This document shows positions 1 through 64,000 of a DNA stretch of 64,000 nucleotides, in pieces. The DNA is taken from positions 1-64,000 of the forward strand of contig JAIQGE010000023.1 in the NCBI GenBank assembly GCA_020072815.1, written 5' to 3'. Position numbers and translations under genes: made by a program. Origin of the DNA: Terriglobia bacterium (GTDB lineage: Bacteria; Acidobacteriota; Terriglobia; Terriglobales; Acidobacteriaceae). How positions within the stretch are numbered: the first letter of the stretch is position 1; each line of letters starts with the position of its first letter. The notes below the pieces were generated by a model. That model was given only the letters and a program-made list of their open reading frames with translations. It made no database searches and was not told where the DNA came from.

Positions 1-1
1 T

Positions 2-3000
2 CCCAGCAACAAGATGACCCAGGTCACGAAGAGCTATGACCCGCCGCAATCTTCTACGGGTGTAATCTTCGGCAATGTGGTTACGGAAAAGCTCTACGAC
101 TGGGGGCCGGGCGGCCCTGGCTCCGGTCCAGGTGCCTTACTGCGCGAGACGGACACGGTCTATCAGTGGCAGAAGAACAGCTCTTATCTGACGGCGCACA
201 TCGTGGACTTACCCGCTTCTAGTGTGGTGATTGACCCGGTCGCAGCCAACAACACCAGGTCTGGTTGCCCGATCAACGCCGTCGGTGGGACGGCGTCGTG
301 CATCGCGGAAACGGACTCGTTCTACGACGAACCCGCGTATCTTACAGCCAGCGGCATCAGCACGCAGCACGTCGCGCCTCCGGCGGCGGTGCGCGGCAAC
401 CTGACCACCCTCAGCCACTGGCTCAACACCGCGAACGCCTTCGTCTCTGGCCACGCCAACTGGTATGACACCGGCGAACCTTATCAGAACATTGACCCCC
501 TGGGGCACACCACGACGCTCAGCTACGGTTCGGCATACGTGGGCGCGTACGTCACCCAGACTTGCTCGCCGCAAACCGGCACGGTCACCCACTGCATCAG
601 CGGGGCTTATGATTTCAACACTGGCCTGTTGACCAGCTTCACTGACCAGAACGGCCAGACCAGCAATTACGGCTATGATCTGATGTTCCGCATCACTTCG
701 GCGCAAGCGCCGGTGGACGTGGCCAACGGCAGCCTGCGAGCTACCACCAGCCTCAGTTACTCGACCACGTCGCTGCCCTGGTCGGTCACGCGCACCCGGT
801 CCATCACCGGCGCGCTCACTGATTCGGCCACCAGCATGTTTGATGGTCTCGGTCGCGGTTACAAAACCCAACATGTTACGCCGGGCGGCACGGCGACGGT
901 TGATACAACGTTTGACCTCGGCGGCCATGTGGCGACCGTAAGCAATCCGTATTTCACGACAAGTGATTCCACTTACGGCATCACCACAAACCAGTACGAT
1001 GGGCTGGACCGGGCAACGCAGGTCACCAAACAGGATGGCAGCATCAGCGCGGTGGATTACAGTCTGGGCAACTGCACGACCTCAACCGATGAGGCGGGAA
1101 ATAAACGGCGCGGGTGCTCTGACGGCTTGGGACGGCTGGTAGAAGTCGACGAGCCTAATCCAAGCGCGGCGACAACTTCCGCCCAGGCCAGCATAACCAT
1201 AAACGGAAGTGAGCAGTCCAATCCATTACCTGCTGCCTCTGGAACAGGTTCCGTCATAATCAGCGGAGCCGAGGGCACCAGCGAGGTCTGCACAGACCCG
1301 GAACCGCCTGCCCATCCGGTTTGCCACAACCTACCGGACAGCGGAACCATCGGCATCAAGGTTGGGACGTATCCCACGCTGTACGTCAACTACGGGAGCG
1401 GGAGCACTGGGGCGACGTTGGCTCTCGTGCTGCAACTGGGCTTTCACAACGATCCGTCCTCTCCGGTTGACGCGGCGATTGATCCGGCCAACAACACCAA
1501 GATCAACTTCACTGCCCGGACGACGGGAGTGGCCACTAACTATCCGGTCACGTATTTTAATGGCCAGGATTTTACTTTCTCGGGTCTAGCGGCGCTTTCC
1601 GGTGGGCGAGATGCCAGCAGCAGCCCGGATACTGGCACTGTGTCCATCACGGTTAGCGGAACTCCTTACAGCACCACGTACAACGGCAGCGATACCGGAG
1701 CGACCATCGCAACCCGCCTCTCCACCGCGATCAGCGCTGGTTCGTTCGCCAACGCCGCTGCTTCCGGCAATGTAATTACGCTGACCGCCAAGAGCACCGG
1801 CCAGGGCGGCGACTACCTGTTTTCAACCGCATCAACTTATGACACTACGCATTTCTCTGGACCGTCATTTACGCCTTCACCCGCCAGCAGCAGCATGGCC
1901 AATGGGTACGGTGCCAGCGAGATTGGCAACCAGTCATTCATCACGCTCTATCAATATAACGCTCTGGGAAATCTGTTGTGCGTCGAACAGCACGGCAATG
2001 TAGCGGGAACGGGATGCAGTGCAGCGCCGTCTTCCGATACAACCAGTCCGTGGCGAGTGCGCCGGTTTACGTACGATTCTCTCGGACGTTTGCTGACAAC
2101 GCACAACCCGGAGTCAGGGACAATCACGTATTCCTACGATCTGGACGGCAACCTGTTGCAGAAGACTTCGCCTCTTGCGAACCAGGCAGGCGCGGCAACG
2201 CAGACCATCAGCTACTGCTATGACGAACTACATCGGGTAACCGGACGTGGGTACGGGGCGCTGAGCTGTCCGATGGCGTCGCCGGTGGTGAGTTACACGT
2301 GTGACGTGGGTGCAAACGCCAAGGGCAAGCTGACTTCTCTCATAGACCAGGCGGGGACGGCAACATACAGTTACGATCCGCTGGGCCGCATAACGGGCGA
2401 AACGCGCGTGATCAGCGGTATTTCCAAGTCGCTCAGTTACGGGTACAACCTTGACGGTTCTCTGAAGTCGCTGACATATCCCAGCGGTGCGACGGTAACA
2501 TATGCGCCGGACTCTGCTGGACGCGTTGTGTCTGCGGTAGATTCAGCCAACGGTATCAATTACGCGACCGGTGCAACATACGACGCGACCGGTTCCCTGA
2601 CCAGTCTGGTTAACGGCAACACCGGGACATTTGCCGGAATGACCAGCACGTTCACCTACAACAAGCGGCTGCAGCCGGTGAACATGTCGGCTGCGTCGCC
2701 CAGTCAGACGGTGTTCTCCATCGGCTATGACTTTCACGTGGGCAACGGCACGAGCGGTACTGACAACGGGAATGTGTGGGGAATTACCAATTACAAAGAC
2801 AACGCCCGTAACCAGAGCTTTACCTACGATGCTCTAAACCGATTGACCTCAGCGCAGAACGCGGGGACCAACTGTGAGACCACGATAGTCGGCGGAAAGA
2901 CCGAATACTGGGGCAATTCCTACGCATATGACGCCTGGGGCAACCTGACCAACAAAACGGTCACTAAGTGCAGCGCGGAGAACCTCAGCGTTACTGCCCT

Positions 3001-4246
3001 GTCCAACAACTGGCTTTCCGGTGGCTACGTCTACGATGCTGCTGGAAATATGACCCACGACGCGACCGCCAATCTGAATTACACATTCGACCAGGAAAAC
3101 CGGATTACCGGTGCAGGCGGGTATACCTATACTTACGACGGCGATGGCAATCGAGTGAAGAAATCAAACGGGACCACGGGCACGCTATACTGGAACATGA
3201 CTCCGGGGATAGTGGCTGAATCGGATTTGGCCGGAACGCTGAATAGCGAGTACGTATTCTTTGGCGGCAAGCGTGTGGCCCGACGCGACTTGGCTGCGCC
3301 CACAGGAGTGTCCTACTATTTCTCAGACAATCTGAAGACGGCGTCGGTGATTACAGATTCGGCGGGAGTGATTAAGGCGGAGTCAGATTACTACCCCTGG
3401 GGCGGCGAGCTGCAGTTCATCGCGAACGACTCCAACCACTACAAATTTACCGGCAAAGAACGCGACTTCGAGAGTGGGCTGGATTATTTCGGCGTGAGAT
3501 ACTACTCTAACGGCCTGGGACGGTGGACATCCCCCGATCCCAAGGGCATTGCGTTGCGTCATCTGCTAAATCCACAGAAGCTCAATAAGTACTCCTACGT
3601 CCTCAACAGTCCTCTGACTCTTTTTGATCCCAACGGGATGGAGGAAGTAACCATGCAGTTGAATGCCTTCATCTCAAAGCCAAATGTTGGAGGCTTCCGA
3701 GGTGACAACCGCAGTTTCAGCGCCGACATGCACGCCAGTTCACGTGTCTCGGTCACAGTCAAAGTTGAGACCGACCCTGCTAAGAATCACGGCAATCCGC
3801 TGATTGGCAAACCTGAAATACGAGTTGGCACAACCCACCAGAACGCTCAGCCGTTTCTTGGAATGCCCACGAGCCATGAGGCAACCTCGACTGGTCCGAA
3901 GATGCCGGAGGTGACAGCGACTCAGGATAAGAGTGGAAATGTGACTGTGAACATTCAAGAGAGCTTGCGTAATCCATTCACGCCGCCGGGTTCGGGTAGC
4001 ATCCAGGCGAATGTGAACATGACGGTTAACCAGGACGCCACGAAAGCGGAGGTGAGTGGCAGTATCTCGGGTTCGCCTTCATTCGAGTCCAACTTCAGCG
4101 TTGACGGAGGTGCCACTCAAAATCTTCCGCTCCAAACCGAACCGAGCAGCACGCTAGGATTTATGTGGGGCCTGCAAGGGACTAGCAACATTGATAAGAA
4201 AACCGATCTTCCGCCGCCACCGAAGAAGAAGGACGAACAGCAATGA
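2..4246 (+). CDS. RHS/YD-repeat protein with variable C-terminus, 5' end outside window
   Basis: The reading frame is open to the left edge, so this is the C-terminal part (more than 1410 residues) of a larger RHS protein. YD-type repeats (for example YSYDLDGNLLQ, YTYDGDGNRVKK) run through most of it. Residues about 390-640 hold two Ig-like inserts with repeated G-T-V-S-I-T-V patterns, seen in acidobacterial RHS proteins. The RHS core ends with YFGVRYYSNGLGRWTSPDPKG and then FDPNG near residue 1210. The last 200 residues are the variable tip; the start (NAFISKPNVGGFRGDNRSFS) resembles DUF3238-type tips. RHS proteins form beta-cage shells that carry toxic or adhesive tips at the surface. The stop overlaps the next ATG (ATGA), so the follower is translationally coupled and may be an immunity protein; that role is inference. 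Confidence 0.9.
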   Translation, partial: PSNKMTQVTKSYDPPQSSTGVIFGNVVTEKLYDWGPGGPGSGPGALLRETDTVYQWQKNSSYLTAHIVDLPASSVVIDPVAANNTRSGCPINAVGGTASCIAETDSFYDEPAYLTASGISTQHVAPPAAVRGNLTTLSHWLNTANAFVSGHANWYDTGEPYQNIDPLGHTTTLSYGSAYVGAYVTQTCSPQTGTVTHCISGAYDFNTGLLTSFTDQNGQTSNYGYDLMFRITSAQAPVDVANGSLRATTSLSYSTTSLPWSVTRTRSITGALTDSATSMFDGLGRGYKTQHVTPGGTATVDTTFDLGGHVATVSNPYFTTSDSTYGITTNQYDGLDRATQVTKQDGSISAVDYSLGNCTTSTDEAGNKRRGCSDGLGRLVEVDEPNPSAATTSAQASITINGSEQSNPLPAASGTGSVIISGAEGTSEVCTDPEPPAHPVCHNLPDSGTIGIKVGTYPTLYVNYGSGSTGATLALVLQLGFHNDPSSPVDAAIDPANNTKINFTARTTGVATNYPVTYFNGQDFTFSGLAALSGGRDASSSPDTGTVSITVSGTPYSTTYNGSDTGATIATRLSTAISAGSFANAAASGNVITLTAKSTGQGGDYLFSTASTYDTTHFSGPSFTPSPASSSMANGYGASEIGNQSFITLYQYNALGNLLCVEQHGNVAGTGCSAAPSSDTTSPWRVRRFTYDSLGRLLTTHNPESGTITYSYDLDGNLLQKTSPLANQAGAATQTISYCYDELHRVTGRGYGALSCPMASPVVSYTCDVGANAKGKLTSLIDQAGTATYSYDPLGRITGETRVISGISKSLSYGYNLDGSLKSLTYPSGATVTYAPDSAGRVVSAVDSANGINYATGATYDATGSLTSLVNGNTGTFAGMTSTFTYNKRLQPVNMSAASPSQTVFSIGYDFHVGNGTSGTDNGNVWGITNYKDNARNQSFTYDALNRLTSAQNAGTNCETTIVGGKTEYWGNSYAYDAWGNLTNKTVTKCSAENLSVTALSNNWLSGGYVYDAAGNMTHDATANLNYTFDQENRITGAGGYTYTYDGDGNRVKKSNGTTGTLYWNMTPGIVAESDLAGTLNSEYVFFGGKRVARRDLAAPTGVSYYFSDNLKTASVITDSAGVIKAESDYYPWGGELQFIANDSNHYKFTGKERDFESGLDYFGVRYYSNGLGRWTSPDPKGIALRHLLNPQKLNKYSYVLNSPLTLFDPNGMEEVTMQLNAFISKPNVGGFRGDNRSFSADMHASSRVSVTVKVETDPAKNHGNPLIGKPEIRVGTTHQNAQPFLGMPTSHEATSTGPKMPEVTATQDKSGNVTVNIQESLRNPFTPPGSGSIQANVNMTVNQDATKAEVSGSISGSPSFESNFSVDGGATQNLPLQTEPSSTLGFMWGLQGTSNIDKKTDLPPPPKKKDEQQ

Positions 4247-4638
4247 AAATGGCAGCAGGTTTCCTTCTGGTGGTCGGCTGTTTGTGGGCGCTCTTGATCG
4301 TGTGGATGTTCTTGACAATAGCCGGAGTCGCTGATGCACCTGAATCGTGGGCCAACACTGCACTCTACTGGGGCGGCATGTTGGTTGGTCCCTTCGTGCT
4401 CATCATCGGAGCAGTGCTCTTGTTGCGGGGAACATCTTTGCGGCCAGGTGCGATTCTCGTTGGACTCGGCTGCGTAATCCTTACTGGCTTTGCTCTCTAC
4501 AACAGCATCACTGGAATGCAACGACAGCCCTTGCAAGCCCCGCCGCCGTACTTGCTCTATATAGTGCTGCTGCTGATCATGCTTTTATCGGATGCTGCGG
4601 CGTACAAAGTCTACAAGACGCTGGGCGGACTTCGGTGA
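4243..4638 (+). CDS. Small integral membrane protein downstream of RHS
   Basis: This 131-residue protein starts with an ATG that overlaps the RHS stop (ATGA), so it is translationally coupled to it. It shows about four hydrophobic segments (near residues 4-26, 42-62, 66-86 and 102-121) and almost no soluble part, so it should sit in the inner membrane. I do not recognise the family. Its place immediately behind the variable RHS tip makes an immunity or accessory role plausible, but nothing in the sequence proves it. Its TGA overlaps the GTG start of the Sel1 gene behind it, so the three genes form one tightly packed unit. Confidence 0.75.
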   Translation: MKMAAGFLLVVGCLWALLIVWMFLTIAGVADAPESWANTALYWGGMLVGPFVLIIGAVLLLRGTSLRPGAILVGLGCVILTGFALYNSITGMQRQPLQAPPPYLLYIVLLLIMLLSDAAAYKVYKTLGGLR

Positions 4639-5441
4639 CTTCTCTGTCCATAGCTCTGGCGATGGCGATGCTGCTGCAATCCGCAACGCCTGGGTCAATC
4701 ACAGCCCTGAAGAACCGCGCTGAATCTGGCGACGTGGAGGCACAGGTCGAACTCGGGACCGCGTACGCATCCGGTGATGGTGTAACCGCCGATGAGACCG
4801 AGGCGGTGAAATGGTTCCGCAAGGCAGCAGAGAAAGGCAATGCTGCTGGCGAATACTCACTGAGCGAAATGTATCTGACCGGGCGCGGGGTTGCCGTCGA
4901 TGCGGCGGAAGGGCTGAAGTGGATGCGGCGATCAGCGGAGCACGGCGATCCACGCGGACAATCAAATCTCGCGGTGCTGTACACGCAGGGCCAGGGCGTG
5001 CCCAAAGATGAAACCGAAGCAGCGAAATGGATGCGCAAAGCAGCCGAGCAAGGTCTTGCTGCTGGCCAGTTCGGTCTCGCTTCGATGTACGCCCATGGCG
5101 CAGGTGTTCCTCAGAGCGCAACTGAAGCCATCAAGTGGTATCGGAAAGCGGCAGCCCAAGGCGACTCTGCTGCAATGAACAATCTGGCGTTCATGCTCGC
5201 TATCTCCACCGATCCGAAAATCCGCGATCCAAAAGAAGCGGTCTCGCTTGCACAAAAGGCTGTCGAGATCGACGCGGACAACGCCTCGTATCTGGATACT
5301 CTCGCTACGGCTTACTTCGAGGCCGGGCAGCCCGACAAAGCGGCGGAGGCCGAACGCCGCGCACTGACGCTGAAGCCGGACAATCCCTCCTACAAGAAGG
5401 CGCTGGAGAAGTACGAAGCCGCAACGAGACCGAGGCAATAG
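4635..5441 (+). CDS. Sel1-repeat (TPR-like) exported protein
   Basis: The start is taken as the GTG that overlaps the preceding TGA (GTGA). From it the protein begins with a short hydrophobic stretch (SLSIALAMAMLLQSATPG), which reads as a signal peptide. Four or five Sel1-type repeats of about 36 residues follow (for example GDVEAQVELGTAYASGDGV, then AVKWFRKAAEKGNAAGEYSL), ending in a canonical TPR near residues 205-255. Sel1 repeats bind other proteins. In RHS and other polymorphic-toxin loci such proteins act as adaptors or immunity factors; that link is inference here. An upstream extension of the frame exists but would overlap the membrane protein out of frame, so it is unlikely to be used. 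Confidence 0.8.
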   Translation: MTSLSIALAMAMLLQSATPGSITALKNRAESGDVEAQVELGTAYASGDGVTADETEAVKWFRKAAEKGNAAGEYSLSEMYLTGRGVAVDAAEGLKWMRRSAEHGDPRGQSNLAVLYTQGQGVPKDETEAAKWMRKAAEQGLAAGQFGLASMYAHGAGVPQSATEAIKWYRKAAAQGDSAAMNNLAFMLAISTDPKIRDPKEAVSLAQKAVEIDADNASYLDTLATAYFEAGQPDKAAEAERRALTLKPDNPSYKKALEKYEAATRPRQ

Positions 5442-5502
5442 CCGGACGATCAGACTGCCGCTCTCAATACCTGCGGTTTGGGCGGGTGGTTACTGCTGTG
5501 CG

Positions 5503-5676
5503 TCACTTCTTTTTCCTTTTCCCCAGGATGTTCTCCGCCGCGATCTTCGCCAAACTTAACACAATGCTGCTGTTCGTCATGATTGCTCCCGGCCAGATCA
5601 CCGCTGCCGCCTTGGTCAGCATGGAGTAGTCCGCTGGGCTGAGTTTTACGGTAATGCTCGAAGTCCGTTTGGCCAA
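5503..5676 (-). CDS. Small ribbon-helix-helix-like protein (possible antitoxin/regulator)
   Basis: A 57-residue reading frame starts at a TTG (MAKRTSSITVKLSPADYSML...) and ends in a basic tail (GKRKKK). The order basic start, beta-strand (SSITVKLSP), helix (DYSMLTKAAAV), loop, helix (SSIVLSLAKIAAENIL) fits ribbon-helix-helix proteins of the DUF1778/Arc type, which bind DNA as dimers and often serve as antitoxins. No toxin gene is adjacent. The TTG start and distant GAGGG make the start uncertain, and the gene may be truncated. Confidence 0.4.
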   Translation of the reverse strand: MAKRTSSITVKLSPADYSMLTKAAAVIWPGAIMTNSSIVLSLAKIAAENILGKRKKK

Positions 5677-5786
5677 CCAAAAAACTGCCTATTGCCCTCA
5701 GCCGCAAACCCAGAACTCCCGGATGGCCCCAGAGAAAATGGCCTCGTTAGCAGATCGGTTCCCGGAAACCGCGCAGGTATATCCCG

Positions 5787-5939
5787 TCAGAGACAGTGCT
5801 TCTGTATCGCCTCCTGAAAGAACGCGAGCGCTTTCCAATTCTCAGCGTGAGACGGCTCGAACATATTGTGCGCACTCCCATCGTCAACCAGACATGCTCC
5901 AGCCAAACTTTTTAATGAAGTCCAGCCCGATCCCTTCGA
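5787..5939 (-). pseudogene. Possible C-terminal relic of an alpha/beta-hydrolase-like protein
   Basis: One frame without a start codon reads VDDGSAHNMFEPSHAENW and then KALAFFQEAIQKHCL before a stop. The acidic-His-Asn pattern followed by a W and an amphipathic helix resembles the C-terminal end of dienelactone or prolyl-oligopeptidase-like hydrolases. It is only about 50 residues long and has no upstream partner. Chance is a real alternative. Confidence 0.2.
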
Positions 5940-5940
5940 G

Positions 5941-6141
5941 CTAAGCTGCCTTTTTCTTCCGTTCGGCCCAGCGCTTTCTCATGGCATCGCCGATCCGCTT
6001 TCGCTGAGCGGCAGTCAGATGCCTCCTCCGGCCGTTCCTTTGAGCGACGATTGTTCCGCGACTTCTCCGAAGAACTGCTATGGCTTTGTTCAGACGGTCT
6101 CTTTCGGCTTCAAGTTCGGCAATGATCGATTGTGTGTCCAC
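5941..6141 (-). CDS. Small coiled-coil protein with basic C-terminus
   Basis: This 66-residue protein starts at a GTG with a strong Shine-Dalgarno (GGAGG, spacing 3). Residues 1-27 form an acidic amphipathic helix (SIIAELEAERDRLNKAIAVL), probably a coiled coil. The rest is strongly basic (NGRRRHLTAAQRKRIGDAMR). This layout recurs in Acidobacteriota as small putative nucleoid-associated or DNA-binding proteins of unknown role. It lies at the left edge of the integrated element and may belong to the host or to the element. Confidence 0.7.
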   Translation of the reverse strand: MDTQSIIAELEAERDRLNKAIAVLRRSRGTIVAQRNGRRRHLTAAQRKRIGDAMRKRWAERKKKAA

Positions 6142-6490
6142 GTTCCTCCTTTTGGGGCGAAGGGAATTTTATCAGGTGTATCAGCGGAGAAACGCCGCGC
6201 CGGCGTCCCGGCTTTGCCCGGCAATAGCCAACAGGAGCCGGGCTAAACCTAGGAAAAGTAAGCGAGAGAACGAGCTTGACTGTCTGCCCAGGCAGAGCGT
6301 CACTGTGTAGTGCCGCCATATGTATTAAGGATGTGACCCGAAAGTGGAAGTCTCTGCGTTGGCTTGGTAACAGGTATGTCGCGTGGCGCTGTCGGGCTTT
6401 GGTGGCGGTGTCTGTGTGCTGCGCTGGGTTTACTCGACCACGTTCTGCCGGACTATGCGTTGCTGCCGGATTCGGAAAGCGTATTGCGGA
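6142..6490. other. Gene-poor stretch at left end of integrated element
   Basis: This 349-base stretch holds the GTG upstream region of the small coiled-coil gene and short overlapping frames on both strands without recognisable content. I see no tRNA copy that would match the tRNA-Phe fragment at the right end of the element, so its left attachment site is not defined. Confidence 0.4.
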
Positions 6491-6760
6491 TCAATCGCGT
6501 TCCATCAATGCCCGATTGCGCAAGGTTATCGGCGCAGGCTGCGGGGCGGGCTTAAGCTCGACCAGCTTGTGGTCGTCGCGGCATTGCCAGTTGGAATGGT
6601 TGCGTGTCAGGTCATTCATAGCAGCCATCCAGAACGAATACAGGTGAACGCAATCAGTTACCGGACAAGCCAGTGCATAAGGGCCGTCGCCGCTGATATG
6701 CGCTGTGGGCCACTTCAGCCGCGCTGCTTGTTGATATGCGGATTGTGGTTGTGCTGGCAT
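6491..6760 (-). CDS. Small Cys-rich element protein
   Basis: This 89-residue protein has two cysteine-containing stretches (YALACPVTDCVHLYSF and WQCRDDHKLVEL) that could bind a metal. It resembles the short cysteine-containing proteins often found in integrated elements, but I cannot name the family. Its ATG is preceded by GACAAATCATC, the same 11 bases that precede the ATG of the 141-aa gene just upstream. That shared leader supports both starts and suggests a duplicated translation signal. The gap to the upstream gene is 32 bases, so the two are likely co-transcribed. Confidence 0.5.
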   Translation of the reverse strand: MPAQPQSAYQQAARLKWPTAHISGDGPYALACPVTDCVHLYSFWMAAMNDLTRNHSNWQCRDDHKLVELKPAPQPAPITLRNRALMERD

Positions 6761-6792
6761 GATGATTTGTCGCCGACGTGTTAACGGTTCGC

Positions 6793-7218
6793 CTATCGCC
6801 GCCCAACCAACGATTTCAGTTTTTCCGTCTCATGGTTCTTGCCGCGCAGTTCATCCATGATAGGCAGCCACCAGCGTGGAACGTTCAATCCGTGCCGCAC
6901 TCGAAGAATCGTCATCGCATCACGCATGATTCTGGCGCAAGTGGTACCACCTGAATGTTCAGTTTCCAACGCAATGTGCTCCCGGATTGCATCACGGCAG
7001 CATTCGTAAAGCTCCGGCCAGTGCGGGTACGGCTTGAACAGCGCGCGCTTGGCCGCATCCTTTAAGTTACCGTGAACCTGCGCCCAGATAAGGCGGAAAC
7101 CAGTGAGCCTGTCGAAATCGTGACGCGCGCGGTCGGCTTGCGGCGTCTGATAACTGCCGTCATAGTCGCCAGTGAAGTATCCCCGAAAATGTTCTTCTAC
7201 TGTTGTGTGTTCATCCAT
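6793..7218 (-). CDS. Uncharacterised element protein (141 aa)
   Basis: The ATG is preceded by AGAGGACAAATCATC, which includes an acceptable Shine-Dalgarno. The protein is mixed helical with many aromatic residues (for example PYPHWPELYECC, NVPRWWLPIMDEL) and has no membrane segment. I do not recognise the family. It lies downstream of the iteron array and upstream of the small Cys-rich gene, in the same direction as all the element genes, so it is probably element cargo. Confidence 0.6.
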   Translation of the reverse strand: MDEHTTVEEHFRGYFTGDYDGSYQTPQADRARHDFDRLTGFRLIWAQVHGNLKDAAKRALFKPYPHWPELYECCRDAIREHIALETEHSGGTTCARIMRDAMTILRVRHGLNVPRWWLPIMDELRGKNHETEKLKSLVGRR

Positions 7219-7449
7219 GATGATTTGTCCTCTTCCATTCCATGGTTGCCCGGCGCGCGATAGCGCGCGTCAGAAAGATCGTCAAATGGTTTTCGGCCCG
7301 CTCGGGCCGGGTTAAACACGGCTCAGTTAGGCTCGGTCGTCTAACGCGGTTCTGACGGCTCTCAAGGCTAGAAGCCGAAAATCGCCCGCCAAGCGCATGG
7401 CCGATAACTTGCATCATTTCCCTTATCAGAACCTTGCAAGGATCTGCAT
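7219..7449. other. Gene-free stretch with CG-rich inverted repeat beside iterons
   Basis: Between the 141-aa gene and the iterons there is no convincing gene. It contains the inverted repeat CGCGCGATAGCGCGCG near 7255-7271 and a GCCCGCTCGGGC palindrome near 7299-7310. With the iterons it forms a non-coding block of about 350 bases that could be a control or origin region of the element. Confidence 0.4.
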
Positions 7450-7550
7450 CCGTACAGCAGTACGGAGCAGCCATCCGTACTCTCGACCGTACAGTGCCCC
7501 GTACAGCATCCGTACTTTCGTCCGTACAGCAGGCCGTACAGCAACCGTAC
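7450..7550. repeat. Iteron-like array of CCGTAC hexamers
   Basis: Eight copies of CCGTAC start at 7450, 7475, 7487, 7499, 7510, 7522, 7534 and 7545, most followed by AGC or AGT. The spacings are 25, 12, 12, 11, 12, 12 and 11 bases. An inverted copy (GTACGG at 7460-7465) fills the one long gap. A period near 11.7 bases puts the sites on one face of the helix. This fits iterons bound by a replication initiator or repressor. The array lies 18 bases beyond the stop of the winged-helix-like gene. Confidence 0.75.
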
Positions 7551-7568
7551 AGTTGTCACCCTTTTTTG

Positions 7569-8117
7569 CTATTCGTCTTCCGCATCAACATTTTCTATCT
7601 TCAATTCCGGCTGCCGGTGGCGGTCTGGTTCGTTCGGATTAACCCAAAATACCTCGCCGGTTGGAAGCTGATGCCAGCAATCAAAAGGCGCTGCCATTCC
7701 AACAAACCGACACCTAGTTGCTGATGTGCAAATTGTTAAGTGTTCATGCGGCGCGACGATGAATCCATCGCGCAACTGGCCATCGCAGAAACGAACCAGC
7801 CGCGCGCTGATGACGTGGCGGGCGCGCAAGTACGCTAGAGCCTTTTCAACAGCAGCTTTGCTGTATTTGTTTTTTGAATCGAAGCGACGGCAGTGGTCCA
7901 AGATGTCACCGACGCCTGGATAAGCGAATCGGAGATCCGGGTGCTTGGAGGCCAGCAAGTCTAGGTAACCAACCACCTCGTGCAGGACGCCATAGAAATG
8001 CCGCTTCAGTGAACAGCTCTTGTTACCGCCTAGAGGAACGATGGGCCGGTAGCTGTTAGCAAAACGGCGTGAATCTTCTTTTTCTTGCGAGTATGCCATA
8101 ACGTTTTTTCCTGACAT
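7569..8117 (-). CDS. Winged-helix-like protein, possible element replication/regulatory protein
   Basis: The start is the ATG at 8117, behind GGGAAG. The longer frame would overlap the HTH gene. The roughly 182-residue protein has a helical core (RHFYGVLHEVVGYLDLLA, then SKAAVEKALAYLRARHVI) followed by beta-strand-like residues (DGQLRDGFIVAP). This is reminiscent of winged-helix DNA-binding domains, but I do not recognise a family. Its gene sits directly beside the CCGTAC iteron array, as initiator or autoregulator genes do. A role as the iteron-binding protein is inference. Confidence 0.5.
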   Translation of the reverse strand: MSGKNVMAYSQEKEDSRRFANSYRPIVPLGGNKSCSLKRHFYGVLHEVVGYLDLLASKHPDLRFAYPGVGDILDHCRRFDSKNKYSKAAVEKALAYLRARHVISARLVRFCDGQLRDGFIVAPHEHLTICTSATRCRFVGMAAPFDCWHQLPTGEVFWVNPNEPDRHRQPELKIENVDAEDE

Positions 8118-8136
8118 GTAACTTCCCAATTCGTAG

Positions 8137-8337
8137 TTACGCCATTTTCGTGCGCTCAATGAATGCGTCTAGATCTTTTTTGTCGAACAATATTCGGTTT
8201 CCAATTTTCAAGCTCGGCACTTTGTGGTCCCACGCCAGTGACCGAACTGCCCAAATCGTGCAGGATAAGTACACAGCCGCGTCTTTGATGGAAAGTAGTC
8301 GCGGCGCAAGCGTGGGCGTGCGTGCAGTGTGTTTCAT
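8137..8337 (-). CDS. Excisionase-family helix-turn-helix protein
   Basis: This 66-residue protein has the MerR/excisionase-like HTH layout (LLSIKDAAVYLSCTIWAVRS, then KIGNRILFDKKDLDAFIERT). Such proteins bind DNA at attachment sites or promoters and steer integrase direction or element gene expression. Its ATG follows directly on the TGA of the upstream LmbU-like gene, so the genes are translationally coupled. A second HTH protein of the same class is encoded nearer the integrase; one may be the excisionase and the other a regulator. Confidence 0.8.
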   Translation of the reverse strand: MKHTARTPTLAPRLLSIKDAAVYLSCTIWAVRSLAWDHKVPSLKIGNRILFDKKDLDAFIERTKMA

Positions 8338-9084
8338 TCAGTTCACCACCTTAGAATCTTGTTTGTCGCTGGATGCTTTCTTTGCGCGCCGACTTGTCGC
8401 GCCAATTCCCAACGACTCGTAGGCAGCATTGAATTCCGCGCTTTCAACTTCTTCCTTGTGATCTTCGAGATACTGCAAAACGATTCCATGAACCACGCGT
8501 ATTGGTGCGGGAATCGTCTTGCCCCCGAACTCTCCCGGTTCGATTTGGCGTGCCTTGGCCAGCGCCAGCAGACTTTCGTAAGTCTCGATGTGTAGCGGCA
8601 GCATATAAAACTTCCAACCGTGTGGCAGGCTGCCTTTCCAACCGGCGGGAGGCTCACCTTTCCTCGGCGGCATCTCACCTTTCAGCGCACGTCGCAATTC
8701 TTTTGCCTTTAGATCTCGCTCGCTTGCCAATTCGAGCCATGCCTTTTGATCTTTTGGCTCCAGCGGGGCCACAATCTGGTGGTGCTCCCAGCTCAGGTTT
8801 GTATGCCGCATACAAACAGGCACACGCTTGGCGACGGAAGCAAACTGGTAAAGGGTCTGTCGTTTCTTGCCGGTGATGGATTCGGCATTGGCATAGGCGA
8901 TTTTTTCCCCATAGGCGCTTTGGCCTTCAACAAGCCAGTCGCCAATTTTCCATTGCAGCTTGTCGTGTTCTTTTGTAAACGACTTGCCAGTTTCAACCCA
9001 TAGATCGAAAAGCCGGGGACGCACGGGCACACTCGTTTCCACGAACGGGAATGGCGTTGTTTCAGCCGTAGTGTCCCCGCGCAT
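8338..9084 (-). CDS. LmbU-like / ParB-like helical DNA-binding protein of element
   Basis: The start is the ATG at 9084, which overlaps the upstream stop (TAATG), giving 248 residues. The middle part (KIGDWLVEGQSAYGEKIAYA, TGKKRQTLYQFASVAKRV, NLSWEHHQIVAPLEP, then a helix ending KELRRALKGE) matches the pattern of LmbU-like and plasmid ParB-associated helix-turn-helix domains, where 'LS..HH..VA.L' is typical. I infer a transcription or partition role in the element. The C-terminus is helical and charged with no further recognisable domain. Confidence 0.55.
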   Translation of the reverse strand: MRGDTTAETTPFPFVETSVPVRPRLFDLWVETGKSFTKEHDKLQWKIGDWLVEGQSAYGEKIAYANAESITGKKRQTLYQFASVAKRVPVCMRHTNLSWEHHQIVAPLEPKDQKAWLELASERDLKAKELRRALKGEMPPRKGEPPAGWKGSLPHGWKFYMLPLHIETYESLLALAKARQIEPGEFGGKTIPAPIRVVHGIVLQYLEDHKEEVESAEFNAAYESLGIGATSRRAKKASSDKQDSKVVN

Positions 9085-9410
9085 TATTCGCCTGCGCCTT
9101 TCATTTCCGCCACGCGAGCCGATACGCGGCGATCCAAGCCGGTGATAGGCACAACACGGTGAATCGGCACGGCCTGCAAGTATTCTTGGCGGCAGTGGCC
9201 TCCGGGGCAAAAGCCGCGAACAAAACTTGGTTTGATGGGTGCGGCGCAGTACATGCATTCCGTGTACAGGAACGCTTCGCCGGAAGCCCGCCATGCCTGC
9301 CGCTGTTTTTTCAGGCGATACCTGCGCCACTTGCTATCGGTAGCGGTTTCGGGGCGCATTTCAGGCACACTGGTGCCTGTGCTTGCGCGGCTAGTTTGCG
9401 CGGCTATCAT
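9084..9410 (-). CDS. Small zinc-binding element protein
   Basis: This 108-residue protein carries four cysteines in a CMYC...CPGGHC arrangement (around residues 52-73), typical of a small zinc ribbon. A very basic N-terminal stretch (KWRRYRLKKQRQAWR) could bind nucleic acid. The start overlaps the stop of the upstream HTH gene (ATGA) and its stop overlaps the start of the LmbU-like gene (TAATG), so it sits inside a tightly packed operon. I do not recognise a named family. Confidence 0.6.
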   Translation of the reverse strand: MIAAQTSRASTGTSVPEMRPETATDSKWRRYRLKKQRQAWRASGEAFLYTECMYCAAPIKPSFVRGFCPGGHCRQEYLQAVPIHRVVPITGLDRRVSARVAEMKGAGE

Positions 9411-9637
9411 TGGCGCGCCGCCGATTCACCGGCCAGCCAGCGCGCCACCTGCCGCGTATCAAAGCGCACCGCTGTTGCAATGCGGAAACTTGGGATGGTG
9501 CCTTTGGCGGCCAGTTTGTAGATGGTGATGTGCGAAACGCCAAGCAGCGCCGCAAGCGCCTTGGCACCCACAGGCTTTTCGATTTGGTTTAGGCGTTGAA
9601 CGAGCGTTGGATTGAAAGCAGACACACTGCTAGCCAT
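9407..9637 (-). CDS. Helix-turn-helix DNA-binding protein (excisionase-like)
   Basis: This 76-residue protein contains an HTH_17-type domain (ALAALLGVSHITIYKLAAKG, then IPSFRIATAVRFDTRQVARW). It is the gene nearest the integrase on the cargo side, the usual position of an excisionase or recombination directionality factor. An AGGA lies upstream of the ATG. It overlaps the zinc-protein gene by four bases. Function in excision is inference from family and position. Confidence 0.8.
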   Translation of the reverse strand: MASSVSAFNPTLVQRLNQIEKPVGAKALAALLGVSHITIYKLAAKGTIPSFRIATAVRFDTRQVARWLAGESAARQ

Positions 9638-9874
9638 TGCAGAAATCCTGTTTTTGGATTGGCTAGCCAGCCATCGGCAGAATGCCGTAAGGTGCTTGTG
9701 GATAAACCGCCACGGCGGTAAGAAGGTTACAACGAAACCGGCTTATTGGCGCTGCGGCTTCAACCTTTTGCGTACAGCCTTGGGAGTACGCTGAAAAATA
9801 GTATAGCGCAGTGGATGATGAACTACAACGGAAAACGTAGTGGACAGCCCAAAACTTTTCTTCGGAATTGGGCG

Positions 9875-11032
9875 TCACGCGAAAGTTGAGTTCACTTTAT
9901 CGCGCACGGCTTCGTTTTCTGACGGCTTCAAATACCGTAGGGTGCTCTCCATGCCGGATTTGCCGCTGTGTCCAAGCCAGAGCTGCACTGTGCGCAGATC
10001 AACTCCATTCCAAAGGCTCCACGTTGCAAATGTGGCGCGGAACTTGTGTAGCCAAAAGTCCGCGGGATTCAAACCGGCGCGGCCAGCAATAGCCTTGCAC
10101 TCGTCCAGAAAGTTCATCTTTGGCTTGCATCCTTTGGTCGGAAACAGCAGCGAACACGCCGTGTTGGCCTTGGCCTTGTGTTGCTTCAATGACGCCAACA
10201 GCTTGGCTGGTATCGGAATCTCGCGCGGCTTATATGCCTTTGGCGAGAAGCCAAATTCCTTCTTGTACCGGACAGCAACCACGCCGCGTGTGAGATTGAT
10301 ATCCGGCCAAGTGCAGTACATTACCTCTTGTTCCCGCATGCCGGTCATCAGAAAGAACTCGAACCACAGCCGCTCCTTGGCGTCGCACGCCTTAAAGAAC
10401 TTGTCCAGATCGGCGCGTTCGTAAACTTCCGGTTCGTCCTCCACAAACTGGGGCCAATCGTTCTTGCCTACCAAGCCTCGGATGCCTTGCGCCTTCAAAA
10501 AAGTCACCACGTTAAGGAACTTGTTCCATACAGTACGCGGCTCCAATTTCTTCACGTCGCGGAGAAAGGCGCTGAATTGAAGCATGTCGCGGCGCTCGAT
10601 ATCTTGAACGCGCTGCTTGGTGCAGGATTCTAGGAAATAAGCGAGGGAACCGCTGTAGGCCGCGAGCGTTTTCGGCTTCTTGGTCAGCTTGATGTCTTCA
10701 AGATATGCGGCAGCGGCGGCGGACAAAAGTGTACTGTTTCCCTCTTCCGATTCAGCCACCTTGATGCCTAGCGCCTTGTTGTTGAGGAGTTGCTCGCGCC
10801 GAATCCGCTCGGTGTTGGCGGCGTTGGCGTCACTACCAGCGGATCGCCGAATCCGCTTTCTGCCGTCATGCCATTCCAGATAATACCGGCCTTCGGGGTG
10901 CTTTTCCGGCTTACCGTCCACATAAACCATGTCTGGCAGCACGCGGCCATTCTTGGATAAAACAACGCGGCAGAAGCGCGAACCGTTGGTGGTTTGCACG
11001 CGCTTAGTCAGATTGACTTCTTTGTTGGCCAC
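9875..11032 (-). CDS. Tyrosine recombinase (phage/ICE-type integrase)
   Basis: This 385-residue protein begins at a GTG with a good Shine-Dalgarno (GGAGGT, spacing 6). The N-terminal part has a basic arm-binding region; a SAM-like core-binding domain lies near residues 105-190 (AAYLEDIKLTKKPKTLAAYS). The catalytic domain shows the arginine in TGMREQEVMY, the His-x-x-Arg in LHKFRATFATW, the LGHS histidine box and the RYL tyrosine. It should catalyse integration into and excision from its attachment site, here a tRNA-Phe 3' half at 11295-11344, about 260 bases upstream of its start. All five catalytic positions look intact, so it may be active. Confidence 0.9.
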   Translation of the reverse strand: MANKEVNLTKRVQTTNGSRFCRVVLSKNGRVLPDMVYVDGKPEKHPEGRYYLEWHDGRKRIRRSAGSDANAANTERIRREQLLNNKALGIKVAESEEGNSTLLSAAAAAYLEDIKLTKKPKTLAAYSGSLAYFLESCTKQRVQDIERRDMLQFSAFLRDVKKLEPRTVWNKFLNVVTFLKAQGIRGLVGKNDWPQFVEDEPEVYERADLDKFFKACDAKERLWFEFFLMTGMREQEVMYCTWPDINLTRGVVAVRYKKEFGFSPKAYKPREIPIPAKLLASLKQHKAKANTACSLLFPTKGCKPKMNFLDECKAIAGRAGLNPADFWLHKFRATFATWSLWNGVDLRTVQLWLGHSGKSGMESTLRYLKPSENEAVRDKVNSTFA

Positions 11033-11294
11033 TGCCTACCTCCGTGATTCTCGTATCACGTATGGTATCATGGCATGGTAAACGATTGAAAATAAAGGTT
11101 CTGGCGGAGAGAGTGGGATTCTCGCCTGGCGATTTTTATACAGCTCTTTTCTTCAGCAAGATAGCGCTATCACCCTGATAAATCAAGGGCCGATACATTT
11201 CACCTTTGATCGAAATCTTAACCATCGGAACCTGATTGGAACAGAATTCGGTCTCTTATAGACACCATAGACACCAAGGAATAACTGATCAACA

Positions 11295-11344
11295 TGGTGA
11301 CCAGAGACGGAATCGAACCGCCAACGCCAGCCTTTTCAGGGCTG
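11295..11344 (-). other. Attachment-site candidate: tRNA-Phe(GAA) 3' half
   Basis: Read on the minus strand this is the 3' half of a tRNA. It has anticodon stem CAGCC/GGCTG, loop CTGAAAA (anticodon GAA, Phe), T arm GGCGG-TTCGATT-CCGTC, the acceptor strand TCTGGTC and an encoded CCA. The 5' half (acceptor partner GACCAGA and D arm) is missing, replaced by unrelated sequence. This is the usual structure of an attR/attL made by a tyrosine integrase that targets a tRNA 3' end. Confidence 0.65.
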
Positions 11345-11573
11345 AAGTCAGCCAATGTTAATCTGCTGACTGCATTCGACTTACACAGTTTCACCACTCC
11401 TTTTTCTTGCGATTATTGGGACCAATTTGGGACCGACAGATTGGCTTGCGCGCAAGGCTGTGTGATCGCCGTCACTGTGGTTCGGGCCTGCGGTCAGCAA
11501 TCTTGGCCAATGGCGCCGGCTTAGTGGTTCGTAGAGCACCTGACGCTGGAAAGAAGAAGGAGGCTCCCCAGAA
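11345..11573. other. Junction sequence right of the tRNA-Phe fragment
   Basis: No gene is seen. The stretch begins with the inverted repeat GTCAGC/GCTGAC around an AT-rich loop. At 11413-11434 it carries TTATTGGGACC-AATTT-GGGACC, which recurs nearly identically at 25386-25406 next to a second integrase remnant. It also holds the Shine-Dalgarno (GGAGG) of the archease gene. Confidence 0.5.
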
Positions 11574-12023
11574 ATGGCGGATGTGATGAACGCCTCCGTG
11601 CCCTACGGGCGCCGCTGGGAACATTTTGAGCACATGGCGGACATGGGGGTGCGCGGCATTGGCCCTTCCCGCGAAGCTGCTTTCGAAGAAGCCGCGCTTG
11701 CAATGTGCGCTACTATCACGGACCTCGCGCTAGTGCAGCCGAAAATCCTGGTCGAGGTGGACTGCGCGGCCAACGAGGATGAGTTCTTGCTTGTGGACTG
11801 GCTCAACGCTCTGATTGGCGAGATGTCGGCACGTCGTTTGATCTTCAGCAAGTTTGCGGTAAGCATTTCGGATGGCCATTTGCATGGACGAGCGTGGGGT
11901 GAAACTGCCGATCCTGCCCGTCACCACCCAGCAGTTGAAGTCAAAGGGGCAACGCTGACGGAACTCAAAGTTACGAAAACCTCCGACGGAATCTGGACCG
12001 CTCAGTGCGTCGTGGATGTGTGA
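11574..12023 (+). CDS. Archease (tRNA-splicing/RtcB cofactor)
   Basis: This 149-residue protein matches archease in length and pattern: HMADMGVRGIGPSREAAFEEA near the start, the acidic stretch DEFLLVDWLNALIGEM and the C-terminal VEVKGATLTELKV. Archease speeds guanylylation of RtcB and widens its NTP use. The rtcB gene follows after 9 bases, as in many bacteria and archaea, so the two are clearly one operon. The ATG has a GGAGG at good distance. Confidence 0.92.
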   Translation: MADVMNASVPYGRRWEHFEHMADMGVRGIGPSREAAFEEAALAMCATITDLALVQPKILVEVDCAANEDEFLLVDWLNALIGEMSARRLIFSKFAVSISDGHLHGRAWGETADPARHHPAVEVKGATLTELKVTKTSDGIWTAQCVVDV

Positions 12024-12032
12024 GGTAGGAAA

Positions 12033-13463
12033 ATGGATTTGGATCGTCTCACCCGCAAATCGGACACTGAGTGGTGGATTCCTGCAACGGCAAAAATGCG
12101 GGTTCCCGGCGTAATCTTCGCGACCGAGAAACTCGTCCGCGACATGGACGACAAGGTATTCGAACAGGTTTCCAATGTCGCAACGCTGCCGGGCATTGTC
12201 AAAGCATCTTTTGCCATGCCGGACGCACACTGGGGATATGGGTTCCCCATCGGAGGTGTGGCGGCTTTCGATCCTGCAACGGGAGGAATTATCTCCGCCG
12301 GAGGCGTTGGATTTGACGTTTCCTGCGGAGTCCGGACGCTGACCACAGGCCTCAAAGTGGAAGACCTTTCCCTCTGCAAGCAACAACTCGCTCACTCTCT
12401 TTCCCGCGCCATACCTGCGGGCGTAGGCAGCACGGGGCGGCTTCATCTTGACGAAGATGACATGACAGCAATGCTGCGCGGCGGCGCGCAATGGGCAGTC
12501 CACCGGGGCTACGGACATCTTCGCGACCTCGATCGCATTGAAGAGCGCGGCCGCATGGCCGGCGCTGAACCGGAACACGTGTCACAGCAGGCGCGAAAAC
12601 GCATGCGCGATGAAGTCGGCACTCTCGGATCTGGCAATCACTACCTGGAAGTGCAGCACGTTGCTGAGATCTTCAACGAGCAGGCCGCGGCTGCATTTGG
12701 AATTCGCAAGGATGATGTTGTTGTGAGCATTCACTGCGGCTCGCGCGGCCTGGGTCACCAGATCGGCACTGAGTTCTTGCGCGAAATGGCCGAGGCTGCT
12801 CCTTCTCACCATATTGAGCTTCCCGACCGGGAGCTGGCCTGTGCCCCGATTCGCTCGCCTCTGGGCTTACGTTATCTTGGGGCAATGCGGGCGGCGATCA
12901 ACTGCGCTGTGACGAATCGCCAGGTCCTCACGCACCTGACGCGCCAGGTCTTTGAGGAGATTTTCCCGGACGCCGAACTGGAACTGCTCTACGATGTCTC
13001 CCACAACACATGCAAGCTCGAATCTCACTGTGTCGACGGACATGAAACAGAACTTTTCGTTCACCGGAAAGGCGCCACACGGGCCTTTGGATCACAGATG
13101 CCAGAGGTGCCCGCGGCCTACCGCGCCGCAGGCCAACCAGTGTTGATAGGAGGCACGATGGGAACTGCTTCCTACATATTGGCAGGCACACCCGAGAGTG
13201 AGCAGAGGGCGTTCAGTTCCGCCTGTCACGGCGCCGGCCGCTCGATGAGCCGGCATGCGGCAACCAAGCAATGGAGCGGACGACAACTGGTTGACGAACT
13301 CGCAGAAAAGGGCATCATCGTAAAGAGTCCCTCAATGCGAGGTGTAGCGGAAGAAGCGCCGGGAGCATACAAAGATGTAGGTGCTGTGGTCGATGCAACC
13401 GACGAGGCCGGGCTTGCACGTAAAGTAGCCAGGCTTTTGCCCTTGATCGTGGTCAAAGGATAA
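12033..13463 (+). CDS. rtcB: RNA-splicing ligase RtcB
   Basis: This 476-residue protein has the RtcB signatures. They are the metal-binding cysteine in GFDVSCGVRTL, GSGNHYLEVQ, SIHCGSRGLGHQI, the SHNTCKLE histidine and the HGAGRSMSR histidine that takes GMP. The enzyme joins RNA 2',3'-cyclic phosphate or 3'-phosphate ends to 5'-OH ends using GTP and Mn2+, in RNA repair or tRNA maturation. It follows the archease gene by 9 bases behind GAGGTAGG. Length and motifs are complete. Confidence 0.96.
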   Translation: MDLDRLTRKSDTEWWIPATAKMRVPGVIFATEKLVRDMDDKVFEQVSNVATLPGIVKASFAMPDAHWGYGFPIGGVAAFDPATGGIISAGGVGFDVSCGVRTLTTGLKVEDLSLCKQQLAHSLSRAIPAGVGSTGRLHLDEDDMTAMLRGGAQWAVHRGYGHLRDLDRIEERGRMAGAEPEHVSQQARKRMRDEVGTLGSGNHYLEVQHVAEIFNEQAAAAFGIRKDDVVVSIHCGSRGLGHQIGTEFLREMAEAAPSHHIELPDRELACAPIRSPLGLRYLGAMRAAINCAVTNRQVLTHLTRQVFEEIFPDAELELLYDVSHNTCKLESHCVDGHETELFVHRKGATRAFGSQMPEVPAAYRAAGQPVLIGGTMGTASYILAGTPESEQRAFSSACHGAGRSMSRHAATKQWSGRQLVDELAEKGIIVKSPSMRGVAEEAPGAYKDVGAVVDATDEAGLARKVARLLPLIVVKG

Positions 13464-13471
13464 GGTCTCGT

Positions 13472-14662
13472 CTACAGCTTCTCGCGGAAAGCACCCAACA
13501 CCGAGGAGCTTTGCTCAAAGTTGCGGCCTGACGGGCTGGCTGCCTGGGCGGCCTTGTATTCCGCTTCTACTGTGCTCCTCAGTTCTGACAGGTTCTTACG
13601 CATTGAGCTTCGCACGCTTTCGGAGAGCCTGCCCCGGGCAAGTGCGCTGTACCATTTCCTGAGTAGATCAATCCGTGAGCGATTCACGTATACGAGGTAA
13701 AAGCTGGGTGAAGGATCGGTCTCGCTTCGCTCAAAAAGCATGGTCAGCCCCAGAGACGCTTCGAAGTAATGGCTGGCATATATCTGTTTTGAGGCAATCA
13801 CGACAGGAGGATTTTCCCCGCCTGCGCGCAGATACATGATCACGTCTGTGATCGCAACTACCTGCTTAAGATCGTGCCCGTAATTCTCTCGTGACCAGTA
13901 CTGGAACCTCTCCACGTCTTGCAAGGTCGCGTCCGGAAAGACGCGCAAGTATGTCTGGAATTCAGGAGCATATTCCAGAAGATATGACGATCGGTCAAGG
14001 AGTTCGGCAAATTGGGTTGCGCTTTCGACGGCCTGGTCCTTGTCGTCATAAACGATCATGGCTTTGTTCCCGCCTGCCGCGTACTCTTGCACGTAGTCAG
14101 CCAGTAGACTACGCATAACTGTGTTTGCTTGCTCCTCAACAACCGGAGCAGAAAAGTCCAACTGTTGATGCAATATCTCGATCTGGCGTCTGGATAGCTT
14201 GAGCTGGCACCGTCCAGGCCGGCAAGTTCCCAGGTCTCGTACTTCTTGAGGAAGCAGCGTCAACTGAACGAAATCCTCAGGTTGGGCAGGATCGCCAAGT
14301 TTCCTGACCTGCAGCACGGCCTCACCCTTCTTGTGCCGCTCGATATCGCGGAATCTGGCGACAAAGAATTCCTGCGGCACATTGAGACGAACCACGGCAA
14401 CTGCGGCTACTTCATGTTGTTTTCGCTTGAGAATTTTGGCGACAACAGCGCCGTGCTCGACTTGAAGAATCTGATCGTGTGAGAAGCCGAGGTGTTGGGT
14501 CAAGAACTGTTGTGGTTCGCGCGGCTGCTCCTGGCCGCCAGCGCAAGCCGCAAGCACTGCACAGATGAACAGAACAGACAAGGTTGTTCCAGCAAAGATA
14601 CTTCTCACGGTGAATGCTCGCGCGATGGGTTTAGAAGGCGAAATGAGCCGGCTGACGTTCAT
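13472..14662 (-). CDS. Uncharacterised exported/lipoprotein-like protein (396 aa)
   Basis: The N-terminus is basic followed by a hydrophobic segment ending in a cysteine (TTLSVLFICAVLAACAGG), which fits a lipoprotein signal with a lipobox-like AAC. The mature part is mixed alpha/beta with no motif I recognise. A central stretch (YLLEYAPEFQTYLRVFPD) and the C-terminal helices (SESVRSSMRKNLSELRSTVE) suggest a soluble periplasmic domain. Its ATG overlaps the TGA of the upstream CapA gene (ATGA), so the two are translated together and may share an envelope role. It converges on rtcB with 8 bases between. Confidence 0.7.
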   Translation of the reverse strand: MNVSRLISPSKPIARAFTVRSIFAGTTLSVLFICAVLAACAGGQEQPREPQQFLTQHLGFSHDQILQVEHGAVVAKILKRKQHEVAAVAVVRLNVPQEFFVARFRDIERHKKGEAVLQVRKLGDPAQPEDFVQLTLLPQEVRDLGTCRPGRCQLKLSRRQIEILHQQLDFSAPVVEEQANTVMRSLLADYVQEYAAGGNKAMIVYDDKDQAVESATQFAELLDRSSYLLEYAPEFQTYLRVFPDATLQDVERFQYWSRENYGHDLKQVVAITDVIMYLRAGGENPPVVIASKQIYASHYFEASLGLTMLFERSETDPSPSFYLVYVNRSRIDLLRKWYSALARGRLSESVRSSMRKNLSELRSTVEAEYKAAQAASPSGRNFEQSSSVLGAFREKL

Positions 14663-15708
14663 CGTCGTCCGTAGGTGGGATTCATCTCAGCAGAAGTGAC
14701 GGTGATTTCAAGGTGTTGTTCTTCTGCGTCCCAGCGCGCTGGTGTGCCAAGATCGGCACAGAGCTTCTTCATTTTTGCAGCAATACCCGGGGCCTCAGCC
14801 TGGGTCGCTCGGTGTGCCTGGCAATAGCTGATGGTGGTTGGATAGAGACGAACCCGCTCCGGACCTTCTGCACCGACCTCGACGAGGAAAATGAAAGATT
14901 GGTCATTACGTTCGATGGGATCTACCGCATAGTCATCAATAAAGTCTCCCACACCGTACAGAATCACACCTTTCTTGTAGAACTCAATCCCACGGAATAC
15001 GTGGCTGGAGTGGCCAAAGACAATGCTCGCTCCTGCGTCGATGAGCGCATGAGCCAATTGAACGTGCTCCGGTGATGCCGGGTATCCCCAGTTTCCGCCC
15101 CAATGGGCGGAGGCAATCAGTGTGTCCACTTGCGTTCGGCTACGGATGAGTTCGAGCAGGTTGCGCGCACGCTGGTCCTGCAGGTCCGCCGGAACGTAGA
15201 AGGTTCCGGGCCGATTCGGTGTTGCCTCCCATGGCGGTTCATTGTCCGTAAAGGCGACAAGCCCAATCCTCCGGCCTCGTGCTTCAAATGTTGCGATTTG
15301 AGAAGCCCCAGCCAGGTTTGCCCCTGCCCCACTGTGGGCAATCTGTGCGCCGTCGAGTACCTGGATCATGTCCAGGAGCGCCTGGTAGCCATAATCCAGG
15401 GCATGATTATTGGCAATGGAAACGGCGTTGATTCCGGCTGCGGACAATACTGCCACATTCTTCGCTGCTGATCGGAAATGGAATTCCTTAGGATATTCTG
15501 ACCACGGCGCACCCCGGTCAGACAGGACACATTCCAGATTGCAGATTCGCGCATCAGCGCTATGAAACAGCGAGATCGTATCTCCCCAGGGATATTCCGG
15601 TGACTGCCGGTGCAGCATCTGATCGACTCCGCGGCCCAGCATGCAATCTCCGACGATCGCCAGCCGAACTGGCGGCCTAGGGATCGTTGTTGGGATTCCA
15701 CTGCCCAT
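14659..15708 (-). CDS. CapA-family poly-gamma-glutamate synthesis/metallophosphatase protein
   Basis: This 349-residue protein shows the CapA (PGA_cap) metallophosphatase motifs in order: VGDCMLGRGVDQML near residue 20, NLECVLS, NNHALDYG, SAHWGGNWGY and FGHSSHVFRG. CapA-like proteins act in poly-gamma-glutamate or other capsule synthesis, or as phosphoesterases. No PgsB/PgsC partner is present, so a phosphoesterase role is as likely. No signal peptide is evident. Members of this family recur beside PRPP synthetase and RtcB genes in similar stress/nucleotide clusters. Confidence 0.85.
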   Translation of the reverse strand: MGSGIPTTIPRPPVRLAIVGDCMLGRGVDQMLHRQSPEYPWGDTISLFHSADARICNLECVLSDRGAPWSEYPKEFHFRSAAKNVAVLSAAGINAVSIANNHALDYGYQALLDMIQVLDGAQIAHSGAGANLAGASQIATFEARGRRIGLVAFTDNEPPWEATPNRPGTFYVPADLQDQRARNLLELIRSRTQVDTLIASAHWGGNWGYPASPEHVQLAHALIDAGASIVFGHSSHVFRGIEFYKKGVILYGVGDFIDDYAVDPIERNDQSFIFLVEVGAEGPERVRLYPTTISYCQAHRATQAEAPGIAAKMKKLCADLGTPARWDAEEQHLEITVTSAEMNPTYGRR

Positions 15709-15754
15709 ACTTTAGAGAGAATCGCCGCGTCTGAAAGTTCATAAGACCGCTGGC

Positions 15755-16729
15755 TCAGGCCCCAATGGCCGGCCGAAGTGTTACATCGCGCGAAGTCGAG
15801 GCGAGATGGTCATTGAGCAGCGACACAATAGACAAAATAGTGATACGGGATTCATCACCGATATCGCTTCTTGGCGGAATCGTATCGGTACAGAAGATCC
15901 GCTGTACGCCGAGTGACCATAACCCCTTCCAGTCCTCGCCTGTAAATAGCCCATGCGTAACCATGACGTAGATTTCCCGTGTGCCAGACTGAACCAGTCT
16001 TTCGCATGCAGAAACCAGGGTGCCGCCGGTATCGAGCATATCGTCCACGATCAAAACACGCGGGCCCACCTCGCCGAACGGTCCCGCGTGAGTTATTCCT
16101 TTTTCATCTCGCTGTTTTTCGAAATATGCAATGCCCACATCAGGTCTGCCAGCGGCCTTGTTCACGGCCTGACATCGCCAAATGGCCCCGTTGTCGGGTG
16201 CGATCAGTGTGGCATCGGTCAGTGCATGCCGCACGATGGCATGAGCGAAGAGTTGGTCCAGAAAAAGCGAGGTCAATGGGATGGAGAACAGTTGCTTGCT
16301 GCGTTCGCTGTGGATATCCACGGTTACAACCTCGTCGATCCCAGACGCTTGCAGGATGGAACCAAGCCACGCCGTCGCAAGGCTCTTGCCGGACTTACCC
16401 TTGTCCTGGCGACTGTACCCAAGATAAGGGAGAACAGCTGTAACTTTGTGGGCACCCTCCTTCTTTAGGGTGTGGGAAAGCAGCGTCAGGGACAGAAGTT
16501 GTTCATCGGGAGGCGCAATGGAACCAACGATCAAGCAATCTGCCGTGCGAACCGGAGTAAGTACATTTGCGAACAGTTCCCCATTTTCGAACCGGCCAAT
16601 TTCAAAGATCCCTCTTTCCGCCATCGGCGGGCTCTCCAACCTTCTCAGGAAGTACTCGTAACCGGCGAAAGGAAAGATAATCATTTGTGACGTGCTCAGC
16701 GGTTGGCTGACAAGCGAGTTCTTATTCAA
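15755..16729 (-). CDS. prs: Ribose-phosphate pyrophosphokinase-like protein
   Basis: This 324-residue protein has the PRPP synthetase layout: FENGELFANVLTPVRTADC, the flexible-loop region LPYLGYSRQDKGKSGKSLAT, the ribose-5-phosphate/PRPP site VLIVDDMLDTGGTLVSACE and the C-terminal SRITILSIVSLL. The enzyme makes PRPP from ribose-5-phosphate and ATP. The N-terminal half diverges from the housekeeping enzyme (no HRYGYARQDRK), so it is one of the divergent paralogues typical of this cluster, and its exact substrate is less sure. It is divergent from the ribonucleotide reductase gene. Confidence 0.88.
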   Translation of the reverse strand: MNKNSLVSQPLSTSQMIIFPFAGYEYFLRRLESPPMAERGIFEIGRFENGELFANVLTPVRTADCLIVGSIAPPDEQLLSLTLLSHTLKKEGAHKVTAVLPYLGYSRQDKGKSGKSLATAWLGSILQASGIDEVVTVDIHSERSKQLFSIPLTSLFLDQLFAHAIVRHALTDATLIAPDNGAIWRCQAVNKAAGRPDVGIAYFEKQRDEKGITHAGPFGEVGPRVLIVDDMLDTGGTLVSACERLVQSGTREIYVMVTHGLFTGEDWKGLWSLGVQRIFCTDTIPPRSDIGDESRITILSIVSLLNDHLASTSRDVTLRPAIGA

Positions 16730-17302
16730 GCAAACTCCAGCTTGATCAGGATGCGGGCCGGGAATCCAGCCTGACGGAAAAGAGGCTGCGGCCTTGGTTA
16801 TGCTCTAGCCATCAGCTCCTACAAGGAAGTCAATGGCATGGATACACGCACCGTCGCAGCCCTTGATGTGATCACTGTTTTCGCAGTCCCAAACCTCAAC
16901 AACTTTCTTGCAAAAGTCGTTGATTTTTTTCGGGTTTGGTTGCCGTCGGAGTTGCCTCGTCTGGCTGGTCACTCAGCCTACTTTGGACCAGCTACTTTGT
17001 TGGAAGCTGGCCCTTTTCAGCCGTCGACAGCCACAATCATAAGAATTCGGGGTCGCCCTTAATGTGATCGCCGTCACCGATCAGTGTGATTCTAAATCGC
17101 GGTTTTTCTTCGGGTATTGTCGGCAGCAGAAAACCCGCTCGGCGCGAAGCTCCCAGCCGCTGCATTCTGCAAAACTCCGCCACCATGTGTCCACGGTCAC
17201 AGACTGCAGGGTGGTCCCAGGAGTAGTGGAGGTATTAGCTCCCGGGACCGGAAGAGCAGGACCACATTCGCATTCTTGCCTGCCAGCAGGCTAAGGAATG
17301 GC
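16730..17302. other. Divergent intergenic region between PRPP synthetase and ribonucleotide reductase
   Basis: 573 bases without a gene I can support. A 74-residue frame at 16838 has an AAGGA nearby but no recognisable content. I looked for a cobalamin riboswitch because the downstream reductase is B12-dependent; the B12-box (AGCCAGGA.ACCTGCC) is not there. The region should hold two divergent promoters. Confidence 0.5.
17213..17249 (+). promoter_or_regulatory. Leader hairpin upstream of ribonucleotide reductase
   Basis: GGTCCC at 17213-17218 pairs with GGGACC at 17244-17249, extended inside by GAG/CTC. The stem lies 54 bases before the start codon. It has no U-tract behind it, so it is not a typical terminator. 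It may be a regulatory leader or an NrdR-independent structure. Confidence 0.3.
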
Positions 17303-19112
17303 ATGTTCACTTCAACACAAGTTCAAAAAGAGAAGCCGCCGGCAAAGCTCAGTGAGAACAGCATTAGCGTGCTCAGGGCGCGTTATCTGCGTCGCGATGC
17401 CAGCGGCAACGTGGTAGAGACACCCCGGCAGATGTTTGAGCGTGTGGCCCTGGCGGTCGCGCAGGCGGAACTGGCTTACGGGCCGGCGAAACAGTCTCAC
17501 GTTTGGGAAGAGCGCTTCTTTGAGCTGATGAGCACGCTTGATTTTCTGCCGAATTCGCCAACTCTGATGAATGCCGGGACCGCTCTAGGTCAGCTCTCCG
17601 CCTGCTTCGTCCTCCCTATTGAAGACACACTCGAATCCATTTTCCAGGCCCTTAGCAATATGGCCATGATCCAGCGTTCCGGAGGCGGCACAGGATTTGC
17701 CTTTTCGCGCCTTCGCGCCGCCGGCGAACGGCTCCGTTCCAGCGGCGGGACCTCATCGGGGCCGGTCTCATTTATGAGGATCTTCGATTCGGCCACGGAA
17801 AACATCAAGCTTGGGGGTAGGCGCCGCGGCGCGAACATGGCGGTGCTCCGTGTAGATCATCCCGATATTGAAGAGTTCATCGAGTGCAAGCGTGACGGAC
17901 GCTCTCTCCAGAATTTCAATATGTCTGTTGCCGCCTCGGATGAGTTTATGTCCGCGGTTCAGACCGGCGGCGATCAGCCGCTGCGTGCTGCCGACGGCCG
18001 CGTTGTGAAGAATGTTTCTGCGCGGGCGTTGTTCGACAGAATGTGTAATGCGGCCTGGGAAACCGGCGACCCAGGACTGCTCTTTATTGATAAGGTCAAC
18101 CGAGAAAGTCCAACCCCGGCCGATGGCGTCATCGAAAGTACGAACCCTTGCGGAGAGGTGCCGCTCCTACCGTACGAATGTTGCAATCTCGGATCCATCA
18201 ATCTCACACACTTCGTGGGAACAGATGGCCATGAACCCTCGCTCGACTGGGAGCGCCTGCGCGAAACCGTCCACCATGCCGTCCGCTTCCTTGACGACGT
18301 AATCACCATCAATCGCTATCCGCTGCGGGAGATCGAAGAAGCCACGCTGGCCAGGCGAAAGATCGGCCTGGGCGTCATGGGTTTCGCCGAAGCCTGCATT
18401 CTCATGAACATTCCATACGCGGGTGACGCAGCACTCACTCTCGCCGGTCAAATCATGGAATTCATTTGCCAGCGAGGCGCAGCGGGCTTCAGCGTTGCTG
18501 GCGGACGATCGTGGCACCTTCCCGAGATGGAGCAGCAGCACCTTCGTAAGGCGCGGGCTGCGGCTGCGCAACGCCACACAGACGTCGATTGCGCCTACCG
18601 GCACCATCAGCCTGATCGCAGGCACAAGTTCCGGGATCGAACCACTCTTCGCCCTCGCTTACCGGCGCGTGGGAGTTCTGGAGAAGGAGACGCTGGTTGA
18701 GCTCAATCCTCTCCTCATACGGCATCTTGAACACTATGCTGAAGACGCCGCTGCCATCACCGAGTCTGTCATTCGCGCCGGCGACCTGTCGGATATGACC
18801 GCCGTGCCGCCGCACCTGCGGCGCCTGTTCCTCACTGCGTTGGAGATCCCCCCAGAGCAACATGTTCGTTTGCAGGCAGCGTTTCAACGGCACGTCGACA
18901 ACGCCGTTTCCAAGACCGTGAATCTTCCTGCTGACAGTTCCGTTGAAGAGGTCGCCCGCGTATTCCGGCTGGCACATCAACTCAACTGTAAGGGAGTCAC
19001 AGTTTTTCGATACGGCTCCAAATCAAACCAGGTTCTCCAAATCGGGGCAGGAGAAAAACCATACGAACGCGAGTATTTTGCCCATTGCGACCCAGGAGCC
19101 TGCAAACTGTGA
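17303..19112 (+). pseudogene. nrdJ: Adenosylcobalamin-dependent ribonucleoside-diphosphate reductase (class II), frameshifted
   Basis: The start at 17303 follows AAGGA and gives MFTSTQVQKEK. The first frame holds the class II/NrdJ signatures LMNAGTALGQLSACF, RSGGGTGFAFS, LGGRRRGANMAVL and the active-site segment STNPCGEVPLLPYECCNLGS. Near 18465 the frame breaks, and the coding sense continues one base on as SEAQRASALLADDRG, then LRNATQTSIAPTGTISLIAG and a C-terminal CDPGACKL. Removing one T from ATTTG at the break restores a continuous protein of about 602 residues (EFIASEAQ). The enzyme makes deoxyribonucleotides using B12. A conserved essential-type gene broken by one T suggests an assembly error or recent mutation. 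Confidence 0.88.
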
Positions 19113-19213
19113 TTACTAAACGGCACCGATGGCTACGAAAGCCCAAGTAGCGCTTAAGGCCTATTCATCAACCGGAACAATCCCGAACCATACCGAACTA
19201 TTCGAGGTGCAAT

Positions 19214-19669
19214 ATGAACATTGAGAGCATTATGACGAGGCAGCCAATCTGTTGCAGCCCGTCCGATATGGCGCAGAAAGTCGCGCAGATGATGAGACAG
19301 CATGATGTTGGAGCCATCCCTGTGGTATCTGACATGGTCTCCAAAACACTTGTTGGCATCATTACTGACCGGGACCTGTGTGTCTCGGCAATGGCAGATG
19401 GCAAAGATCCCCGCACAACACCCATCGCAGGCTACTTTACGAAGGAAGTGATAACGTGCGTGCCGGAAGACACGTTGGCAGCTTGTGAGCAAAAAATGAA
19501 GGAACACAGAATCCGGCGCATTCCCGTGGTGGACAAACAGACCTCCTGCGTAGGGATCGTGGTGCAGGCCGATATTGCGCGGGTGGACAAGCCTGAGGAC
19601 GTCCAGGCACTCATCGCGGAAATCTCCAAACCACACATCAAACGGGCCACGCCAATAGCGGTGGCGTGA
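19214..19669 (+). CDS. CBS-domain pair protein
   Basis: This 151-residue protein consists of two CBS domains (MTRQPICCSPSDMAQKVAQM...VGAIPVV...GIITDRDL near residues 7-60; then TCVPEDTLAACEQKMKEHRI...RIPVVD...GIVVQADIA near 78-125). CBS pairs bind adenosine nucleotides and act as energy sensors. It is the usual member of this cluster behind the B12-dependent reductase. The ATG lies behind AGGTGCA. A 10-base inverted repeat 12 bases after its stop is a likely terminator. Confidence 0.9.
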   Translation: MNIESIMTRQPICCSPSDMAQKVAQMMRQHDVGAIPVVSDMVSKTLVGIITDRDLCVSAMADGKDPRTTPIAGYFTKEVITCVPEDTLAACEQKMKEHRIRRIPVVDKQTSCVGIVVQADIARVDKPEDVQALIAEISKPHIKRATPIAVA

Positions 19670-19680
19670 ACACCGAACCC

Positions 19681-19715
19681 GAAGAGAGACAGTCCTATGG
19701 GGCATGTCTCTCTTC
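19681..19715 (+). terminator. Perfect 10-bp inverted repeat after CBS gene
   Basis: GAAGAGAGAC at 19681-19690 pairs perfectly with GTCTCTCTTC at 19706-19715 around a 15-base loop. It starts 12 bases after the CBS stop. There is no long T-run, so termination efficiency is uncertain. Confidence 0.5.
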
Positions 19716-19944
19716 TCCAGCCCGGGCACCACGAATATGCAGCACGTGTTCGCTTAGGTAAAGGTGAGGTCATCGACATCGAACGCGAAGTGGAGCTCAG
19801 CCCATCCACTCCAAGGGGGTACTCATTCTCTCCGGCTTGCTTGGGGCACGGTACGCTCCTGACCATCCACTTTCGCTGTCAGCAAGTCTTGTTTTCGAGC
19901 ACTCTTACGGCGCAGTGGAGGGAGACAGCGCATCCTTGTCGTAA
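19716..19944 (+). pseudogene. Relic of a Lon-type protease catalytic domain
   Basis: Two frames joined by a one-base slip near 19800 read [26 protein letters not shown], then [40 protein letters not shown] and GDSASLS followed by TAA. This matches the proteolytic domain of Lon-like AAA+ proteases, including the catalytic serine motif EGDSAS. The ATPase domain and the segment with the catalytic lysine are absent. One missing C in the CCC run near 19800 would explain the slip. Lon-type proteases occur in related nucleotide/stress clusters, so this is probably a decayed resident gene. Confidence 0.65.
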
Positions 19945-20077
19945 ACGGTAAAGTGGAAGCGCGCTTGATTGACCTTGCGAACAAAAGGTTGGCGCTGGCG
20001 CAACATACGACAACAGAGAATGGGTAAGCAACCCTGACATGTTGCGTTTGATGGCGCGCGTCCCAGAATGGGCGCAT

Positions 20078-21202
20078 TTACGACAGCCTGGGCAAAGCCC
20101 CATGAGAAGGCACGTACGGTCGGTGAGTGATCTGCGGCCGAACAACGGGATCCCACCGGCCGGGGGTTGACAAGCCGCACTTGGCGCAGCGGCCGTCAGC
20201 GGTCAACCGGTAGTCAGTGATGCGAAATCCAGAACGACCAACCAGCAGTTCATTGCAAGCGTGGCACCAAGTATTTTCAAGGTCTCCGACTTCCCCGGGG
20301 AGATTGCCGGCGTAGACGTAGCGCAGGCCAGCCTTCTTACCGATTTCCGCAGCGCGGACCAAGATTGCCGGAGCAGTGTCATTCGGATCAGTCATCTTAT
20401 AGTCCCCGTGAAACGCGGTAACGTGCCAGGGGATATCTGGTGAAACTCTCACCAGAAAGTCGGCCATCTGGGTCAGCTCTTCATCAGAATTGTTGAAACC
20501 TGGGATCACCAGAGTGACAATCTCGACCCAGACGTTCGTTTCATGCAAACGACGGATGCTGTCCAGAATCGGCTGCAGACGTCCGCCGAGTTGATGGTAG
20601 CGCTGCTCATCAAAACTCTTGAGATCCACTTTGTAGAGATCAACCCAGGGACGCAGAAACTCGAGAACTTGCGGAGTCCCGTTCCCGTTAGACACAAAGC
20701 CGGTCGCCAGTCCCGCCGCTTTGGCTTCCTTGAAGATGGCCACGGCCCATTCTGAAGTGATTAACGGCTCGTTGTAAGTGCTGACCAGGACTCGGGCCCC
20801 TTGATTCAGCGCTTCCTCCACAATCTTTTCGGGCGTGAGGCGCAGAGGCGGGACAACAGCACGCGAATCACGGAGCGCCTGGGAACTCACCCAGTTTTGG
20901 CAGTAGCTGCAGTGAAGGTCGCATCCCAGCATTCCGAAGCTATAGGCGAGTGCTCCGCTGTAAGCGTGGAAGAACGGCTTCTTTTCAATGGGATCGCACT
21001 GTACTCCGCCGATGTAGCCCCATGGAGCATACAGAATCCCGCCGCGATTGAAGCGCACCTTGCACACCCCGGCCTGGCCGTCAGAAATGGGACAACAGTG
21101 CCCGCAGGAGTAGCAACGCACACGGTTGCCGTCCAACTTTTGAGACAACTCTGGCGCGGCTTCCCGCACGTTCTTTTCAAGGATTTGTTTTAGATCTGCC
21201 AT
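20078..21202 (-). CDS. amrS: AmmeMemoRadiSam system radical SAM enzyme
   Basis: The start is the ATG at 21202 (MADLKQILEKNVREAAPELS), giving 374 residues. The radical SAM cluster motif CDLHCSYC sits in GMLGCDLHCSYCQNW near residue 85. An N-terminal cysteine set (VRCYSCGHCCPISDGQAGVC) and C-terminal cysteines (WCHAC...RCAKC) are as in AmrS/PflA-like proteins of the AmmeMemoRadiSam group. The family works with Memo and AMMECR1 proteins, which are not in this window. Its chemistry is poorly defined; a 4Fe-4S cluster and S-adenosylmethionine radical reaction are expected. Confidence 0.9.
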   Translation of the reverse strand: MADLKQILEKNVREAAPELSQKLDGNRVRCYSCGHCCPISDGQAGVCKVRFNRGGILYAPWGYIGGVQCDPIEKKPFFHAYSGALAYSFGMLGCDLHCSYCQNWVSSQALRDSRAVVPPLRLTPEKIVEEALNQGARVLVSTYNEPLITSEWAVAIFKEAKAAGLATGFVSNGNGTPQVLEFLRPWVDLYKVDLKSFDEQRYHQLGGRLQPILDSIRRLHETNVWVEIVTLVIPGFNNSDEELTQMADFLVRVSPDIPWHVTAFHGDYKMTDPNDTAPAILVRAAEIGKKAGLRYVYAGNLPGEVGDLENTWCHACNELLVGRSGFRITDYRLTADGRCAKCGLSTPGRWDPVVRPQITHRPYVPSHGALPRLS

Positions 21203-21304
21203 AGATAAAGCATAAAAAGATAAAAAAGATAAAACTGGCCGTGGCGGCCACCTTAACACCCGATGCAGCGGGCTTCGTTTGCGTAGAAGTACTCCAAGAT
21301 CAAT

Positions 21305-21334
21305 CCTGCCCGGCGGATTGTCTCGCCGGGCAGG
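21305..21334 (-). terminator. Strong hairpin terminator of cold-shock gene
   Basis: CCTGCCCGGCG at 21305-21315 pairs perfectly with CGCCGGGCAGG at 21324-21334 (11-bp GC-rich stem, 8-base loop). It lies 7 bases after the cold-shock stop on the minus strand. It is followed by ATTGATCTT, so it is only weakly U-rich, but the stem is strong. Confidence 0.7.
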
Positions 21335-21340
21335 TGGGTT

Positions 21341-21541
21341 TTAGACGACCCGGACTTTGTCTGCCTGCAGGCCCTTAGGGCCTTTGGTCACGACAAATTC
21401 TACGGTTTGGCCTTCCTGCAGATTCCGAAACCCGTTGGCTTCGATTGCAGAAAAGTGCACGAAAACATCCGCGCCGCTCTGGCGGCTGATGAAACCGTAC
21501 CCTTTGGCCTCATTGAACCATTTCACGATTCCCTGTTCCAT
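21341..21541 (-). CDS. cspA: Cold-shock domain protein
   Basis: This 66-residue protein is a complete cold-shock domain: [18 protein letters not shown] (RNP1 KGYGFI) and [10 protein letters not shown] (RNP2 VFVHF), ending [10 protein letters not shown]. It binds single-stranded nucleic acid and acts as an RNA chaperone. The start is the ATG of MEQGIVKWF; upstream in-frame sequence is unlike the family. It is followed by a strong hairpin. The gene is likely monocistronic. Confidence 0.95.
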
Positions 21542-21789
21542 TGCTTTGTACCTTATTCTTTGAATTTCCTGCTGAGAAGATCGACTGCTACTGGGAGATC
21601 GGTGACGCTTGAGGCGGGAACCGGCCCAAAATCGCGGGCAAATCACACTTAACCGGATAGCGTTTAGATGTGAAACCGAGCACCGAGGATTCAGCAACTT
21701 GCGACCTTAGTTCGAGGCACCTTGGTCAGCGCGGAATCCTGGCGGCCTTTGGCACCCGGTGACCAGGCTCACAGCAAGACTTGGGCTGC

Positions 21790-24324
21790 ATGGACGAAAC
21801 TGTTTCCTGCGGAGAGCCCATGGCGTCGCCAGCCGTCAATCCGGAACAGCTTCAACTGCGTGTCTCCTCGAAGGCGGTGATCTCAAGTGAGCTGCCAGCC
21901 TTCTTCCACAGGATTGCGATCCACGAACGCGAATTTGTGGTTTATGACGACGGTTGGCGCGGCTGGACGTACTCTTATTCGGAAATTGCTCGCATGGCCA
22001 GAGCGCTTGCAGCCCGTCTGCGCGCTTACGGCATAAGTAAGGGAGATGCCGTGATCATCTGGTCCGAGAGCCGGCCGGGCTGGATTGCGGCATTATGGTG
22101 CTGTCTGCTGGAAGGTGTTGTGCTCGTGCCAGTAGAACCGCAAGCCTCCGCCAGCCTGTTCCAACGCATCGAGAGCAAGGTTCAGCCTCGCCTCATTTTA
22201 CTGGGTAATTTGGTTTCCAGGCCGGAGGGAACGAGCCGCATTCCTGCCTGGCCGCTGCGGGAAGTCGAGACCGCGGCGGACCAGCTTCCGCAAGAACCTG
22301 TTGCTCTCAAAGGCGACGACATAGCAGAAATTGTCTTCACTTCCGGTACCACGGCCGAGCCGAAGGGCGTCCTGATGACCCACCGGAACCTGGCGGCGAG
22401 TATACGGCCGCTCGAGGAACAGCTAGCGCCTTATCGTAAATACCTCCGCCTTTTAGCCCCACTTCGCGTCCTTAATCTTTTGCCGATGAGCCACCTTTTC
22501 GGACAGGCCGTGGCCATGTTCCTGGTTCCTTTGATTCCGGCATCAGTAGTATTTGTTAGCAGCACCAGCCCCGAGGATATTGCACGGCAGATTCGGACCA
22601 GACGCGTGTGCGCGCTGGTATCTGTCCCGAAAATGCTGGAGGTGCTCCGCGACTTCGTTTTACATCGCCTTCCGGAGACAAAAGATGCGGCCAAAGTTAC
22701 GGGGCCGGCGCTGGCACGCTGGTGGCGGTTTCGTTCTGTCCACCGGCTTTTTGGCTGGAGATTCTGCTGCTTCATTGTGGGTGGAGCACCGCTCCCGGCC
22801 GATCTTGAGCAGTTCTGGTCGAGCCTGGGATTTGTATTGGCTCAGGGGTATGGGCTGACTGAGACTGCGCCAATTATCAGCTTCAGCCATCCATTTCATG
22901 TTCAGCCTGGCACAACCGGTAAGCCAATAGCCGGCATTCAGATCAAGATTGCCGAAGATGGCGAGGTGCTGGTTCGTGGCGATAATGTGACGCCCGGCTA
23001 CTTTCAACTTCCGTCGGAAACCGCTGCCGCATTTCAGGACGGCTGGTTTCGCACGGGCGATATTGGGGAGTTGGGCCCGGAAGGCGACCTGGTGATCCGG
23101 GGACGGAAGAAAGAAGTCATCGTCACGCCTGAGGGCCTCAAGGTGTTCCCGGAAGACGTGGAGGCCACGCTCAACCGGATGAGCGGCGTCCGCGAATCAG
23201 CAGTCATCGGCAAAGACGGGGTCCACGCGGTCCTGGTCTTAGAACCAGGTTTTACGAGTAAAGATATTGTGCGGCAAGCGAATCAGGAGCTCGAGCCGCA
23301 TCAGAGGATTCGCTCGGTTTCCCTCTGGACCCTGGATGAATTGCCGCGGACCCCGACAACCCATAAACTTCGCCGCGCCGAGATTGCCGCTGCGCTGCAG
23401 ACAGGCCGGAGGGAATCCCCGAAACCCAAGATGGAGCTTGCTGACCTGGTGCAAAAGTACGCGCCGGGCAGGACCATCACTCCCGACACCACGCTGAATG
23501 AGTTGGGGCTCAGTTCCCTGGATCGCGTCGAGCTGATGATGGACCTGGAGGAAAGGCTGGAGACCAGCGTCGATGAAAGCGTTTTTGCCTCCATAAGTAC
23601 AGTGGCCGATCTTGCCCGGCCCATGGCGCCCGCCACGCCCATCCCTCAGCCGGCTTACAACCGCACATGGATCGCAAGGCTCATCCGCCGCGTCTTGCTT
23701 CCCACAGTCTTTCTTCCGCTCACCAGGGTTTTTGCCGACTTGAAGATTTCAGGAAGAGAAAACCTCGACGCCCTTGATGGCCCGGTAATCTTCGCCGCAA
23801 ACCATCAAAGCCATCTTGATACGCCGGCCATTTTGGCGAGCATTCCTCGACGTTGGCGCTATCGGATCGCACCGGCGATGTGGAAGGAGTATTTTGATGC
23901 GCACTTCGTCCCTGAACGCCACTCGCTCCGGGAGAGGTGGATCAACAGTACTGTGTACCGGCTGCTCACTGTTTTGTTTAACGCGTTCCCGATTCCACAG
24001 GCTGAAACCGGAACGCGACAGTCACTCCGCTACATTGGGGAACTCATCGAGGAAGGCTGGTCCATTCTTGTCTTTCCGGAGGGGGAACGAACCTTAACGG
24101 GGGACATCGGACGGTTCTATCCAGGGGTGGCAATGATTGCTTCCCGCATGCGGGTGCCTATTGTGCCGATCCGGCTTGTTGGACTTGATCAAGTCCTGCA
24201 TAGGCATACCAAGTGGCCACGCCGCGGCCCAGTCGAGGTCAAGATCGGCGCTCCCGTTTTGCTCAAAGGGGAGTCCTACGCAGCCATGGCCAAGCAGGTT
24301 GAGGATGCAGTTCACAAGCTGTAG
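21790..24324 (+). CDS. Acyl-AMP ligase / ACP / acyltransferase fusion (Aas-like)
   Basis: This 844-residue protein has three parts. Residues about 25-520 form an AMP-binding ligase (IVFTSGTTAEPKGVLMTHRN, GYGLTETAPIISF, WFRTGDIGELGPEGDLVIRG). Residues about 540-605 form a carrier domain with LGLSSLDRVELMMDLEE, where the first Ser of SSLD would carry phosphopantetheine. Residues about 635-844 form a PlsC-type acyltransferase with FAANHQSHLDTPAI (HX4D) and VFPEGERTLTGD. It should activate a fatty acid, hold it on its own carrier and transfer it to a lysophospholipid. The ATG at 21790 is preferred to the TTG nine bases upstream. It is divergent from the cold-shock gene. Confidence 0.88.
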   Translation: MDETVSCGEPMASPAVNPEQLQLRVSSKAVISSELPAFFHRIAIHEREFVVYDDGWRGWTYSYSEIARMARALAARLRAYGISKGDAVIIWSESRPGWIAALWCCLLEGVVLVPVEPQASASLFQRIESKVQPRLILLGNLVSRPEGTSRIPAWPLREVETAADQLPQEPVALKGDDIAEIVFTSGTTAEPKGVLMTHRNLAASIRPLEEQLAPYRKYLRLLAPLRVLNLLPMSHLFGQAVAMFLVPLIPASVVFVSSTSPEDIARQIRTRRVCALVSVPKMLEVLRDFVLHRLPETKDAAKVTGPALARWWRFRSVHRLFGWRFCCFIVGGAPLPADLEQFWSSLGFVLAQGYGLTETAPIISFSHPFHVQPGTTGKPIAGIQIKIAEDGEVLVRGDNVTPGYFQLPSETAAAFQDGWFRTGDIGELGPEGDLVIRGRKKEVIVTPEGLKVFPEDVEATLNRMSGVRESAVIGKDGVHAVLVLEPGFTSKDIVRQANQELEPHQRIRSVSLWTLDELPRTPTTHKLRRAEIAAALQTGRRESPKPKMELADLVQKYAPGRTITPDTTLNELGLSSLDRVELMMDLEERLETSVDESVFASISTVADLARPMAPATPIPQPAYNRTWIARLIRRVLLPTVFLPLTRVFADLKISGRENLDALDGPVIFAANHQSHLDTPAILASIPRRWRYRIAPAMWKEYFDAHFVPERHSLRERWINSTVYRLLTVLFNAFPIPQAETGTRQSLRYIGELIEEGWSILVFPEGERTLTGDIGRFYPGVAMIASRMRVPIVPIRLVGLDQVLHRHTKWPRRGPVEVKIGAPVLLKGESYAAMAKQVEDAVHKL

Positions 24325-24449
24325 ACGCAGATCGCGCATTGTTCCAACACCGCGAACGCGGACAATGACAAGGACCGGCCACAGCGACTCCGCTAGTGCG
24401 AGGCCACATCAAGATCCCCCTGTGGCCCTGGCACTACTGATATCCGGAA

Positions 24450-25036
24450 CTACTTGTCTACCGGAACGTAGACTCTGTCCGCTGCTACCAGTTCGGCATT
24501 CGGCACTTCAGTGTCCAGTCGTATTCGCTGAAATCCCGCCTCCTTCCGGGGCTTGACCAGAAACGTGAGACTGTATTGATGTTTGAGCGGGTCGGAAAAC
24601 TCATCTAGATATGGCGCGAATGAGATCGGCATTTCGAGTCCCTGGAAATAAGCTTCAGCGCCAGTTTCGTCGGCCAGCCGTGAAAGGTTGTTTTGCCCCC
24701 AGTTGAACCGCCAAAAAGAATGGCCCCAATGGCCCGTCCCCGAGGCATAGATCGAGTAGATCTGAACGCTGGCCGCTGCGCCAACTGCGCCCGCTCAATC
24801 GCTTTGTCCAAGTAGGAATTACTGAGCCCAGGCTGCAAGGCGTCAATACCTGAGGTGACCATAAAAATCTCATGCCGGTTTGTGCTTTCCGGCCAATGGT
24901 CAATCAAGTCTGTGATGGCAAGGTAAGGGCTCGCCATTCCGCCAGCGGATCCGAGTGGCAGCCGTAGCGCCTTAGCAGCGAGGGAGTGATCCTTGGTAAA
25001 GTTCTGCGCAATGTTCACTGTACCGTTTGCGTAAGG
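24450..25036 (-). pseudogene. 3' remnant of an acidobacterial VWA-like protein, frameshifted
   Basis: Two minus-strand frames give a protein tail typical of Acidobacteriota VWA-like proteins. Segments are LPLGSAGGMASPYLAITDLI, NRHEIFMVTSGIDALQPG, then after a slip near 24785 QIYSIYASGTGHWGHSFWRF, LADETGAEAYFQGLE and finally SFAPYLDEFSDPLKHQYSLT. The N-terminal half is gone: the frame runs into an oppositely oriented integrase tail near 25036. The gene is dead and was cut by insertion or deletion linked to that integrase. Confidence 0.7.
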
Positions 25037-25369
25037 CGTTACATAGCGGTCAAATCGTCTGGGCCGGACGATCTGGTTTTTCAATCGGTCCAGACCGGCG
25101 CCGCAATGAGAGACAACAACATCCTGTGCCGGCACCTGAAGCCGGCGGGGGAAAAGCTAGGCATCGGGTGGGTTAACTGGAGATGCTTACGAACCTCACA
25201 CGCAACCTGGCTGAAAAATGCAGGAGTCCACGTGCGCGATGCGCAATCGCTCATGCGCCATTCGAAAGCCAGCACAACACTCGACATCTACATGCAAGTC
25301 GGGGACAACAGCCAGAGGGAGGCTCTGGCCAAACTGGAGTCCATTGCGGGCTCTAATACGGTGCACTGA
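25036..25369 (+). pseudogene. C-terminal remnant of a tyrosine recombinase
   Basis: The frame reads DLVFQSVQTGAAMRDNNILC, then LRTSHATWLKNAGVHVRDAQ and LMRHSKASTTLDIYMQ. These are the second half of an integrase catalytic domain (R-T-S-H, the RH box and the tyrosine in IYM). The core-binding domain and first catalytic arginine are missing. The junction with the VWA remnant lies near 25036 and is not exact. It is followed by TTATTGGGACCAATTGGGACC and a decayed tRNA-Phe end, so a whole element was probably here. Confidence 0.75.
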
Positions 25370-25385
25370 TGGTTGCAGTGCACGC

Positions 25386-25470
25386 TTATTGGGACCAATT
25401 GGGACCAAATCAGGTGTTGGACGGTGTGTAAGTGATTGAAAGAATGGTGGCCAGGGGACGGAATCGGTCG
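25386..25470. other. Decayed attachment site: repeat plus tRNA-Phe-like 3' end
   Basis: TTATTGGGACCAATTGGGACC at 25386-25406 is shared with 11413-11434. At 25444-25468 the sequence TGGTGGCCAGGGGACGGAAT matches the antisense of a tRNA-Phe 3' end (CCA, acceptor, T arm) with one extra G and a damaged T loop. It looks like an old attachment site. The stretch 25471-25715 shows nothing else recognisable. Confidence 0.4.
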
Positions 25471-25720
25471 TGGACACGGTGTTGATAACACGTAAGTTAT
25501 TCATTCTAAAAACGGGCAAAAAGGATGAAACGGCCAAAAAGCTGATTCCATTGTACGTTTATTGTACGGTGATTTTTTTCTTAAGTTCGTTCGGGCCGCG
25601 GGCCGAGAGCTATCAATGCCACGCTCTTCGGCTGTCTCCTTGCGAGCAGCCCCCAGACATTGACCCCGGGTAAGGAATCACCGCCGCCAGTCTAAGGAAC
25701 TCCATTAATCCGTCCTCTCT

Positions 25721-25943
25721 TGGCAAGCAGAACGCCGGTCATCTCGCTTGGCCCGGAAGGTTGTTGAGCAAGGGATGAAATGTGGGATTTGTCGCGAGCC
25801 GTTTACGGATTGCAGGGAGATTGTTCCGGACCATATTAAGCACCAGGGGTATGGGGTCGGCAAACAGAGACGACCATCCTGACAATATTCAGGCTGCCGA
25901 TGGGCGATGCAACATCGAAAAGGGGTCAAGGAGAGCAAGACAA
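25721..25943 (+). pseudogene. HNH endonuclease domain remnant, frameshifted
   Basis: One frame reads RLARKVVEQGMKCGICREPF and TDCREIVPDHIKHQGYGVGK, and the next frame, after a one-base slip near 25872, reads DDHPDNIQAADGRCNIEKGS. Together they give the HNH pattern C-x-x-C, (E)IVPDHI, then DNIQAA..CN..KG. HNH domains cut DNA and are common in phages and mobile elements. There is no start codon context and no C-terminal part, so it is dead. Confidence 0.6.
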
Positions 25944-25950
25944 GTCCCGC

Positions 25951-26380
25951 TGTAGGCGGTGAGACTACCCAATTTCTTGATCTATGTAATTGAAACGCCC
26001 GCTTGTGCGATGATACTTTCCATCTGCGCCGGAATGCCCGCGATATTATTTTTTTTCGCCCGCAGGTTGTTTCCTCGAAACACCAGGTATGTAGCGTTTT
26101 GAGGCGTTTCAAAAGGTTGGCGCGAGAAGTGCCACGGCTGAACCCTTCTGGCACAACCATCTTTTTACCGACGCTGATGCTCGAAGACGCGCAAGTTTCT
26201 GTTGCGTTGGACTTTCCGAAAGCTACATCACAAGTCACTGTCGTGACTGTTGTGCCAAAAACCTCCAGCCTACATCACCCTTAAGTTCATTGAAGATAAA
26301 ACCCAAGAAACACGGCTTTGAACTGTACGAAAACCTGATATTTGTGGAACCAAATTAACAAGTCATCCCAAATATGAATC
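25951..26380. other. Gene-free AT-richer stretch
   Basis: 430 bases between the HNH relic and the big minus-strand block. A 93-residue plus-strand frame (26003-26284) exists but shows no recognisable content and no Shine-Dalgarno. It contains a T8 run near 26047. I see no terminator hairpin that clearly ends the large operon. Confidence 0.4.
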
Positions 26381-26632
26381 TCAAGAACGCGCATGCCTGA
26401 CCATGGCCTTGATAATGACAGCGATAATCACGGCCACCAGTGCTATCCAAAGGACAGCCGCCAGTATTGAGCCGAATATCAGTGCAGCGACCATGACCGC
26501 CACGGCGATTACTGCCATTACAATCCCGATAATTAGCAGCTTGAACCGCTGCCAGAAGGTCAAAGGCGGAGATGTTCCCGGCGGACCTATGGGAGGCCGG
26601 GAGGAAATAACGATCTGCATCCTGCGGTTCAT
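26381..26632 (-). CDS. Small two-TM membrane protein, last gene of large block
   Basis: This 83-residue protein has a proline-rich soluble N-terminus (SSRPPIGPPGTSPPLTF) and two adjacent membrane helices (LLIIGIVMAVIAVAVMVAAL and ILAAVLWIALVAVIIAVIIK), ending in a basic tail. It follows the 595-aa gene by 70 bases in the same direction. I do not recognise a family. It may anchor or assist the large proteins of the block, but that is inference from position only. Confidence 0.65.
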   Translation of the reverse strand: MNRRMQIVISSRPPIGPPGTSPPLTFWQRFKLLIIGIVMAVIAVAVMVAALIFGSILAAVLWIALVAVIIAVIIKAMVRHARS

Positions 26633-26702
26633 CGCTCCAACTATTATATGGCGACTTCAGCACGGAATAAGGACATCGCTTTGGAGAGAGTGTTCCTTCC
26701 AT

Positions 26703-28490
26703 TTAGGCCATTTTCGCCTTCGCCATATCCCGAACAATGTCAAAGCGCAGGCCCGACCAGCCAGGACCACGACCTGGTTCAGATTTACGCGCCATCCAGA
26801 CAAATGTGCTTCCGTCGGATGAGCGGGTACGGCGGAAGTAGCGGTCCACCAGGACGCCGGCCCGAGAGAGCATCCGATCCGCCACAAAGAACGGATGCTG
26901 CGGTTCCAGAATCAGGGCATGCGCTTTCAAATTCACAAAGCCGGTGGACGTGGCTATTTCCATGGTTCCGCGGCGCAGAAAGAGTTCTTCCTGCGGTGAT
27001 TTTACCGGGACCATGGGAATCCAATTGTCCGGTACCGATGTTTCCAGCGTGTAATAAAGGCTGGGTCCGCCGGGCTTGGCCGTGGGCGGAGGCGGAGGAG
27101 GATCAGCTTTGATCCGTTGCAGATAGAGTTCATAGGCATCCAGAGGGGAATCCAGATCTCCCTGCAACCGATGCTCCACCGCCCAGGCCATTGCGGCAAG
27201 GTCGTCGCGAAGGAAGAGTACTTCTTCCAGCGCGTCGGCATCATCCACCACTCCCAGGGTCGGAGCCATGGCGATGAAGTCTGAACGGCGGCCATTGCCT
27301 GATAGTTTGAACATTGACCATGGTGTTTCGCCGGGATTGACCTGAGTCTGCTCAGAAGGGCGGATCAAGGTTCTAACGCCGAAGGTATCGGTGACCAGCA
27401 AGGTGGTCACCCGTTCCAAAGTACCAGTGGGAGTGGGAACCGGCACCCAGAACCAGTCATTGCCGTAAACCAGCGCAAACTCCATCACCAATAGCTTGGC
27501 CAGGTCCACATGATCGGCGTCAAGCTGGCCGAAATCGGTGACGGCATCCTCAAAATTCCACCAGCGCGGATCCGGCATCCCGCGAAATACCACATGATTG
27601 GGAAGGAAGTTGAAACTTACCGGCGTGATCTGCGCCGGGTTCGCCGCCGAGACTGGATTTGCTTGGGCGGTTTGCAGGTTGAATGAATACCAGTCGAGAT
27701 GCCCTCCGGGAAAATCCGGCGCGTTCAGAAGTAAGTTTTCTTCCGGCACAGGAGACCCCAGAGCGAAGTCGTATTGCAGCCGTTGCGATTGCCAGGCTGT
27801 ATCCTGGGCGGGCTCAGTGAAGAGAGATTTGCGGAAGGCGGCAAAATCAGCCAGCACCTTGGCCATCCCCGGATTGCCGGCTTCCGGAGGCAGAGGAATA
27901 GCCGGGGTCTGTCCGGCGGCAATGGCATTCACCGTTTGGTAAAGCGCTTCGCCATCGGTCACGCGACCCGCAGCAATGGAGCGAAACCGCAGGCAATCAT
28001 TGTTGGCGTAAGTTGTGTCGGCCGGCTCGGCAGCGATGGGAAAAGACTGGCGGAACGTCGCAATGACAGCATCAGGGCCGGCGATTCCTTCCTGGCGAAC
28101 CAGCGCTTCAAAGTACTGTCCGGACTGGACGGAGCCGCGCATCTGCAAGAGCACAGTTTCGCGCTCCACGTGGGCTTCCACGGGCAGCTTGGAATCGAGG
28201 GCCGTTGTTTTGGCATCATCGGGTCCGGGCCGGTAAGTGGTGATGCTGCGCTGCTCCGCGCCCATGGTGGCTTGAACCGGAGATCCCGCATCATCTCCCA
28301 GAAACTCGCCGATTTGCCATTGTCGCGCCAAAAACCACAGCGGGTCCCGTACCTGGGCCTGCAAGCTCCGCTGCATGGAGCCTTCGCGCGGGCGCGGCTC
28401 CAGCCTGGTCCAGGTGGTGATGGACGGAATCCTGATGACCTCTCTAGCGAATGAACTTAACGGCACTCGGAAACTCCTTGGCAACCGCAA
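26703..28490 (-). CDS. Uncharacterised large-block protein (about 595 aa, W-RLEPR family)
   Basis: The N-terminal part carries a striking conserved-looking block: TTWTRLEPRPREGSMQ followed by DPLWFLARQWQIGEFLGDD and AGSPVQATM. I have the impression of related unannotated proteins in Acidobacteriota, Myxococcota and Streptomyces but no known function. No signal peptide or membrane helix is seen. The middle contains FNFLPNHVVFRGMPDPRWW and a long alpha/beta region; the C-terminus is FVADRMLSRAGVLVDRYFRR. The start overlaps the end of the 1497-aa gene by some 20-45 bases (ATG at 28490 or GTG at 28469), showing tight coupling. Confidence 0.7.
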   Translation of the reverse strand: MRLPRSFRVPLSSFAREVIRIPSITTWTRLEPRPREGSMQRSLQAQVRDPLWFLARQWQIGEFLGDDAGSPVQATMGAEQRSITTYRPGPDDAKTTALDSKLPVEAHVERETVLLQMRGSVQSGQYFEALVRQEGIAGPDAVIATFRQSFPIAAEPADTTYANNDCLRFRSIAAGRVTDGEALYQTVNAIAAGQTPAIPLPPEAGNPGMAKVLADFAAFRKSLFTEPAQDTAWQSQRLQYDFALGSPVPEENLLLNAPDFPGGHLDWYSFNLQTAQANPVSAANPAQITPVSFNFLPNHVVFRGMPDPRWWNFEDAVTDFGQLDADHVDLAKLLVMEFALVYGNDWFWVPVPTPTGTLERVTTLLVTDTFGVRTLIRPSEQTQVNPGETPWSMFKLSGNGRRSDFIAMAPTLGVVDDADALEEVLFLRDDLAAMAWAVEHRLQGDLDSPLDAYELYLQRIKADPPPPPPTAKPGGPSLYYTLETSVPDNWIPMVPVKSPQEELFLRRGTMEIATSTGFVNLKAHALILEPQHPFFVADRMLSRAGVLVDRYFRRTRSSDGSTFVWMARKSEPGRGPGWSGLRFDIVRDMAKAKMA

Positions 28491-31400
28491 AATTTGTTGA
28501 AAGCGTGGCGCCCTGCAAGTTCAGCGCAAAATAAAGCGCGGGCAGAATCTGGCCGACCTCCTGCACGCTGTCCAGGTCAACGGTGCGGATCTTGGTCAGT
28601 TCGAGCGCTTCTTGAAGAATGCCGGTGACCAGATCGTCGTCCCACGTGTTCCTGTCATCCGGACAGACTGCCAGCAGCAGCGCTTGCGGCGCTCGCGCCT
28701 TGGGCTCTTCATAGTGGAAAGCGACAGCGGCATTTTCCTGGGTTGAGGGAATCCTTTCCGGCCACTCGTCAATGAGCAGGCCGGCATAGGAGTTTTGATT
28801 CACCGGATCACCCTGTGTGAGACAGGCAAAGGCCACTCGGCCCTTGGCGGGCGGGTTCGCCGGATCAATGCCCAGTCCCAGCCACTTGTCACCCGCGACG
28901 GTGGGCAGCTGTCCCAGCAAGAGCGCGGACGGCGACACTGCCTGCGCGCCCAGAAGTTGCGCCAGCGACAGCGCAGCATCCAAACGAGAGATACCCGGGC
29001 GCACATGAGCCAGTTGCAGCAGCCAGCGAGACGGCGCCTGCGGATCAGAGGCCACCAAAGCCGACGATTGCCCAAACGCGGATTGCAACGAAGCGAAGTC
29101 TGGAGGCGTGAAGCGCGGCAGAACGACAAAGTCGCTGCCGAAAACCGTCGTCAGCACCGTGATCAGATCGGCCGGCTGCGCCGTGGCGATGTTTATCTTG
29201 GAAGCATTGTCCAGGCGGTCCTGCAAAAGCTTGGCGACGGAAACGGCCTGGTCAGCCAGGCGCAGATCCGGGCCGCTGCCGGAGTAAGGAATTGATCCGG
29301 CAACGCCGAAGAAACTGCACGTCAGCAGCGCATCGCGAACCGGATCTGGCGCAGCGGGCAGGCCGGCCGCTTTGGTATTCAGGGTTGTCACGGCAGTTTG
29401 CAGATCTTGTGCCGCCTTCTTCGCGCGGGCGCGAAGTTCGGCAATATTCACTGCGCCTCCCGCGTTGGCAGCGGTGACCTCCGGAACAGTCAGGTCCTGG
29501 GGCGAGAGGGCGCGCGCGGAGCTGATCAGGGTGCGGAGTGACTTGGCGAGGAAGAAAGCGTCGGGAAAGAAAATAGAATCGGGTGGTGGCGCCGCCGGTT
29601 GAAAATCAATTTGCACGTTGGTGGCATTCGCGGGAAGCGCCGCGGCCAGCACGATTCTGTTCTCAAGTTCGCCTTTCTGCGCGTTCTGTCCCACGTCAGC
29701 CAGGGCCAGCACGTCCAGCGGGCCGACATTCAGATCGGCGAGCGAGATCTGCTGAATGTGGTCTCCGCCGGCATCGTGGTATGTCACGTCGCAAATGACC
29801 GTTGCAGGATCAGGAAGAAGCTGGCCCAGCCATGCGTCCAGCCAGGGCTCGGCGGCGGCCCGCGGATTCACGGGCACGCCACTCCAGGCCGGGTTGGCCG
29901 AGGGATTGCCGGCAAAAAGCAGGCCCACGCGATGGGTGAGGTCGAGTCCGCCTCGCGGTGTATTGACCACCTCAGGATTGGGCGGGCGGGCTCCTTTGGA
30001 GATCGCGTCCATCAGGGTGCCGGCCTGACCAAAATTTCCGCGGATGATCTGAAAGACGGCTTCCGAGATCGAGAGGTCCGCCAGCGCATCGGCGTAGTCG
30101 TCGATCGTGCGTAGCAATCCGATGATGGAATTCTGGTCGGCGCCGGCCCCCGGCAAGCCCGTTCCCCAATTCTGTCCGGGGGCGAGCTGGCCATTGTTCC
30201 AGGCCGTCCGCAAAGCCAGGCCATCCACCACGTTGGAAGCGGCCACAGATTCGCTGGGCTCGCTGGATGGTGTGAGCTTGTTGGCGACAATCGGAAAGCG
30301 GTCACGGAAGGGCTGCGCGTATTTATCGAGATTCAGCTGGTGCAGGCCCGTCTCAAAAAGATAGCCGAGCAGGGCGTTGAGGCTTTGTCCCTGTCGCACG
30401 CCGTCCAGCAAAAGCAGCGCGTTGCGCACGCGCTCGGAAGAAAGATCGATGGAGAGCAATCCTTCCTGGCTGGTTCCTTTGTGCGTCATGTAGCCATTGC
30501 GAAGCACAGCGGCAACGGAGGCCTGGGCAAATGACGGCGCGAAGATGAAACCTCCGTTGTCCTGCAGCGGCTGCACCGGGACCGGCAAATTGAGTTGGCG
30601 TTTGAGCGTGGCCGCGCGCCGGGTGTCCAGCAAGCGCACTGCTTCCAGTTCCGTGCCCTGGACAGCAGGGCGGCGCGCCGCCGGGCGCACCTCTTCCACC
30701 CAGCCAAAGCATCCCAGGTGGACGCCGTTGACTTTGGCGGAGCGCTTGCGATTCAAAATCGACGTGGCAACCGCGGTGACCCACACGTCAAGCCGGTGGC
30801 TGCAAGCATCCAGAGTCTCCGTCAGGAGGCGGTCAAGCTCGGCCGTGGAAAGCGCAGCCAGGCGATCCAGGCAGGCGCGCAGTTCGGCGAGTTGCGCGAA
30901 TGGGGATTGCGGCGGTGGATCGAGGTTGACCAGGTATTCAGCCCAGCTGAGCTGCGGATTGGGTATGGAAGGCCGCGCCAGCACTTCCCATACGCTGACC
31001 TTGGGCAGTGCCTGCGGCTGCGCCTGAGGCTGCACGCCGATGATTTCCTGTTCGCGTATCTGCGAGATCTGCAGGCGCGAAGCGTTGATCTCGGCAATTG
31101 TCGCCAGCTTGGCGTAGTCGAGCACCACGGACTGGCGCAGAATTTTATGGAGCAACGCCGTGGGCCTGGGGCCGGGATAGTTCTCTGCCTGAATGTCGCT
31201 GGCTGAGGCCTGCCGCAGCCACTGAATGTAATTCCCTTTTTTGCCGCCGCCCAGATCGGCTTCAGGTTTCAGCGGATCAGTTTCTGAGAGCGGTCCAGCC
31301 TGCACGGTGGGAAAAGGAACGGGAAATGAATTCTGGGCCAGGCCCAGATGAATCACGCGCGGGTCCCACTGGTTGTATTTGAAGGAATCCAGCAATGCCC

Positions 31401-32934
31401 GGCCGCGCGCCAGATGCTGCAACCACCACGGGTTGATGATGGGAATCTGTATGCCCTGGAAGGTAATGTAATTCCAGAGAAAATCATCTCCCAGGACCTG
31501 CCGTCCGCGGAAAGTCATGGAACTGGCGTCCATGCCCAGGACTTGAGCGAGTTGCGCGTCTGGATCGCCGGAGTTCTGCATGTGCGGCGCACCCGATGAA
31601 CTTGCCAGCCAGCTTGGCCAGAGGCGCAGAAGAAAATCCACCAGTTTCGGTTCAAACGATCCTGCCAGAAATGTCGTGTCCGTCGGGTAGCGGCGCAACG
31701 AGGTGACCGGAAGAACTCCGTAGGGCGTGCGCCCGACGCGCAACGCGGGGACAGGACCGCGCGGGATGGCGTTGTCAATCACATACTGGCGAGCGGTTTC
31801 AATCTGCTGCGGCGTGAAGACATCAGCCATCATCTGGCTGAAGAAATAACCGAGCGTCGCGGGCCAGAGAGCAATGAGCATGTCACGGCCATTGCGCTCT
31901 CCGGTCCCGTCCGCTGAGCCAACGTGCGCCATGGTTGCAGGATCAATGCCGATCAGCGCGGCAAAAGCGTTGCCGTCAGCGCTTGCGTCCTTGGTGAGGG
32001 GAGCGCCGCGTTCGACGGCGAAGCTGATTTCATAGTCCAGGTCTTTGCGCGAATAAGCTGAATCGGCATCGGGCGTGTTGTTGGTGGGAGCGCCCTGTTC
32101 CACCAGCGAGAAACCATCGGTATAGTGGTGCGCATTCAAAAGGCTGGACAAGGCAGCACTCCCCGGAACGCCGTGGGTGCGCAACCCATAGACAAAAATG
32201 CGATCGAAGCCGGCGGCCCGCTGCTGTGCCGTCAGCGGGATTTTCATCCCCATTCCGGCTTTGACGGCTGTATCGAAATCCACCAGCCATTGCATGCCCG
32301 GGTCAACCGGCTGGCCCGGCGGCAGCGCGCCGGCGCCAGGCGTCATGCCAACGGCGAGATCAGGCGTGATGGGGCCGCCGCGAAACTGCGTCTGTTGCGT
32401 TCCGGAAACAGCCACCACCGTCCAGGCATCAGGCAGTGCATCGGCAATCGCGGGTTTGTTCCACGAACTGGGCCGCTTTGGCGGCGTGGGATAGACCGGC
32501 TTTGGATTGGGATCGGTTCCCGCGGGCGTGGGAGGGACGGGCTGGAGCGCCAGGTTCGAGGGCGTCATGGTTTGGGCGATCCAGGCCGCGCGCGGCGAGC
32601 CATAGATTGAAGCCAGACCGCGCCACGGAGCCTTCACCGCGTCGGCGGAAGCCGGCGGATTTCCCGCGCGCCACACCGCGTCCCAGTAGGTTGTGCCGTC
32701 GGCAATTTCCTGGTCCGTAAGTTCCGGTTCATGGGAGTTGATGGCAATCTGGTCCGGATAAATCCGCAGCCAGAGTTCCGAGCGTCCGTCGGGACCATCC
32801 ATGAAGCGGGTTTCAATGTTCACCGGCAGAAAGAGAACAGGCGTCGCCGCGTCGAGCTGGTGAGGCTCGCCCACGACCGGCGGCGTTCCGGGAGCCGGGA
32901 TGGAAGGCACGTTCGGGTTTGGTTGTGTGCTCAT
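28444..32934 (-). CDS. Uncharacterised giant protein of large block (about 1496 aa)
   Basis: The start is the ATG at 32934, which overlaps the TGA of the upstream gene (ATGA). It gives MSTQPNPNVPSIPAPG. Early segments FLPVNIETRFMDG, WLRIYPDQIAINSHEPELTD and EIADGTTYWDAVWRAGNPP look like the hallmark of the family. No signal peptide, membrane helix or enzymatic motif is visible. The protein alternates helical stretches with Pro/Gln-rich loops, and the C-terminus (LLLAVCPDDRNTWDDDLVTG, ILPALYFALNLQG) is well structured. I do not know the function. Its co-translation with the neighbours argues for one complex. Confidence 0.75.
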   Translation of the reverse strand: MSTQPNPNVPSIPAPGTPPVVGEPHQLDAATPVLFLPVNIETRFMDGPDGRSELWLRIYPDQIAINSHEPELTDQEIADGTTYWDAVWRAGNPPASADAVKAPWRGLASIYGSPRAAWIAQTMTPSNLALQPVPPTPAGTDPNPKPVYPTPPKRPSSWNKPAIADALPDAWTVVAVSGTQQTQFRGGPITPDLAVGMTPGAGALPPGQPVDPGMQWLVDFDTAVKAGMGMKIPLTAQQRAAGFDRIFVYGLRTHGVPGSAALSSLLNAHHYTDGFSLVEQGAPTNNTPDADSAYSRKDLDYEISFAVERGAPLTKDASADGNAFAALIGIDPATMAHVGSADGTGERNGRDMLIALWPATLGYFFSQMMADVFTPQQIETARQYVIDNAIPRGPVPALRVGRTPYGVLPVTSLRRYPTDTTFLAGSFEPKLVDFLLRLWPSWLASSSGAPHMQNSGDPDAQLAQVLGMDASSMTFRGRQVLGDDFLWNYITFQGIQIPIINPWWLQHLARGRALLDSFKYNQWDPRVIHLGLAQNSFPVPFPTVQAGPLSETDPLKPEADLGGGKKGNYIQWLRQASASDIQAENYPGPRPTALLHKILRQSVVLDYAKLATIAEINASRLQISQIREQEIIGVQPQAQPQALPKVSVWEVLARPSIPNPQLSWAEYLVNLDPPPQSPFAQLAELRACLDRLAALSTAELDRLLTETLDACSHRLDVWVTAVATSILNRKRSAKVNGVHLGCFGWVEEVRPAARRPAVQGTELEAVRLLDTRRAATLKRQLNLPVPVQPLQDNGGFIFAPSFAQASVAAVLRNGYMTHKGTSQEGLLSIDLSSERVRNALLLLDGVRQGQSLNALLGYLFETGLHQLNLDKYAQPFRDRFPIVANKLTPSSEPSESVAASNVVDGLALRTAWNNGQLAPGQNWGTGLPGAGADQNSIIGLLRTIDDYADALADLSISEAVFQIIRGNFGQAGTLMDAISKGARPPNPEVVNTPRGGLDLTHRVGLLFAGNPSANPAWSGVPVNPRAAAEPWLDAWLGQLLPDPATVICDVTYHDAGGDHIQQISLADLNVGPLDVLALADVGQNAQKGELENRIVLAAALPANATNVQIDFQPAAPPPDSIFFPDAFFLAKSLRTLISSARALSPQDLTVPEVTAANAGGAVNIAELRARAKKAAQDLQTAVTTLNTKAAGLPAAPDPVRDALLTCSFFGVAGSIPYSGSGPDLRLADQAVSVAKLLQDRLDNASKINIATAQPADLITVLTTVFGSDFVVLPRFTPPDFASLQSAFGQSSALVASDPQAPSRWLLQLAHVRPGISRLDAALSLAQLLGAQAVSPSALLLGQLPTVAGDKWLGLGIDPANPPAKGRVAFACLTQGDPVNQNSYAGLLIDEWPERIPSTQENAAVAFHYEEPKARAPQALLLAVCPDDRNTWDDDLVTGILQEALELTKIRTVDLDSVQEVGQILPALYFALNLQGATLSTNFAVAKEFPSAVKFIR

Positions 32935-34308
32935 GGTGGTGGCAACATCAGGTCGGCGTGAATCAGGATGCGAAAAGGCAGACGCAACAGGATGTAGGCC
33001 GTCTGGGCGCTGTTCACACCCCAATTGTTGTTGGGATCGTCGGGGCTGTAGTCCGGCAGGGCGGGGTTTCCGCCGCCGGGTGGAATGGAAACTCTCACCG
33101 GCTTCAACTTCGACGAAAGGAAGTCCGGCAGTTTTACGTTCTGCAAGACCAGCGAAAACACCTGGGAAGCAAGCCGCCAGGGGCTGTTGGCGATGGTCAG
33201 TCCACGCGTCGTGTTGCCCAGATCGGGCAGCTTGAAAATTCCGCCGCCGCCCGTAGCCTTGAGCTTGTGTGCACCGTCATCAACTACTTCGAAATTGGTC
33301 CAGGCAAGCTCGGCCCAATGGGCGATGGGCGTGGTATCTTCATTCGGCTCAAGCCCAAATCGCGGCTCGGAAGGCTGTTGCTGGAAGACGAAGAAGAAAC
33401 CTTCCGGAGATTGCGGAGTGCCGCCGCGCGCGTCGTCAAGGCCCAGGTTGAATCCCAGGAACGTGATGTCAGTGGGTAGTGTGCCGCGGAAAATCGGATA
33501 ACGCTCGTCCGTCTCATCCAGCACGCGTGTCCCATCTGCGGCGCGCTTGGCTTTGCCGGCGTAGACAATGGCGTTGGGATAGCGTTTAAACAGTTCGCCG
33601 CGCACCAGGAGCACTACGTTGTTCTGAACCACGTCCGTGCGGTTGGGATGCTGGCCCAGCGGAAGCGGCTTGGGCCAGGTGTGAATCAAAGGAATATCTT
33701 TCAAGAGTTCGTGCAATTTTGCCGGATCGGTGGGATCGCCCTTCTGGGGGACGTAAGCCTTCACGTCCCAGAACTGGCGGAAGTAACTTCCCCGCTGGTC
33801 GGTGGGGTAATCATTCCACAAAAGCTGGCGCGCCATTTCGTGATTGAGGCCCACCATGTAGCCTTCGATGAAGGCATGGTTCGCGAGCAGAAGTCCCAGG
33901 GTTTCCGGCGGCACAAGTTCGACGCCCGGCAGCACGTAGTCAGCGGAGAGATCGCGCAACGGGGCATACATGGGCTGGGGAAATTCCGGCGCGGCCATGA
34001 TCTGTTCCAGCGGATCGACGGCGAACCAGGAAAAACCGGGTGAAAACGCGATGAGCGACTGCACGCGCTTCGGCACGGTGACCACCGGATCAAGGCGCGC
34101 CAGCAGCGTGGTCTTGATACCGGCAAGATCAAGCGCCGGCGCCAGCGGCGGATCGACGGGAAATACCTGAAAATAGGTGAAGAGGTCAGTCGTCGCGCTG
34201 CGGAACGCCGCAGCCTGCGCGGAATCGGCGCCGGCGCCGCCGGAGGGAGGCGCCGTTCCCGGCGTGGTAATGACGAAGCTTGGGCCCGGAGGCGCCTGCG
34301 CGACGGCC
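32931..34308 (-). CDS. C-terminal part of a split approx. 1046-aa large-block protein
   Basis: From about 34308 this frame carries the sense AAVAQAPPGPSFVITTPGTA and later LFTYFQVFPVDPPLAP, ADYVLPGVELVPPETLGLLL, FIEGYMVGLNHEMARQLLWN and DYPTDQRGSYFRQFWDVKAY. These read like the continuation of the protein that ends in frame upstream. Removing one T near 34309 joins the two. The stop overlaps the ATG of the giant gene. I recall unannotated proteins over 1000 residues carrying both halves, which supports one gene. The longer frame up to 34514 translates the antisense-like membrane region and is unlikely to be the true start. Confidence 0.65.
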
Positions 34309-36072
34309 GCAGAGCTTCTTGATCGCCGGCCAGATCGCGGCCGCGGCTGCCGCGGCCACCGCCAGAACAACCAACGCTGCCCCGGGTCCGGCAAAAACTC
34401 CGACCAGCACAACCACCAACAGGAGGAGCAGCAATAGCGCGAGCAGGATCCACTTCCAGTACTTCGCCAGCCACTTAACCCAGGGAGCGACGAAGTTATT
34501 GGAGATCGTGTCAATTGAGACCATGCCGCCCGGCGGCTTGGGGGCGGGAACGATCGCGATGTCGCCGGAATTCACCCGCGACAGCAACGCGGGGCGTGAA
34601 TTGGGCGAGGGCCCAAGCCTTCTGCGCGGACGCGTGACCCGGCGGAAGGTGCCGGAGAGCAGGCGCTCCGGCACGCGGCTGCTTCTTACCGTGGCCAGGA
34701 CTGTCCGGGGACTGGCGAAAAGGCGCGCGTGCAACGGTGCAGTCACCGTCATCAAGGTTTCCGGCAGGGCTGGCTGCAATTCAAGCACATGCAGTTGCTG
34801 TAAGGCGGCGCGGGCAAGCTGCGCCTGGCGTAACAATTCATTGGCTTTGCGAATACCATCCACCTGCTGCCAGGCGGAAGCCATCAATTGCGTGCGCTCA
34901 TCCTGAATCACCTGCGTGCCCATGCCGGCGGCGCTGCGGTTGCGCGGATCCAGATTCATGTCGTTCACCCATCCTGGCGCAGTGCGGTCCACGCTCTGCT
35001 CGGCGGCGTGCCAGCGGCCGTAGATGGGAGGAGCAATCACAGGATCGTCGGGAGCCGGGTTCGCGGGATCATCCGTGGAGACCTGAGGATGATTGATGAA
35101 CGTCTGCACATCAGTCTGGAAATTCGTTTTGTTCGGATCGTTCCACGGGGTGGGCTGTGTGAGGACGCTGTGCAGCGCGCCCTCCAGGCCCAGCGGCGGT
35201 CCGGCGGAACGAATATGCGGCGCGGGCGTGGTTACGTCCATCGGACGCTCACCCACCTCGGCCGGCAGGACGCGCGGCGTCAACCGGCGGACGAGCGATT
35301 CAAAATCGCCCTCATCGCTGGTGTTGAATTCAAACTGATAATAGAAAGGCAGCGACAACGGAGCATGAGTCGCGTTGGTCCAGGCGGGATCCGTGGTTGC
35401 GACGCCGGAGACGTCCTGGCTCAGTCCTGCCTGCCTGCCTATTTCGAAAGCCGGCACAAGAAACACCGTGTAATGGGTCTCAGGGTCGAGCCGTCGCGGA
35501 CACAGCAGACGAGAGATCACGTTTCCCGGAGCGGTGTTCATGGAGTCGGTCAATGGCGTGTCACCGCTCACCTGTACGTGGCCCCAGTTGGAAGAATCGG
35601 AAAGGTCCTGCAGCGCGCTCAGGGTCTGGACTTGCACCACCGGCAGAGGATTCGGCGCGACGGAAGGAAGCTTGAATTCATCTGGCTTTAACGCAATCAA
35701 CGCCAGCCAGGGACGCAACTGGTCTCCGTTGGGCGCTGCGGGAGTGAACAGCCAGGGCAGATCGGGCGTGTCGAATTCGATGCCGCAAAGGTAATTTGGT
35801 TCGTAGTTGACGGTGAAGTTTCGCGGTTCGGTGCGAATGATATGCCGCGGATCAATGCCGATGACGTCCCCGGGACCGAACATCTGCACCTGCATGGGCG
35901 TGGGCTGCACGTTGGTGGTGGTGCTGCCTTGCTGGACCGAGAGAGAGAGTTGCACACTCAGGCTGGCGCGTCCGGGCAGGGTTCCGTTGTTGTCGGGGTT
36001 GCTGGCGCTGGCCCCGACGCCGCGCCGTGCCCAACTCAGGAAGTGATAGCGGCCAAGAGGCGGATCACTCAT
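34186..36072 (-). CDS. N-terminal part of the split large-block protein, with two TM helices
   Basis: The ATG overlaps the TGA of the DUF6603 gene (ATGA). The N-terminus MSDPPLGRYHFLSWARRGVG and the segment EFDTPDLPWLFTPAAPNGDQ, LRPWLALIALKPDEF look like family hallmarks. Near residues 525-575 there are two hydrophobic helices (WILLALLLLLLLVVVLVGVF and AALVVLAVAAAAAAAIWPAI). Behind these the frame becomes arginine-rich nonsense (SLRRRRRRFRAGC) and stops at 34186, while the next frame carries sensible protein. The natural product is therefore probably one 1046-residue protein with a central membrane hairpin. Confidence 0.7.
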   Translation of the reverse strand: MSDPPLGRYHFLSWARRGVGASASNPDNNGTLPGRASLSVQLSLSVQQGSTTTNVQPTPMQVQMFGPGDVIGIDPRHIIRTEPRNFTVNYEPNYLCGIEFDTPDLPWLFTPAAPNGDQLRPWLALIALKPDEFKLPSVAPNPLPVVQVQTLSALQDLSDSSNWGHVQVSGDTPLTDSMNTAPGNVISRLLCPRRLDPETHYTVFLVPAFEIGRQAGLSQDVSGVATTDPAWTNATHAPLSLPFYYQFEFNTSDEGDFESLVRRLTPRVLPAEVGERPMDVTTPAPHIRSAGPPLGLEGALHSVLTQPTPWNDPNKTNFQTDVQTFINHPQVSTDDPANPAPDDPVIAPPIYGRWHAAEQSVDRTAPGWVNDMNLDPRNRSAAGMGTQVIQDERTQLMASAWQQVDGIRKANELLRQAQLARAALQQLHVLELQPALPETLMTVTAPLHARLFASPRTVLATVRSSRVPERLLSGTFRRVTRPRRRLGPSPNSRPALLSRVNSGDIAIVPAPKPPGGMVSIDTISNNFVAPWVKWLAKYWKWILLALLLLLLLVVVLVGVFAGPGAALVVLAVAAAAAAAIWPAIKKLCGRRAGASGPKLRHYHAGNGASLRRRRRRFRAGCGVPQRDD

Positions 36073-39000
36073 GCTGTCACCTCGTGCACGGGAAGAATCT
36101 GCAGGTTGCTGCTCTCTTCAGGATGAAGAGCAAGATAGGAATCGAGCGCGGCGCGCGCGTGGAAGTAGGTGCCGCCCGAAGACGAAACAATATCGCTGCG
36201 CACCGAGAGGTCTTCCACGTGCGCCACAACATAAGCAGGGTCCTGGGTGGTGACGGCCGGCCCGGCCGCTCCGGTCCCGTATTTGAAGAGCCCGGTGTTC
36301 TTCAGCGGAGACGCAAAACCCGCGCCCTGGGCGCTGAGGGCGAGATGAACATCCGCCGCCATGGCGTAGCGCCGTGCAAAGCGGGAGAAGCCGGTGGGCT
36401 CGTCAATGTAGCGCTCTTCGTAGAAAACGGTGCGCGGTGAATCCGCTCCGGAGACGACTTCCGAGGAGCCGATCTTAATCCCGGCATCGTATCGTTCGAA
36501 GCTGGGATGGCTCACCTTGTCGGCATCGCTCAGGGTGAGGAACTGGCCCGGAGCGAAGTAGTCCTGGAAATTCTGTTTGTTCTCTTCGTGCCCGTCGATC
36601 TGGACGTCGCTGATGGCGAAGTAGTCTCCGTCAGAGGGCGTTGCATTGCCATACCGGGTGATGGGCAAATCGAGCGGAACCACGTTCTCGCGGACACTCA
36701 GCGTGCCCATGGGATGAACGCGCAGAGTTTTGTCGTCCGGTTTGGGCGTGGAGAGCGTGACTGCCTGGGTGGTCCCGTCCGGCAGCGCGGTGCTCCAGTT
36801 GCGCGGGTCCTGAAACGCCGGCAGCAGGTCGGGCAGGACAGGCTTTTGCGGGAGAATCGCCGGCGTGCTGTCACCCCAACTGATATCCAGAGATGCGCTG
36901 ACGCTGAAAAACAGAATGTGGATGCTGGCATCGCCGTGCAGATGCCAGGGACGGGGGCCGGAAAAAATACCATCAACGCTCAGGCCGCACAGACTAACGC
37001 CTTCGAACGAGACATCGAATCCGGCGGAGAAGTCAAACTCAAAAGAAAAGGGCGAGAAGATGATCAGGACGTCAAAGCCCAGGTAGCCGTGAATGGTGAA
37101 GCCGGCGGCGGAAGCATAGGCCTCGACATTGGAGCCGAACTGCAACGAATTTGAGGTAATGGCGAAATAGCTGTTCGCGCTGATGCGAGGATTGTCGCCG
37201 TCGCCAATGCTGACGGTGAGCCGGTGCATGTTGGGGACATCGAGTCCGGCGGTACTGAAGTGCGGGTTAAACCCTCCTAGGGAGAAGAGGAAGTTCGGAT
37301 TGTCGCCCCAGGAGAGCCGCAATGCCAGATCGCCAGCCAGCGAGAAGATCAGGACGCGGGAATCGTAAAGCGAGCCATCGATGGACAGCGTCTTGGCGCC
37401 GAAATCAAGGATGCCGAGCACATCGATGTGGAGCTCGATCAATGCGGCTTCGGTGCTGGGTAAGCCCGCATCAATGAGTCCCAGCAACACTAGGCGCACC
37501 GGGTCTGGGACTTCCAGAATCACTCCCACTGCCAGCGTGATCAGGGTAGGAGTTCCCCAGCCAATTTCCAGCATGGGGCCGAATAGATAGCGGCCTTCCG
37601 CCGGTGGGAAGAAGTTTTCTATGTTGCTGATGATCTGCGGCGCGTTGGCGATGGGATCGGGCGGAAACAGGACAGAGTTGAGCGTGTGCGCACGGAAGCC
37701 CGCGTGCAGCGCGTCAGTATTCATCGTGCGATTTACGCCGCCCAGTCCGCCCACTCCGTTCAACGTAAATCCGAACCCCAGTTGGATCGGCGGGAAATCA
37801 AAGGTGATGATCAGCAGGAAAGAAAAGCCGTGAGAACCGTCGGGCAGGATGGTATCCAACACGCCGATGATCTTGACCTGAACAATCTCCGCCAGGGAGA
37901 GATCGAAAACTCCGGCGTATTGACCTTTATCCGGATTAAATGAGATATAGCCGCCACCAGCCACTACGCCGGCATCGATGGCAAGACCGAGTCCATTGGG
38001 CGGCTTGAAGTCAATGGCAAGATTGGCCGGGCCGAGATTGCCGCCATGGTCAGGAAATGTAATCAGTCCTTTGACGCCTACGCGGTCCACCGAGGCTTCA
38101 ATCGGTCCCAGCGTAAGTCCAAGGGCGGCGGAAATTTCAATGGGAAGTCCGCTGCTGCTTGCGCCCGCGACCAGATACAGCGTGGGCAGTGTGATCGGCC
38201 CCAAAGTCAGATGAAGAGGAAGATCGATTTCCAGTTGGGCGCCGCCGGTGATGTGGATACCGGTATCGGGCGCCCAGCTGATGCCGAGATCAAATCCAGC
38301 CTCTACATGAACGCCCGAAAGCACCGTGGCCAGGAAGCCATCGGCATTGGACATGTCGATGACCACTTTCCCGCCCTTGATGTTGATTTGCACCGTCGGT
38401 TCGGCGGTGGCAGTGCCTGAGCCGGAGTCCCAGGTGATCTTCAGCCCCATCCCAAAAGTGAAGGAATCCGTTTGCAGGCGGCTTCCGCCAGTTTGTCCAA
38501 TAATGATGATGGGATGGGTTGCATCCGCGCCCTGGGCAAGAAGGTCACTTTCCAATTGTGCGGTGAGAGCCGCCGACGGATGAAGAGTCACGTTGGCTGG
38601 GGGATCAATCTTGGCGGCAAGGCCGCCAGTCAACGTTCCCGTGGCCGAAATATGCACCGACCACACACCACCGAGGGGCAGTGTGAAATCAAAACCGCCC
38701 GGTAGCGTAGTCTTGAGCGTGGCCGTGAGTCCGGGAGGAGTGGTCTGGACTGACAAAAAGGAAGAATCCAACGCTGGCGGCAGACCTGGGGCAATGGTGG
38801 CCGAGGAAACACCAAGCAGCTGCAAGGATGTGCGCAGGCGCGGTATCAAAAGCGTCCCATCAAAACCAGGAGCGCCCCATTGATAAAGATTCTTCAGCAA
38901 CTGGTCCGGTTTAGTGAACAGGTCGCCCAAGCGCGATAGCTGCAACTTGCGTGCCGTAAAAGGAGGATGGGCTGGGTCGCCGGAAACTCCGGGATTGGGA

Positions 39001-39509
39001 ATGTAGTCGAGAAAGCCCAGCAGGTTTCCGACACCGACTACGCCGGGCTGTAAGTTCTCTAAATAGGAAATGAGGAGATAGCTGAGCAGATTCGACGGCA
39101 AGTTCTGGGCAAAAGTATCGACCTCTGCGGCTCTCAGCCCTGGCAAGCCTCCGGAGATGTTGTGCAACTCAGTTCCAATCTGCTCCAGGGCTGTAATAAT
39201 CGCACCGATCTCGGTGATGAGCTGGGCGCCGGCACTGAGGATTCCTGCTTCATTGTTACTGTCAATCGCAGTGGCAAGCTGGGTAAGAGTGGCGGGCAAA
39301 GCGCCGGCTGCGCCTGCTCCGGCGTTGAGAGCATTCACAAAGCCGGGCTGAAGAAGCTGCGGTGGGAATTGCAGTCCGAGCTCAGCAAAAAGGGCGATGA
39401 CCTGACCGGACGCAAGCCTGTCCTTAAGAGGCTGAAGGGCCAGCCCAATCTGTCGTGCAACGGTTTCGAGAGTGCCTGCTGTTCCGGGCATTTCTGGATT
39501 CGTCTCCAT
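36069..39509 (-). CDS. DUF6603-type beta-rich giant protein (1146 aa)
   Basis: The central part, about residues 570-880 (GFGFTLNGVGGLGGVNRTMN, NIENFFPPAEGRYLFGPMLE, LFSLGGFNPHF, GFTIHGYLGFDVLIIFSPF), matches what I know as DUF6603. Residues about 240-880 are almost entirely amphipathic beta strands with regular turns, without a signal peptide. Residues 1-150 are helical; the last 220 residues are a different domain (FYEERYIDEPTGFSRFARRY). Long beta-rich folds like this can form hydrophobic grooves or tubes, but the function is unknown. It is the first large gene of the block; its stop overlaps the next ATG. The ATG at 39491 is an alternative start. Confidence 0.75.
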   Translation of the reverse strand: METNPEMPGTAGTLETVARQIGLALQPLKDRLASGQVIALFAELGLQFPPQLLQPGFVNALNAGAGAAGALPATLTQLATAIDSNNEAGILSAGAQLITEIGAIITALEQIGTELHNISGGLPGLRAAEVDTFAQNLPSNLLSYLLISYLENLQPGVVGVGNLLGFLDYIPNPGVSGDPAHPPFTARKLQLSRLGDLFTKPDQLLKNLYQWGAPGFDGTLLIPRLRTSLQLLGVSSATIAPGLPPALDSSFLSVQTTPPGLTATLKTTLPGGFDFTLPLGGVWSVHISATGTLTGGLAAKIDPPANVTLHPSAALTAQLESDLLAQGADATHPIIIIGQTGGSRLQTDSFTFGMGLKITWDSGSGTATAEPTVQINIKGGKVVIDMSNADGFLATVLSGVHVEAGFDLGISWAPDTGIHITGGAQLEIDLPLHLTLGPITLPTLYLVAGASSSGLPIEISAALGLTLGPIEASVDRVGVKGLITFPDHGGNLGPANLAIDFKPPNGLGLAIDAGVVAGGGYISFNPDKGQYAGVFDLSLAEIVQVKIIGVLDTILPDGSHGFSFLLIITFDFPPIQLGFGFTLNGVGGLGGVNRTMNTDALHAGFRAHTLNSVLFPPDPIANAPQIISNIENFFPPAEGRYLFGPMLEIGWGTPTLITLAVGVILEVPDPVRLVLLGLIDAGLPSTEAALIELHIDVLGILDFGAKTLSIDGSLYDSRVLIFSLAGDLALRLSWGDNPNFLFSLGGFNPHFSTAGLDVPNMHRLTVSIGDGDNPRISANSYFAITSNSLQFGSNVEAYASAAGFTIHGYLGFDVLIIFSPFSFEFDFSAGFDVSFEGVSLCGLSVDGIFSGPRPWHLHGDASIHILFFSVSASLDISWGDSTPAILPQKPVLPDLLPAFQDPRNWSTALPDGTTQAVTLSTPKPDDKTLRVHPMGTLSVRENVVPLDLPITRYGNATPSDGDYFAISDVQIDGHEENKQNFQDYFAPGQFLTLSDADKVSHPSFERYDAGIKIGSSEVVSGADSPRTVFYEERYIDEPTGFSRFARRYAMAADVHLALSAQGAGFASPLKNTGLFKYGTGAAGPAVTTQDPAYVVAHVEDLSVRSDIVSSSGGTYFHARAALDSYLALHPEESSNLQILPVHEVTA

Positions 39510-39602
39510 CCCGAAAACTTAAAATAAGGGCCCTAAATCAGCTCAGCTGTGCCTGTTAGCTGGAACCAGGACATCCATGGCGACAGCCTGAGGTAGAAAC
39601 CT

Positions 39603-41231
39603 TCACGTTGTTACCTGCATTTGCCAAGCGGCCAGCATTTCTTGATACGAGCGTCCAGCCAGAGATCGCAACTCCGGCCCAAGTTTTTTCAAATCATCGA
39701 CAAGGCCGGGGCTTCCATACCGATATAGAACCGCCGCAAAGCGATCAAAACAATCGCTCAGGCTTCTTCCTTCAAGCTGCGCGGGAAACCGGCGTCCTGG
39801 ATCCAAGAGGCATTGAAGAGCCTCGCTGATCCACGCTGGGCCACGAATGCGCCGCCAAATAGCAGCGGTACGTTTATTGGCATTCACCAAAGTGCGTATT
39901 TCTCCAAAATGACGGTGAAGGGCCGCATCGAGTTGGCAGCCCAACTCGGTGTGCTCAAGTTCGGCACGGGCCGTTTGCATCCGCTTGCGAATGACCGCCG
40001 GTTCTGCAGGAAGCTCCGCAAATGCATGGGGCGCGGCGGCTGGCTTTGGAACTGTCTGCACCCCCGGAAAAGTCGCACTATCAGCAACGAGTACACCAAG
40101 GCGCGTTTGTACTTCGGCGATCGGGCAGGCACCAACACTGCTGTTCGGCGGATCTGAATCCGCTGGTACACCATAGACCAGGCCGATGACTTGGTGACTG
40201 TCGTTCAGGACTGCCGACCCGGAATCCCCCCGCAAAGCGAAGAACTTGGTGGGGTCCTGCGGCTCAATATTCAGTTGATTAAAGAACTTGAGGTGCTTGG
40301 TCACCGTACGGTCCAGCGATTCGTAAGGCAGGTGTGCTGTCGTGGTGATGGCTACAAGCCAACCTTTTGTCAACTCTGTCCTTATCCCCCGTTTGTGCAC
40401 GGCATAGATGGGCACTCCCGTCCCGCTGGAAAAATCAAAGAGCGCCTCGGATCCATCGACAGCATGAGCTCCTGCGATCTGCTCTGTCGTGATCGAGTCT
40501 CCTACTCCGCTGGCAATGACTTCTGCAGACCACTGCACTTCAGGGTCCAGGGTTACGAATCCAGCATCTACCCCCGTCGGCAGCGGTGGCGGCGGGTTTG
40601 CAGCTTCGTCAACACCTGTCAACTGCACATCATGATCGACGTGGCCGATTGTGTGATCGAGGCTTTTACAGCACAACGATGACGTATCCGGCTGTCCGAC
40701 TGCTGCACCGTCGTGGGTTGTAGTGATGGCCACGTCCAACAGCACATGCGCATTTGTCAACGCGACAGCCTTCTTGCTTGGATCATTCGTCGCCTGGTTG
40801 ATCGCAAGACACCCCAGCGTGCCTTTGGCCCGACTGATCGTGAACTGGCCCGGGTTGGCGCCGGCTGTCGTGCGCGTCATGCCGTCGGAAACTATCTCAG
40901 CGCCGCCGAGCACGTGTGGATAGTGATTATCGTCGGTGTCCGTTGACGGCGCTGCCGACGGACGAAGCAAAGGAGACTCTACAACGTCTGTACTGACGCC
41001 ATCAATCACGGTGGGAACTGTTTCGTTGGGCTTAAGTTCGCCCAGCCCCTTCTTTTTCACTACATGTACCACGATCGCAAACTCCGTCGTTCGCCTGCCT
41101 CCTGTCCTCTTGGGTTGCACGCTGACGCTATGCACACCGGGAAGCTTGAGAAGTTCTTCTTCATGGGCGATCTTGACCTGCAGTACCCTGGCGAGGGCCT
41201 GCTGCACCTCTGGGCTGTAGCGCTTTGTCAT
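39603..41231 (-). CDS. Trypsin-like serine protease (542 aa)
   Basis: The N-terminal 80 residues (LLKLPGVHSVSVQPKRTGGR, TEFAIVVHVVKKKGL) form the small domain shared by all three proteases here. The catalytic domain has the histidine in ALTNAHVLLD, a likely aspartate in GVDAGFVTLDP and the serine in ALRGDSGSAVLND. Behind it lies a helical C-terminal part (RKRMQTARAELEHTELGCQL...HRHFGEIRTLV) that the 41505 paralogue also has. No signal peptide is seen, so it may act in the cytoplasm or be exported by another route. It stands 93 bases before the DUF6603 gene in the same direction and may process or regulate that system. Confidence 0.85.
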   Translation of the reverse strand: MTKRYSPEVQQALARVLQVKIAHEEELLKLPGVHSVSVQPKRTGGRRTTEFAIVVHVVKKKGLGELKPNETVPTVIDGVSTDVVESPLLRPSAAPSTDTDDNHYPHVLGGAEIVSDGMTRTTAGANPGQFTISRAKGTLGCLAINQATNDPSKKAVALTNAHVLLDVAITTTHDGAAVGQPDTSSLCCKSLDHTIGHVDHDVQLTGVDEAANPPPPLPTGVDAGFVTLDPEVQWSAEVIASGVGDSITTEQIAGAHAVDGSEALFDFSSGTGVPIYAVHKRGIRTELTKGWLVAITTTAHLPYESLDRTVTKHLKFFNQLNIEPQDPTKFFALRGDSGSAVLNDSHQVIGLVYGVPADSDPPNSSVGACPIAEVQTRLGVLVADSATFPGVQTVPKPAAAPHAFAELPAEPAVIRKRMQTARAELEHTELGCQLDAALHRHFGEIRTLVNANKRTAAIWRRIRGPAWISEALQCLLDPGRRFPAQLEGRSLSDCFDRFAAVLYRYGSPGLVDDLKKLGPELRSLAGRSYQEMLAAWQMQVTT

Positions 41232-41504
41232 CGCTCGCCCTGGGGCAGGCTTAAGTGCCGAACTTTATCATTAGCAATGAAAAGGCTGGTCAGACGGGAA
41301 TAGCGATAATGACTTAGAGGGTCTTGCACTTTCTCTTGCTCCTAAAACACTTCAGAAAAACTTCTTTACCCAACCCGATCGCGAACTGCTAGTCTTGTTT
41401 ATTAAGTGTTAGTTGCCCGCGACACGTTACAACCAAAGTGCAAAAAAATCAAGAACATCCGGGCGCAGCAGTGTTCTGGATTACCGTGTCTATCAACCGT
41501 TAAT

Positions 41505-43046
41505 CTACGCGTCAGCCTCAAAAACTTCTAAGAGTGCTGCATCCTTCAAGCATTCAACAACTTCACCATAGGATTTAGAGGTCACTTCTGCCGCCAGGGC
41601 AGAGATCACCTTCAAATCGGCGACCAGCCCCTGGCTTCCATAGCGCGTCAGCACACGACTCATGGCGGCAATACGTTCCGGCAGCGACATTCCGGATACA
41701 AATTCCGCAAAGGGTTTTTCCGGGCAACGCAGGCCGCTGAGCACGGCCTTAAGCAGGTCGGCCCCCGCAACTCGCTGCCAGACAGCGGCAACACGTTTTC
41801 TGGAGTCGATGAGTGCCCGCACCTCGACAACATGTCGGGAAATCACCTGGCTCAGGCGCTGTCCCATGGACGTCGCCAGTACCTGGTCCCGTGCGCCGAT
41901 AAGAAGCTGTATGTCTTGCTCGGTAGGCTCCAGCGTTTCGATTGGGACATGGGGTTGGTCCACTGCGCTGAAGGCATGGGGGGCTGGCGCAGGGGCCGGG
42001 GCTGGCGCAACTGTAGCGGAGGAAGTAACAATCTCAAGGTCCCAGTTCGCTTGAAAGTCGTTAAAGGCATCGTCAATCCGGCACACCACGGCAAACTGTC
42101 TGGAAGAACCTTCAAATCCGGTTAATATGCCAGCAATCTTCCCACCGGCGGCAAGTACGGGGGAGCCGGAGTCGCCATGATCGGCTATCGGCGTATTGGC
42201 CGCGCCGCTCGCCTCGACGATAATTCTGTGAAAATAGTTAACCGTTATTGCAGGGCCGTTACTGGTTTCGCGGCAGCTTGAGATGCCATCGCGGCCCACA
42301 TTCACGACGACTCCCTGCCGAACCTCCGCGGTGCGAAAGCCGCGCATTTGCAGGGTCTGGCCCAGCAGTCCATTGATCTCGCCCGTAGTGAGCGCTCCTG
42401 TGATCGGCCCTATGTCCTTTACTTCAGCTTTCACATCCACGCACTTGTCTATCTGGATGATGGCTACGTCGTGGCTCTGATTCGCGTCAACCACTGTTCC
42501 AAAAACTGTGGCCCAACATTTGGAACAGCATGAGCGGTCATCATCATCGTTTGGTTGTCCAACCCTTCTGCTTGCCTGCACCGCCACCACAGGATCGCCA
42601 CAACCGCCCACGACGTGTGCCGCTGTGAGCACAACATTCTTGTTGGCTCTTCTGGATTTGGCGAAACAGCCGAGTGTTCCATCATGGGGTTGGGTGACCG
42701 TCGAGTTCGGCTGAGGATGCGTGATCGTGGTCCAATTGATCTTGCTCCCCCCAATGAGAGGCCGGTAGCGCGCAGTGTCATCGCAGCACGACCCAACCGC
42801 GATTTCAATCACGTCGGTTTTGATTCCTTCAATCTCATCCGGTACGGTTTGTTGGCTGCTGAGCGCTGAAGCCGGCTTTTTCGCAAACACATATACAGTG
42901 ATAGCGAGTTCATCGGTTCGCCGGCCCTGGACATACCGGCAACCCACGCCTGTGCCGTGAACACCTTCTATTGCCATGAGACGTTTTCGTGCGCTCTCTT
43001 TCATGTCCAACGCGCGGGAAACCGCGTCGACATCAGATATATGCAT
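41505..43046 (-). CDS. Trypsin-like serine protease paralogue (513 aa)
   Basis: The start is the ATG at 43046 behind AGGAGG, giving MHISDVDAVSRALDMKESAR. Residues 1-85 are the shared N-terminal domain (GVHGTGVGCRYVQGRRTDEL, AITVYVFAKKP). The triad is visible as LTAAHVVGG (His), HDVAIIQID (Asp) and DHGDSGSPVLAAGG (Ser). Cysteines in GGCGD and DRSCCSKCW could form disulfides or bind metal. The C-terminal half is helical and similar to the downstream protease (LPERIAAMSRVLTRYGSQGL). It overlaps the truncated paralogue upstream by 14 bases. Confidence 0.87.
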   Translation of the reverse strand: MHISDVDAVSRALDMKESARKRLMAIEGVHGTGVGCRYVQGRRTDELAITVYVFAKKPASALSSQQTVPDEIEGIKTDVIEIAVGSCCDDTARYRPLIGGSKINWTTITHPQPNSTVTQPHDGTLGCFAKSRRANKNVVLTAAHVVGGCGDPVVAVQASRRVGQPNDDDDRSCCSKCWATVFGTVVDANQSHDVAIIQIDKCVDVKAEVKDIGPITGALTTGEINGLLGQTLQMRGFRTAEVRQGVVVNVGRDGISSCRETSNGPAITVNYFHRIIVEASGAANTPIADHGDSGSPVLAAGGKIAGILTGFEGSSRQFAVVCRIDDAFNDFQANWDLEIVTSSATVAPAPAPAPAPHAFSAVDQPHVPIETLEPTEQDIQLLIGARDQVLATSMGQRLSQVISRHVVEVRALIDSRKRVAAVWQRVAGADLLKAVLSGLRCPEKPFAEFVSGMSLPERIAAMSRVLTRYGSQGLVADLKVISALAAEVTSKSYGEVVECLKDAALLEVFEADA

Positions 43047-43605
43047 CTTCCGCCTCCTTAGGCTGGTAAGCTGCGTCGGAATTGGTCCTATATTCCGGGC
43101 GAGCGGCCCAGCATTCCGGCTGGCCAAATCTCTTTTCTGCACCAATAGCGATACTCGGATCATCGCACCCGGCCGCCAGATGTCCGTTGGTGAGGATCAG
43201 ATTCTTCCCGGTTCTCCTGGCGCGTGCGATGCAACCGAGCGCGCCGGAATTGAAATGTATGACCGTAGTGTTGGGGGCTGGATGCTCGGTGGCGGTGTAT
43301 TCAAGCTGGCTGCCACCAACCAAAGGGCGGTAGTGGCCGATATCGTCAAAGCATTCCGCGAGAGGAGATTTCACTACGTCAGTCTTAATTCCTTCGATTT
43401 CGACAGGAATGACTTGTTCGGCTGAGAGCGTATTCAGTGGCAGTTTCTTGTGCACGTAGACCACGATGGCCAATTCATCCGTTCGCTTACCGGAGACAAA
43501 CTTGCAACCCACGCCGTGCACCTCTGCAAACGACAGGAGGCGGTCGCGAACACGTTGTTTCACTTCTATAGCTCGGGATACTGCCTCCGTATCCGATACG
43601 TGCAT
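43033..43605 (-). pseudogene. Truncated trypsin-like protease paralogue
   Basis: From the ATG at 43605 (MHVSDTEAVSRAIEVKQRVR) this 190-residue frame repeats the N-terminal domain of the next gene (AEVHGVGCKFVSGKRTDELA, IVVYVHKKLP) and the catalytic histidine region ILTNGHLAAGCDDPS. It then ends after about 30 unrelated residues. The aspartate and GDSGS serine are missing, so it cannot be a protease. It looks like the 5' part of a tandem copy whose rest was deleted, leaving the ribosome site of the next copy inside its end. An accessory role for the N-terminal domain is possible. Confidence 0.7.
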
Positions 43606-44056
43606 CTCTTGCCCTCGCTCCAAGAATGGTTGTCCGGCAATCCGTAGCTGCCCAGTAAGTGAAGTCAGGCGTTGCAACGTTACAACAAAAAAACAAGAAA
43701 ACTTGTGAAAAAAAAGACCCGCCCTGCGTCCAAATTAGCTTACGGCCCTAAATCACTTTCTTAGGTGGCCTCTCTCTTGCGGGCGTAGGCAATGCTGCAG
43801 ATTGCCGGACGTGTGTGCGCTCCAGGATCATGTAGTTACTGAACGGGCAGTTGGCCTGATTGGCATTCTTAAGAATCAGCAGCTTGCAGGCTAAGCTCGG
43901 AAGAGGTTTTTGGAACATCTGAATGTCCGAATGTCCTGCGAGATTACCCATTTAGTGATCCACGTCCAAGAGTCAAGGGCTTAAGCATGGGAGACGACAA
44001 TCTGCGCCAGCATTTGGAAGGGCCGAGAAGTTTTTATCTAGATCTGATGAGGGGCA
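43606..44056. other. Intergenic stretch upstream of protease genes
   Basis: No supported gene. An A-rich run near 43681-43720 (minus strand T-rich) probably holds the protease promoter. GGCCCTAAATCA at 43744-43755 recurs at 39529-39540 just upstream of the DUF6603 gene. A 67-residue minus frame (43748-43951) has no Shine-Dalgarno and no recognisable content. Confidence 0.4.
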
Positions 44057-44095
44057 GTGACAGGGCAGCGTTCTAACCAACTGAACTACGTCCCC
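44057..44095 (-). tRNA. tRNA-Asp(GUC) 5' half, truncated in the anticodon loop
   Basis: On the minus strand the sequence is acceptor GGGGACG, TA, D arm GTTC-AGTTGGTTA-GAAC, G, anticodon stem CTGCC and loop CTGTCAC (anticodon GTC). It fits positions 1-38 of a tRNA-Asp exactly. The expected GGCAG stem partner, T arm and acceptor 3' strand are absent; TGCCCCTCATC follows instead. The break at the end of the anticodon loop is where many tyrosine integrases cross over. It is not a functional tRNA. Confidence 0.75.
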
Positions 44096-44379
44096 ACTTT
44101 GTTTTCTTCGGGTTTGCTGGAAACCAGCGTATTTGCTGTCTTTCCTCGTTTTCCACGGTTCCCACTGCTTCCACCATTTCCACCCCGTATCACCAATTTC
44201 GGGCGTTAATGGATACCATGGATACCACGCACCGCAGAGCATCTGTCCCTGCCCTGTGAATTAAATTGTAACAGAGGAATCCGAAAGTTTGGGCAGCCCG
44301 TGATTCGTGGGACACCGAACCGTGGGGTCAGCGCTCTCTTGCCGGCGATTTCTTGGCGTCCACTCTAAAATGCTTCCGT
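44096..44379. other. Intergenic stretch between tRNA-Asp half and the island genes
   Basis: About 280 bases with nothing recognisable. A minus-strand frame through the tRNA half reads GDVVQLVRTLPCH, which is only the translated tRNA sequence. Confidence 0.4.
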
Positions 44380-44712
44380 ATGAAAAAGTCCACCACTATT
44401 CCCGAGGAACGGACAGGAGTAGCCGGAGAGGCCAAGGCACTCGAAGCGTTGGCGTTCCGCAATGGCCCAATAGAGAATGTCCATGCTGGAAAGGCCTGCC
44501 CCACCTGTCAGGGTGACCCGCAGTATTCTCACATCACTCAGGCTGAAATGCGGCAGATCATAAAGGCGCAGAAACGGCGACCCGCAAAGCGCATTTTTCT
44601 AGGGCCCCGCCACCTTGCGCGCCCACCGTGTTTTCATTATCTTGGCGGCAGTGAACAAACTGAAGGTATTCGTTGCCGAGTCCGTGTCTCCCAAAGACTT
44701 CTACGACCGTGA
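44380..44712 (+). pseudogene. Truncated small 'RNGPIE-HAG' island protein
   Basis: The first 63 residues (AFRNGPIENVHAGKACPTCQ, GDPQYSHITQAEMRQIIKA) match a small family that I recall from genomic islands, with a CPTC zinc-knuckle-like motif. The normal continuation (AVD.VY.LL...) is missing: after about 44569 the frame reads arginine-rich sequence and runs 62 bases into the CHAT gene. It is probably the 5' part of a gene cut by a deletion. Function unknown. Confidence 0.5.
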
Positions 44713-45247
44713 CTGGGAGGGGCACGTAGTAGAAGAGATTGTCCGGCTGCTCGGCGGAAAAGCGTCCTACAGAATCGTCCTGAATGCCGAATTGCTCTGC
44801 CGGGCGATCAAAACCGCGTCCGAAAATGACTACGATATTTTCCACCTGTCCTGCCATGGCAGCGAGAAAGGAGTCCGGCTTAGCGATAAGACACATATTT
44901 CCTGGGAGGAACTTGCCGATTACTTTCAGAAGGTTAACGATATGCCGAAAGCACTCATTCTTTCGAGCTGTGTGGGTGGCGACAGCGGAATAGCACGCGC
45001 CTTTAAGGAACGCAAACGAAGGCCCAAGGTCATTTTCGGTGCCGAGGCAAACGAGAAAAAGCATCTGCTCACGTTCCCCGGTGCATGTATTAGCTGGCCG
45101 ATCCTTTACACCGTACTGGCCACGCGAGGCATGAACCCAGTCACCTTCAAAGACGCCGTGAACAAGATGAATCAAATTACCTCGCATCGATTTGTTTACC
45201 GGCGCTGGGATAAAACAAAATACCGGCGATACCCAAGCCAAGAGTAA
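44651..45247 (+). CDS. CHAT-domain caspase-like protease
   Basis: The start is the GTG at 44651 (NKLKVFVAESVSPKDFYDRD), giving 198 residues that form one CHAT domain. The catalytic pair is visible as His69 in DIFHLSCHGSE and Cys107 in ALILSSCVGGDS. CHAT proteins are caspase-like cysteine proteases; several act in bacterial antiphage or cell-death systems. Here there are no TPR repeats, so regulation must come from a partner. The SIR2-like gene follows after 30 bases in the same direction, an arrangement that suggests a two-component sensor/effector unit. Confidence 0.82.
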   Translation: MNKLKVFVAESVSPKDFYDRDWEGHVVEEIVRLLGGKASYRIVLNAELLCRAIKTASENDYDIFHLSCHGSEKGVRLSDKTHISWEELADYFQKVNDMPKALILSSCVGGDSGIARAFKERKRRPKVIFGAEANEKKHLLTFPGACISWPILYTVLATRGMNPVTFKDAVNKMNQITSHRFVYRRWDKTKYRRYPSQE

Positions 45248-45277
45248 ATATCATCTCCGGAGGGGAAGGAACAACTT

Positions 45278-46442
45278 GTGCCGCAGGGTGAATCGATAGG
45301 TCTCTTTCTGGGCGCAGGCGCGTCTTTTGAACTGGGCATGCCGTTGGTTTGGGGCCTTACTGGCGAGTTTAAGGGCTATTTCACCCCCGAGCACCTGCGC
45401 GAATTAAATGCCGGATGGCGACAGCAGGGCGGCGGCTACGACAATTCAGCTATAGAAACGACGATAGCCCTGCTGAAGCGTGATGATCTCCATTACGAAA
45501 ATATTCTCGGATACCTGGAGACGGCTTCCAGGCGTCCACAGGAGCCTTTTGCTGAACAGTACGGCGCTCTGTACCAGCGCATGGTGGAGCTCGTCTATTT
45601 ATTGTTGTATCCCCGTCAGGCAGGAAGTCTTCCTTATATCCAGCGAGGCTTGCCGCCATTTGAAGGGCTGGCGGGTTTCGTGAGCAAATCCTCCCCGGTA
45701 TGGGCCTTTTCCCTCAACCACGACCTCATGATTCAGTTGCTGGCTACGCACTGCAGAATTCCTCTTCGCGATGGCTTCTGGCCCGACAAAACGCTGACAG
45801 TTCTCGGAAACCAGCCCGGTGTACCAAGAGCATCTTTGCTGGCGGACATCCTGTCCGAGGACGACTTGAATCACGGCAATCTCCATTTGTTCAGGCCTGG
45901 TGAGTTCGGCATCAATCTCCTCAGGATTCACGGCGCTTTGGACGTCTTTGCCTTCCGCGACGGCCTGGATCTTTGCCGCTTGCGGCCAGTGGATTCGGAG
46001 CCTGCCGGGCCTCTCACGGCGCTACGCATTTGTCAATGATGAGATTGGCTACTGGGATCATGCCGGAAAAGCACGGGTAATAAATGAAATAGCTTATACC
46101 GACGAATCAGGCCAAGAGCAGTTCCTGCAACGCACACTCCTGGCGGGAGCCCAGAAATTCAACAAACGCTTTTCCCAGAGATTGCCACAAAAGGTCCTGG
46201 ACATCTTCCGCTCGCACATCAATTATGTGCAAAAGCTTTATGTTGTCGGCTATTCCTTCGGCGACGCACACATCGACCTGGTGCTAAGGAACTGGCTGGA
46301 GTTCTCCGGGGAAAGGTCCGCAGTGATCGTAGACCCAGGGCGGAGAAGCATTCCCGCGCATCTCGCACACCTTGCGCTACAGATTGAGATCAAGAATCAA
46401 ACTGCCGGTCATTTTTCGCGGATTATCGTGAGGAGCCGATGA
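45278..46442 (+). pseudogene. SIR2-like domain protein, frameshifted
   Basis: A GTG behind GGAGGGGAAGGAAC starts the frame. The NAD-binding start GLFLGAGASFELGMPL, the segment WAFSLNHDLMIQLLA, then LLRIHGALDVFAFRDGLDLC are SIR2-like. Near 46030 the frame stops, and the next frame continues with VNDEIGYWDHAGKARVINEI, FLQRTLLAGAQKFNKRF and YVVGYSFGDAHIDLVLRNWL, the usual C-terminal part of SIR2_2-type proteins. Removing one T from ATTTG restores one protein of about 387 residues (ALRIVNDEIGYW). In defence systems such proteins destroy or sense NAD+. Whether the break is real or a sequence error is open. Confidence 0.75.
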
Positions 46443-46522
46443 CGCCATTTCAGAAACTAGAGCAGGAGGATCGAGCGGCACGACGACCAGCTTTTGAGGA
46501 GCTGGCGGCAAAGAAATGGTAG
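46439..46522 (+). CDS. Short 27-residue frame coupled to the SIR2-like gene (truncated third gene?)
   Basis: The ATG overlaps the SIR2 stop (ATGA). The peptide MTPFQKLEQEDRAARRPAFE, ELAAKKW is hydrophilic and helical and ends at TAG. Such overlap usually marks a true operon member. At 27 residues it is probably the stump of a third gene cut by the deletion that joined this unit to the convergent helicase block. No function can be given. Confidence 0.35.
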   Translation: MTPFQKLEQEDRAARRPAFEELAAKKW

Positions 46523-46647
46523 CGTCACACAACACATCGGCTGAAGTGGTCCACCGCAGTCACCGGATAGCTGCCCGATGCTCCGGATGTGTTGCGCGAA
46601 ACATGTGCTTTGAGGCGTTGCCTGAGTGTGTTACCCCTGCCACGGGG

Positions 46648-47667
46648 TCACGCGCTTGCGATTACTTGGAACGGCAGCTGGTACGTTTCCATCAGATAGT
46701 TCTCGGTTACACCGAGCAAATGGAGCTGGTCGGGCGATACCTCAGCGCGCGATACGCCGGGTTGGACAATGGCTACCGAGAGAGACACAGGAAGGATGTA
46801 ACTCATCTCCCGGATAGTCTGAAGCAAATCAATATCTCCTAGCTCAAATCGAGTTGGGCGGTCGTTGTTAATGCGATCCTTTTCGCGACGCAGAAGGTGA
46901 GTGAAAATGTCAGATTTCTTGCTGTCAGAGGTTACCCATGCGACGCTCTTCTGTGCCTGCCCGCACACGACGTATAGGTCGTCGATGCGATGGCCCGGGA
47001 GTGAGCGGTTTGAATATTTGCAGTGATAGAGCACGACCTCAATCGCAGTTGGAGCGTGCATTCCACCAAGTATCCTAATCGCGACGATATCAGCGGCTTC
47101 ACCCGCGCTGTCATCATCGAAGACCACGTCATAGCCGCCGCCCAGTACCTCCCGAATCGCCCGCGCCTGCACGCTGTCCTGTTGTCTCTCATCACCCTGG
47201 GATTCCTTCATGATGTTGACCCCGTTCCAATCCCAGACTTGGATACTGCGCGCATCGTAGGGCGGCTGAACATTTCGGAGCTCGGTGTACTCGTTACCCT
47301 CCAGTGATGATCCGTCGGCGAACCAAATCTTAGGGGGATTGCTATACAAGAACTCGCTCAGGCCCTTCGCCTGCGCGGTGCGTCCGTGCTTTGCCCTAGC
47401 CGCATCGTCGCCCAAAAGTAGAAATCGGTAATCATGTACTGTCCCATCCATGAACAATTCCAGCTCAAGTTCCACACCGAACTTTTCGGCGACAATTTCA
47501 AAAAGAAGACGTCCATTGATGCTCGGTCTGACCAGGTTTATGCTTGCCTCGCTGATGCCAACTTCCCGGTCGCCCACTTCGAAGAACCACATGGCCTCCA
47601 GCTCAGTCCAGATTATTTCGGGCCAATCGATGCGGATGGGCATCTTTGCCGGCCTCTCAGGGATCAC
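46648..47667 (-). CDS. C-terminal nuclease-like part of split helicase
   Basis: This frame is in register with the upstream helicase: the only thing between them is one TGA at 47683-47685. It reads on through LRPRVIPERPAKMPIRIDW without a Shine-Dalgarno at the GTG/ATG. The part VVFDDDSAGEAADIVAIRI followed by TAIEVVLYHCKYS has the D...E-x-x...K spacing of a PD-(D/E)xK nuclease. The end is LHLLGVTENYLMETYQLPFQ. Helicase proteins of about 1100 residues with such tails occur in defence islands. I infer that this was one protein, broken by a nonsense codon, unless the stop is read through. Confidence 0.65.
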   Translation of the reverse strand: MIPERPAKMPIRIDWPEIIWTELEAMWFFEVGDREVGISEASINLVRPSINGRLLFEIVAEKFGVELELELFMDGTVHDYRFLLLGDDAARAKHGRTAQAKGLSEFLYSNPPKIWFADGSSLEGNEYTELRNVQPPYDARSIQVWDWNGVNIMKESQGDERQQDSVQARAIREVLGGGYDVVFDDDSAGEAADIVAIRILGGMHAPTAIEVVLYHCKYSNRSLPGHRIDDLYVVCGQAQKSVAWVTSDSKKSDIFTHLLRREKDRINNDRPTRFELGDIDLLQTIREMSYILPVSLSVAIVQPGVSRAEVSPDQLHLLGVTENYLMETYQLPFQVIASA

Positions 47668-47682
47668 CCGGGGACGAAGAGT

Positions 47683-49941
47683 TCATTCCAGCACGACGTC
47701 AGGATCGATATTCCGGTTCAACACCTTATCGCCGATTTCCTTGCACCATGCACTAAACTTGTCGAGGCGTTCACGTCGATGAGACCATATTCTGCCCTTG
47801 CGAGAGGCGCCGACTGTCGCGGTCGCGCCGTTCTGGAATCCGCTACCATCGAGTACTGTCTTGAGTGATGAGCCGAGTTGCGCCCGCGTCAGTCGCGGTT
47901 CGACGTTCGAGCCCATGCTTCCTGTGTATCGTACATTTCGGCCGATCTGATCGGTCAGGCCCACATTGTGCAGCCGGAGGCGGTTGATTCCGGCGAACGA
48001 CCTGAAAACCTCCTGTCCTTTGATGATTGCCGACTGATTGTTGGTGACGGCCTGGGCAAGGGCGTTAAATTCTCCCGCGTTGCTTGAGCCGTTGATATAC
48101 AGGACATTCTGCTGGGATGACCATATGACAACATACAAATCCCAGATCCAATTGTAGAGGTTTTCCGCTTTGGTCCATATGAGCGGCGCCCGGCGCGCCG
48201 TCACGACCACCAGCGTTTGCTCCTCATGATTGATAGAGTGGTAGATTCGTTCGCATCCGTCAGGATCCGGAATACCGTCTCGAAATCGCTCCGGCTGCCA
48301 GTTCTCGCAGCGTGTTTTGTAAATCACTACGCTGGTGGCGGGCTCCACGGCTTTTAGCGGTATCTCCTCGGGCAGATCGGTGAACCCATCCACGAAATCC
48401 TGCAAAGCGCGTTGCTCGCCGATCATCTTTTCGCTCAGTTCGGGAAGAAGCATGTTCCAGTCCGGGTCACGCGTGTACAACTTGCGCAATTCTTCCTGCA
48501 CGTTAACGTAGCCGACATTGGCGATGAACGTCGCTTCGCCCAGGTCGGCCCGTGCTCGTGTGAATCGGCCCGCAAGCTGCAGGGTCACAGCAAGTGACTT
48601 GCGGATGTCGTGGAAAGCGGCAATCTTCAACTGGGGAAGGTCGAATCCCTCGCCGAGCATGTCAACGCAGACGATGATCCGCGACACTCCGGAAATGATT
48701 TGTTGCCGTATAACCTCACGCTGCCTCTGTGACGTTATACCCGTGTGAAGCTGGACCGGGTTGAACTCTTCGTACTGCCGGTAGAGCTCAAACACCTGCC
48801 TGGCGCGGGGAACACTTTCAGCGCGCGCCATCAAAATGTGCCCCCTAGCGAAGTCTCTGCGAAGGCACTCCACCGCTTTTGCAGCTATCTTTTCGTCAGA
48901 TCGCTTCGGGTCAAATTCAATGATGGGTTCGAAGTGGATGGCCCTGAAATAACCTTCCTTTTGGGCCAGTTTCAGCGGGTATTTGAAAACGATAGTGCCA
49001 TCCAATGGGCGGTCATCCTCGCGGAACGGCGTGGCGGTGAACTGAACAATCCGCCTCCCCCCAAAATGTTTCTTGAAGTTCTTCCATGTGGGAGCTTCCG
49101 AGTGATGAGCCTCATCGATGAAAAGGTACGGGCAATGATGCGCGAACCGGGCCTGAATTCCCGCAGCGCATTGCCCGGCGATGCTACTCGTGGTAATGAT
49201 CACCTGCGCCCTGCTATAGAGGTCGTCCAACTCGGCGATACTGACGGGTACATGCTCCAGCCTGCAAACAATCGGGTGGAGAGCCGAAGTCTTAACAACT
49301 CTGGAGCCCGCAGCTTTCAGGATTCCAAGCGTCAGAAACTTCTCCGCTATCTGTGACCGCAGCGCGTCTGTGGGCACCACGACCAAAAGCCGGGGACACC
49401 GTATGGATATCAAGATCGAAAGCATGGTCTCGGTCTTTCCTGTCCCGGTCGGCATGACAATAGTCGCAGTCGAGTCGGTCACCGCCCAGTGCGCATGAAT
49501 CGCATGCAATGCGCCAATTTGCGGTGACCTCAGACCGATCTTGTTCCTCGCCTGATCTTCCTGAACGTACGAGAAGGCTTCGTCCCACGATTCCAGCACC
49601 CGCAATATCGCTTGCTCATTGCCAGCCGGGTTATTCGCGGCCCCTTTTAGAGGATGACGCAGCCACCTGCCCTTCGAGGCGTCCATCTCAGTTGCGGTAG
49701 GTGCCGCATCGGTCCCGACGACATACCTGTAATGGTCGGGAACGTGCTTTGATTTGACGGGGACAAGAAGGATTACTTCTTCGCCCGCAGCAGGATTGAA
49801 GATGTGGCCATGAAGCTTATCGCGGCTGAAGGTTGCGAGCCCTCCCTCGATAGTCCGGGCACACTCACATATTTGCTGGATGGTATTGCGGGCAGGCGTG
49901 ATGTCATCGACTGAGAAAACCGCCGGCAAAGAAAGGTTCAC
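47683..49941 (-). CDS. DEAD/DEAH-box SF2 helicase of defence-like island
   Basis: This 752-residue protein has SF2 helicase motifs: Walker A IVMPTGTGKTETMLSI, DEAH in YLFIDEAHHSEAPTW, TATPFREDDRPLDG, the C-terminal motif GITSQRQREVIRQQI, DMLGEGFDLPQLKIAAF and QLAGRFTRARADLG. An N-terminal region of about 130 residues precedes the ATPase. The stop is an isolated TGA after DPDVVLE; the same frame goes on to the nuclease-like part. The ATG overlaps the TGA of the upstream gene (ATGA), so both are made together. A role in antiphage defence is inference from architecture and neighbours. Confidence 0.8.
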   Translation of the reverse strand: MNLSLPAVFSVDDITPARNTIQQICECARTIEGGLATFSRDKLHGHIFNPAAGEEVILLVPVKSKHVPDHYRYVVGTDAAPTATEMDASKGRWLRHPLKGAANNPAGNEQAILRVLESWDEAFSYVQEDQARNKIGLRSPQIGALHAIHAHWAVTDSTATIVMPTGTGKTETMLSILISIRCPRLLVVVPTDALRSQIAEKFLTLGILKAAGSRVVKTSALHPIVCRLEHVPVSIAELDDLYSRAQVIITTSSIAGQCAAGIQARFAHHCPYLFIDEAHHSEAPTWKNFKKHFGGRRIVQFTATPFREDDRPLDGTIVFKYPLKLAQKEGYFRAIHFEPIIEFDPKRSDEKIAAKAVECLRRDFARGHILMARAESVPRARQVFELYRQYEEFNPVQLHTGITSQRQREVIRQQIISGVSRIIVCVDMLGEGFDLPQLKIAAFHDIRKSLAVTLQLAGRFTRARADLGEATFIANVGYVNVQEELRKLYTRDPDWNMLLPELSEKMIGEQRALQDFVDGFTDLPEEIPLKAVEPATSVVIYKTRCENWQPERFRDGIPDPDGCERIYHSINHEEQTLVVVTARRAPLIWTKAENLYNWIWDLYVVIWSSQQNVLYINGSSNAGEFNALAQAVTNNQSAIIKGQEVFRSFAGINRLRLHNVGLTDQIGRNVRYTGSMGSNVEPRLTRAQLGSSLKTVLDGSGFQNGATATVGASRKGRIWSHRRERLDKFSAWCKEIGDKVLNRNIDPDVVLE

Positions 49942-51098
49942 AATTCCGCCCGAGAACGTATCCGGCCCTCAAGCCACCCCACAAGCCGTCCACGTGTAGA
50001 GCGATCCAGCTTCAACGTTCGTTCTGGATCCACAAAATCCGGCAGCCGATCCATATCACGTTTCACGTCGTACCAGGTAACTGGAATACCGGCCATCAGT
50101 TCTGTGTGCCCCTTTGGGTCGGCGGCAGGATCGTATATGTATTGCAGGCTTAAATCACGGTATTGCTTAAGATCCTTAGGGTCCCGCTCCTTTTGAAAGA
50201 AAGCTGATGGGATTAAATGGTCGGTATTAAAGTAGCCTTCATAATGGTTGGGTGAAAAATCAGCAAACTGAGAAGTCGGTTTGAGAGGACTGGTGTCACT
50301 AGCTTCTCGCTTCACCAGGAATGTGGCAGGACAGTGCGCGAACTTCGTTTTGGCACCAGATGGCTGCCTCTGCGCATTGGAGATGGTACGCATCGCATTT
50401 TCCAATGCCCACGTGTAGTCAGACGCTTCGAGCGCGGCTTTCGTGCTGCGGGCGTACATAAAATGGCCCAAAGCATTAGACGTGATCATGATGCCGCCTG
50501 GTGTTCGGTGGTCGTGCCACCACCGTCGGTCGCCCTGTGCGCAAAAAATATTGGGGAGGGTGGAAAACTTTAGAAAAGTATTTTCGAGGCGCCGCAGGAA
50601 AACATATTCTCGCTGCGTGTGGAAGGTGTCATCCGCAATCTCCACTTGCATATAAAGTTCCAGCACTTTCCTGCATATTTCCTTAAGGGCACTGTCCGGT
50701 TCCCGCCGGACGAGTTGGGAACTGACCAACAGAATGACGAAGGACGATGCGATTCCGTCGAGCGCCAAGCGCTTCCAGACCTGTCGGTGATCTTGAATGG
50801 TATCCATGACATCTCGGTCACCGTTCTTCATCTGAACGATCTCGTTCTGCTCCAAGAGACAGATGAAGACGTTCTTGTTTTTCGCAGCTACTCGACCGAA
50901 CACACAGGGCTGGTTGGTCTCCAGCCAGCTCCGATAACTTCGGATCTTTGCTTGGCGATCATATTTCGAGCTAAATAAGATAGCCTGGGCCGCTTCAATA
51001 TCTGGTGAGAAGCCGGTGCGGGACCGAAAACGGTCCGCGGGACCGTGAAGACTGCTTTCCAACAGCAGCTCGGCGAGATGCTTTTTGGTCTTAGGCAT
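49938..51098 (-). CDS. Uncharacterised partner of island helicase (386 aa)
   Basis: The protein starts MPKTKKHLAELLLESSLHG (ATG at 51098; a TTG at 51119 with GGAG nearby is an alternative). It shows RSRTGFSPDIEAAQAILFSS, then YRSWLETNQPCVFGRVAAKN. The Cys and the 'PCVFG' context vaguely recall YqcI/YcgG-type proteins, but I would not assign it. Later segments are FSPNHYEGYFNTDHLIPSAF and IPVTWYDVKRDMDRLPDFVD. No membrane segment is seen. It is translationally coupled to the helicase (ATGA), so the two are probably parts of one system. Confidence 0.65.
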   Translation of the reverse strand: MPKTKKHLAELLLESSLHGPADRFRSRTGFSPDIEAAQAILFSSKYDRQAKIRSYRSWLETNQPCVFGRVAAKNKNVFICLLEQNEIVQMKNGDRDVMDTIQDHRQVWKRLALDGIASSFVILLVSSQLVRREPDSALKEICRKVLELYMQVEIADDTFHTQREYVFLRRLENTFLKFSTLPNIFCAQGDRRWWHDHRTPGGIMITSNALGHFMYARSTKAALEASDYTWALENAMRTISNAQRQPSGAKTKFAHCPATFLVKREASDTSPLKPTSQFADFSPNHYEGYFNTDHLIPSAFFQKERDPKDLKQYRDLSLQYIYDPAADPKGHTELMAGIPVTWYDVKRDMDRLPDFVDPERTLKLDRSTRGRLVGWLEGRIRSRAEL

Positions 51099-51100
51099 AA

Positions 51101-51844
51101 CTAAAGAGTGCTGCTCCAACCGCTTCCCGAAATCCTAGCGGTGCGGTTATGTTTTGCGATCATGCTGCACCTTGCTTGTCGATCACAGGTTTGATCTTGC
51201 GCGTTCCTTTGATTTTGCTGGCATCCAACAAACTGCGCTGATGCTCTCTGAATTCCACGTTTCGCGAGTTTCTCCGCCGTCACTTTGCCTACACCGGGCA
51301 GACGTCCAACAGGCAGCGGAAGCAGAAACGCATCTATGTCGTCCGGCTGGATAACGAATAGCCCATCAGGTTTGCGCCAATCAGACGCGAGTTTTGCCAA
51401 GAACTTGTTAGTAGCCACGCCCGCCGAGGCCGTCAGGTTCAGTTCCTGGCGGATCTGCTCGCGAATGGTGCGCGCTACAAGCGTGGCGGTCGGCAAGCCA
51501 GTCTTGTTTTCGGTAACGTCGAGATACGCTTCATCCAGCGACAATGGTTCGATCAAGTCCGTGTGGCGTTTGAAGATCTCCCGTACGCTGTGCGAGACTG
51601 CCCGATAGCGGACAAAATCCGGTGGGACAAAGATCGCGCCGGGGCACAAGCGTTCCGCTCGTACTGCCGGCATGGGCGAGCGCACGCCGAAAGCCCTGGC
51701 CTCATACGAAGCAGCACACACGACGGACCGGCTGCTCTGCCAAGCGACAACCACGGGCTTGCCGCGCAGTTGCGGATCATCCCGCTGCTCGACCGAAGCA
51801 TAAGACGCATCCATGTCTACGTGGATGATTTTTCGCACAGTCAT
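51101..51844 (-). pseudogene. dinB: DNA polymerase IV, C-terminally truncated
   Basis: The first 195 residues are typical DinB: IIHVDMDASYASVEQRDDP with catalytic aspartates, VVCAASYEARAFGVRSPMP, IEPLSLDEAYLDVTENKTG and the HhH segment GRLPGVGKVTAEKLAKRGI. At about 51258 the similarity ends and 50 unrelated residues follow to the stop. The thumb end and little-finger domain (some 150 residues) are missing, so processive lesion bypass is not expected. The break marks the right edge of the defence-like island. Confidence 0.85.
51160..51258 (-). pseudogene. 3' tail of an unidentified gene at the dinB junction
   Basis: A 32-residue frame out of register with dinB reads EFREHQRSLLDASKIKGTRK and IKPVIDKQGAA before TGA. 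It looks like a genuine protein end (basic helix, then a stop) and begins where dinB similarity ends. I take it as the 3' stump of another gene joined to dinB by a deletion. Family unknown. Confidence 0.35.
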
Positions 51845-52126
51845 CTGCCGACAATACTATTCCGCCCTCTGACTCGGGGGCGAGCGTGCATCTGAGTTCA
51901 CAATTGTTTGTGCCCTGAAAGAACCAAAATGAGAAAATTCTTATGGGGCTCTTAGGTCTCTGACGTGCGATTATCTGAGCGCGAAGGAGAAACTGCTGCG
52001 CGTCCGTTCTGTGCTATGTCAGCGGTTGTCATCGTGAATCCGAGAGTCGAGTGTTTGCACAGACTCTTAGCAGGGCCTAAGCTCGCGTTGCGGTCGCGAT
52101 TGGCGAGCTGAGTTGAGGAGGTAGCT

Positions 52127-53593
52127 GTGGCACGAAAATATTTGTTGGTCGCGGCATTGTCCCTGGGCTTGTTCAATCTGTGCCGGGCTAACGCCCAGAC
52201 CACAACCGCACCCACCAGCACAACACAACTGCCCAAAACAGTACAAGCGCGCACGGTAGTTCTGCGCGGCGGCGTCATAGCGCCCACTGACTTTTTAGCT
52301 GACAGCTCGGTAACCATTGCCGGCAGCAAGATTGTGCAGCTGGGCGGGACTGTACCCACCGGAGCCTATGTGGTCGAGACGGATAGCTTTATCTTTCCCG
52401 GCTTGATTGACCTGCATAACCACATCACCTGGAATTTTCTCCCGCGTTGGAAGCCCAACGAGTTGTTCGCCAATCGCTACGAATGGCAGCAGCGCCAGGC
52501 GTACAAGATTGCGCTCGATGCGCCACACCGCGAAATCGTAAAGGAACCGGGGCTGGCTTGCGATGCAGAGCGTTACGGTGAGGTGAAAGTCATGGTCGGC
52601 GGCGCCACCTCCACGGTTGGAAGCCTCGGGTCGCCGTGCATCATGGGGCTGGCGCGCAATCTCGACAATTATTCAGGTTTTGGCCCGCCGGGAGTCCTCA
52701 ATCACGAAAAACTCAGATATGAAGTCTTTCCATTCGAACTGGGGCTGGCGGATGCAAAGCAGATCCGTGCCGATCTCGATTCAGGTACAATTCTGAAGGC
52801 TTTTCTCATCCACGTGGGCGAAGGCAAACCGACGGACGCTGCCTCGGCCCGTGAGTTCGCGATGCTGGTGAAGCACGATGATGGGTTCCTGCGTCGGGGA
52901 GTTTCCATCATTCACGGCGTCGCTTTGGGTAAAAGTGAGTTCGACAAAATGGCGAAGAGCGAAATGGGGCTGATCTGGTCCCCCCGCAGCAACATTGAAT
53001 TGTACGGGGCGACCACCGACGTGCGATCAGCCAAGGCTGCCGGCGTGAGGATTGCTCTAGCGCCAGATTGGAGCCCCTCCGGAAGTGATGGCGTCATTGA
53101 AGAATTAAAATATGCTGCAACCTGGAACGCTGCGCAACCCTCACCAGCCGACCCTACGAAATTCGGCCTCTTTACAGACACGGAATTATTCCAGATGGTA
53201 ACGGTAATTCCAGCGCAGCTTGCGGCGGTCGATCAGGAGATAGGCTCCCTCGCGCCCGGTCACTATGCTGATTTGCTACTCATTCGCAAGAGTGGCTCTG
53301 ACCCCTACCAGGCCTTGATCCACGCCAGTCCTGCCGACGTCCGGCTCGTGATCATCAATGGAGTCCCTCTCTACGGAGATGTCGACCTGATGGAAAAGCT
53401 CAGTCCCCGACGCGCAATTGAGATCATCAGCGTTTGTGGAAGGCAAAAGGCTCTTTATATGGACCCGCAGAGCGGTGTTCCGGAAACGCTCAAATCATTC
53501 AAGCAGATCTCTCAGGAGCTTGAAACAGCGCTCAACCTTTGGGGTGGCTCCCTGTCGCCGTTGGCAATCTGCGATGGGACAAATCTGCACTAA
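52127..53593 (+). CDS. Secreted amidohydrolase-family protein
   Basis: A GTG behind GAGGAGGT starts this 488-residue protein. Residues 1-24 form a signal peptide (YLLVAALSLGLFNLCRANAQ). The amidohydrolase metal site is visible: HxH in FPGLIDLHNHITW, histidines in KAFLIHVGEGKPTD and SIIHGVALGKSEF, and the aspartate in IALAPDWSPSGSDG. Near the end is the usual GSLAPGHYADLLLIRKS. It should hydrolyse an unknown amide or cyclic substrate in the periplasm. It is not linked to neighbours by overlap. The 282-base region before it shows nothing beyond the Shine-Dalgarno. Confidence 0.88.
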   Translation: MARKYLLVAALSLGLFNLCRANAQTTTAPTSTTQLPKTVQARTVVLRGGVIAPTDFLADSSVTIAGSKIVQLGGTVPTGAYVVETDSFIFPGLIDLHNHITWNFLPRWKPNELFANRYEWQQRQAYKIALDAPHREIVKEPGLACDAERYGEVKVMVGGATSTVGSLGSPCIMGLARNLDNYSGFGPPGVLNHEKLRYEVFPFELGLADAKQIRADLDSGTILKAFLIHVGEGKPTDAASAREFAMLVKHDDGFLRRGVSIIHGVALGKSEFDKMAKSEMGLIWSPRSNIELYGATTDVRSAKAAGVRIALAPDWSPSGSDGVIEELKYAATWNAAQPSPADPTKFGLFTDTELFQMVTVIPAQLAAVDQEIGSLAPGHYADLLLIRKSGSDPYQALIHASPADVRLVIINGVPLYGDVDLMEKLSPRRAIEIISVCGRQKALYMDPQSGVPETLKSFKQISQELETALNLWGGSLSPLAICDGTNLH

Positions 53594-53845
53594 CTGGCGG
53601 GCCACACGGGCGTGAGCTGAAAATTCGAGACCGGCAACACCCGGGACCTTCGATTCCGCACTGAAAGTGTTCCTGCAGTCACTGCGTTAGCGCCGGGAAT
53701 CTGAGAAGAATTTGGGCTGAGTTCAGAGAAGCTGAAGATTCAATCAGGTATCGGACAGGAGCCCTGACTCTATTGGGCGGAAATCGTTGACTGGTTAGCT
53801 CCGAGCCGCTTTGCCTGATAAGCCATGAATCGTTCGAACCCGGAG

Positions 53846-54769
53846 CTAATATGGGGTTCGGTTACGTGGATATAGTACTTTTCTGTGATTCGTGGCTGCT
53901 CTGAGATGAGATTTCTGGATGCTGACGAGGTGCCCGGAATTACCCGGTCCCGGAAAGACCCAGCGCTTCCGCCGGGGCTCCATCCTCAATATATGGAGCG
54001 TTTCTCGGGCTCTCGGCGTCAGTGGGAGGACCCGCTCCGCACTCTGTGTCTTTCCTTCTTTCACCTTAATGTAACCGTTGGACATCCTTTCAGAGGGTTC
54101 CAAGTGGACGTGCGACCATTCGAGGCGAAATAACTCGGATTTCGGCCGCAGGCCAGTATCAACGGCGAGTACTGTCAGCGCCCTGAGATTTGGGCCCGAC
54201 GACTCCAAGTACTTTTGCTCTTCTTCAAATGAGATCACCCGATCTCTGGTTCGCTCTCCTGGCAACGCGTGCACAACCGGCGATCTGGGAATGACCTCCC
54301 ATTCGAATGCCAGCCGGAGAAGCCGGCGCAGAGTCCGCAAATCACCATTGATCGCGCTAACGCTGACACCAGCAGCCTTCCGGCTTCCGGCGAACCGGGC
54401 AACAATCTCAGGATTAATTTTTGAGATTTGCGCGCTGGCGAGTTCAGGGAAGCTCAGAAGACGGGAAACAGCTCCTGCATAGAACTCGAAGCTGCTCTCT
54501 TTCACGTGCAGTCTTGCATATTCGAGGAAGCGGTTTGTGAATTCTCTCAACAACGGCGCTTCCGGCGCCGGCGGTTTGGGCCACGGATCGAGCGGGTGAA
54601 CCTCGCCTAGGCGTATCGCCCTGCGGTGCTCGTGCTCGACTTCTTCGGCCTCGGTTGCAATCTTCGTACGCGCCGATCGGCGCACGAGGAATGACTTTGG
54701 CGAGCCGTCTCGCTGCCTGATGCTCCAGTTGAATTTGTACCAGTAGGTTTGGCCTTGTTTGTAAATCAT
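53846..54769 (-). pseudogene. Tyrosine recombinase, C-terminally truncated
   Basis: The ATG at 54769 with AAGGAGAA upstream gives MIYKQGQTYWYKFNWSI. The arm-binding and SAM-like regions are intact (LREFTNRFLEYARLHVKESS), and the first catalytic arginine is in LAVDTGLRPKSELFRLEW. After IQKSHLRA the frame runs into ATNHRKVLYPRNRTPY and stops. The HxxR, H/W box and tyrosine are missing, so strand cleavage is impossible. It is a relic of a third integrated element in this window. Confidence 0.8.
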
Positions 54770-54831
54770 ATGTATTCTCCTTGGATCTGTTATTGGCGAG
54801 ACTAGAATTAGAAAAATGCCGTGACACAGAC

Positions 54832-55632
54832 ATGATTTTTGATCCACATGCCGTGAAAATCTTTACCGATGGCTCCTGTTACAAAAACCCCGGAGGGCTC
54901 TCGGGGTGTGCCGCAATTGTTGAGTATCCAGATGATTGGCAACGTCGAACTGAGCAGGTCGTGGACTGTGGCGTCGCCGAGAGCAGCATCAACCGAATGG
55001 AACTCCTGGCATGGAATCGATCCATGGAATGGATAATCGGGGAGAGCGGGAGGTTGAGAGGGACCCGCGTGCAGCTAATCACCGACTCTCAATACGTCCA
55101 TCAGAACACCGCGCGAGCTGCTTCGTGGCGGAACAATGGTTGGCGCAACTATGATGGCAGACCAGTCGACAACCGGGATCTGTGGAAGCGATTTATCTCC
55201 TTGCGTTCGCGCCTCCGACTAAATGTTACCTTTCATCAGACGAAGGGTAAGAAATCACCGGCGTTGAGAGCCGCGGACAGCGCAGCCAAAGCCGCTGCAA
55301 AAAGTGGGGCAGCGGGCGTTGATCGAGGGTTCAGATCGGGGAAAGTGGGGCGGCCGAGGGCGAAGCTTCCCGGAAGTGCGAGCTTGTTTCCGGCGAAGGG
55401 CCAGGTAGTCGTGATCAGCCCTTACCGATCCGTCGTCGTGGGCAAGAGTGAAAACAAAATACATTTCCTTTGCTATGACGAGGCCAAGCAAGAGCACGCA
55501 GAAAAATACTATGCGTACGCTGAGCCGGTAATCGGTGGCCAATTACACCGCGGCCACACATACCGTGTGCGGTTCGGCAGCCAGCTCAAATATCCGGTCA
55601 TCGAAGAGATCATTGAAGAAATCGTGTTGTGA
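54832..55632 (+). CDS. RNase HI with extra C-terminal domain
   Basis: The ATG at 54832 gives 266 residues. The RNase HI carboxylates are visible: Asp13 in KIFTDGSCYKNPGG, the glutamate in SSINRMELLAWNRS, the aspartate in QLITDSQYVHQN and the last aspartate in ALRAADSAAKAAA, plus the histidine in FHQTKGKKSP. It should cut RNA in RNA-DNA hybrids. Residues about 165-266 form a second beta-rich domain (GQVVVISPYRSVVVGKSENK, HRGHTYRVRFG) that normal RNase HI lacks. It is divergent from the truncated integrase with 62 bases between, so it was probably carried by that element. Confidence 0.82.
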   Translation: MIFDPHAVKIFTDGSCYKNPGGLSGCAAIVEYPDDWQRRTEQVVDCGVAESSINRMELLAWNRSMEWIIGESGRLRGTRVQLITDSQYVHQNTARAASWRNNGWRNYDGRPVDNRDLWKRFISLRSRLRLNVTFHQTKGKKSPALRAADSAAKAAAKSGAAGVDRGFRSGKVGRPRAKLPGSASLFPAKGQVVVISPYRSVVVGKSENKIHFLCYDEAKQEHAEKYYAYAEPVIGGQLHRGHTYRVRFGSQLKYPVIEEIIEEIVL

Positions 55633-55678
55633 GCAGGCGTCACCGGCTCTCGTAAAACTAGAGCCAGCTCAGGCTCAC
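55629..55678 (+). terminator. Nested stem-loop after RNase HI
   Basis: GTGAGC at 55629-55634 pairs with GCTCAC at 55673-55678, and inside it GGCTCT at 55645-55650 pairs with AGAGCC at 55660-55665. The structure overlaps the stop codon. There is no T-run directly behind it. From 55679 to 55950 I see no gene. Confidence 0.5.
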
Positions 55679-55950
55679 TAAACTTACCGTCTCGGAATCG
55701 CACCTTTGAATTGAGCTTGTTAACAGGCACGAGGAAGCACTGGGCCGCGCTTCGGGAGCACGGAGTTGGTGCTCTTGGAACGGTGGAATCCGGTCTGACT
55801 GGATCCCCATCGATCTTCCGCCGTTTCAAACCCTTTTGGAAATGCCTCTAACTCATTATGCGGCAGCACCTTAAGCGCGGTACGACGAGCTGTTCCGTAA
55901 TCATGGTTCCGGAAGGGGCCACAACAGCATCGCCATATGCCGTGATATAG

Positions 55951-56355
55951 CTAATCATCAATCGGCACTTCCACCGAACCGCGATGGCACGAGTAACAGG
56001 TGACCCGCTCTTGTCCATTGAAGTGGTCGCGGTTAATCGCCATTTGCAGGAGGATCATCCGGCGGGTCTCCTCTTTTGATTTCTTGTTATCTTTGTAGAA
56101 AGTGGTTGAGACGTGGCAGTAACCGCAGCCGACGCCAAGCGCAATATTGAAAGATACCATCTTGGCATACAGTTCCTCGGCTGGTATGCCTTTGAGCACC
56201 CGGATGTTTTTGTAGACTTGCTCGCTGGTCTTCACTTTCGGCGGCTTACCATAAAACTTCTGCACGCCAATAAAAGCAATCATCGCGACGGCGGGAAAAA
56301 TCACGCCAAGCAAGATGGCCCTTAAAGAAAACTTGTTTGTCGAAATACTGCTCAT
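55951..56355 (-). CDS. Diheme-motif cytochrome c (reaction-centre cytochrome type)
   Basis: This 134-residue protein has an N-terminal membrane anchor or uncleaved signal (LRAILLGVIFPAVAMIAFIG) and two heme-binding motifs, CGYCH near residue 78 and CYSCH near residue 121. The sequence SFNIALGVGCGYCHV and MILLQMAINRDHF is typical of the small 'photosynthetic reaction centre cytochrome c subunit' proteins that are frequent in Acidobacteriota without any photosynthesis. It should carry electrons in the periplasm. It follows the Lgt-like gene by 35 bases as the last gene of the operon. Confidence 0.88.
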   Translation of the reverse strand: MSSISTNKFSLRAILLGVIFPAVAMIAFIGVQKFYGKPPKVKTSEQVYKNIRVLKGIPAEELYAKMVSFNIALGVGCGYCHVSTTFYKDNKKSKEETRRMILLQMAINRDHFNGQERVTCYSCHRGSVEVPIDD

Positions 56356-56390
56356 GATCCCGCTCTATCCATAAAAGCAATTTGAAATAA

Positions 56391-57170
56391 CTAGCGTCCT
56401 GCCCCCGCTGTCGTATAGGCGGACAAATCCACGTTGCGGCTTTCCGCCGGCTTACGAACCAAATTCCACAACAGCCACAAACCAGTGAAAATGACAGCTA
56501 TTGAGCAATACTGCGCAGGCGTGAGGCCAAAGTATCTTGAGTCGGGAACGGGAATGTCTTCAGCCCTGAGGAAATCAAGAGAGAACCTGACAGGGCCATA
56601 GATCAGCGATACGAGCGCCACGTAGGCGCCCGCAGGCCTCCGTTTCCGCATGAGAACAAGGAACCACGCGGTCAAGATAAAGCAGAGAATGAACTCATCT
56701 AGCCCCAGGTCATGCCGACGGCCATCTGGAAAGGCAACTGAGAGGAAGAAGTTCGTGTGGCGGCCGATATGATCGTGCACGAAAAAACATCCCAGGCGTC
56801 CAAACAGAAAGCCCACTGTAATGCCGACGGCAAGCGCGTCCAGATATGGAAGAAGCGGCAGGTCGTGGTATTTAGTCCACAAAGTCACCGTCACCAGCGC
56901 GCCCAGGAATCCTCCATAGGAAGAGATGGACCACGCTCCTCGCAGATTGAACATCATCAGAGGGTCAGCCAGGAATGCAGACGTATGGTACGTGAGCACG
57001 TCAAACACGTGGGAACAAGGCAGGCCGATCCCCACAGCCCAAAGCATGGCGGGAAAGAGTGAGTCTCCGAGCCCCAGTTGCTTGCCTCGTTTGCGGGTGG
57101 CCCACATGCCTGCAAGAATGCCCACGCTCACGAGAGTGCGAAACAACGGAATTGTGAAATAAGGTATCAT
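56391..57170 (-). CDS. lgt: Prolipoprotein diacylglyceryl transferase homologue
   Basis: This 259-residue protein has about seven membrane helices and the Lgt pattern: FNLRGAWSISSYGGFLGAL, FLFGRLGCFFVHDHIGRHTN, then RRHDLGLDEFILCF and LIYGPVRFSLDFLRAED. Lgt moves a diacylglyceryl group from phosphatidylglycerol to the lipobox cysteine of prolipoproteins. The core differs from E. coli (no GN.ingE), as in acidobacterial and myxobacterial homologues. The start overlaps the stop of the upstream activase-related gene (ATGA), so the pairing with this operon is tight and unusual. It may be a specialised paralogue. Confidence 0.8.
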   Translation of the reverse strand: MIPYFTIPLFRTLVSVGILAGMWATRKRGKQLGLGDSLFPAMLWAVGIGLPCSHVFDVLTYHTSAFLADPLMMFNLRGAWSISSYGGFLGALVTVTLWTKYHDLPLLPYLDALAVGITVGFLFGRLGCFFVHDHIGRHTNFFLSVAFPDGRRHDLGLDEFILCFILTAWFLVLMRKRRPAGAYVALVSLIYGPVRFSLDFLRAEDIPVPDSRYFGLTPAQYCSIAVIFTGLWLLWNLVRKPAESRNVDLSAYTTAGAGR

Positions 57171-58423
57171 CGACCACCCATATTTGCATTGGTGAAGTTT
57201 ATTTCATGAGCCTTTACCAACTCAGGATGCTTGGGACCCTCAAACCCAGTTGGAGTTGGCTGAGGCAGCGCGCCGAGTTTGAAGCGAAGAATCTCTTGAG
57301 AGTATTTCATTAAATAGTGCACGATGGTCTCAACCCTTATCCGGATGCTGCCTGACGGTTTGTTTGCATCGAGGTCGCCGAACTTGAAGAACAGGGTGCG
57401 AGATGCCTCGATGATCTTCTGCACCGGCGTGTATATTGGCTGGTCCATTCCACATTCATAGCTTGAGAGGTGTATGGCGCAGCCGATCCAAGGGCACCGG
57501 GCGGCAAATTTGGCCGCCCAGATAATCTCATTTGTATTGCTGCTGTACGATGACGGCCACACGTCGGAGACATCCAGGGGATTGCGTATCTTTCCTGCGC
57601 GAACCTCCTCACCGAAAAGCCAGTCCAGCAGGTCGCCATCCAGTGGCAGGTGTTGCCAGCTCAGGATGGGATAACCATAGGCCTGCAATTCGCCTTCAAT
57701 CTCATGGCCGATTCCCGTGTCGACATGATAAGGACGCCCCAGCAGCAATATGCTTCCTCTTTCCTCGTGAGCGCAGTCCTGCAAAATGGACCTTGTTCTT
57801 TGCCGCATTTTCTGGTCGAAGGCCCACAACGCAGCGAAGCCGGCCTTCACCGCCTGCCTTGTCTCCGCCCAGTCCAGGTCGAACGTATCTCTCAGGTGGC
57901 GGAACATCTGGCCGGCCACGGTGTCTTCTGAATCGCCCATCGACACGAAAGGAGAAGCATAGACAATGTTGTTTTCCTGGAACAGGTCTCTTTCTTTTAC
58001 GAATCCGGCCTTGATGTTTTCCGGGCTGGCCATCACCCTCGTACAACTCAGAGTATCCACCACGTTGCCGTGAAGGAAGGAGGGTAGCGAGTAAATCATC
58101 GGGCTCAGAAGCACGTTGATCTTGTTCTTGAGACCGAATAAAAGCTCTCCGTAGTGCCCGCTCATGCACTTCACGGGATAGCAGCAATCGACGCTGCCGC
58201 GGCCTTTGCCGTATTCGCGGAATTGCTCTTCGCTGGTTTGGGAGCTGAAAATCACGTTCTCTTCGGAAATGCCCAAAGCCAGGAGAAAGCCAATCCAGAA
58301 CTGGTGTGTCGACCAGGCGTTCAGCACACGCGGTATTCCGACGCGCAAAGCCGCGCGGTCCTTACCTGGTAGTGCGGTGGAACGCTTCCTCTCGAACCAT
58401 TTGTGCAATGCTTGGGAATGCAT
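57167..58423 (-). CDS. Acyl-CoA dehydratase activase-related protein (DUF2229-like)
   Basis: The start is the ATG at 58423 (MHSQALHKWFERKRS), inside the end of the upstream gene. The 418-residue protein contains VGIPRVLNAWSTHQFWIGFL, GSVDCCYPVKCMSGHYGELL, LLLGRPYHVDTGIGHEIEGE and CAIHLSSYECGMDQPIYTPV. These segments occur in the DUF2229 part of the large (about 1400-residue) activase-like proteins related to 2-hydroxyglutaryl-CoA dehydratase activators. The cysteines could hold an Fe-S cluster. Here the part is a separate gene, co-transcribed with the ATPase gene upstream and Lgt downstream. The substrate is unknown. Confidence 0.75.
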   Translation of the reverse strand: MHSQALHKWFERKRSTALPGKDRAALRVGIPRVLNAWSTHQFWIGFLLALGISEENVIFSSQTSEEQFREYGKGRGSVDCCYPVKCMSGHYGELLFGLKNKINVLLSPMIYSLPSFLHGNVVDTLSCTRVMASPENIKAGFVKERDLFQENNIVYASPFVSMGDSEDTVAGQMFRHLRDTFDLDWAETRQAVKAGFAALWAFDQKMRQRTRSILQDCAHEERGSILLLGRPYHVDTGIGHEIEGELQAYGYPILSWQHLPLDGDLLDWLFGEEVRAGKIRNPLDVSDVWPSSYSSNTNEIIWAAKFAARCPWIGCAIHLSSYECGMDQPIYTPVQKIIEASRTLFFKFGDLDANKPSGSIRIRVETIVHYLMKYSQEILRFKLGALPQPTPTGFEGPKHPELVKAHEINFTNANMGGR

Positions 58424-60668
58424 TTCTCGTTTTCTCCATGCGCTCTTTGACGATTCTGAGCTCCTGCACGTCTTCCACCAGGCCTTTAGGACAGGAATTA
58501 TTGACGATGACCCTTTCCCACCCGCGTCCAAGCGGCACTTTGCTCCAGGGCCTGCCGTGCCCATCCGGCAGTTCGACGTCGATAAACGTGCGGCGGCAAT
58601 TGACCGGACACCAGTGGCATACCGTCTCCTCCGAGGTAGTGTTTCTATAAGAGAGGTTCTCAATCGCCTCAAAGCCGCGAAACCGGCTCTTTTCTCCGGA
58701 GCGCGCCGCGTCGAGTGCGACCAGTGCCGCACCGATGGCCCCGGCTTCGCCGGAATACGGATGAACTACCACCTCTGCCTGGGGAATTCTGCTGCGGATA
58801 AAATCCACCTGCGCCTTGATGACGGCCAGGTTCTTATGCGTGCCGCCCTGTAGAATGTACTTTCGTCCGACCTGCTGAAGATTGTTGAGCCCGCCGGCAT
58901 AAATCCAGACGTTTAACGGCAGGATGGCGCACAAAGCAGCCAGTATTTCATCGGCGCCCCATCCCTTTCGCTGCTGATTCACGATGTCGCTCTGCAGAAA
59001 AACGCCGCACCCCATGGATAATTCCGGCACTGCCTCGGCCTGAAAAGCACGCTCAGCCACGTCGCTCAGCGAGATGCCGAAGCGCTCGGAAACGCCTTGC
59101 AGGAAGGCACCATTGCCTGACGAGCATTGAGAGTTCAGGCGGAAATCGATTACCTTCCCCTGGCGCAGGATCATGATTTTTACGTCAACACCACCCACGT
59201 CGCAGATGCAATCGGCATCGGGAAAGAAATGCAGGCCAGCCGCTGCATGGGCCACAGTTTCCACGACAGCGCCATCGGCCCCCAGGATGTCTTTGAGAAG
59301 GTCTTTTCCGTAACCGGTTATTCCAAGCGCAACGATCTTACGGTCAGCGGTTACGTGGCGCACTTCATGAAAGAGTGTTTTCGCGTCTTCGATGGGGTTT
59401 CCGCGGCTGAGCGCGTAGGTGGAAAATACGACCTCTTTCTCCAGCGACAAGCAAACGGCTTTGGCGGTGGTTGAGCCGAAATCGCAGCCAATCACGAGTG
59501 GGCCTTTATGAAAGTTGGTGGAGAGCGGGGCCCCAGAGGATGACTGCCCATTCGTATTGCCGGATCGAGTAGTCGTGGTCGTGCCATTTTTCCGGCTGCC
59601 GTATTGTGTTTTGAACGCTTGCAGTTCTTCTGCGGTTTTCCATAAACCGCCGCGTCCCAGCCTCTTCTTCTCCTCGAGTTGACCTTCTTCGATCCACCAC
59701 CGGAGCTTTTCCGTTCCGCGATAGACGCCGGTATTACCGGTTTCTTTCTTCGCCAACACGACGCATCCCAGGGCTCCGAAATAAAGCGCTTCCGCCGGGA
59801 CTTCGATCAGTGACGAAGAATCCTTGTCACGCGGCAGGGCGACCTTGCGTTCTTGCCATAGGCGCTGCAGGTGAAATTGCCAGGCTTGCTGTAGTCCTGT
59901 GAAGAAAAGATTGGGACCGCCCAGCAGCAGAACTTGAGGAAAAGGGGTATTCCCGCGGGTAAGGGTCGCAAGGTTCTGGTAAACCACCGCTTCAAACAAT
60001 GAAGCAATGATCTCCTCCACCGTTGCCCCCGACTTCAGAAGGGTATTGGCATCCGCCTCGGCAAAAATGCCGCACTTGCTGCTGATCTTGTGAAGAGTGA
60101 CCCCGGAGTACCGCATCGTTGCCAGCTTCTCCGGCACGACCTCGAGTTTGCGCGCGGTCTTCTCAATGAAGGTGCCGGTGCCGCCTGAGCAGGCGCTCTG
60201 CATGAAAACCTGTTTCGATCCGGCGCTGGCTCCGCCGGACAAGAAAATGGTTTTCATGTCCTCGCCGCCGATTTCGCTCACGAAACGCACGTCAGGATAA
60301 AGTTTCTCCACTGCTGCGGCGACGGCCACCACTTCCTGTACTACTCTCCCGCCGACCAAATGAGCAACAACGCCACAGCCTGAGCCCGTAAGGAACACGC
60401 GATCGCGAAGCGAGCGCAAAGCGTGCCGGGCTTCCAGCGTAACCAGAAATTCCAGCACCTTTTCTGCCTGGCGGGTGTGATGGCGCTCGTAGCCTTTGGC
60501 GATGACGGCGCCCTCCGGCGATTCAAGCACGTACTTACACGTGGTGCTGCCAACGTCAATGGCGCAGATCATCCCGTCTCGGCATTCAGAACGCTCAGGG
60601 GCCGGTGTTACGGCAGGACTCCGGTCCGGGGAATCCAATTCGATCTGGTAAAGCCGATTTGAGCTCAT
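58362..60668 (-). CDS. BcrAD/BadFG-type double ATPase (dehydratase activase)
   Basis: This 768-residue protein has two ASKHA-type ATPase domains. The first starts near residue 34 (CAIDVGSTTCKYVLESP) with cluster cysteines in QSACSGGTGTFIEKTARKLE and SSKCGIFAEADANTL. The second starts near residue 385 (VIGCDFGSTTAKAVCLSLEK) with SQCSSGNGAFLQGVSERFG and MGCGVFLQSDIVNQ. A C-terminal cysteine motif (CHWCPVNCRRTF) follows. In the HgdC family such dimers use ATP to push a very low-potential electron from a [4Fe-4S] cluster into a dehydratase. No dehydratase alpha/beta genes are here, so the acceptor is probably encoded by the flanking genes. Confidence 0.85.
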   Translation of the reverse strand: MSSNRLYQIELDSPDRSPAVTPAPERSECRDGMICAIDVGSTTCKYVLESPEGAVIAKGYERHHTRQAEKVLEFLVTLEARHALRSLRDRVFLTGSGCGVVAHLVGGRVVQEVVAVAAAVEKLYPDVRFVSEIGGEDMKTIFLSGGASAGSKQVFMQSACSGGTGTFIEKTARKLEVVPEKLATMRYSGVTLHKISSKCGIFAEADANTLLKSGATVEEIIASLFEAVVYQNLATLTRGNTPFPQVLLLGGPNLFFTGLQQAWQFHLQRLWQERKVALPRDKDSSSLIEVPAEALYFGALGCVVLAKKETGNTGVYRGTEKLRWWIEEGQLEEKKRLGRGGLWKTAEELQAFKTQYGSRKNGTTTTTRSGNTNGQSSSGAPLSTNFHKGPLVIGCDFGSTTAKAVCLSLEKEVVFSTYALSRGNPIEDAKTLFHEVRHVTADRKIVALGITGYGKDLLKDILGADGAVVETVAHAAAGLHFFPDADCICDVGGVDVKIMILRQGKVIDFRLNSQCSSGNGAFLQGVSERFGISLSDVAERAFQAEAVPELSMGCGVFLQSDIVNQQRKGWGADEILAALCAILPLNVWIYAGGLNNLQQVGRKYILQGGTHKNLAVIKAQVDFIRSRIPQAEVVVHPYSGEAGAIGAALVALDAARSGEKSRFRGFEAIENLSYRNTTSEETVCHWCPVNCRRTFIDVELPDGHGRPWSKVPLGRGWERVIVNNSCPKGLVEDVQELRIVKERMEKTRNAFPSIAQMVREEAFHRTTR

Positions 60669-60694
60669 ATTAATCCAGCGTGCCTGTTGGCTTG

Positions 60695-62209
60695 CTATGC
60701 GCTCAATTTCGAGAGCGCCAGCATGTAATTCGTTGCCGTTCCGGCATACCCCCTGTGGGTTACCGGATACGTGCTCCTACGAAGCTCAGGATGACGGTTT
60801 TCACGTCTCCTTATGTCGGTCAGACTGACACCGGTCGCGGCGAGGGCCGCATCAAATTCCTGCCGCGCCTTCTGCTTCGCCTCAGTGAGGATCATCTGGC
60901 AGCGGCTCAGCGCATGAATTTCGGCATCGCCTTTTACTTCAATAGGCGCATACAGCAGATCGGGGTAGCGGCCCAGGACGTTGGACATGGCGCCCACTGA
61001 CATGGTGTTAGGCATGCAACTGTAAGGAGACAGCTCACAGATCATGTGGGCGTTACGATGATGGTAGGCATGCAGTGCCTTCCCCACAAGCATGTGCCCT
61101 TCGCCGCCACGAAGCTCAAAATGAAAGAACGGTTCTGCCAACCGCTTCAATTCCAACTGGTCCGGCAGCTCACGCGGAAGTCCGCCCACGGCTTTCCGGA
61201 ACCTGTTATAGGTCACGCGGTATAGCCGTTCCAGTGCAGTGAACAGCCCTCTTTTCAAAAGCGCGCTTCGGGTCCGGTCGTTCCTGTGTTCAAGCTCCCT
61301 GATCATCGGGTGGAAAAGATAATGCAACCAAACCGCGATCGGCGGAGGAATCACCTCAGCCCCCTCCTGCTCCAGCCAGCGCTTGACGTTGTAGTTGCCT
61401 TCGCCTTCGTGCGTTTGCAACCAGAACTCGCCCGTGATTTTCACTTTGGGCTTCACCTGCAGGCGATCCACTTCAATGGTCTGCCAGCGCCGGTAAACGT
61501 CCCGCAGAGCGTTTACAAAATACCGCGTGCGCAAGTGCCAGATGAACGCACTCCACTTGCCGCTCCTGACCGGCCGGTCGCGGAGCACCGCATACAGATA
61601 GTCCGCGCACTCTTTCACCATCTGGTCGGTCTGCCCCGGGACCACTTCATAAGGCCGCGTCATGTATTCCAGGTCAGTCAGAACGTCGGCCATGAGAATT
61701 GCCCAGATCAGGCCGAGGCTCAACGGCAAGTTGATTTCGAGCCCGCCTCCTCCCACCGCTCCCTGGTCCAACTGGTCCTGCGCCAGCAACAACACGCGAA
61801 AATCGCGTAGCCCCAGGCCATCGAGGGCCATTGTGTAGGATTGATGATACTGGCCAAAACGGCAGGGGCCGCACGCTCCCGCCGTAAGAAACACATATTT
61901 GTCGGCGACGTTCTGCTTTCCTTCCACAGCCACTTTGCGTCTAAGGGTGTTGACGAGATTTCCTGTCGTGAAAATCGTGGGACAACAGGCGCCCACATCT
62001 ATGAGTTCCTTACCCGTATCAAGATCCTTGCGGGAGATGCTCTGGAGCGGTTCAGCCTTGTAGCCAAGGTTGTGCAGAATGCCCTGGATGAGCCGCTCAT
62101 GCTTCCACGTGAGACCTCCATAAAGAAGGGTCACGCCGTCGCGCTCTTCCGCTCTGAATGGCTTGGCTTTGTATCCGGTGTAATGATGAATGACGGTCTT
62201 CGCAGCCAT
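60695..62209 (-). CDS. Activase-associated CoA-dehydratase-like protein (504 aa)
   Basis: This protein matches the C-terminal part of the giant activase-like proteins. It has LLYGGLTWKHERLIQGILHN, IDVGACCPTIFTTGNLVNTL, AGACGPCRFGQYHQSYTMAL and ELSPYSCMPNTMSVGAMSNV. These cysteine segments resemble the 2-hydroxyacyl-CoA dehydratase fold and could bind an Fe-S cluster. It precedes the double ATPase by 26 bases. The three genes together rebuild the domain set of one large protein found in many anaerobes. The reaction is not known. Confidence 0.78.
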   Translation of the reverse strand: MAAKTVIHHYTGYKAKPFRAEERDGVTLLYGGLTWKHERLIQGILHNLGYKAEPLQSISRKDLDTGKELIDVGACCPTIFTTGNLVNTLRRKVAVEGKQNVADKYVFLTAGACGPCRFGQYHQSYTMALDGLGLRDFRVLLLAQDQLDQGAVGGGGLEINLPLSLGLIWAILMADVLTDLEYMTRPYEVVPGQTDQMVKECADYLYAVLRDRPVRSGKWSAFIWHLRTRYFVNALRDVYRRWQTIEVDRLQVKPKVKITGEFWLQTHEGEGNYNVKRWLEQEGAEVIPPPIAVWLHYLFHPMIRELEHRNDRTRSALLKRGLFTALERLYRVTYNRFRKAVGGLPRELPDQLELKRLAEPFFHFELRGGEGHMLVGKALHAYHHRNAHMICELSPYSCMPNTMSVGAMSNVLGRYPDLLYAPIEVKGDAEIHALSRCQMILTEAKQKARQEFDAALAATGVSLTDIRRRENRHPELRRSTYPVTHRGYAGTATNYMLALSKLSA

Positions 62210-62276
62210 GGATAGCTCCTAAACTCAAGTCAATGCAACACGTCTGATGTCAAAGTGCGATTTCACACGACAACCT

Positions 62277-62684
62277 TCACCGGCGACCGCTCCAGGTGCG
62301 AAACACGCGTATGTCCTTAAGATCATCGAAAGCATTTCCGGTATAGCGCAGGGCGCGATCATCCCAGTAAACGGTGGCCACCGGCTTGCTCCCGCTGTTT
62401 CGATACGAGGAGTTCCTGTTGATTTCATCATAAGGAACCCCGTACTTGCGCAGATAGCCGTTGATCTCCTTCTGCGCTCGGGTGGTATGCACCACGATCT
62501 TCCAGCCTTCATTTCTGAGGATGCGCAGCACCTCCACAACGTCGGAACGGGGTTTGCCCAGGACGCCGGCCCCTTTCCAGCCATCGTAGTCGGCCAGGAC
62601 GCCATCGAAATCGACGGCAACCGTCGGCTGCCGCTGCGCGTCATCGCCGAGAGCTGCCGCACCGGGAATCGTTTTGCTGGCCAT
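62277..62684 (-). CDS. HAD-superfamily phosphatase-like protein
   Basis: The ATG at 62684 follows GGAGATGATGAG and lies 16 bases after the cysNC stop. The 135-residue protein has the HAD motif I aspartates in TVAVDFDGVLADYDGWKG, motif II threonine in WKIVVHTTRAQKEING and a C-terminal acidic pair in VATVYWDDRALRY. It is a small HAD hydrolase without a large cap, of the type that handles sugar or nucleotide phosphates. The neighbour CysNC suggests a possible role with 3'-phosphorylated nucleotides, but this is inference. Confidence 0.75.
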   Translation of the reverse strand: MASKTIPGAAALGDDAQRQPTVAVDFDGVLADYDGWKGAGVLGKPRSDVVEVLRILRNEGWKIVVHTTRAQKEINGYLRKYGVPYDEINRNSSYRNSGSKPVATVYWDDRALRYTGNAFDDLKDIRVFRTWSGRR

Positions 62685-62700
62685 CTCATCATCTCCAAGT

Positions 62701-64000
62701 TCATTCAATCGCAGCACCATCCTGCATTTCGGATAAGGAATCCGGCGGCGCCGCGGCAAAGAAAGCAAGAATGGCGGACATGACTTTGCCCACGCACGTG
62801 CGCAGGCTTTCCCTGTCGGCATGGCACTCCACGTCAGGGGCTAGCGGCGCCTCATAAGGATCGTCAATGCCGGTGAACCCCGCGATCTCGCCCCGGCGCG
62901 CTTTCCTGTAGAGCCCTTTCGGATCGCGCCGTTCACATACCTCCAGCGGCGTGTTTACATATACCTCAATGAAGTCACCGATCCTGGCGCGTACTTCCTC
63001 ACGCGCGACGCGATAAGGAGAAATGGCGGAAATCAGCACCACGACGCCGTTCCGGGTGAGCAACTCGGCCACCAGCCCGATTCTGCGGATGTTCTCGTCG
63101 CGGTCTTCCTTGCTGAAGCCCAGATCGCTGCAAAACAGCTTGCGGATCACATCGCCATCGAGCACCTCGACACGAAACGCGCGGGCCAGCAACTCCGTAT
63201 AGAGCGCGCTGCAGATCGTCGTTTTTCCCGCGCCACTCAGCCCGGTGAGCCACACCGTGAGCCCGCGCTGCTGCTGCTGGACCAGATTTGAGGGAAGGCC
63301 CGCAACCGGGTTCGTGTGCGGCCCCGGCAGAGGCAGTGAGGACGGAGCTGAAATAATTCCCGCTCCGGCCGTGTCGTTGTTCGAAGGATCGATGAGGATG
63401 AAACTCCCCGTTGCCCGATTGGCGGCGTACGAATCGACGAACGCCGGCTTGTGGGTCTGTATCTCCACCACTCCAACCTCATTCAGGCACAGGTTGTTAC
63501 ACCTGATCTTCTTCAGGGTGCCGGCGTCTGTCCGGTGGAGAATGCTGAGAACACTGCAGCATAGGGTTTGTCCCGCGTGCTTGATAAGATAGGGCCAATT
63601 GACTCGCAAGGGAGTTTGTGACATCCAGATCACGTCCGCGATCAGCCGGTTCGTGACCGCTGGGGGCCGCTCGGGGCAAACCAGCATGTCCCCCCGGGCC
63701 AGGTCAATCTCGTCAGCCAAAGTGAGCACCACCGATTGCGGCGGAAAAGCCTGGTCCAGGCTTCTGGCATGGAGCAGGATCTCTTTGATCCGCGTGGTGC
63801 GGCCCGAAGGCAAGGCAGTGACCTCGTCGCCGGGGCGGATGATCCCCGACGCAACCTGCCCGGCGTAGCCGCGGAAATCCTGGTTCGGACGCACCACGTA
63901 CTGCACGGCAAACCTGAAATCATGCAGGTTGCGGTCATCTTCGATGGGAAGCGTCTCCAGCAGCTCCAGCAATGACGGCCCGTTGTACCAGCCCATCTTG
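62701..64000 (-). CDS. cysNC: Bifunctional sulfate adenylyltransferase subunit 1/adenylylsulfate kinase, 5' end outside window
   Basis: The frame is open at the right edge, so the N-terminal GTPase domain lies outside. What remains are the CysN beta-barrel domains (RFAVQYVVRPNQDFRGYAGQ, PSGRTTRIKEILLHARSLDQ, SFILIDPSNNDTAGAG) and a complete APS kinase (LTVWLTGLSGAGKTTICSAL with the P-loop, RVEVLDGDVIRKLFCSDLGF, PRRGEIAGFTGIDDPYE-type end). The enzyme activates sulfate to APS and phosphorylates it to PAPS, together with CysD, which is not seen here. It heads or precedes the operon that includes the HAD protein. Confidence 0.93.
   Translation of the reverse strand, partial: KMGWYNGPSLLELLETLPIEDDRNLHDFRFAVQYVVRPNQDFRGYAGQVASGIIRPGDEVTALPSGRTTRIKEILLHARSLDQAFPPQSVVLTLADEIDLARGDMLVCPERPPAVTNRLIADVIWMSQTPLRVNWPYLIKHAGQTLCCSVLSILHRTDAGTLKKIRCNNLCLNEVGVVEIQTHKPAFVDSYAANRATGSFILIDPSNNDTAGAGIISAPSSLPLPGPHTNPVAGLPSNLVQQQQRGLTVWLTGLSGAGKTTICSALYTELLARAFRVEVLDGDVIRKLFCSDLGFSKEDRDENIRRIGLVAELLTRNGVVVLISAISPYRVAREEVRARIGDFIEVYVNTPLEVCERRDPKGLYRKARRGEIAGFTGIDDPYEAPLAPDVECHADRESLRTCVGKVMSAILAFFAAAPPDSLSEMQDGAAIE

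What the first reader, a model, noticed from the sequence alone, without database searches (positions are those of the whole stretch)
26381..39509. Co-directional block of giant unknown proteins: candidate undescribed system
Seen: DUF6603-type protein (1146 aa), a split 1046-aa protein with a central membrane hairpin, a roughly 1496-aa protein, a 595-aa protein and an 83-aa two-TM protein follow one another on the minus strand. The first four are joined by start/stop overlaps (ATGA at 36069-36072 and 32931-32934, and a 20-45 base overlap at 28444-28490). None has a signal peptide or enzyme motif that I can see. Known: DUF6603 has no assigned function. Inference: the products form one complex, possibly a membrane-linked beta-rich conduit or shell. 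Tight coupling of five unknown giants is the strongest sign of a new machine in the window.
Basis: partly seen in the sequence, partly recalled or inferred. Interest (0 to 1): 0.82.

Follow-up and report, generated by a model that had tools for sequence, protein, structure and literature searches.

The report
Conserved four-gene carrier for interchangeable enzymes
Four very large, unexplained proteins sit in the same order in bacteria and archaea from many phyla, usually next to one swappable enzyme, which points to an undescribed machine that carries, displays or delivers that enzyme at a membrane.

Summary
Genes A (DUF6603), B, C and D lie in that order on one strand in 59 of 80 related genome loci, covering 14 named phyla, one archaeal; 19 of the other 21 touch a contig end (one of them with C and D fused), and two are real exceptions. 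In the window it is two trypsin-like proteases; elsewhere subtilisin, M64 or M14 peptidase, phospholipase D, PhoD-like phosphatase or tyrosinase, with 19 of 63 loci not assignable to an enzyme. Trypsin-like and half of the subtilisin-like partners share an unnamed ~124-residue C-terminal domain, found only beside the core in 24 core-bearing genomes. A is predicted as a giant amphipathic beta-meander; most B proteins carry a strongly hydrophobic central segment. I favour a membrane-active carrier for a docked, leaderless enzyme; carriage, membrane insertion and target are inferred. B is split by a 50-base deletion, and the 83-aa gene is genus-specific.

The parts
36069..39509 (-). Gene A, DUF6603 protein, 1146 aa: helical N-terminus (about 13-231), then a long amphipathic beta-meander (about 248-878)
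   Evidence: Pfam PF20248 E 3e-132; AlphaFold2 mean pLDDT 79.8, pTM 0.48; strand amphipathicity 3.22 vs 1.28 +/- 0.17 shuffled
34186..36072 (-). Gene B, first part of the broken gene: N-terminal domain and hydrophobic hairpin
   Evidence: the intact 1062-aa relative L017:8189-11377 was folded instead
34303..34455 (-). Hydrophobic helical hairpin of gene B (P0002 residues about 540-590); the 50-bp deletion relative to the relative lies near 34312
32931..34514 (-). Gene B, second part (C-terminal domain; similarity to the relative begins at about residue 110 of this frame)
28444..32934 (-). Gene C, 1496 aa from this start; no known domain
   Evidence: fused to D in locus L092
26703..28490 (-). 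Gene D, up to 595 aa; no known domain
39603..41231 (-). Upstream trypsin-like protease, serine-protease motifs present, no N-terminal hydrophobic segment; proposed cargo
   Evidence: (Trypsin_2 E 0.0098, below the Pfam cut-off)
39621..39986 (-). Shared C-terminal domain of that protease (residues 416-537)
41505..43163 (-). Second upstream trypsin-like protease; proposed cargo
   Evidence: Pfam Trypsin E 7e-9
41544..41897 (-). Shared C-terminal domain of the second protease (residues 423-540)
26381..26632 (-). 83-aa membrane protein; genus-specific neighbour, not a conserved component

Best explanation
A, B, C and D are the core of one machine that handles a single interchangeable enzyme, encoded immediately upstream. 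Shown: the core is kept together and in order across bacteria and archaea; the upstream gene is swapped between unrelated enzyme families; two of those families share one C-terminal domain seen only beside the core in the genomes searched. Inferred: the C-terminal domain docks the enzyme onto the core; the core forms a large complex without signal peptides and without a recognised ATPase; the amphipathic sheet of A and the hydrophobic hairpin of B engage a lipid membrane; C and D act as scaffold or as the link to the cargo. The complex then carries the docked enzyme to, or across, a membrane, most likely that of another cell after release, a delivery device by analogy with toxin complexes.
For: Order A-B-C-D in 59 of 80 loci, two real exceptions. 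B and D in the same 6 of 247 genomes of one phylum. C-D fused in L092. Of 63 loci with at least 1200 bp upstream of A, 44 have a partner of one of seven enzyme families and 8 more one of three uncharacterised families (classes, part by similarity to a scanned member). The partner class needs 21 changes on the A tree, where 10 is the minimum for 11 states and shuffled labels need 34.3 on average (58 of 71 rows labelled), so partners are inherited but often swapped. The shared C-terminal domain is on all 19 trypsin-like and 5 of 10 subtilisin-like loci of L017-L096. In 24 core-bearing genomes all 21 hits lie at the core locus (placed by the contig ranges); in 199 genomes of the window's phylum only in the window genome, twice, beside the core. 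None of 58 adjacent partners has an N-terminal 19-residue segment over 1.8 on the hydropathy scale, nor do A, C or D; among B only one contig-cut fragment has. Serine motif in 26 of 28 trypsin-like and 8 of 10 subtilisin-like partners by pattern. A; B hairpin.
Against: No experiment and no complex prediction. Only two partner classes carry the shared domain, and half of the subtilisin-like ones lack it; the rest dock, if at all, in another way. 14 of 71 near-full-length B proteins lack the hydrophobic segment, and the hydropathy threshold is not specific: it is also passed inside 46 of 69 A and 9 of 80 C frames. The histidine pattern of the trypsin-like partners was found in only 9 of 28. L074 and L082 have no partner-sized same-strand frame within about 1.5 kb, and L044's upstream gene starts like a lipoprotein. 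I recognised no immunity gene, but flanks were not annotated systematically. The A model has pTM 0.48, so its overall shape is open. The linkage of partner and core is genetic only.
Confidence: 0.45

Rival explanations
1. A membrane-bound enzyme complex of the producing cell: B anchors it by its hairpin, A-C-D scaffold it, and the swappable enzyme works at the cell's own membrane or surface. Nothing is delivered to another cell.
For: Hydrophobic hairpin in most B; no N-terminal hydrophobic segments; no secretion gene recognised; present in Actinomycetota, Bacillota and an archaeon.
Against: 14 of 71 B lack the segment; cytosolic work does not suit tyrosinase, M14, M64 or PLD, which are usually extracellular (recalled); more than 12 kb of core is much for an anchor.
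Confidence: 0.22
2. A lipid-loaded particle (lipoprotein- or lipid-droplet-like): A wraps lipid with its amphipathic sheet as apolipoprotein B does, B inserts its hairpin as oleosins do, and the enzyme rides on the particle.
For: Foldseek links A to ApoB100 (E 4e-4) beside LptD and pilus ushers; one-sided hydrophobicity of the strands.
Against: Top matches are as much membrane barrels; TM-scores normalised to A are at most 0.15 among the 50 listed. The oleosin comparison is recalled.
Confidence: 0.13
3. An anti-phage or other defence system: the core senses, and the interchangeable enzyme is the effector that harms the infected cell.
For: Patchy distribution (3-5 of 199 genomes of the window's phylum), spread across phyla, conserved core with a swapped enzyme, leaderless proteases.
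Against: No nucleotide-binding or sensor domain found in window A-D, 66 D or 26 C; tyrosinase, M14 and PG-binding partners are odd for defence effectors (recalled).
Confidence: 0.12
4. A cluster of unrelated genes held together by shared regulation or by transfer on plasmids, with chance enzyme neighbours.
For: Found on 6 of the 7 plasmid records I opened, of 14 with D.
Against: Order conserved in 14 named phyla; the C-D fusion; a shared domain seen only at the locus; partner classes far from shuffled on the tree; families that recur downstream are in at most 5 loci.
Confidence: 0.05

Closest known systems
DUF6603 (Pfam PF20248)
   Same: Gene A covers profile positions 1-501 of 502 (E 3e-132).
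   Different: Pfam gives no function and I found no paper naming it. The family also includes 1300-3400-aa proteins in other clusters.
Tc insecticidal toxin complexes (recalled, not fetched)
   Same: Works like: very large leaderless multi-gene complex, membrane-entering part, swappable enzyme.
   Different: No Rhs/YD-repeat or other Tc domain among the Pfam matches of window A-D, 66 D and 26 C; here the enzyme is a separate gene, in two classes with its own C-terminal domain.
Extracellular contractile injection systems / T6SS with PAAR-linked cargo (PMC8651086: search listing and start of abstract only)
   Same: Works like: a conserved apparatus with interchangeable effectors carrying an adaptor domain.
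   Different: No sheath, tube, baseplate, PAAR or AAA gene is named in the annotated loci L006, L008, L009, whose gene tables are incomplete; only four core genes recur.
LptD / pilus ushers / apolipoprotein B
   Same: Long amphipathic beta-meander; Foldseek E 3e-4 to 5e-4; VIA Z up to 13.3, mostly porins, at about 12-13 A rmsd.
   Different: No N-terminal hydrophobic segment; also in Actinomycetota, Bacillota and archaea, which lack this kind of outer membrane (recalled); TM-scores normalised to A at most 0.15.

Membership tests
DUF6603 | Match above the Pfam curated cut-off (27 bits) | tested here: met
   442 bits on P0001
Tc toxin complex | Rhs/YD-repeat cocoon or TcA-type domains | tested here: not met
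   No such Pfam family on window A-D, 66 D or 26 C; other A and B rows were not scanned, save three long DUF6603 frames
Tc toxin complex | Assembled pore-forming particle | not testable with these tools
   needs purification and imaging
eCIS / T6SS | Sheath, tube, baseplate and ATPase genes in the cluster | tested here: inconclusive
   none named in the annotated loci L006, L008, L009, but those gene tables are incomplete; other flanks are 0-5 kb and were not annotated
Outer-membrane beta-barrel (LptD/usher type) | N-terminal signal peptide | tested here: not met
   no N-terminal 19-residue hydrophobic segment in any of 69 A frames (hydropathy only, no signal-peptide predictor was at hand)
Outer-membrane beta-barrel (LptD/usher type) | Closed transmembrane barrel fold | tested here: inconclusive
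   pTM 0.48
Apolipoprotein B / lipid-binding beta-belt | Lipid bound by the hydrophobic face | not testable with these tools
   only the amphipathic pattern was shown
Anti-phage defence system | Match to a known defence protein model | not tested
Any solved fold, for gene B | Clear structural match in the PDB | tested here: inconclusive
   best Foldseek E 0.29, best VIA Z 6.0, viral library best E 0.099

The most novel reading that the evidence does not exclude
A previously undescribed class of enzyme-delivery machine shared by bacteria and archaea: a four-protein membrane-active particle that takes on any of at least seven unrelated enzyme families through a C-terminal docking domain or an equivalent, spreads across phyla, and has a second sub-type with its own C protein and partners such as metallo-beta-lactamase-fold enzymes.
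Probability: 0.3. Interest if true: 0.95.

Novelty: categorically new. Interest (0 to 1): 0.8.

Why it matters
A core of four giant proteins conserved in order from Acidobacteria to haloarchaea, with a swapped enzyme and a dedicated C-terminal domain, matched nothing but DUF6603 in the libraries searched here. If it is a delivery or display machine it adds a class without contractile tail, recognised secretion ATPase or Rhs cocoon, and it gives DUF6603 a first testable role: one co-purification would decide whether the enzyme is cargo. If it is a defence system, it may be an unlisted type.

Tried and rejected
Sequence searches of the PDB with profiles of A, B, C and D gave no match at E below 0.001; the best were designed coiled coils (E 0.017). 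NCBIfam and PHROGs gave nothing usable on the core; Pfam gave nothing consistent on 66 D and 26 C. Ten partners without a clear family got nothing usable from NCBIfam, and L034's partner nothing in the PDB. Viral contigs: scans with A1 and A6 returned no relative. One GenBank 'bacteriophage' record holds the end of A and B-C-D (L013) but is marked unverified; I do not take it as evidence for a phage origin.

Considered and dropped: a one-base sequencing error in B (50-bp gap); a cargo-A gene fusion in L116 (by my reading the long frame was a spurious extension; the upstream gene looks PhoD-like by eye); the 83-aa protein as fifth component; chance neighbours for the enzyme slot. The cross-check by C in whole genomes was not made because alignment A1 was too wide.

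Literature: DUF6603 and PF20248 occur in 0 papers of the library; three wider word searches listed nothing on such a cluster. I saw search listings and starts of abstracts only and read no paper. Comparisons with Tc toxins, oleosins, the usual location of tyrosinases and the like are recalled.

Limits of counts: the genome scan kept 80 of 400 relatives, the best by similarity of B, so the 80 favour loci with B. L029 has no D in the 21 kb held and L056 is a remnant. L016 in a same-genus genome has C and a broken D without A or B. For the tree, L014, L063 and L089 were dropped as near copies, rows under 950 aa were dropped, L116's row was cut at its likely start, and 13 of 71 rows had no partner label. 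FastTree flagged long branches L009 and L012. 'Acidobacteriota' for the window rests on the title of its near relative L017.
Full report
What is there. The window (contig C23 of a 5.29-Mb genome) carries on its minus strand, in transcription order, two trypsin-like protease genes (43163-41505, 41231-39603), A = DUF6603 (39509-36069), B in two frames (36072-34186 and 34514-32931), C (32934-28444), D (28490-26703) and an 83-aa membrane ORF. A and B, and B and C, overlap by four bases; C and D overlap by up to 47 bases. Pfam recognises only DUF6603 on A (E 3e-132), trypsin on one upstream gene (E 7e-9) and, below its cut-off, on the other (E 0.0098). The nearest relative's contig is titled Acidobacteriaceae (L017), so the window is probably from that group.

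The split gene. A same-genus genome (L014/L017) has B as one 1062-aa frame, 91-93% identical. The window lacks 50 bp just behind the hydrophobic hairpin, which shifts the frame. Whether the two parts still work together is unknown; in Rhizobium (L009) both B and C are annotated as two consecutive genes.

Conservation. D-family hits on plasmids led to whole clusters: of 14 plasmid records with D I opened seven, and six hold A-B-C-D (Streptomyces, Gemmatirosa, Salinigranum, Rhizobium, Natrinema, Paraburkholderia), while L010 has D alone. A scan of one genome per species with a profile of the C-terminal part of B gave 400 relatives, of which the best 80 were kept. Of these 80, 59 have A-B-C-D in order on one strand, in 14 named phyla, one of them archaeal. 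Of the other 21, 18 are cut by a contig end; L092 is cut at its 5' end and has C and D in one frame; L029 has no D within the 21 kb held and L056 is a remnant. All 80 together carry 17 named phyla, two archaeal. The A-B junction is exactly the four-base overlap in 39 of 68 loci. The A tree needs 32 changes of phylum where 14 is the minimum and shuffled labels need 39.0, so the unit seems to move between phyla, with the tool's own caution that this is no proof of transfer.

Alone or together. In 199 genomes of the window's phylum DUF6603 is in 5, D in 4 and B in 3. Three have all together: the window, G112 and G133. G228 and G134 have only a roughly 3300-aa DUF6603 giant (G134 with a weak B-like neighbour) and G212 only D, in two frames. 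Among 61 close relatives D occurs in 3, all of the same genus, one with a further remnant, L016. In 247 genomes of the phylum of Chitinophaga DUF6603 is over the cut-off in 12, D is in 6, and a full B is in the same 6 (plus one weak partial B in G435); all six have A, B and D on one contig within about 14 kb. C was not searched across whole genomes.

The varying partner. Of 63 loci with A and at least 1200 bp upstream, the adjacent gene is trypsin-like in 19, subtilisin in 10, M64 peptidase in 6, phospholipase D in 4, tyrosinase in 2, PhoD-like in 2 and M14 carboxypeptidase in 1 (44 in seven enzyme families); a family X1 without known domain in 5, DUF2515 in 2 and DUF4056 in 1; 11 are unassigned, among them L074 and L082 with no partner-sized same-strand frame (assignments by me, part of them by similarity to a scanned member; most trypsin-like ones were not scanned, and the one scanned, L022, scores below the Pfam cut-off). 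PhoD-like partners also occur in L008 and, by eye, in L115 and L116, and a peptidoglycan-binding protein in L006. On the A tree the partner class needs 21 changes; minimum 10, shuffled mean 34.3, lowest 30. Sister rows differ in partner at forks with support 100, for example L058 trypsin and L084 subtilisin, L045 trypsin and L060 tyrosinase. Families that recur on the downstream flank are in at most 5 loci. Pattern matches find the serine motif in 26 of 28 trypsin-like and 8 of 10 subtilisin-like partners, the histidine pattern in 9 of 28, so full activity is not shown for all. Both window proteases show all three motifs.

The shared C-terminal domain. All 19 trypsin-like and 5 of 10 subtilisin-like loci have a partner ending in the same ~124-residue domain; in all it was found in 31 proteins of 26 loci and in both window proteases. 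Pfam has no match there in P0007 and P0008. Its invariant columns are W44, G49 and L95 of the first row of 21. In 24 whole genomes that carry the core it gives 21 matches in 18 genomes, all at the core locus when placed by the contig ranges, and none in the six genomes whose partner lacks it. In 199 genomes of the window's phylum it occurs only in the window genome, twice, at the two proteases. A domain on two unrelated enzyme folds that was not seen away from the four-gene core is most simply read as a docking domain for it; that is inference.

Structure. A: AlphaFold2 on 64 sequences, mean pLDDT 79.8, pTM 0.48: helices to about residue 231, then some 34 strands to residue 878. The two faces of the strands differ by 3.22 hydropathy units on average, against 1.28 +/- 0.17 when residues are shuffled within strands; a few strands (560-594 above all) show no difference. 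Foldseek's best PDB matches are LptD, ApoB100 and the FimD usher (E 3e-4 to 5e-4; TM-scores normalised to A at most 0.15); VIA gives Z up to 13.3, mostly porins, at about 12-13 A rmsd. So A looks like a large one-sided hydrophobic sheet; barrel, belt or groove is open. B: 69 sequences, mean pLDDT 83.3, pTM 0.66: two mixed domains around a helical hairpin whose hydrophobicity reaches 3.6 on the Kyte-Doolittle scale; 57 of 71 near-full-length B proteins have a central segment over 1.8. No solved or viral fold matches B clearly. D shows no such segment in 65 frames, A slight ones inside 46 of 69 and C in 9 of 80. None of 58 adjacent partners and none of A, C or D has one at the N-terminus; of B only a contig-cut fragment has. 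No signal-peptide predictor was at hand.

A second type. Six DUF6603 neighbourhoods without C and D in the stretch held (L114, L120, L122-L125) have a B' protein; as a group it matches the N-terminal part of B by profile comparison (97%, E 1e-10), though not each was tested alone. Five of them (not L114) also have a C' family of 1222-1407 aa with no detectable relation to C. B' lacks the hairpin in the six examined. Upstream genes here include a metallo-beta-lactamase-fold protein (L122, and L121, whose other genes were not placed) and a DUF4135 protein (L120); the rest gave no clear partner. This suggests a wider class with the same plan, but it was only partly followed.

Mechanism. I commit to a carrier: the enzyme docks on the core; A and B engage a membrane; the complex takes the enzyme to or across it. 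Docking, complex formation, membrane contact and target are all inferred. The lack of signal peptides and of a recognised ATPase speaks for a particle that assembles in the cell and is released or anchored, rather than for a classical secretion machine. Rivals are given with their odds.

Noticed in passing
   Followed up: partly
L122:981-3095: A gene downstream in a second-type cluster carries a Peptidase_S74 intramolecular chaperone domain and a weak Dit-like phage tail match.
   Followed up: no
L113:655-10749 and L114:1243-11094: DUF6603 giants of about 3300 aa, the first with weak, below-cut-off PGAP1 and abhydrolase matches.
   Followed up: no
L092:4656-11162: C and D lie in a single reading frame.
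   Followed up: partly
L013 (MT835531.1): A record labelled bacteriophage from human faeces holds the end of A and B-C-D; it is marked unverified and may be a bacterial contig.
   Followed up: no
L010 and L117: L010 has a full-length D alone, a few kb from IS5 transposase genes; L117 has D alone in two frames.
   Followed up: no
L044:2650-4560: The gene upstream of A begins like a lipoprotein, unlike the 58 partners listed; no Pfam family.
   Followed up: no
window 46648-51844: Four co-directional, nearly touching or overlapping genes, one a ResIII/DEAD helicase; two of the other three were scanned and have no Pfam match.
   Followed up: no
window 26381-43163: G+C of the unit is 0.594 against 0.556 for the rest of the window.
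   Followed up: no
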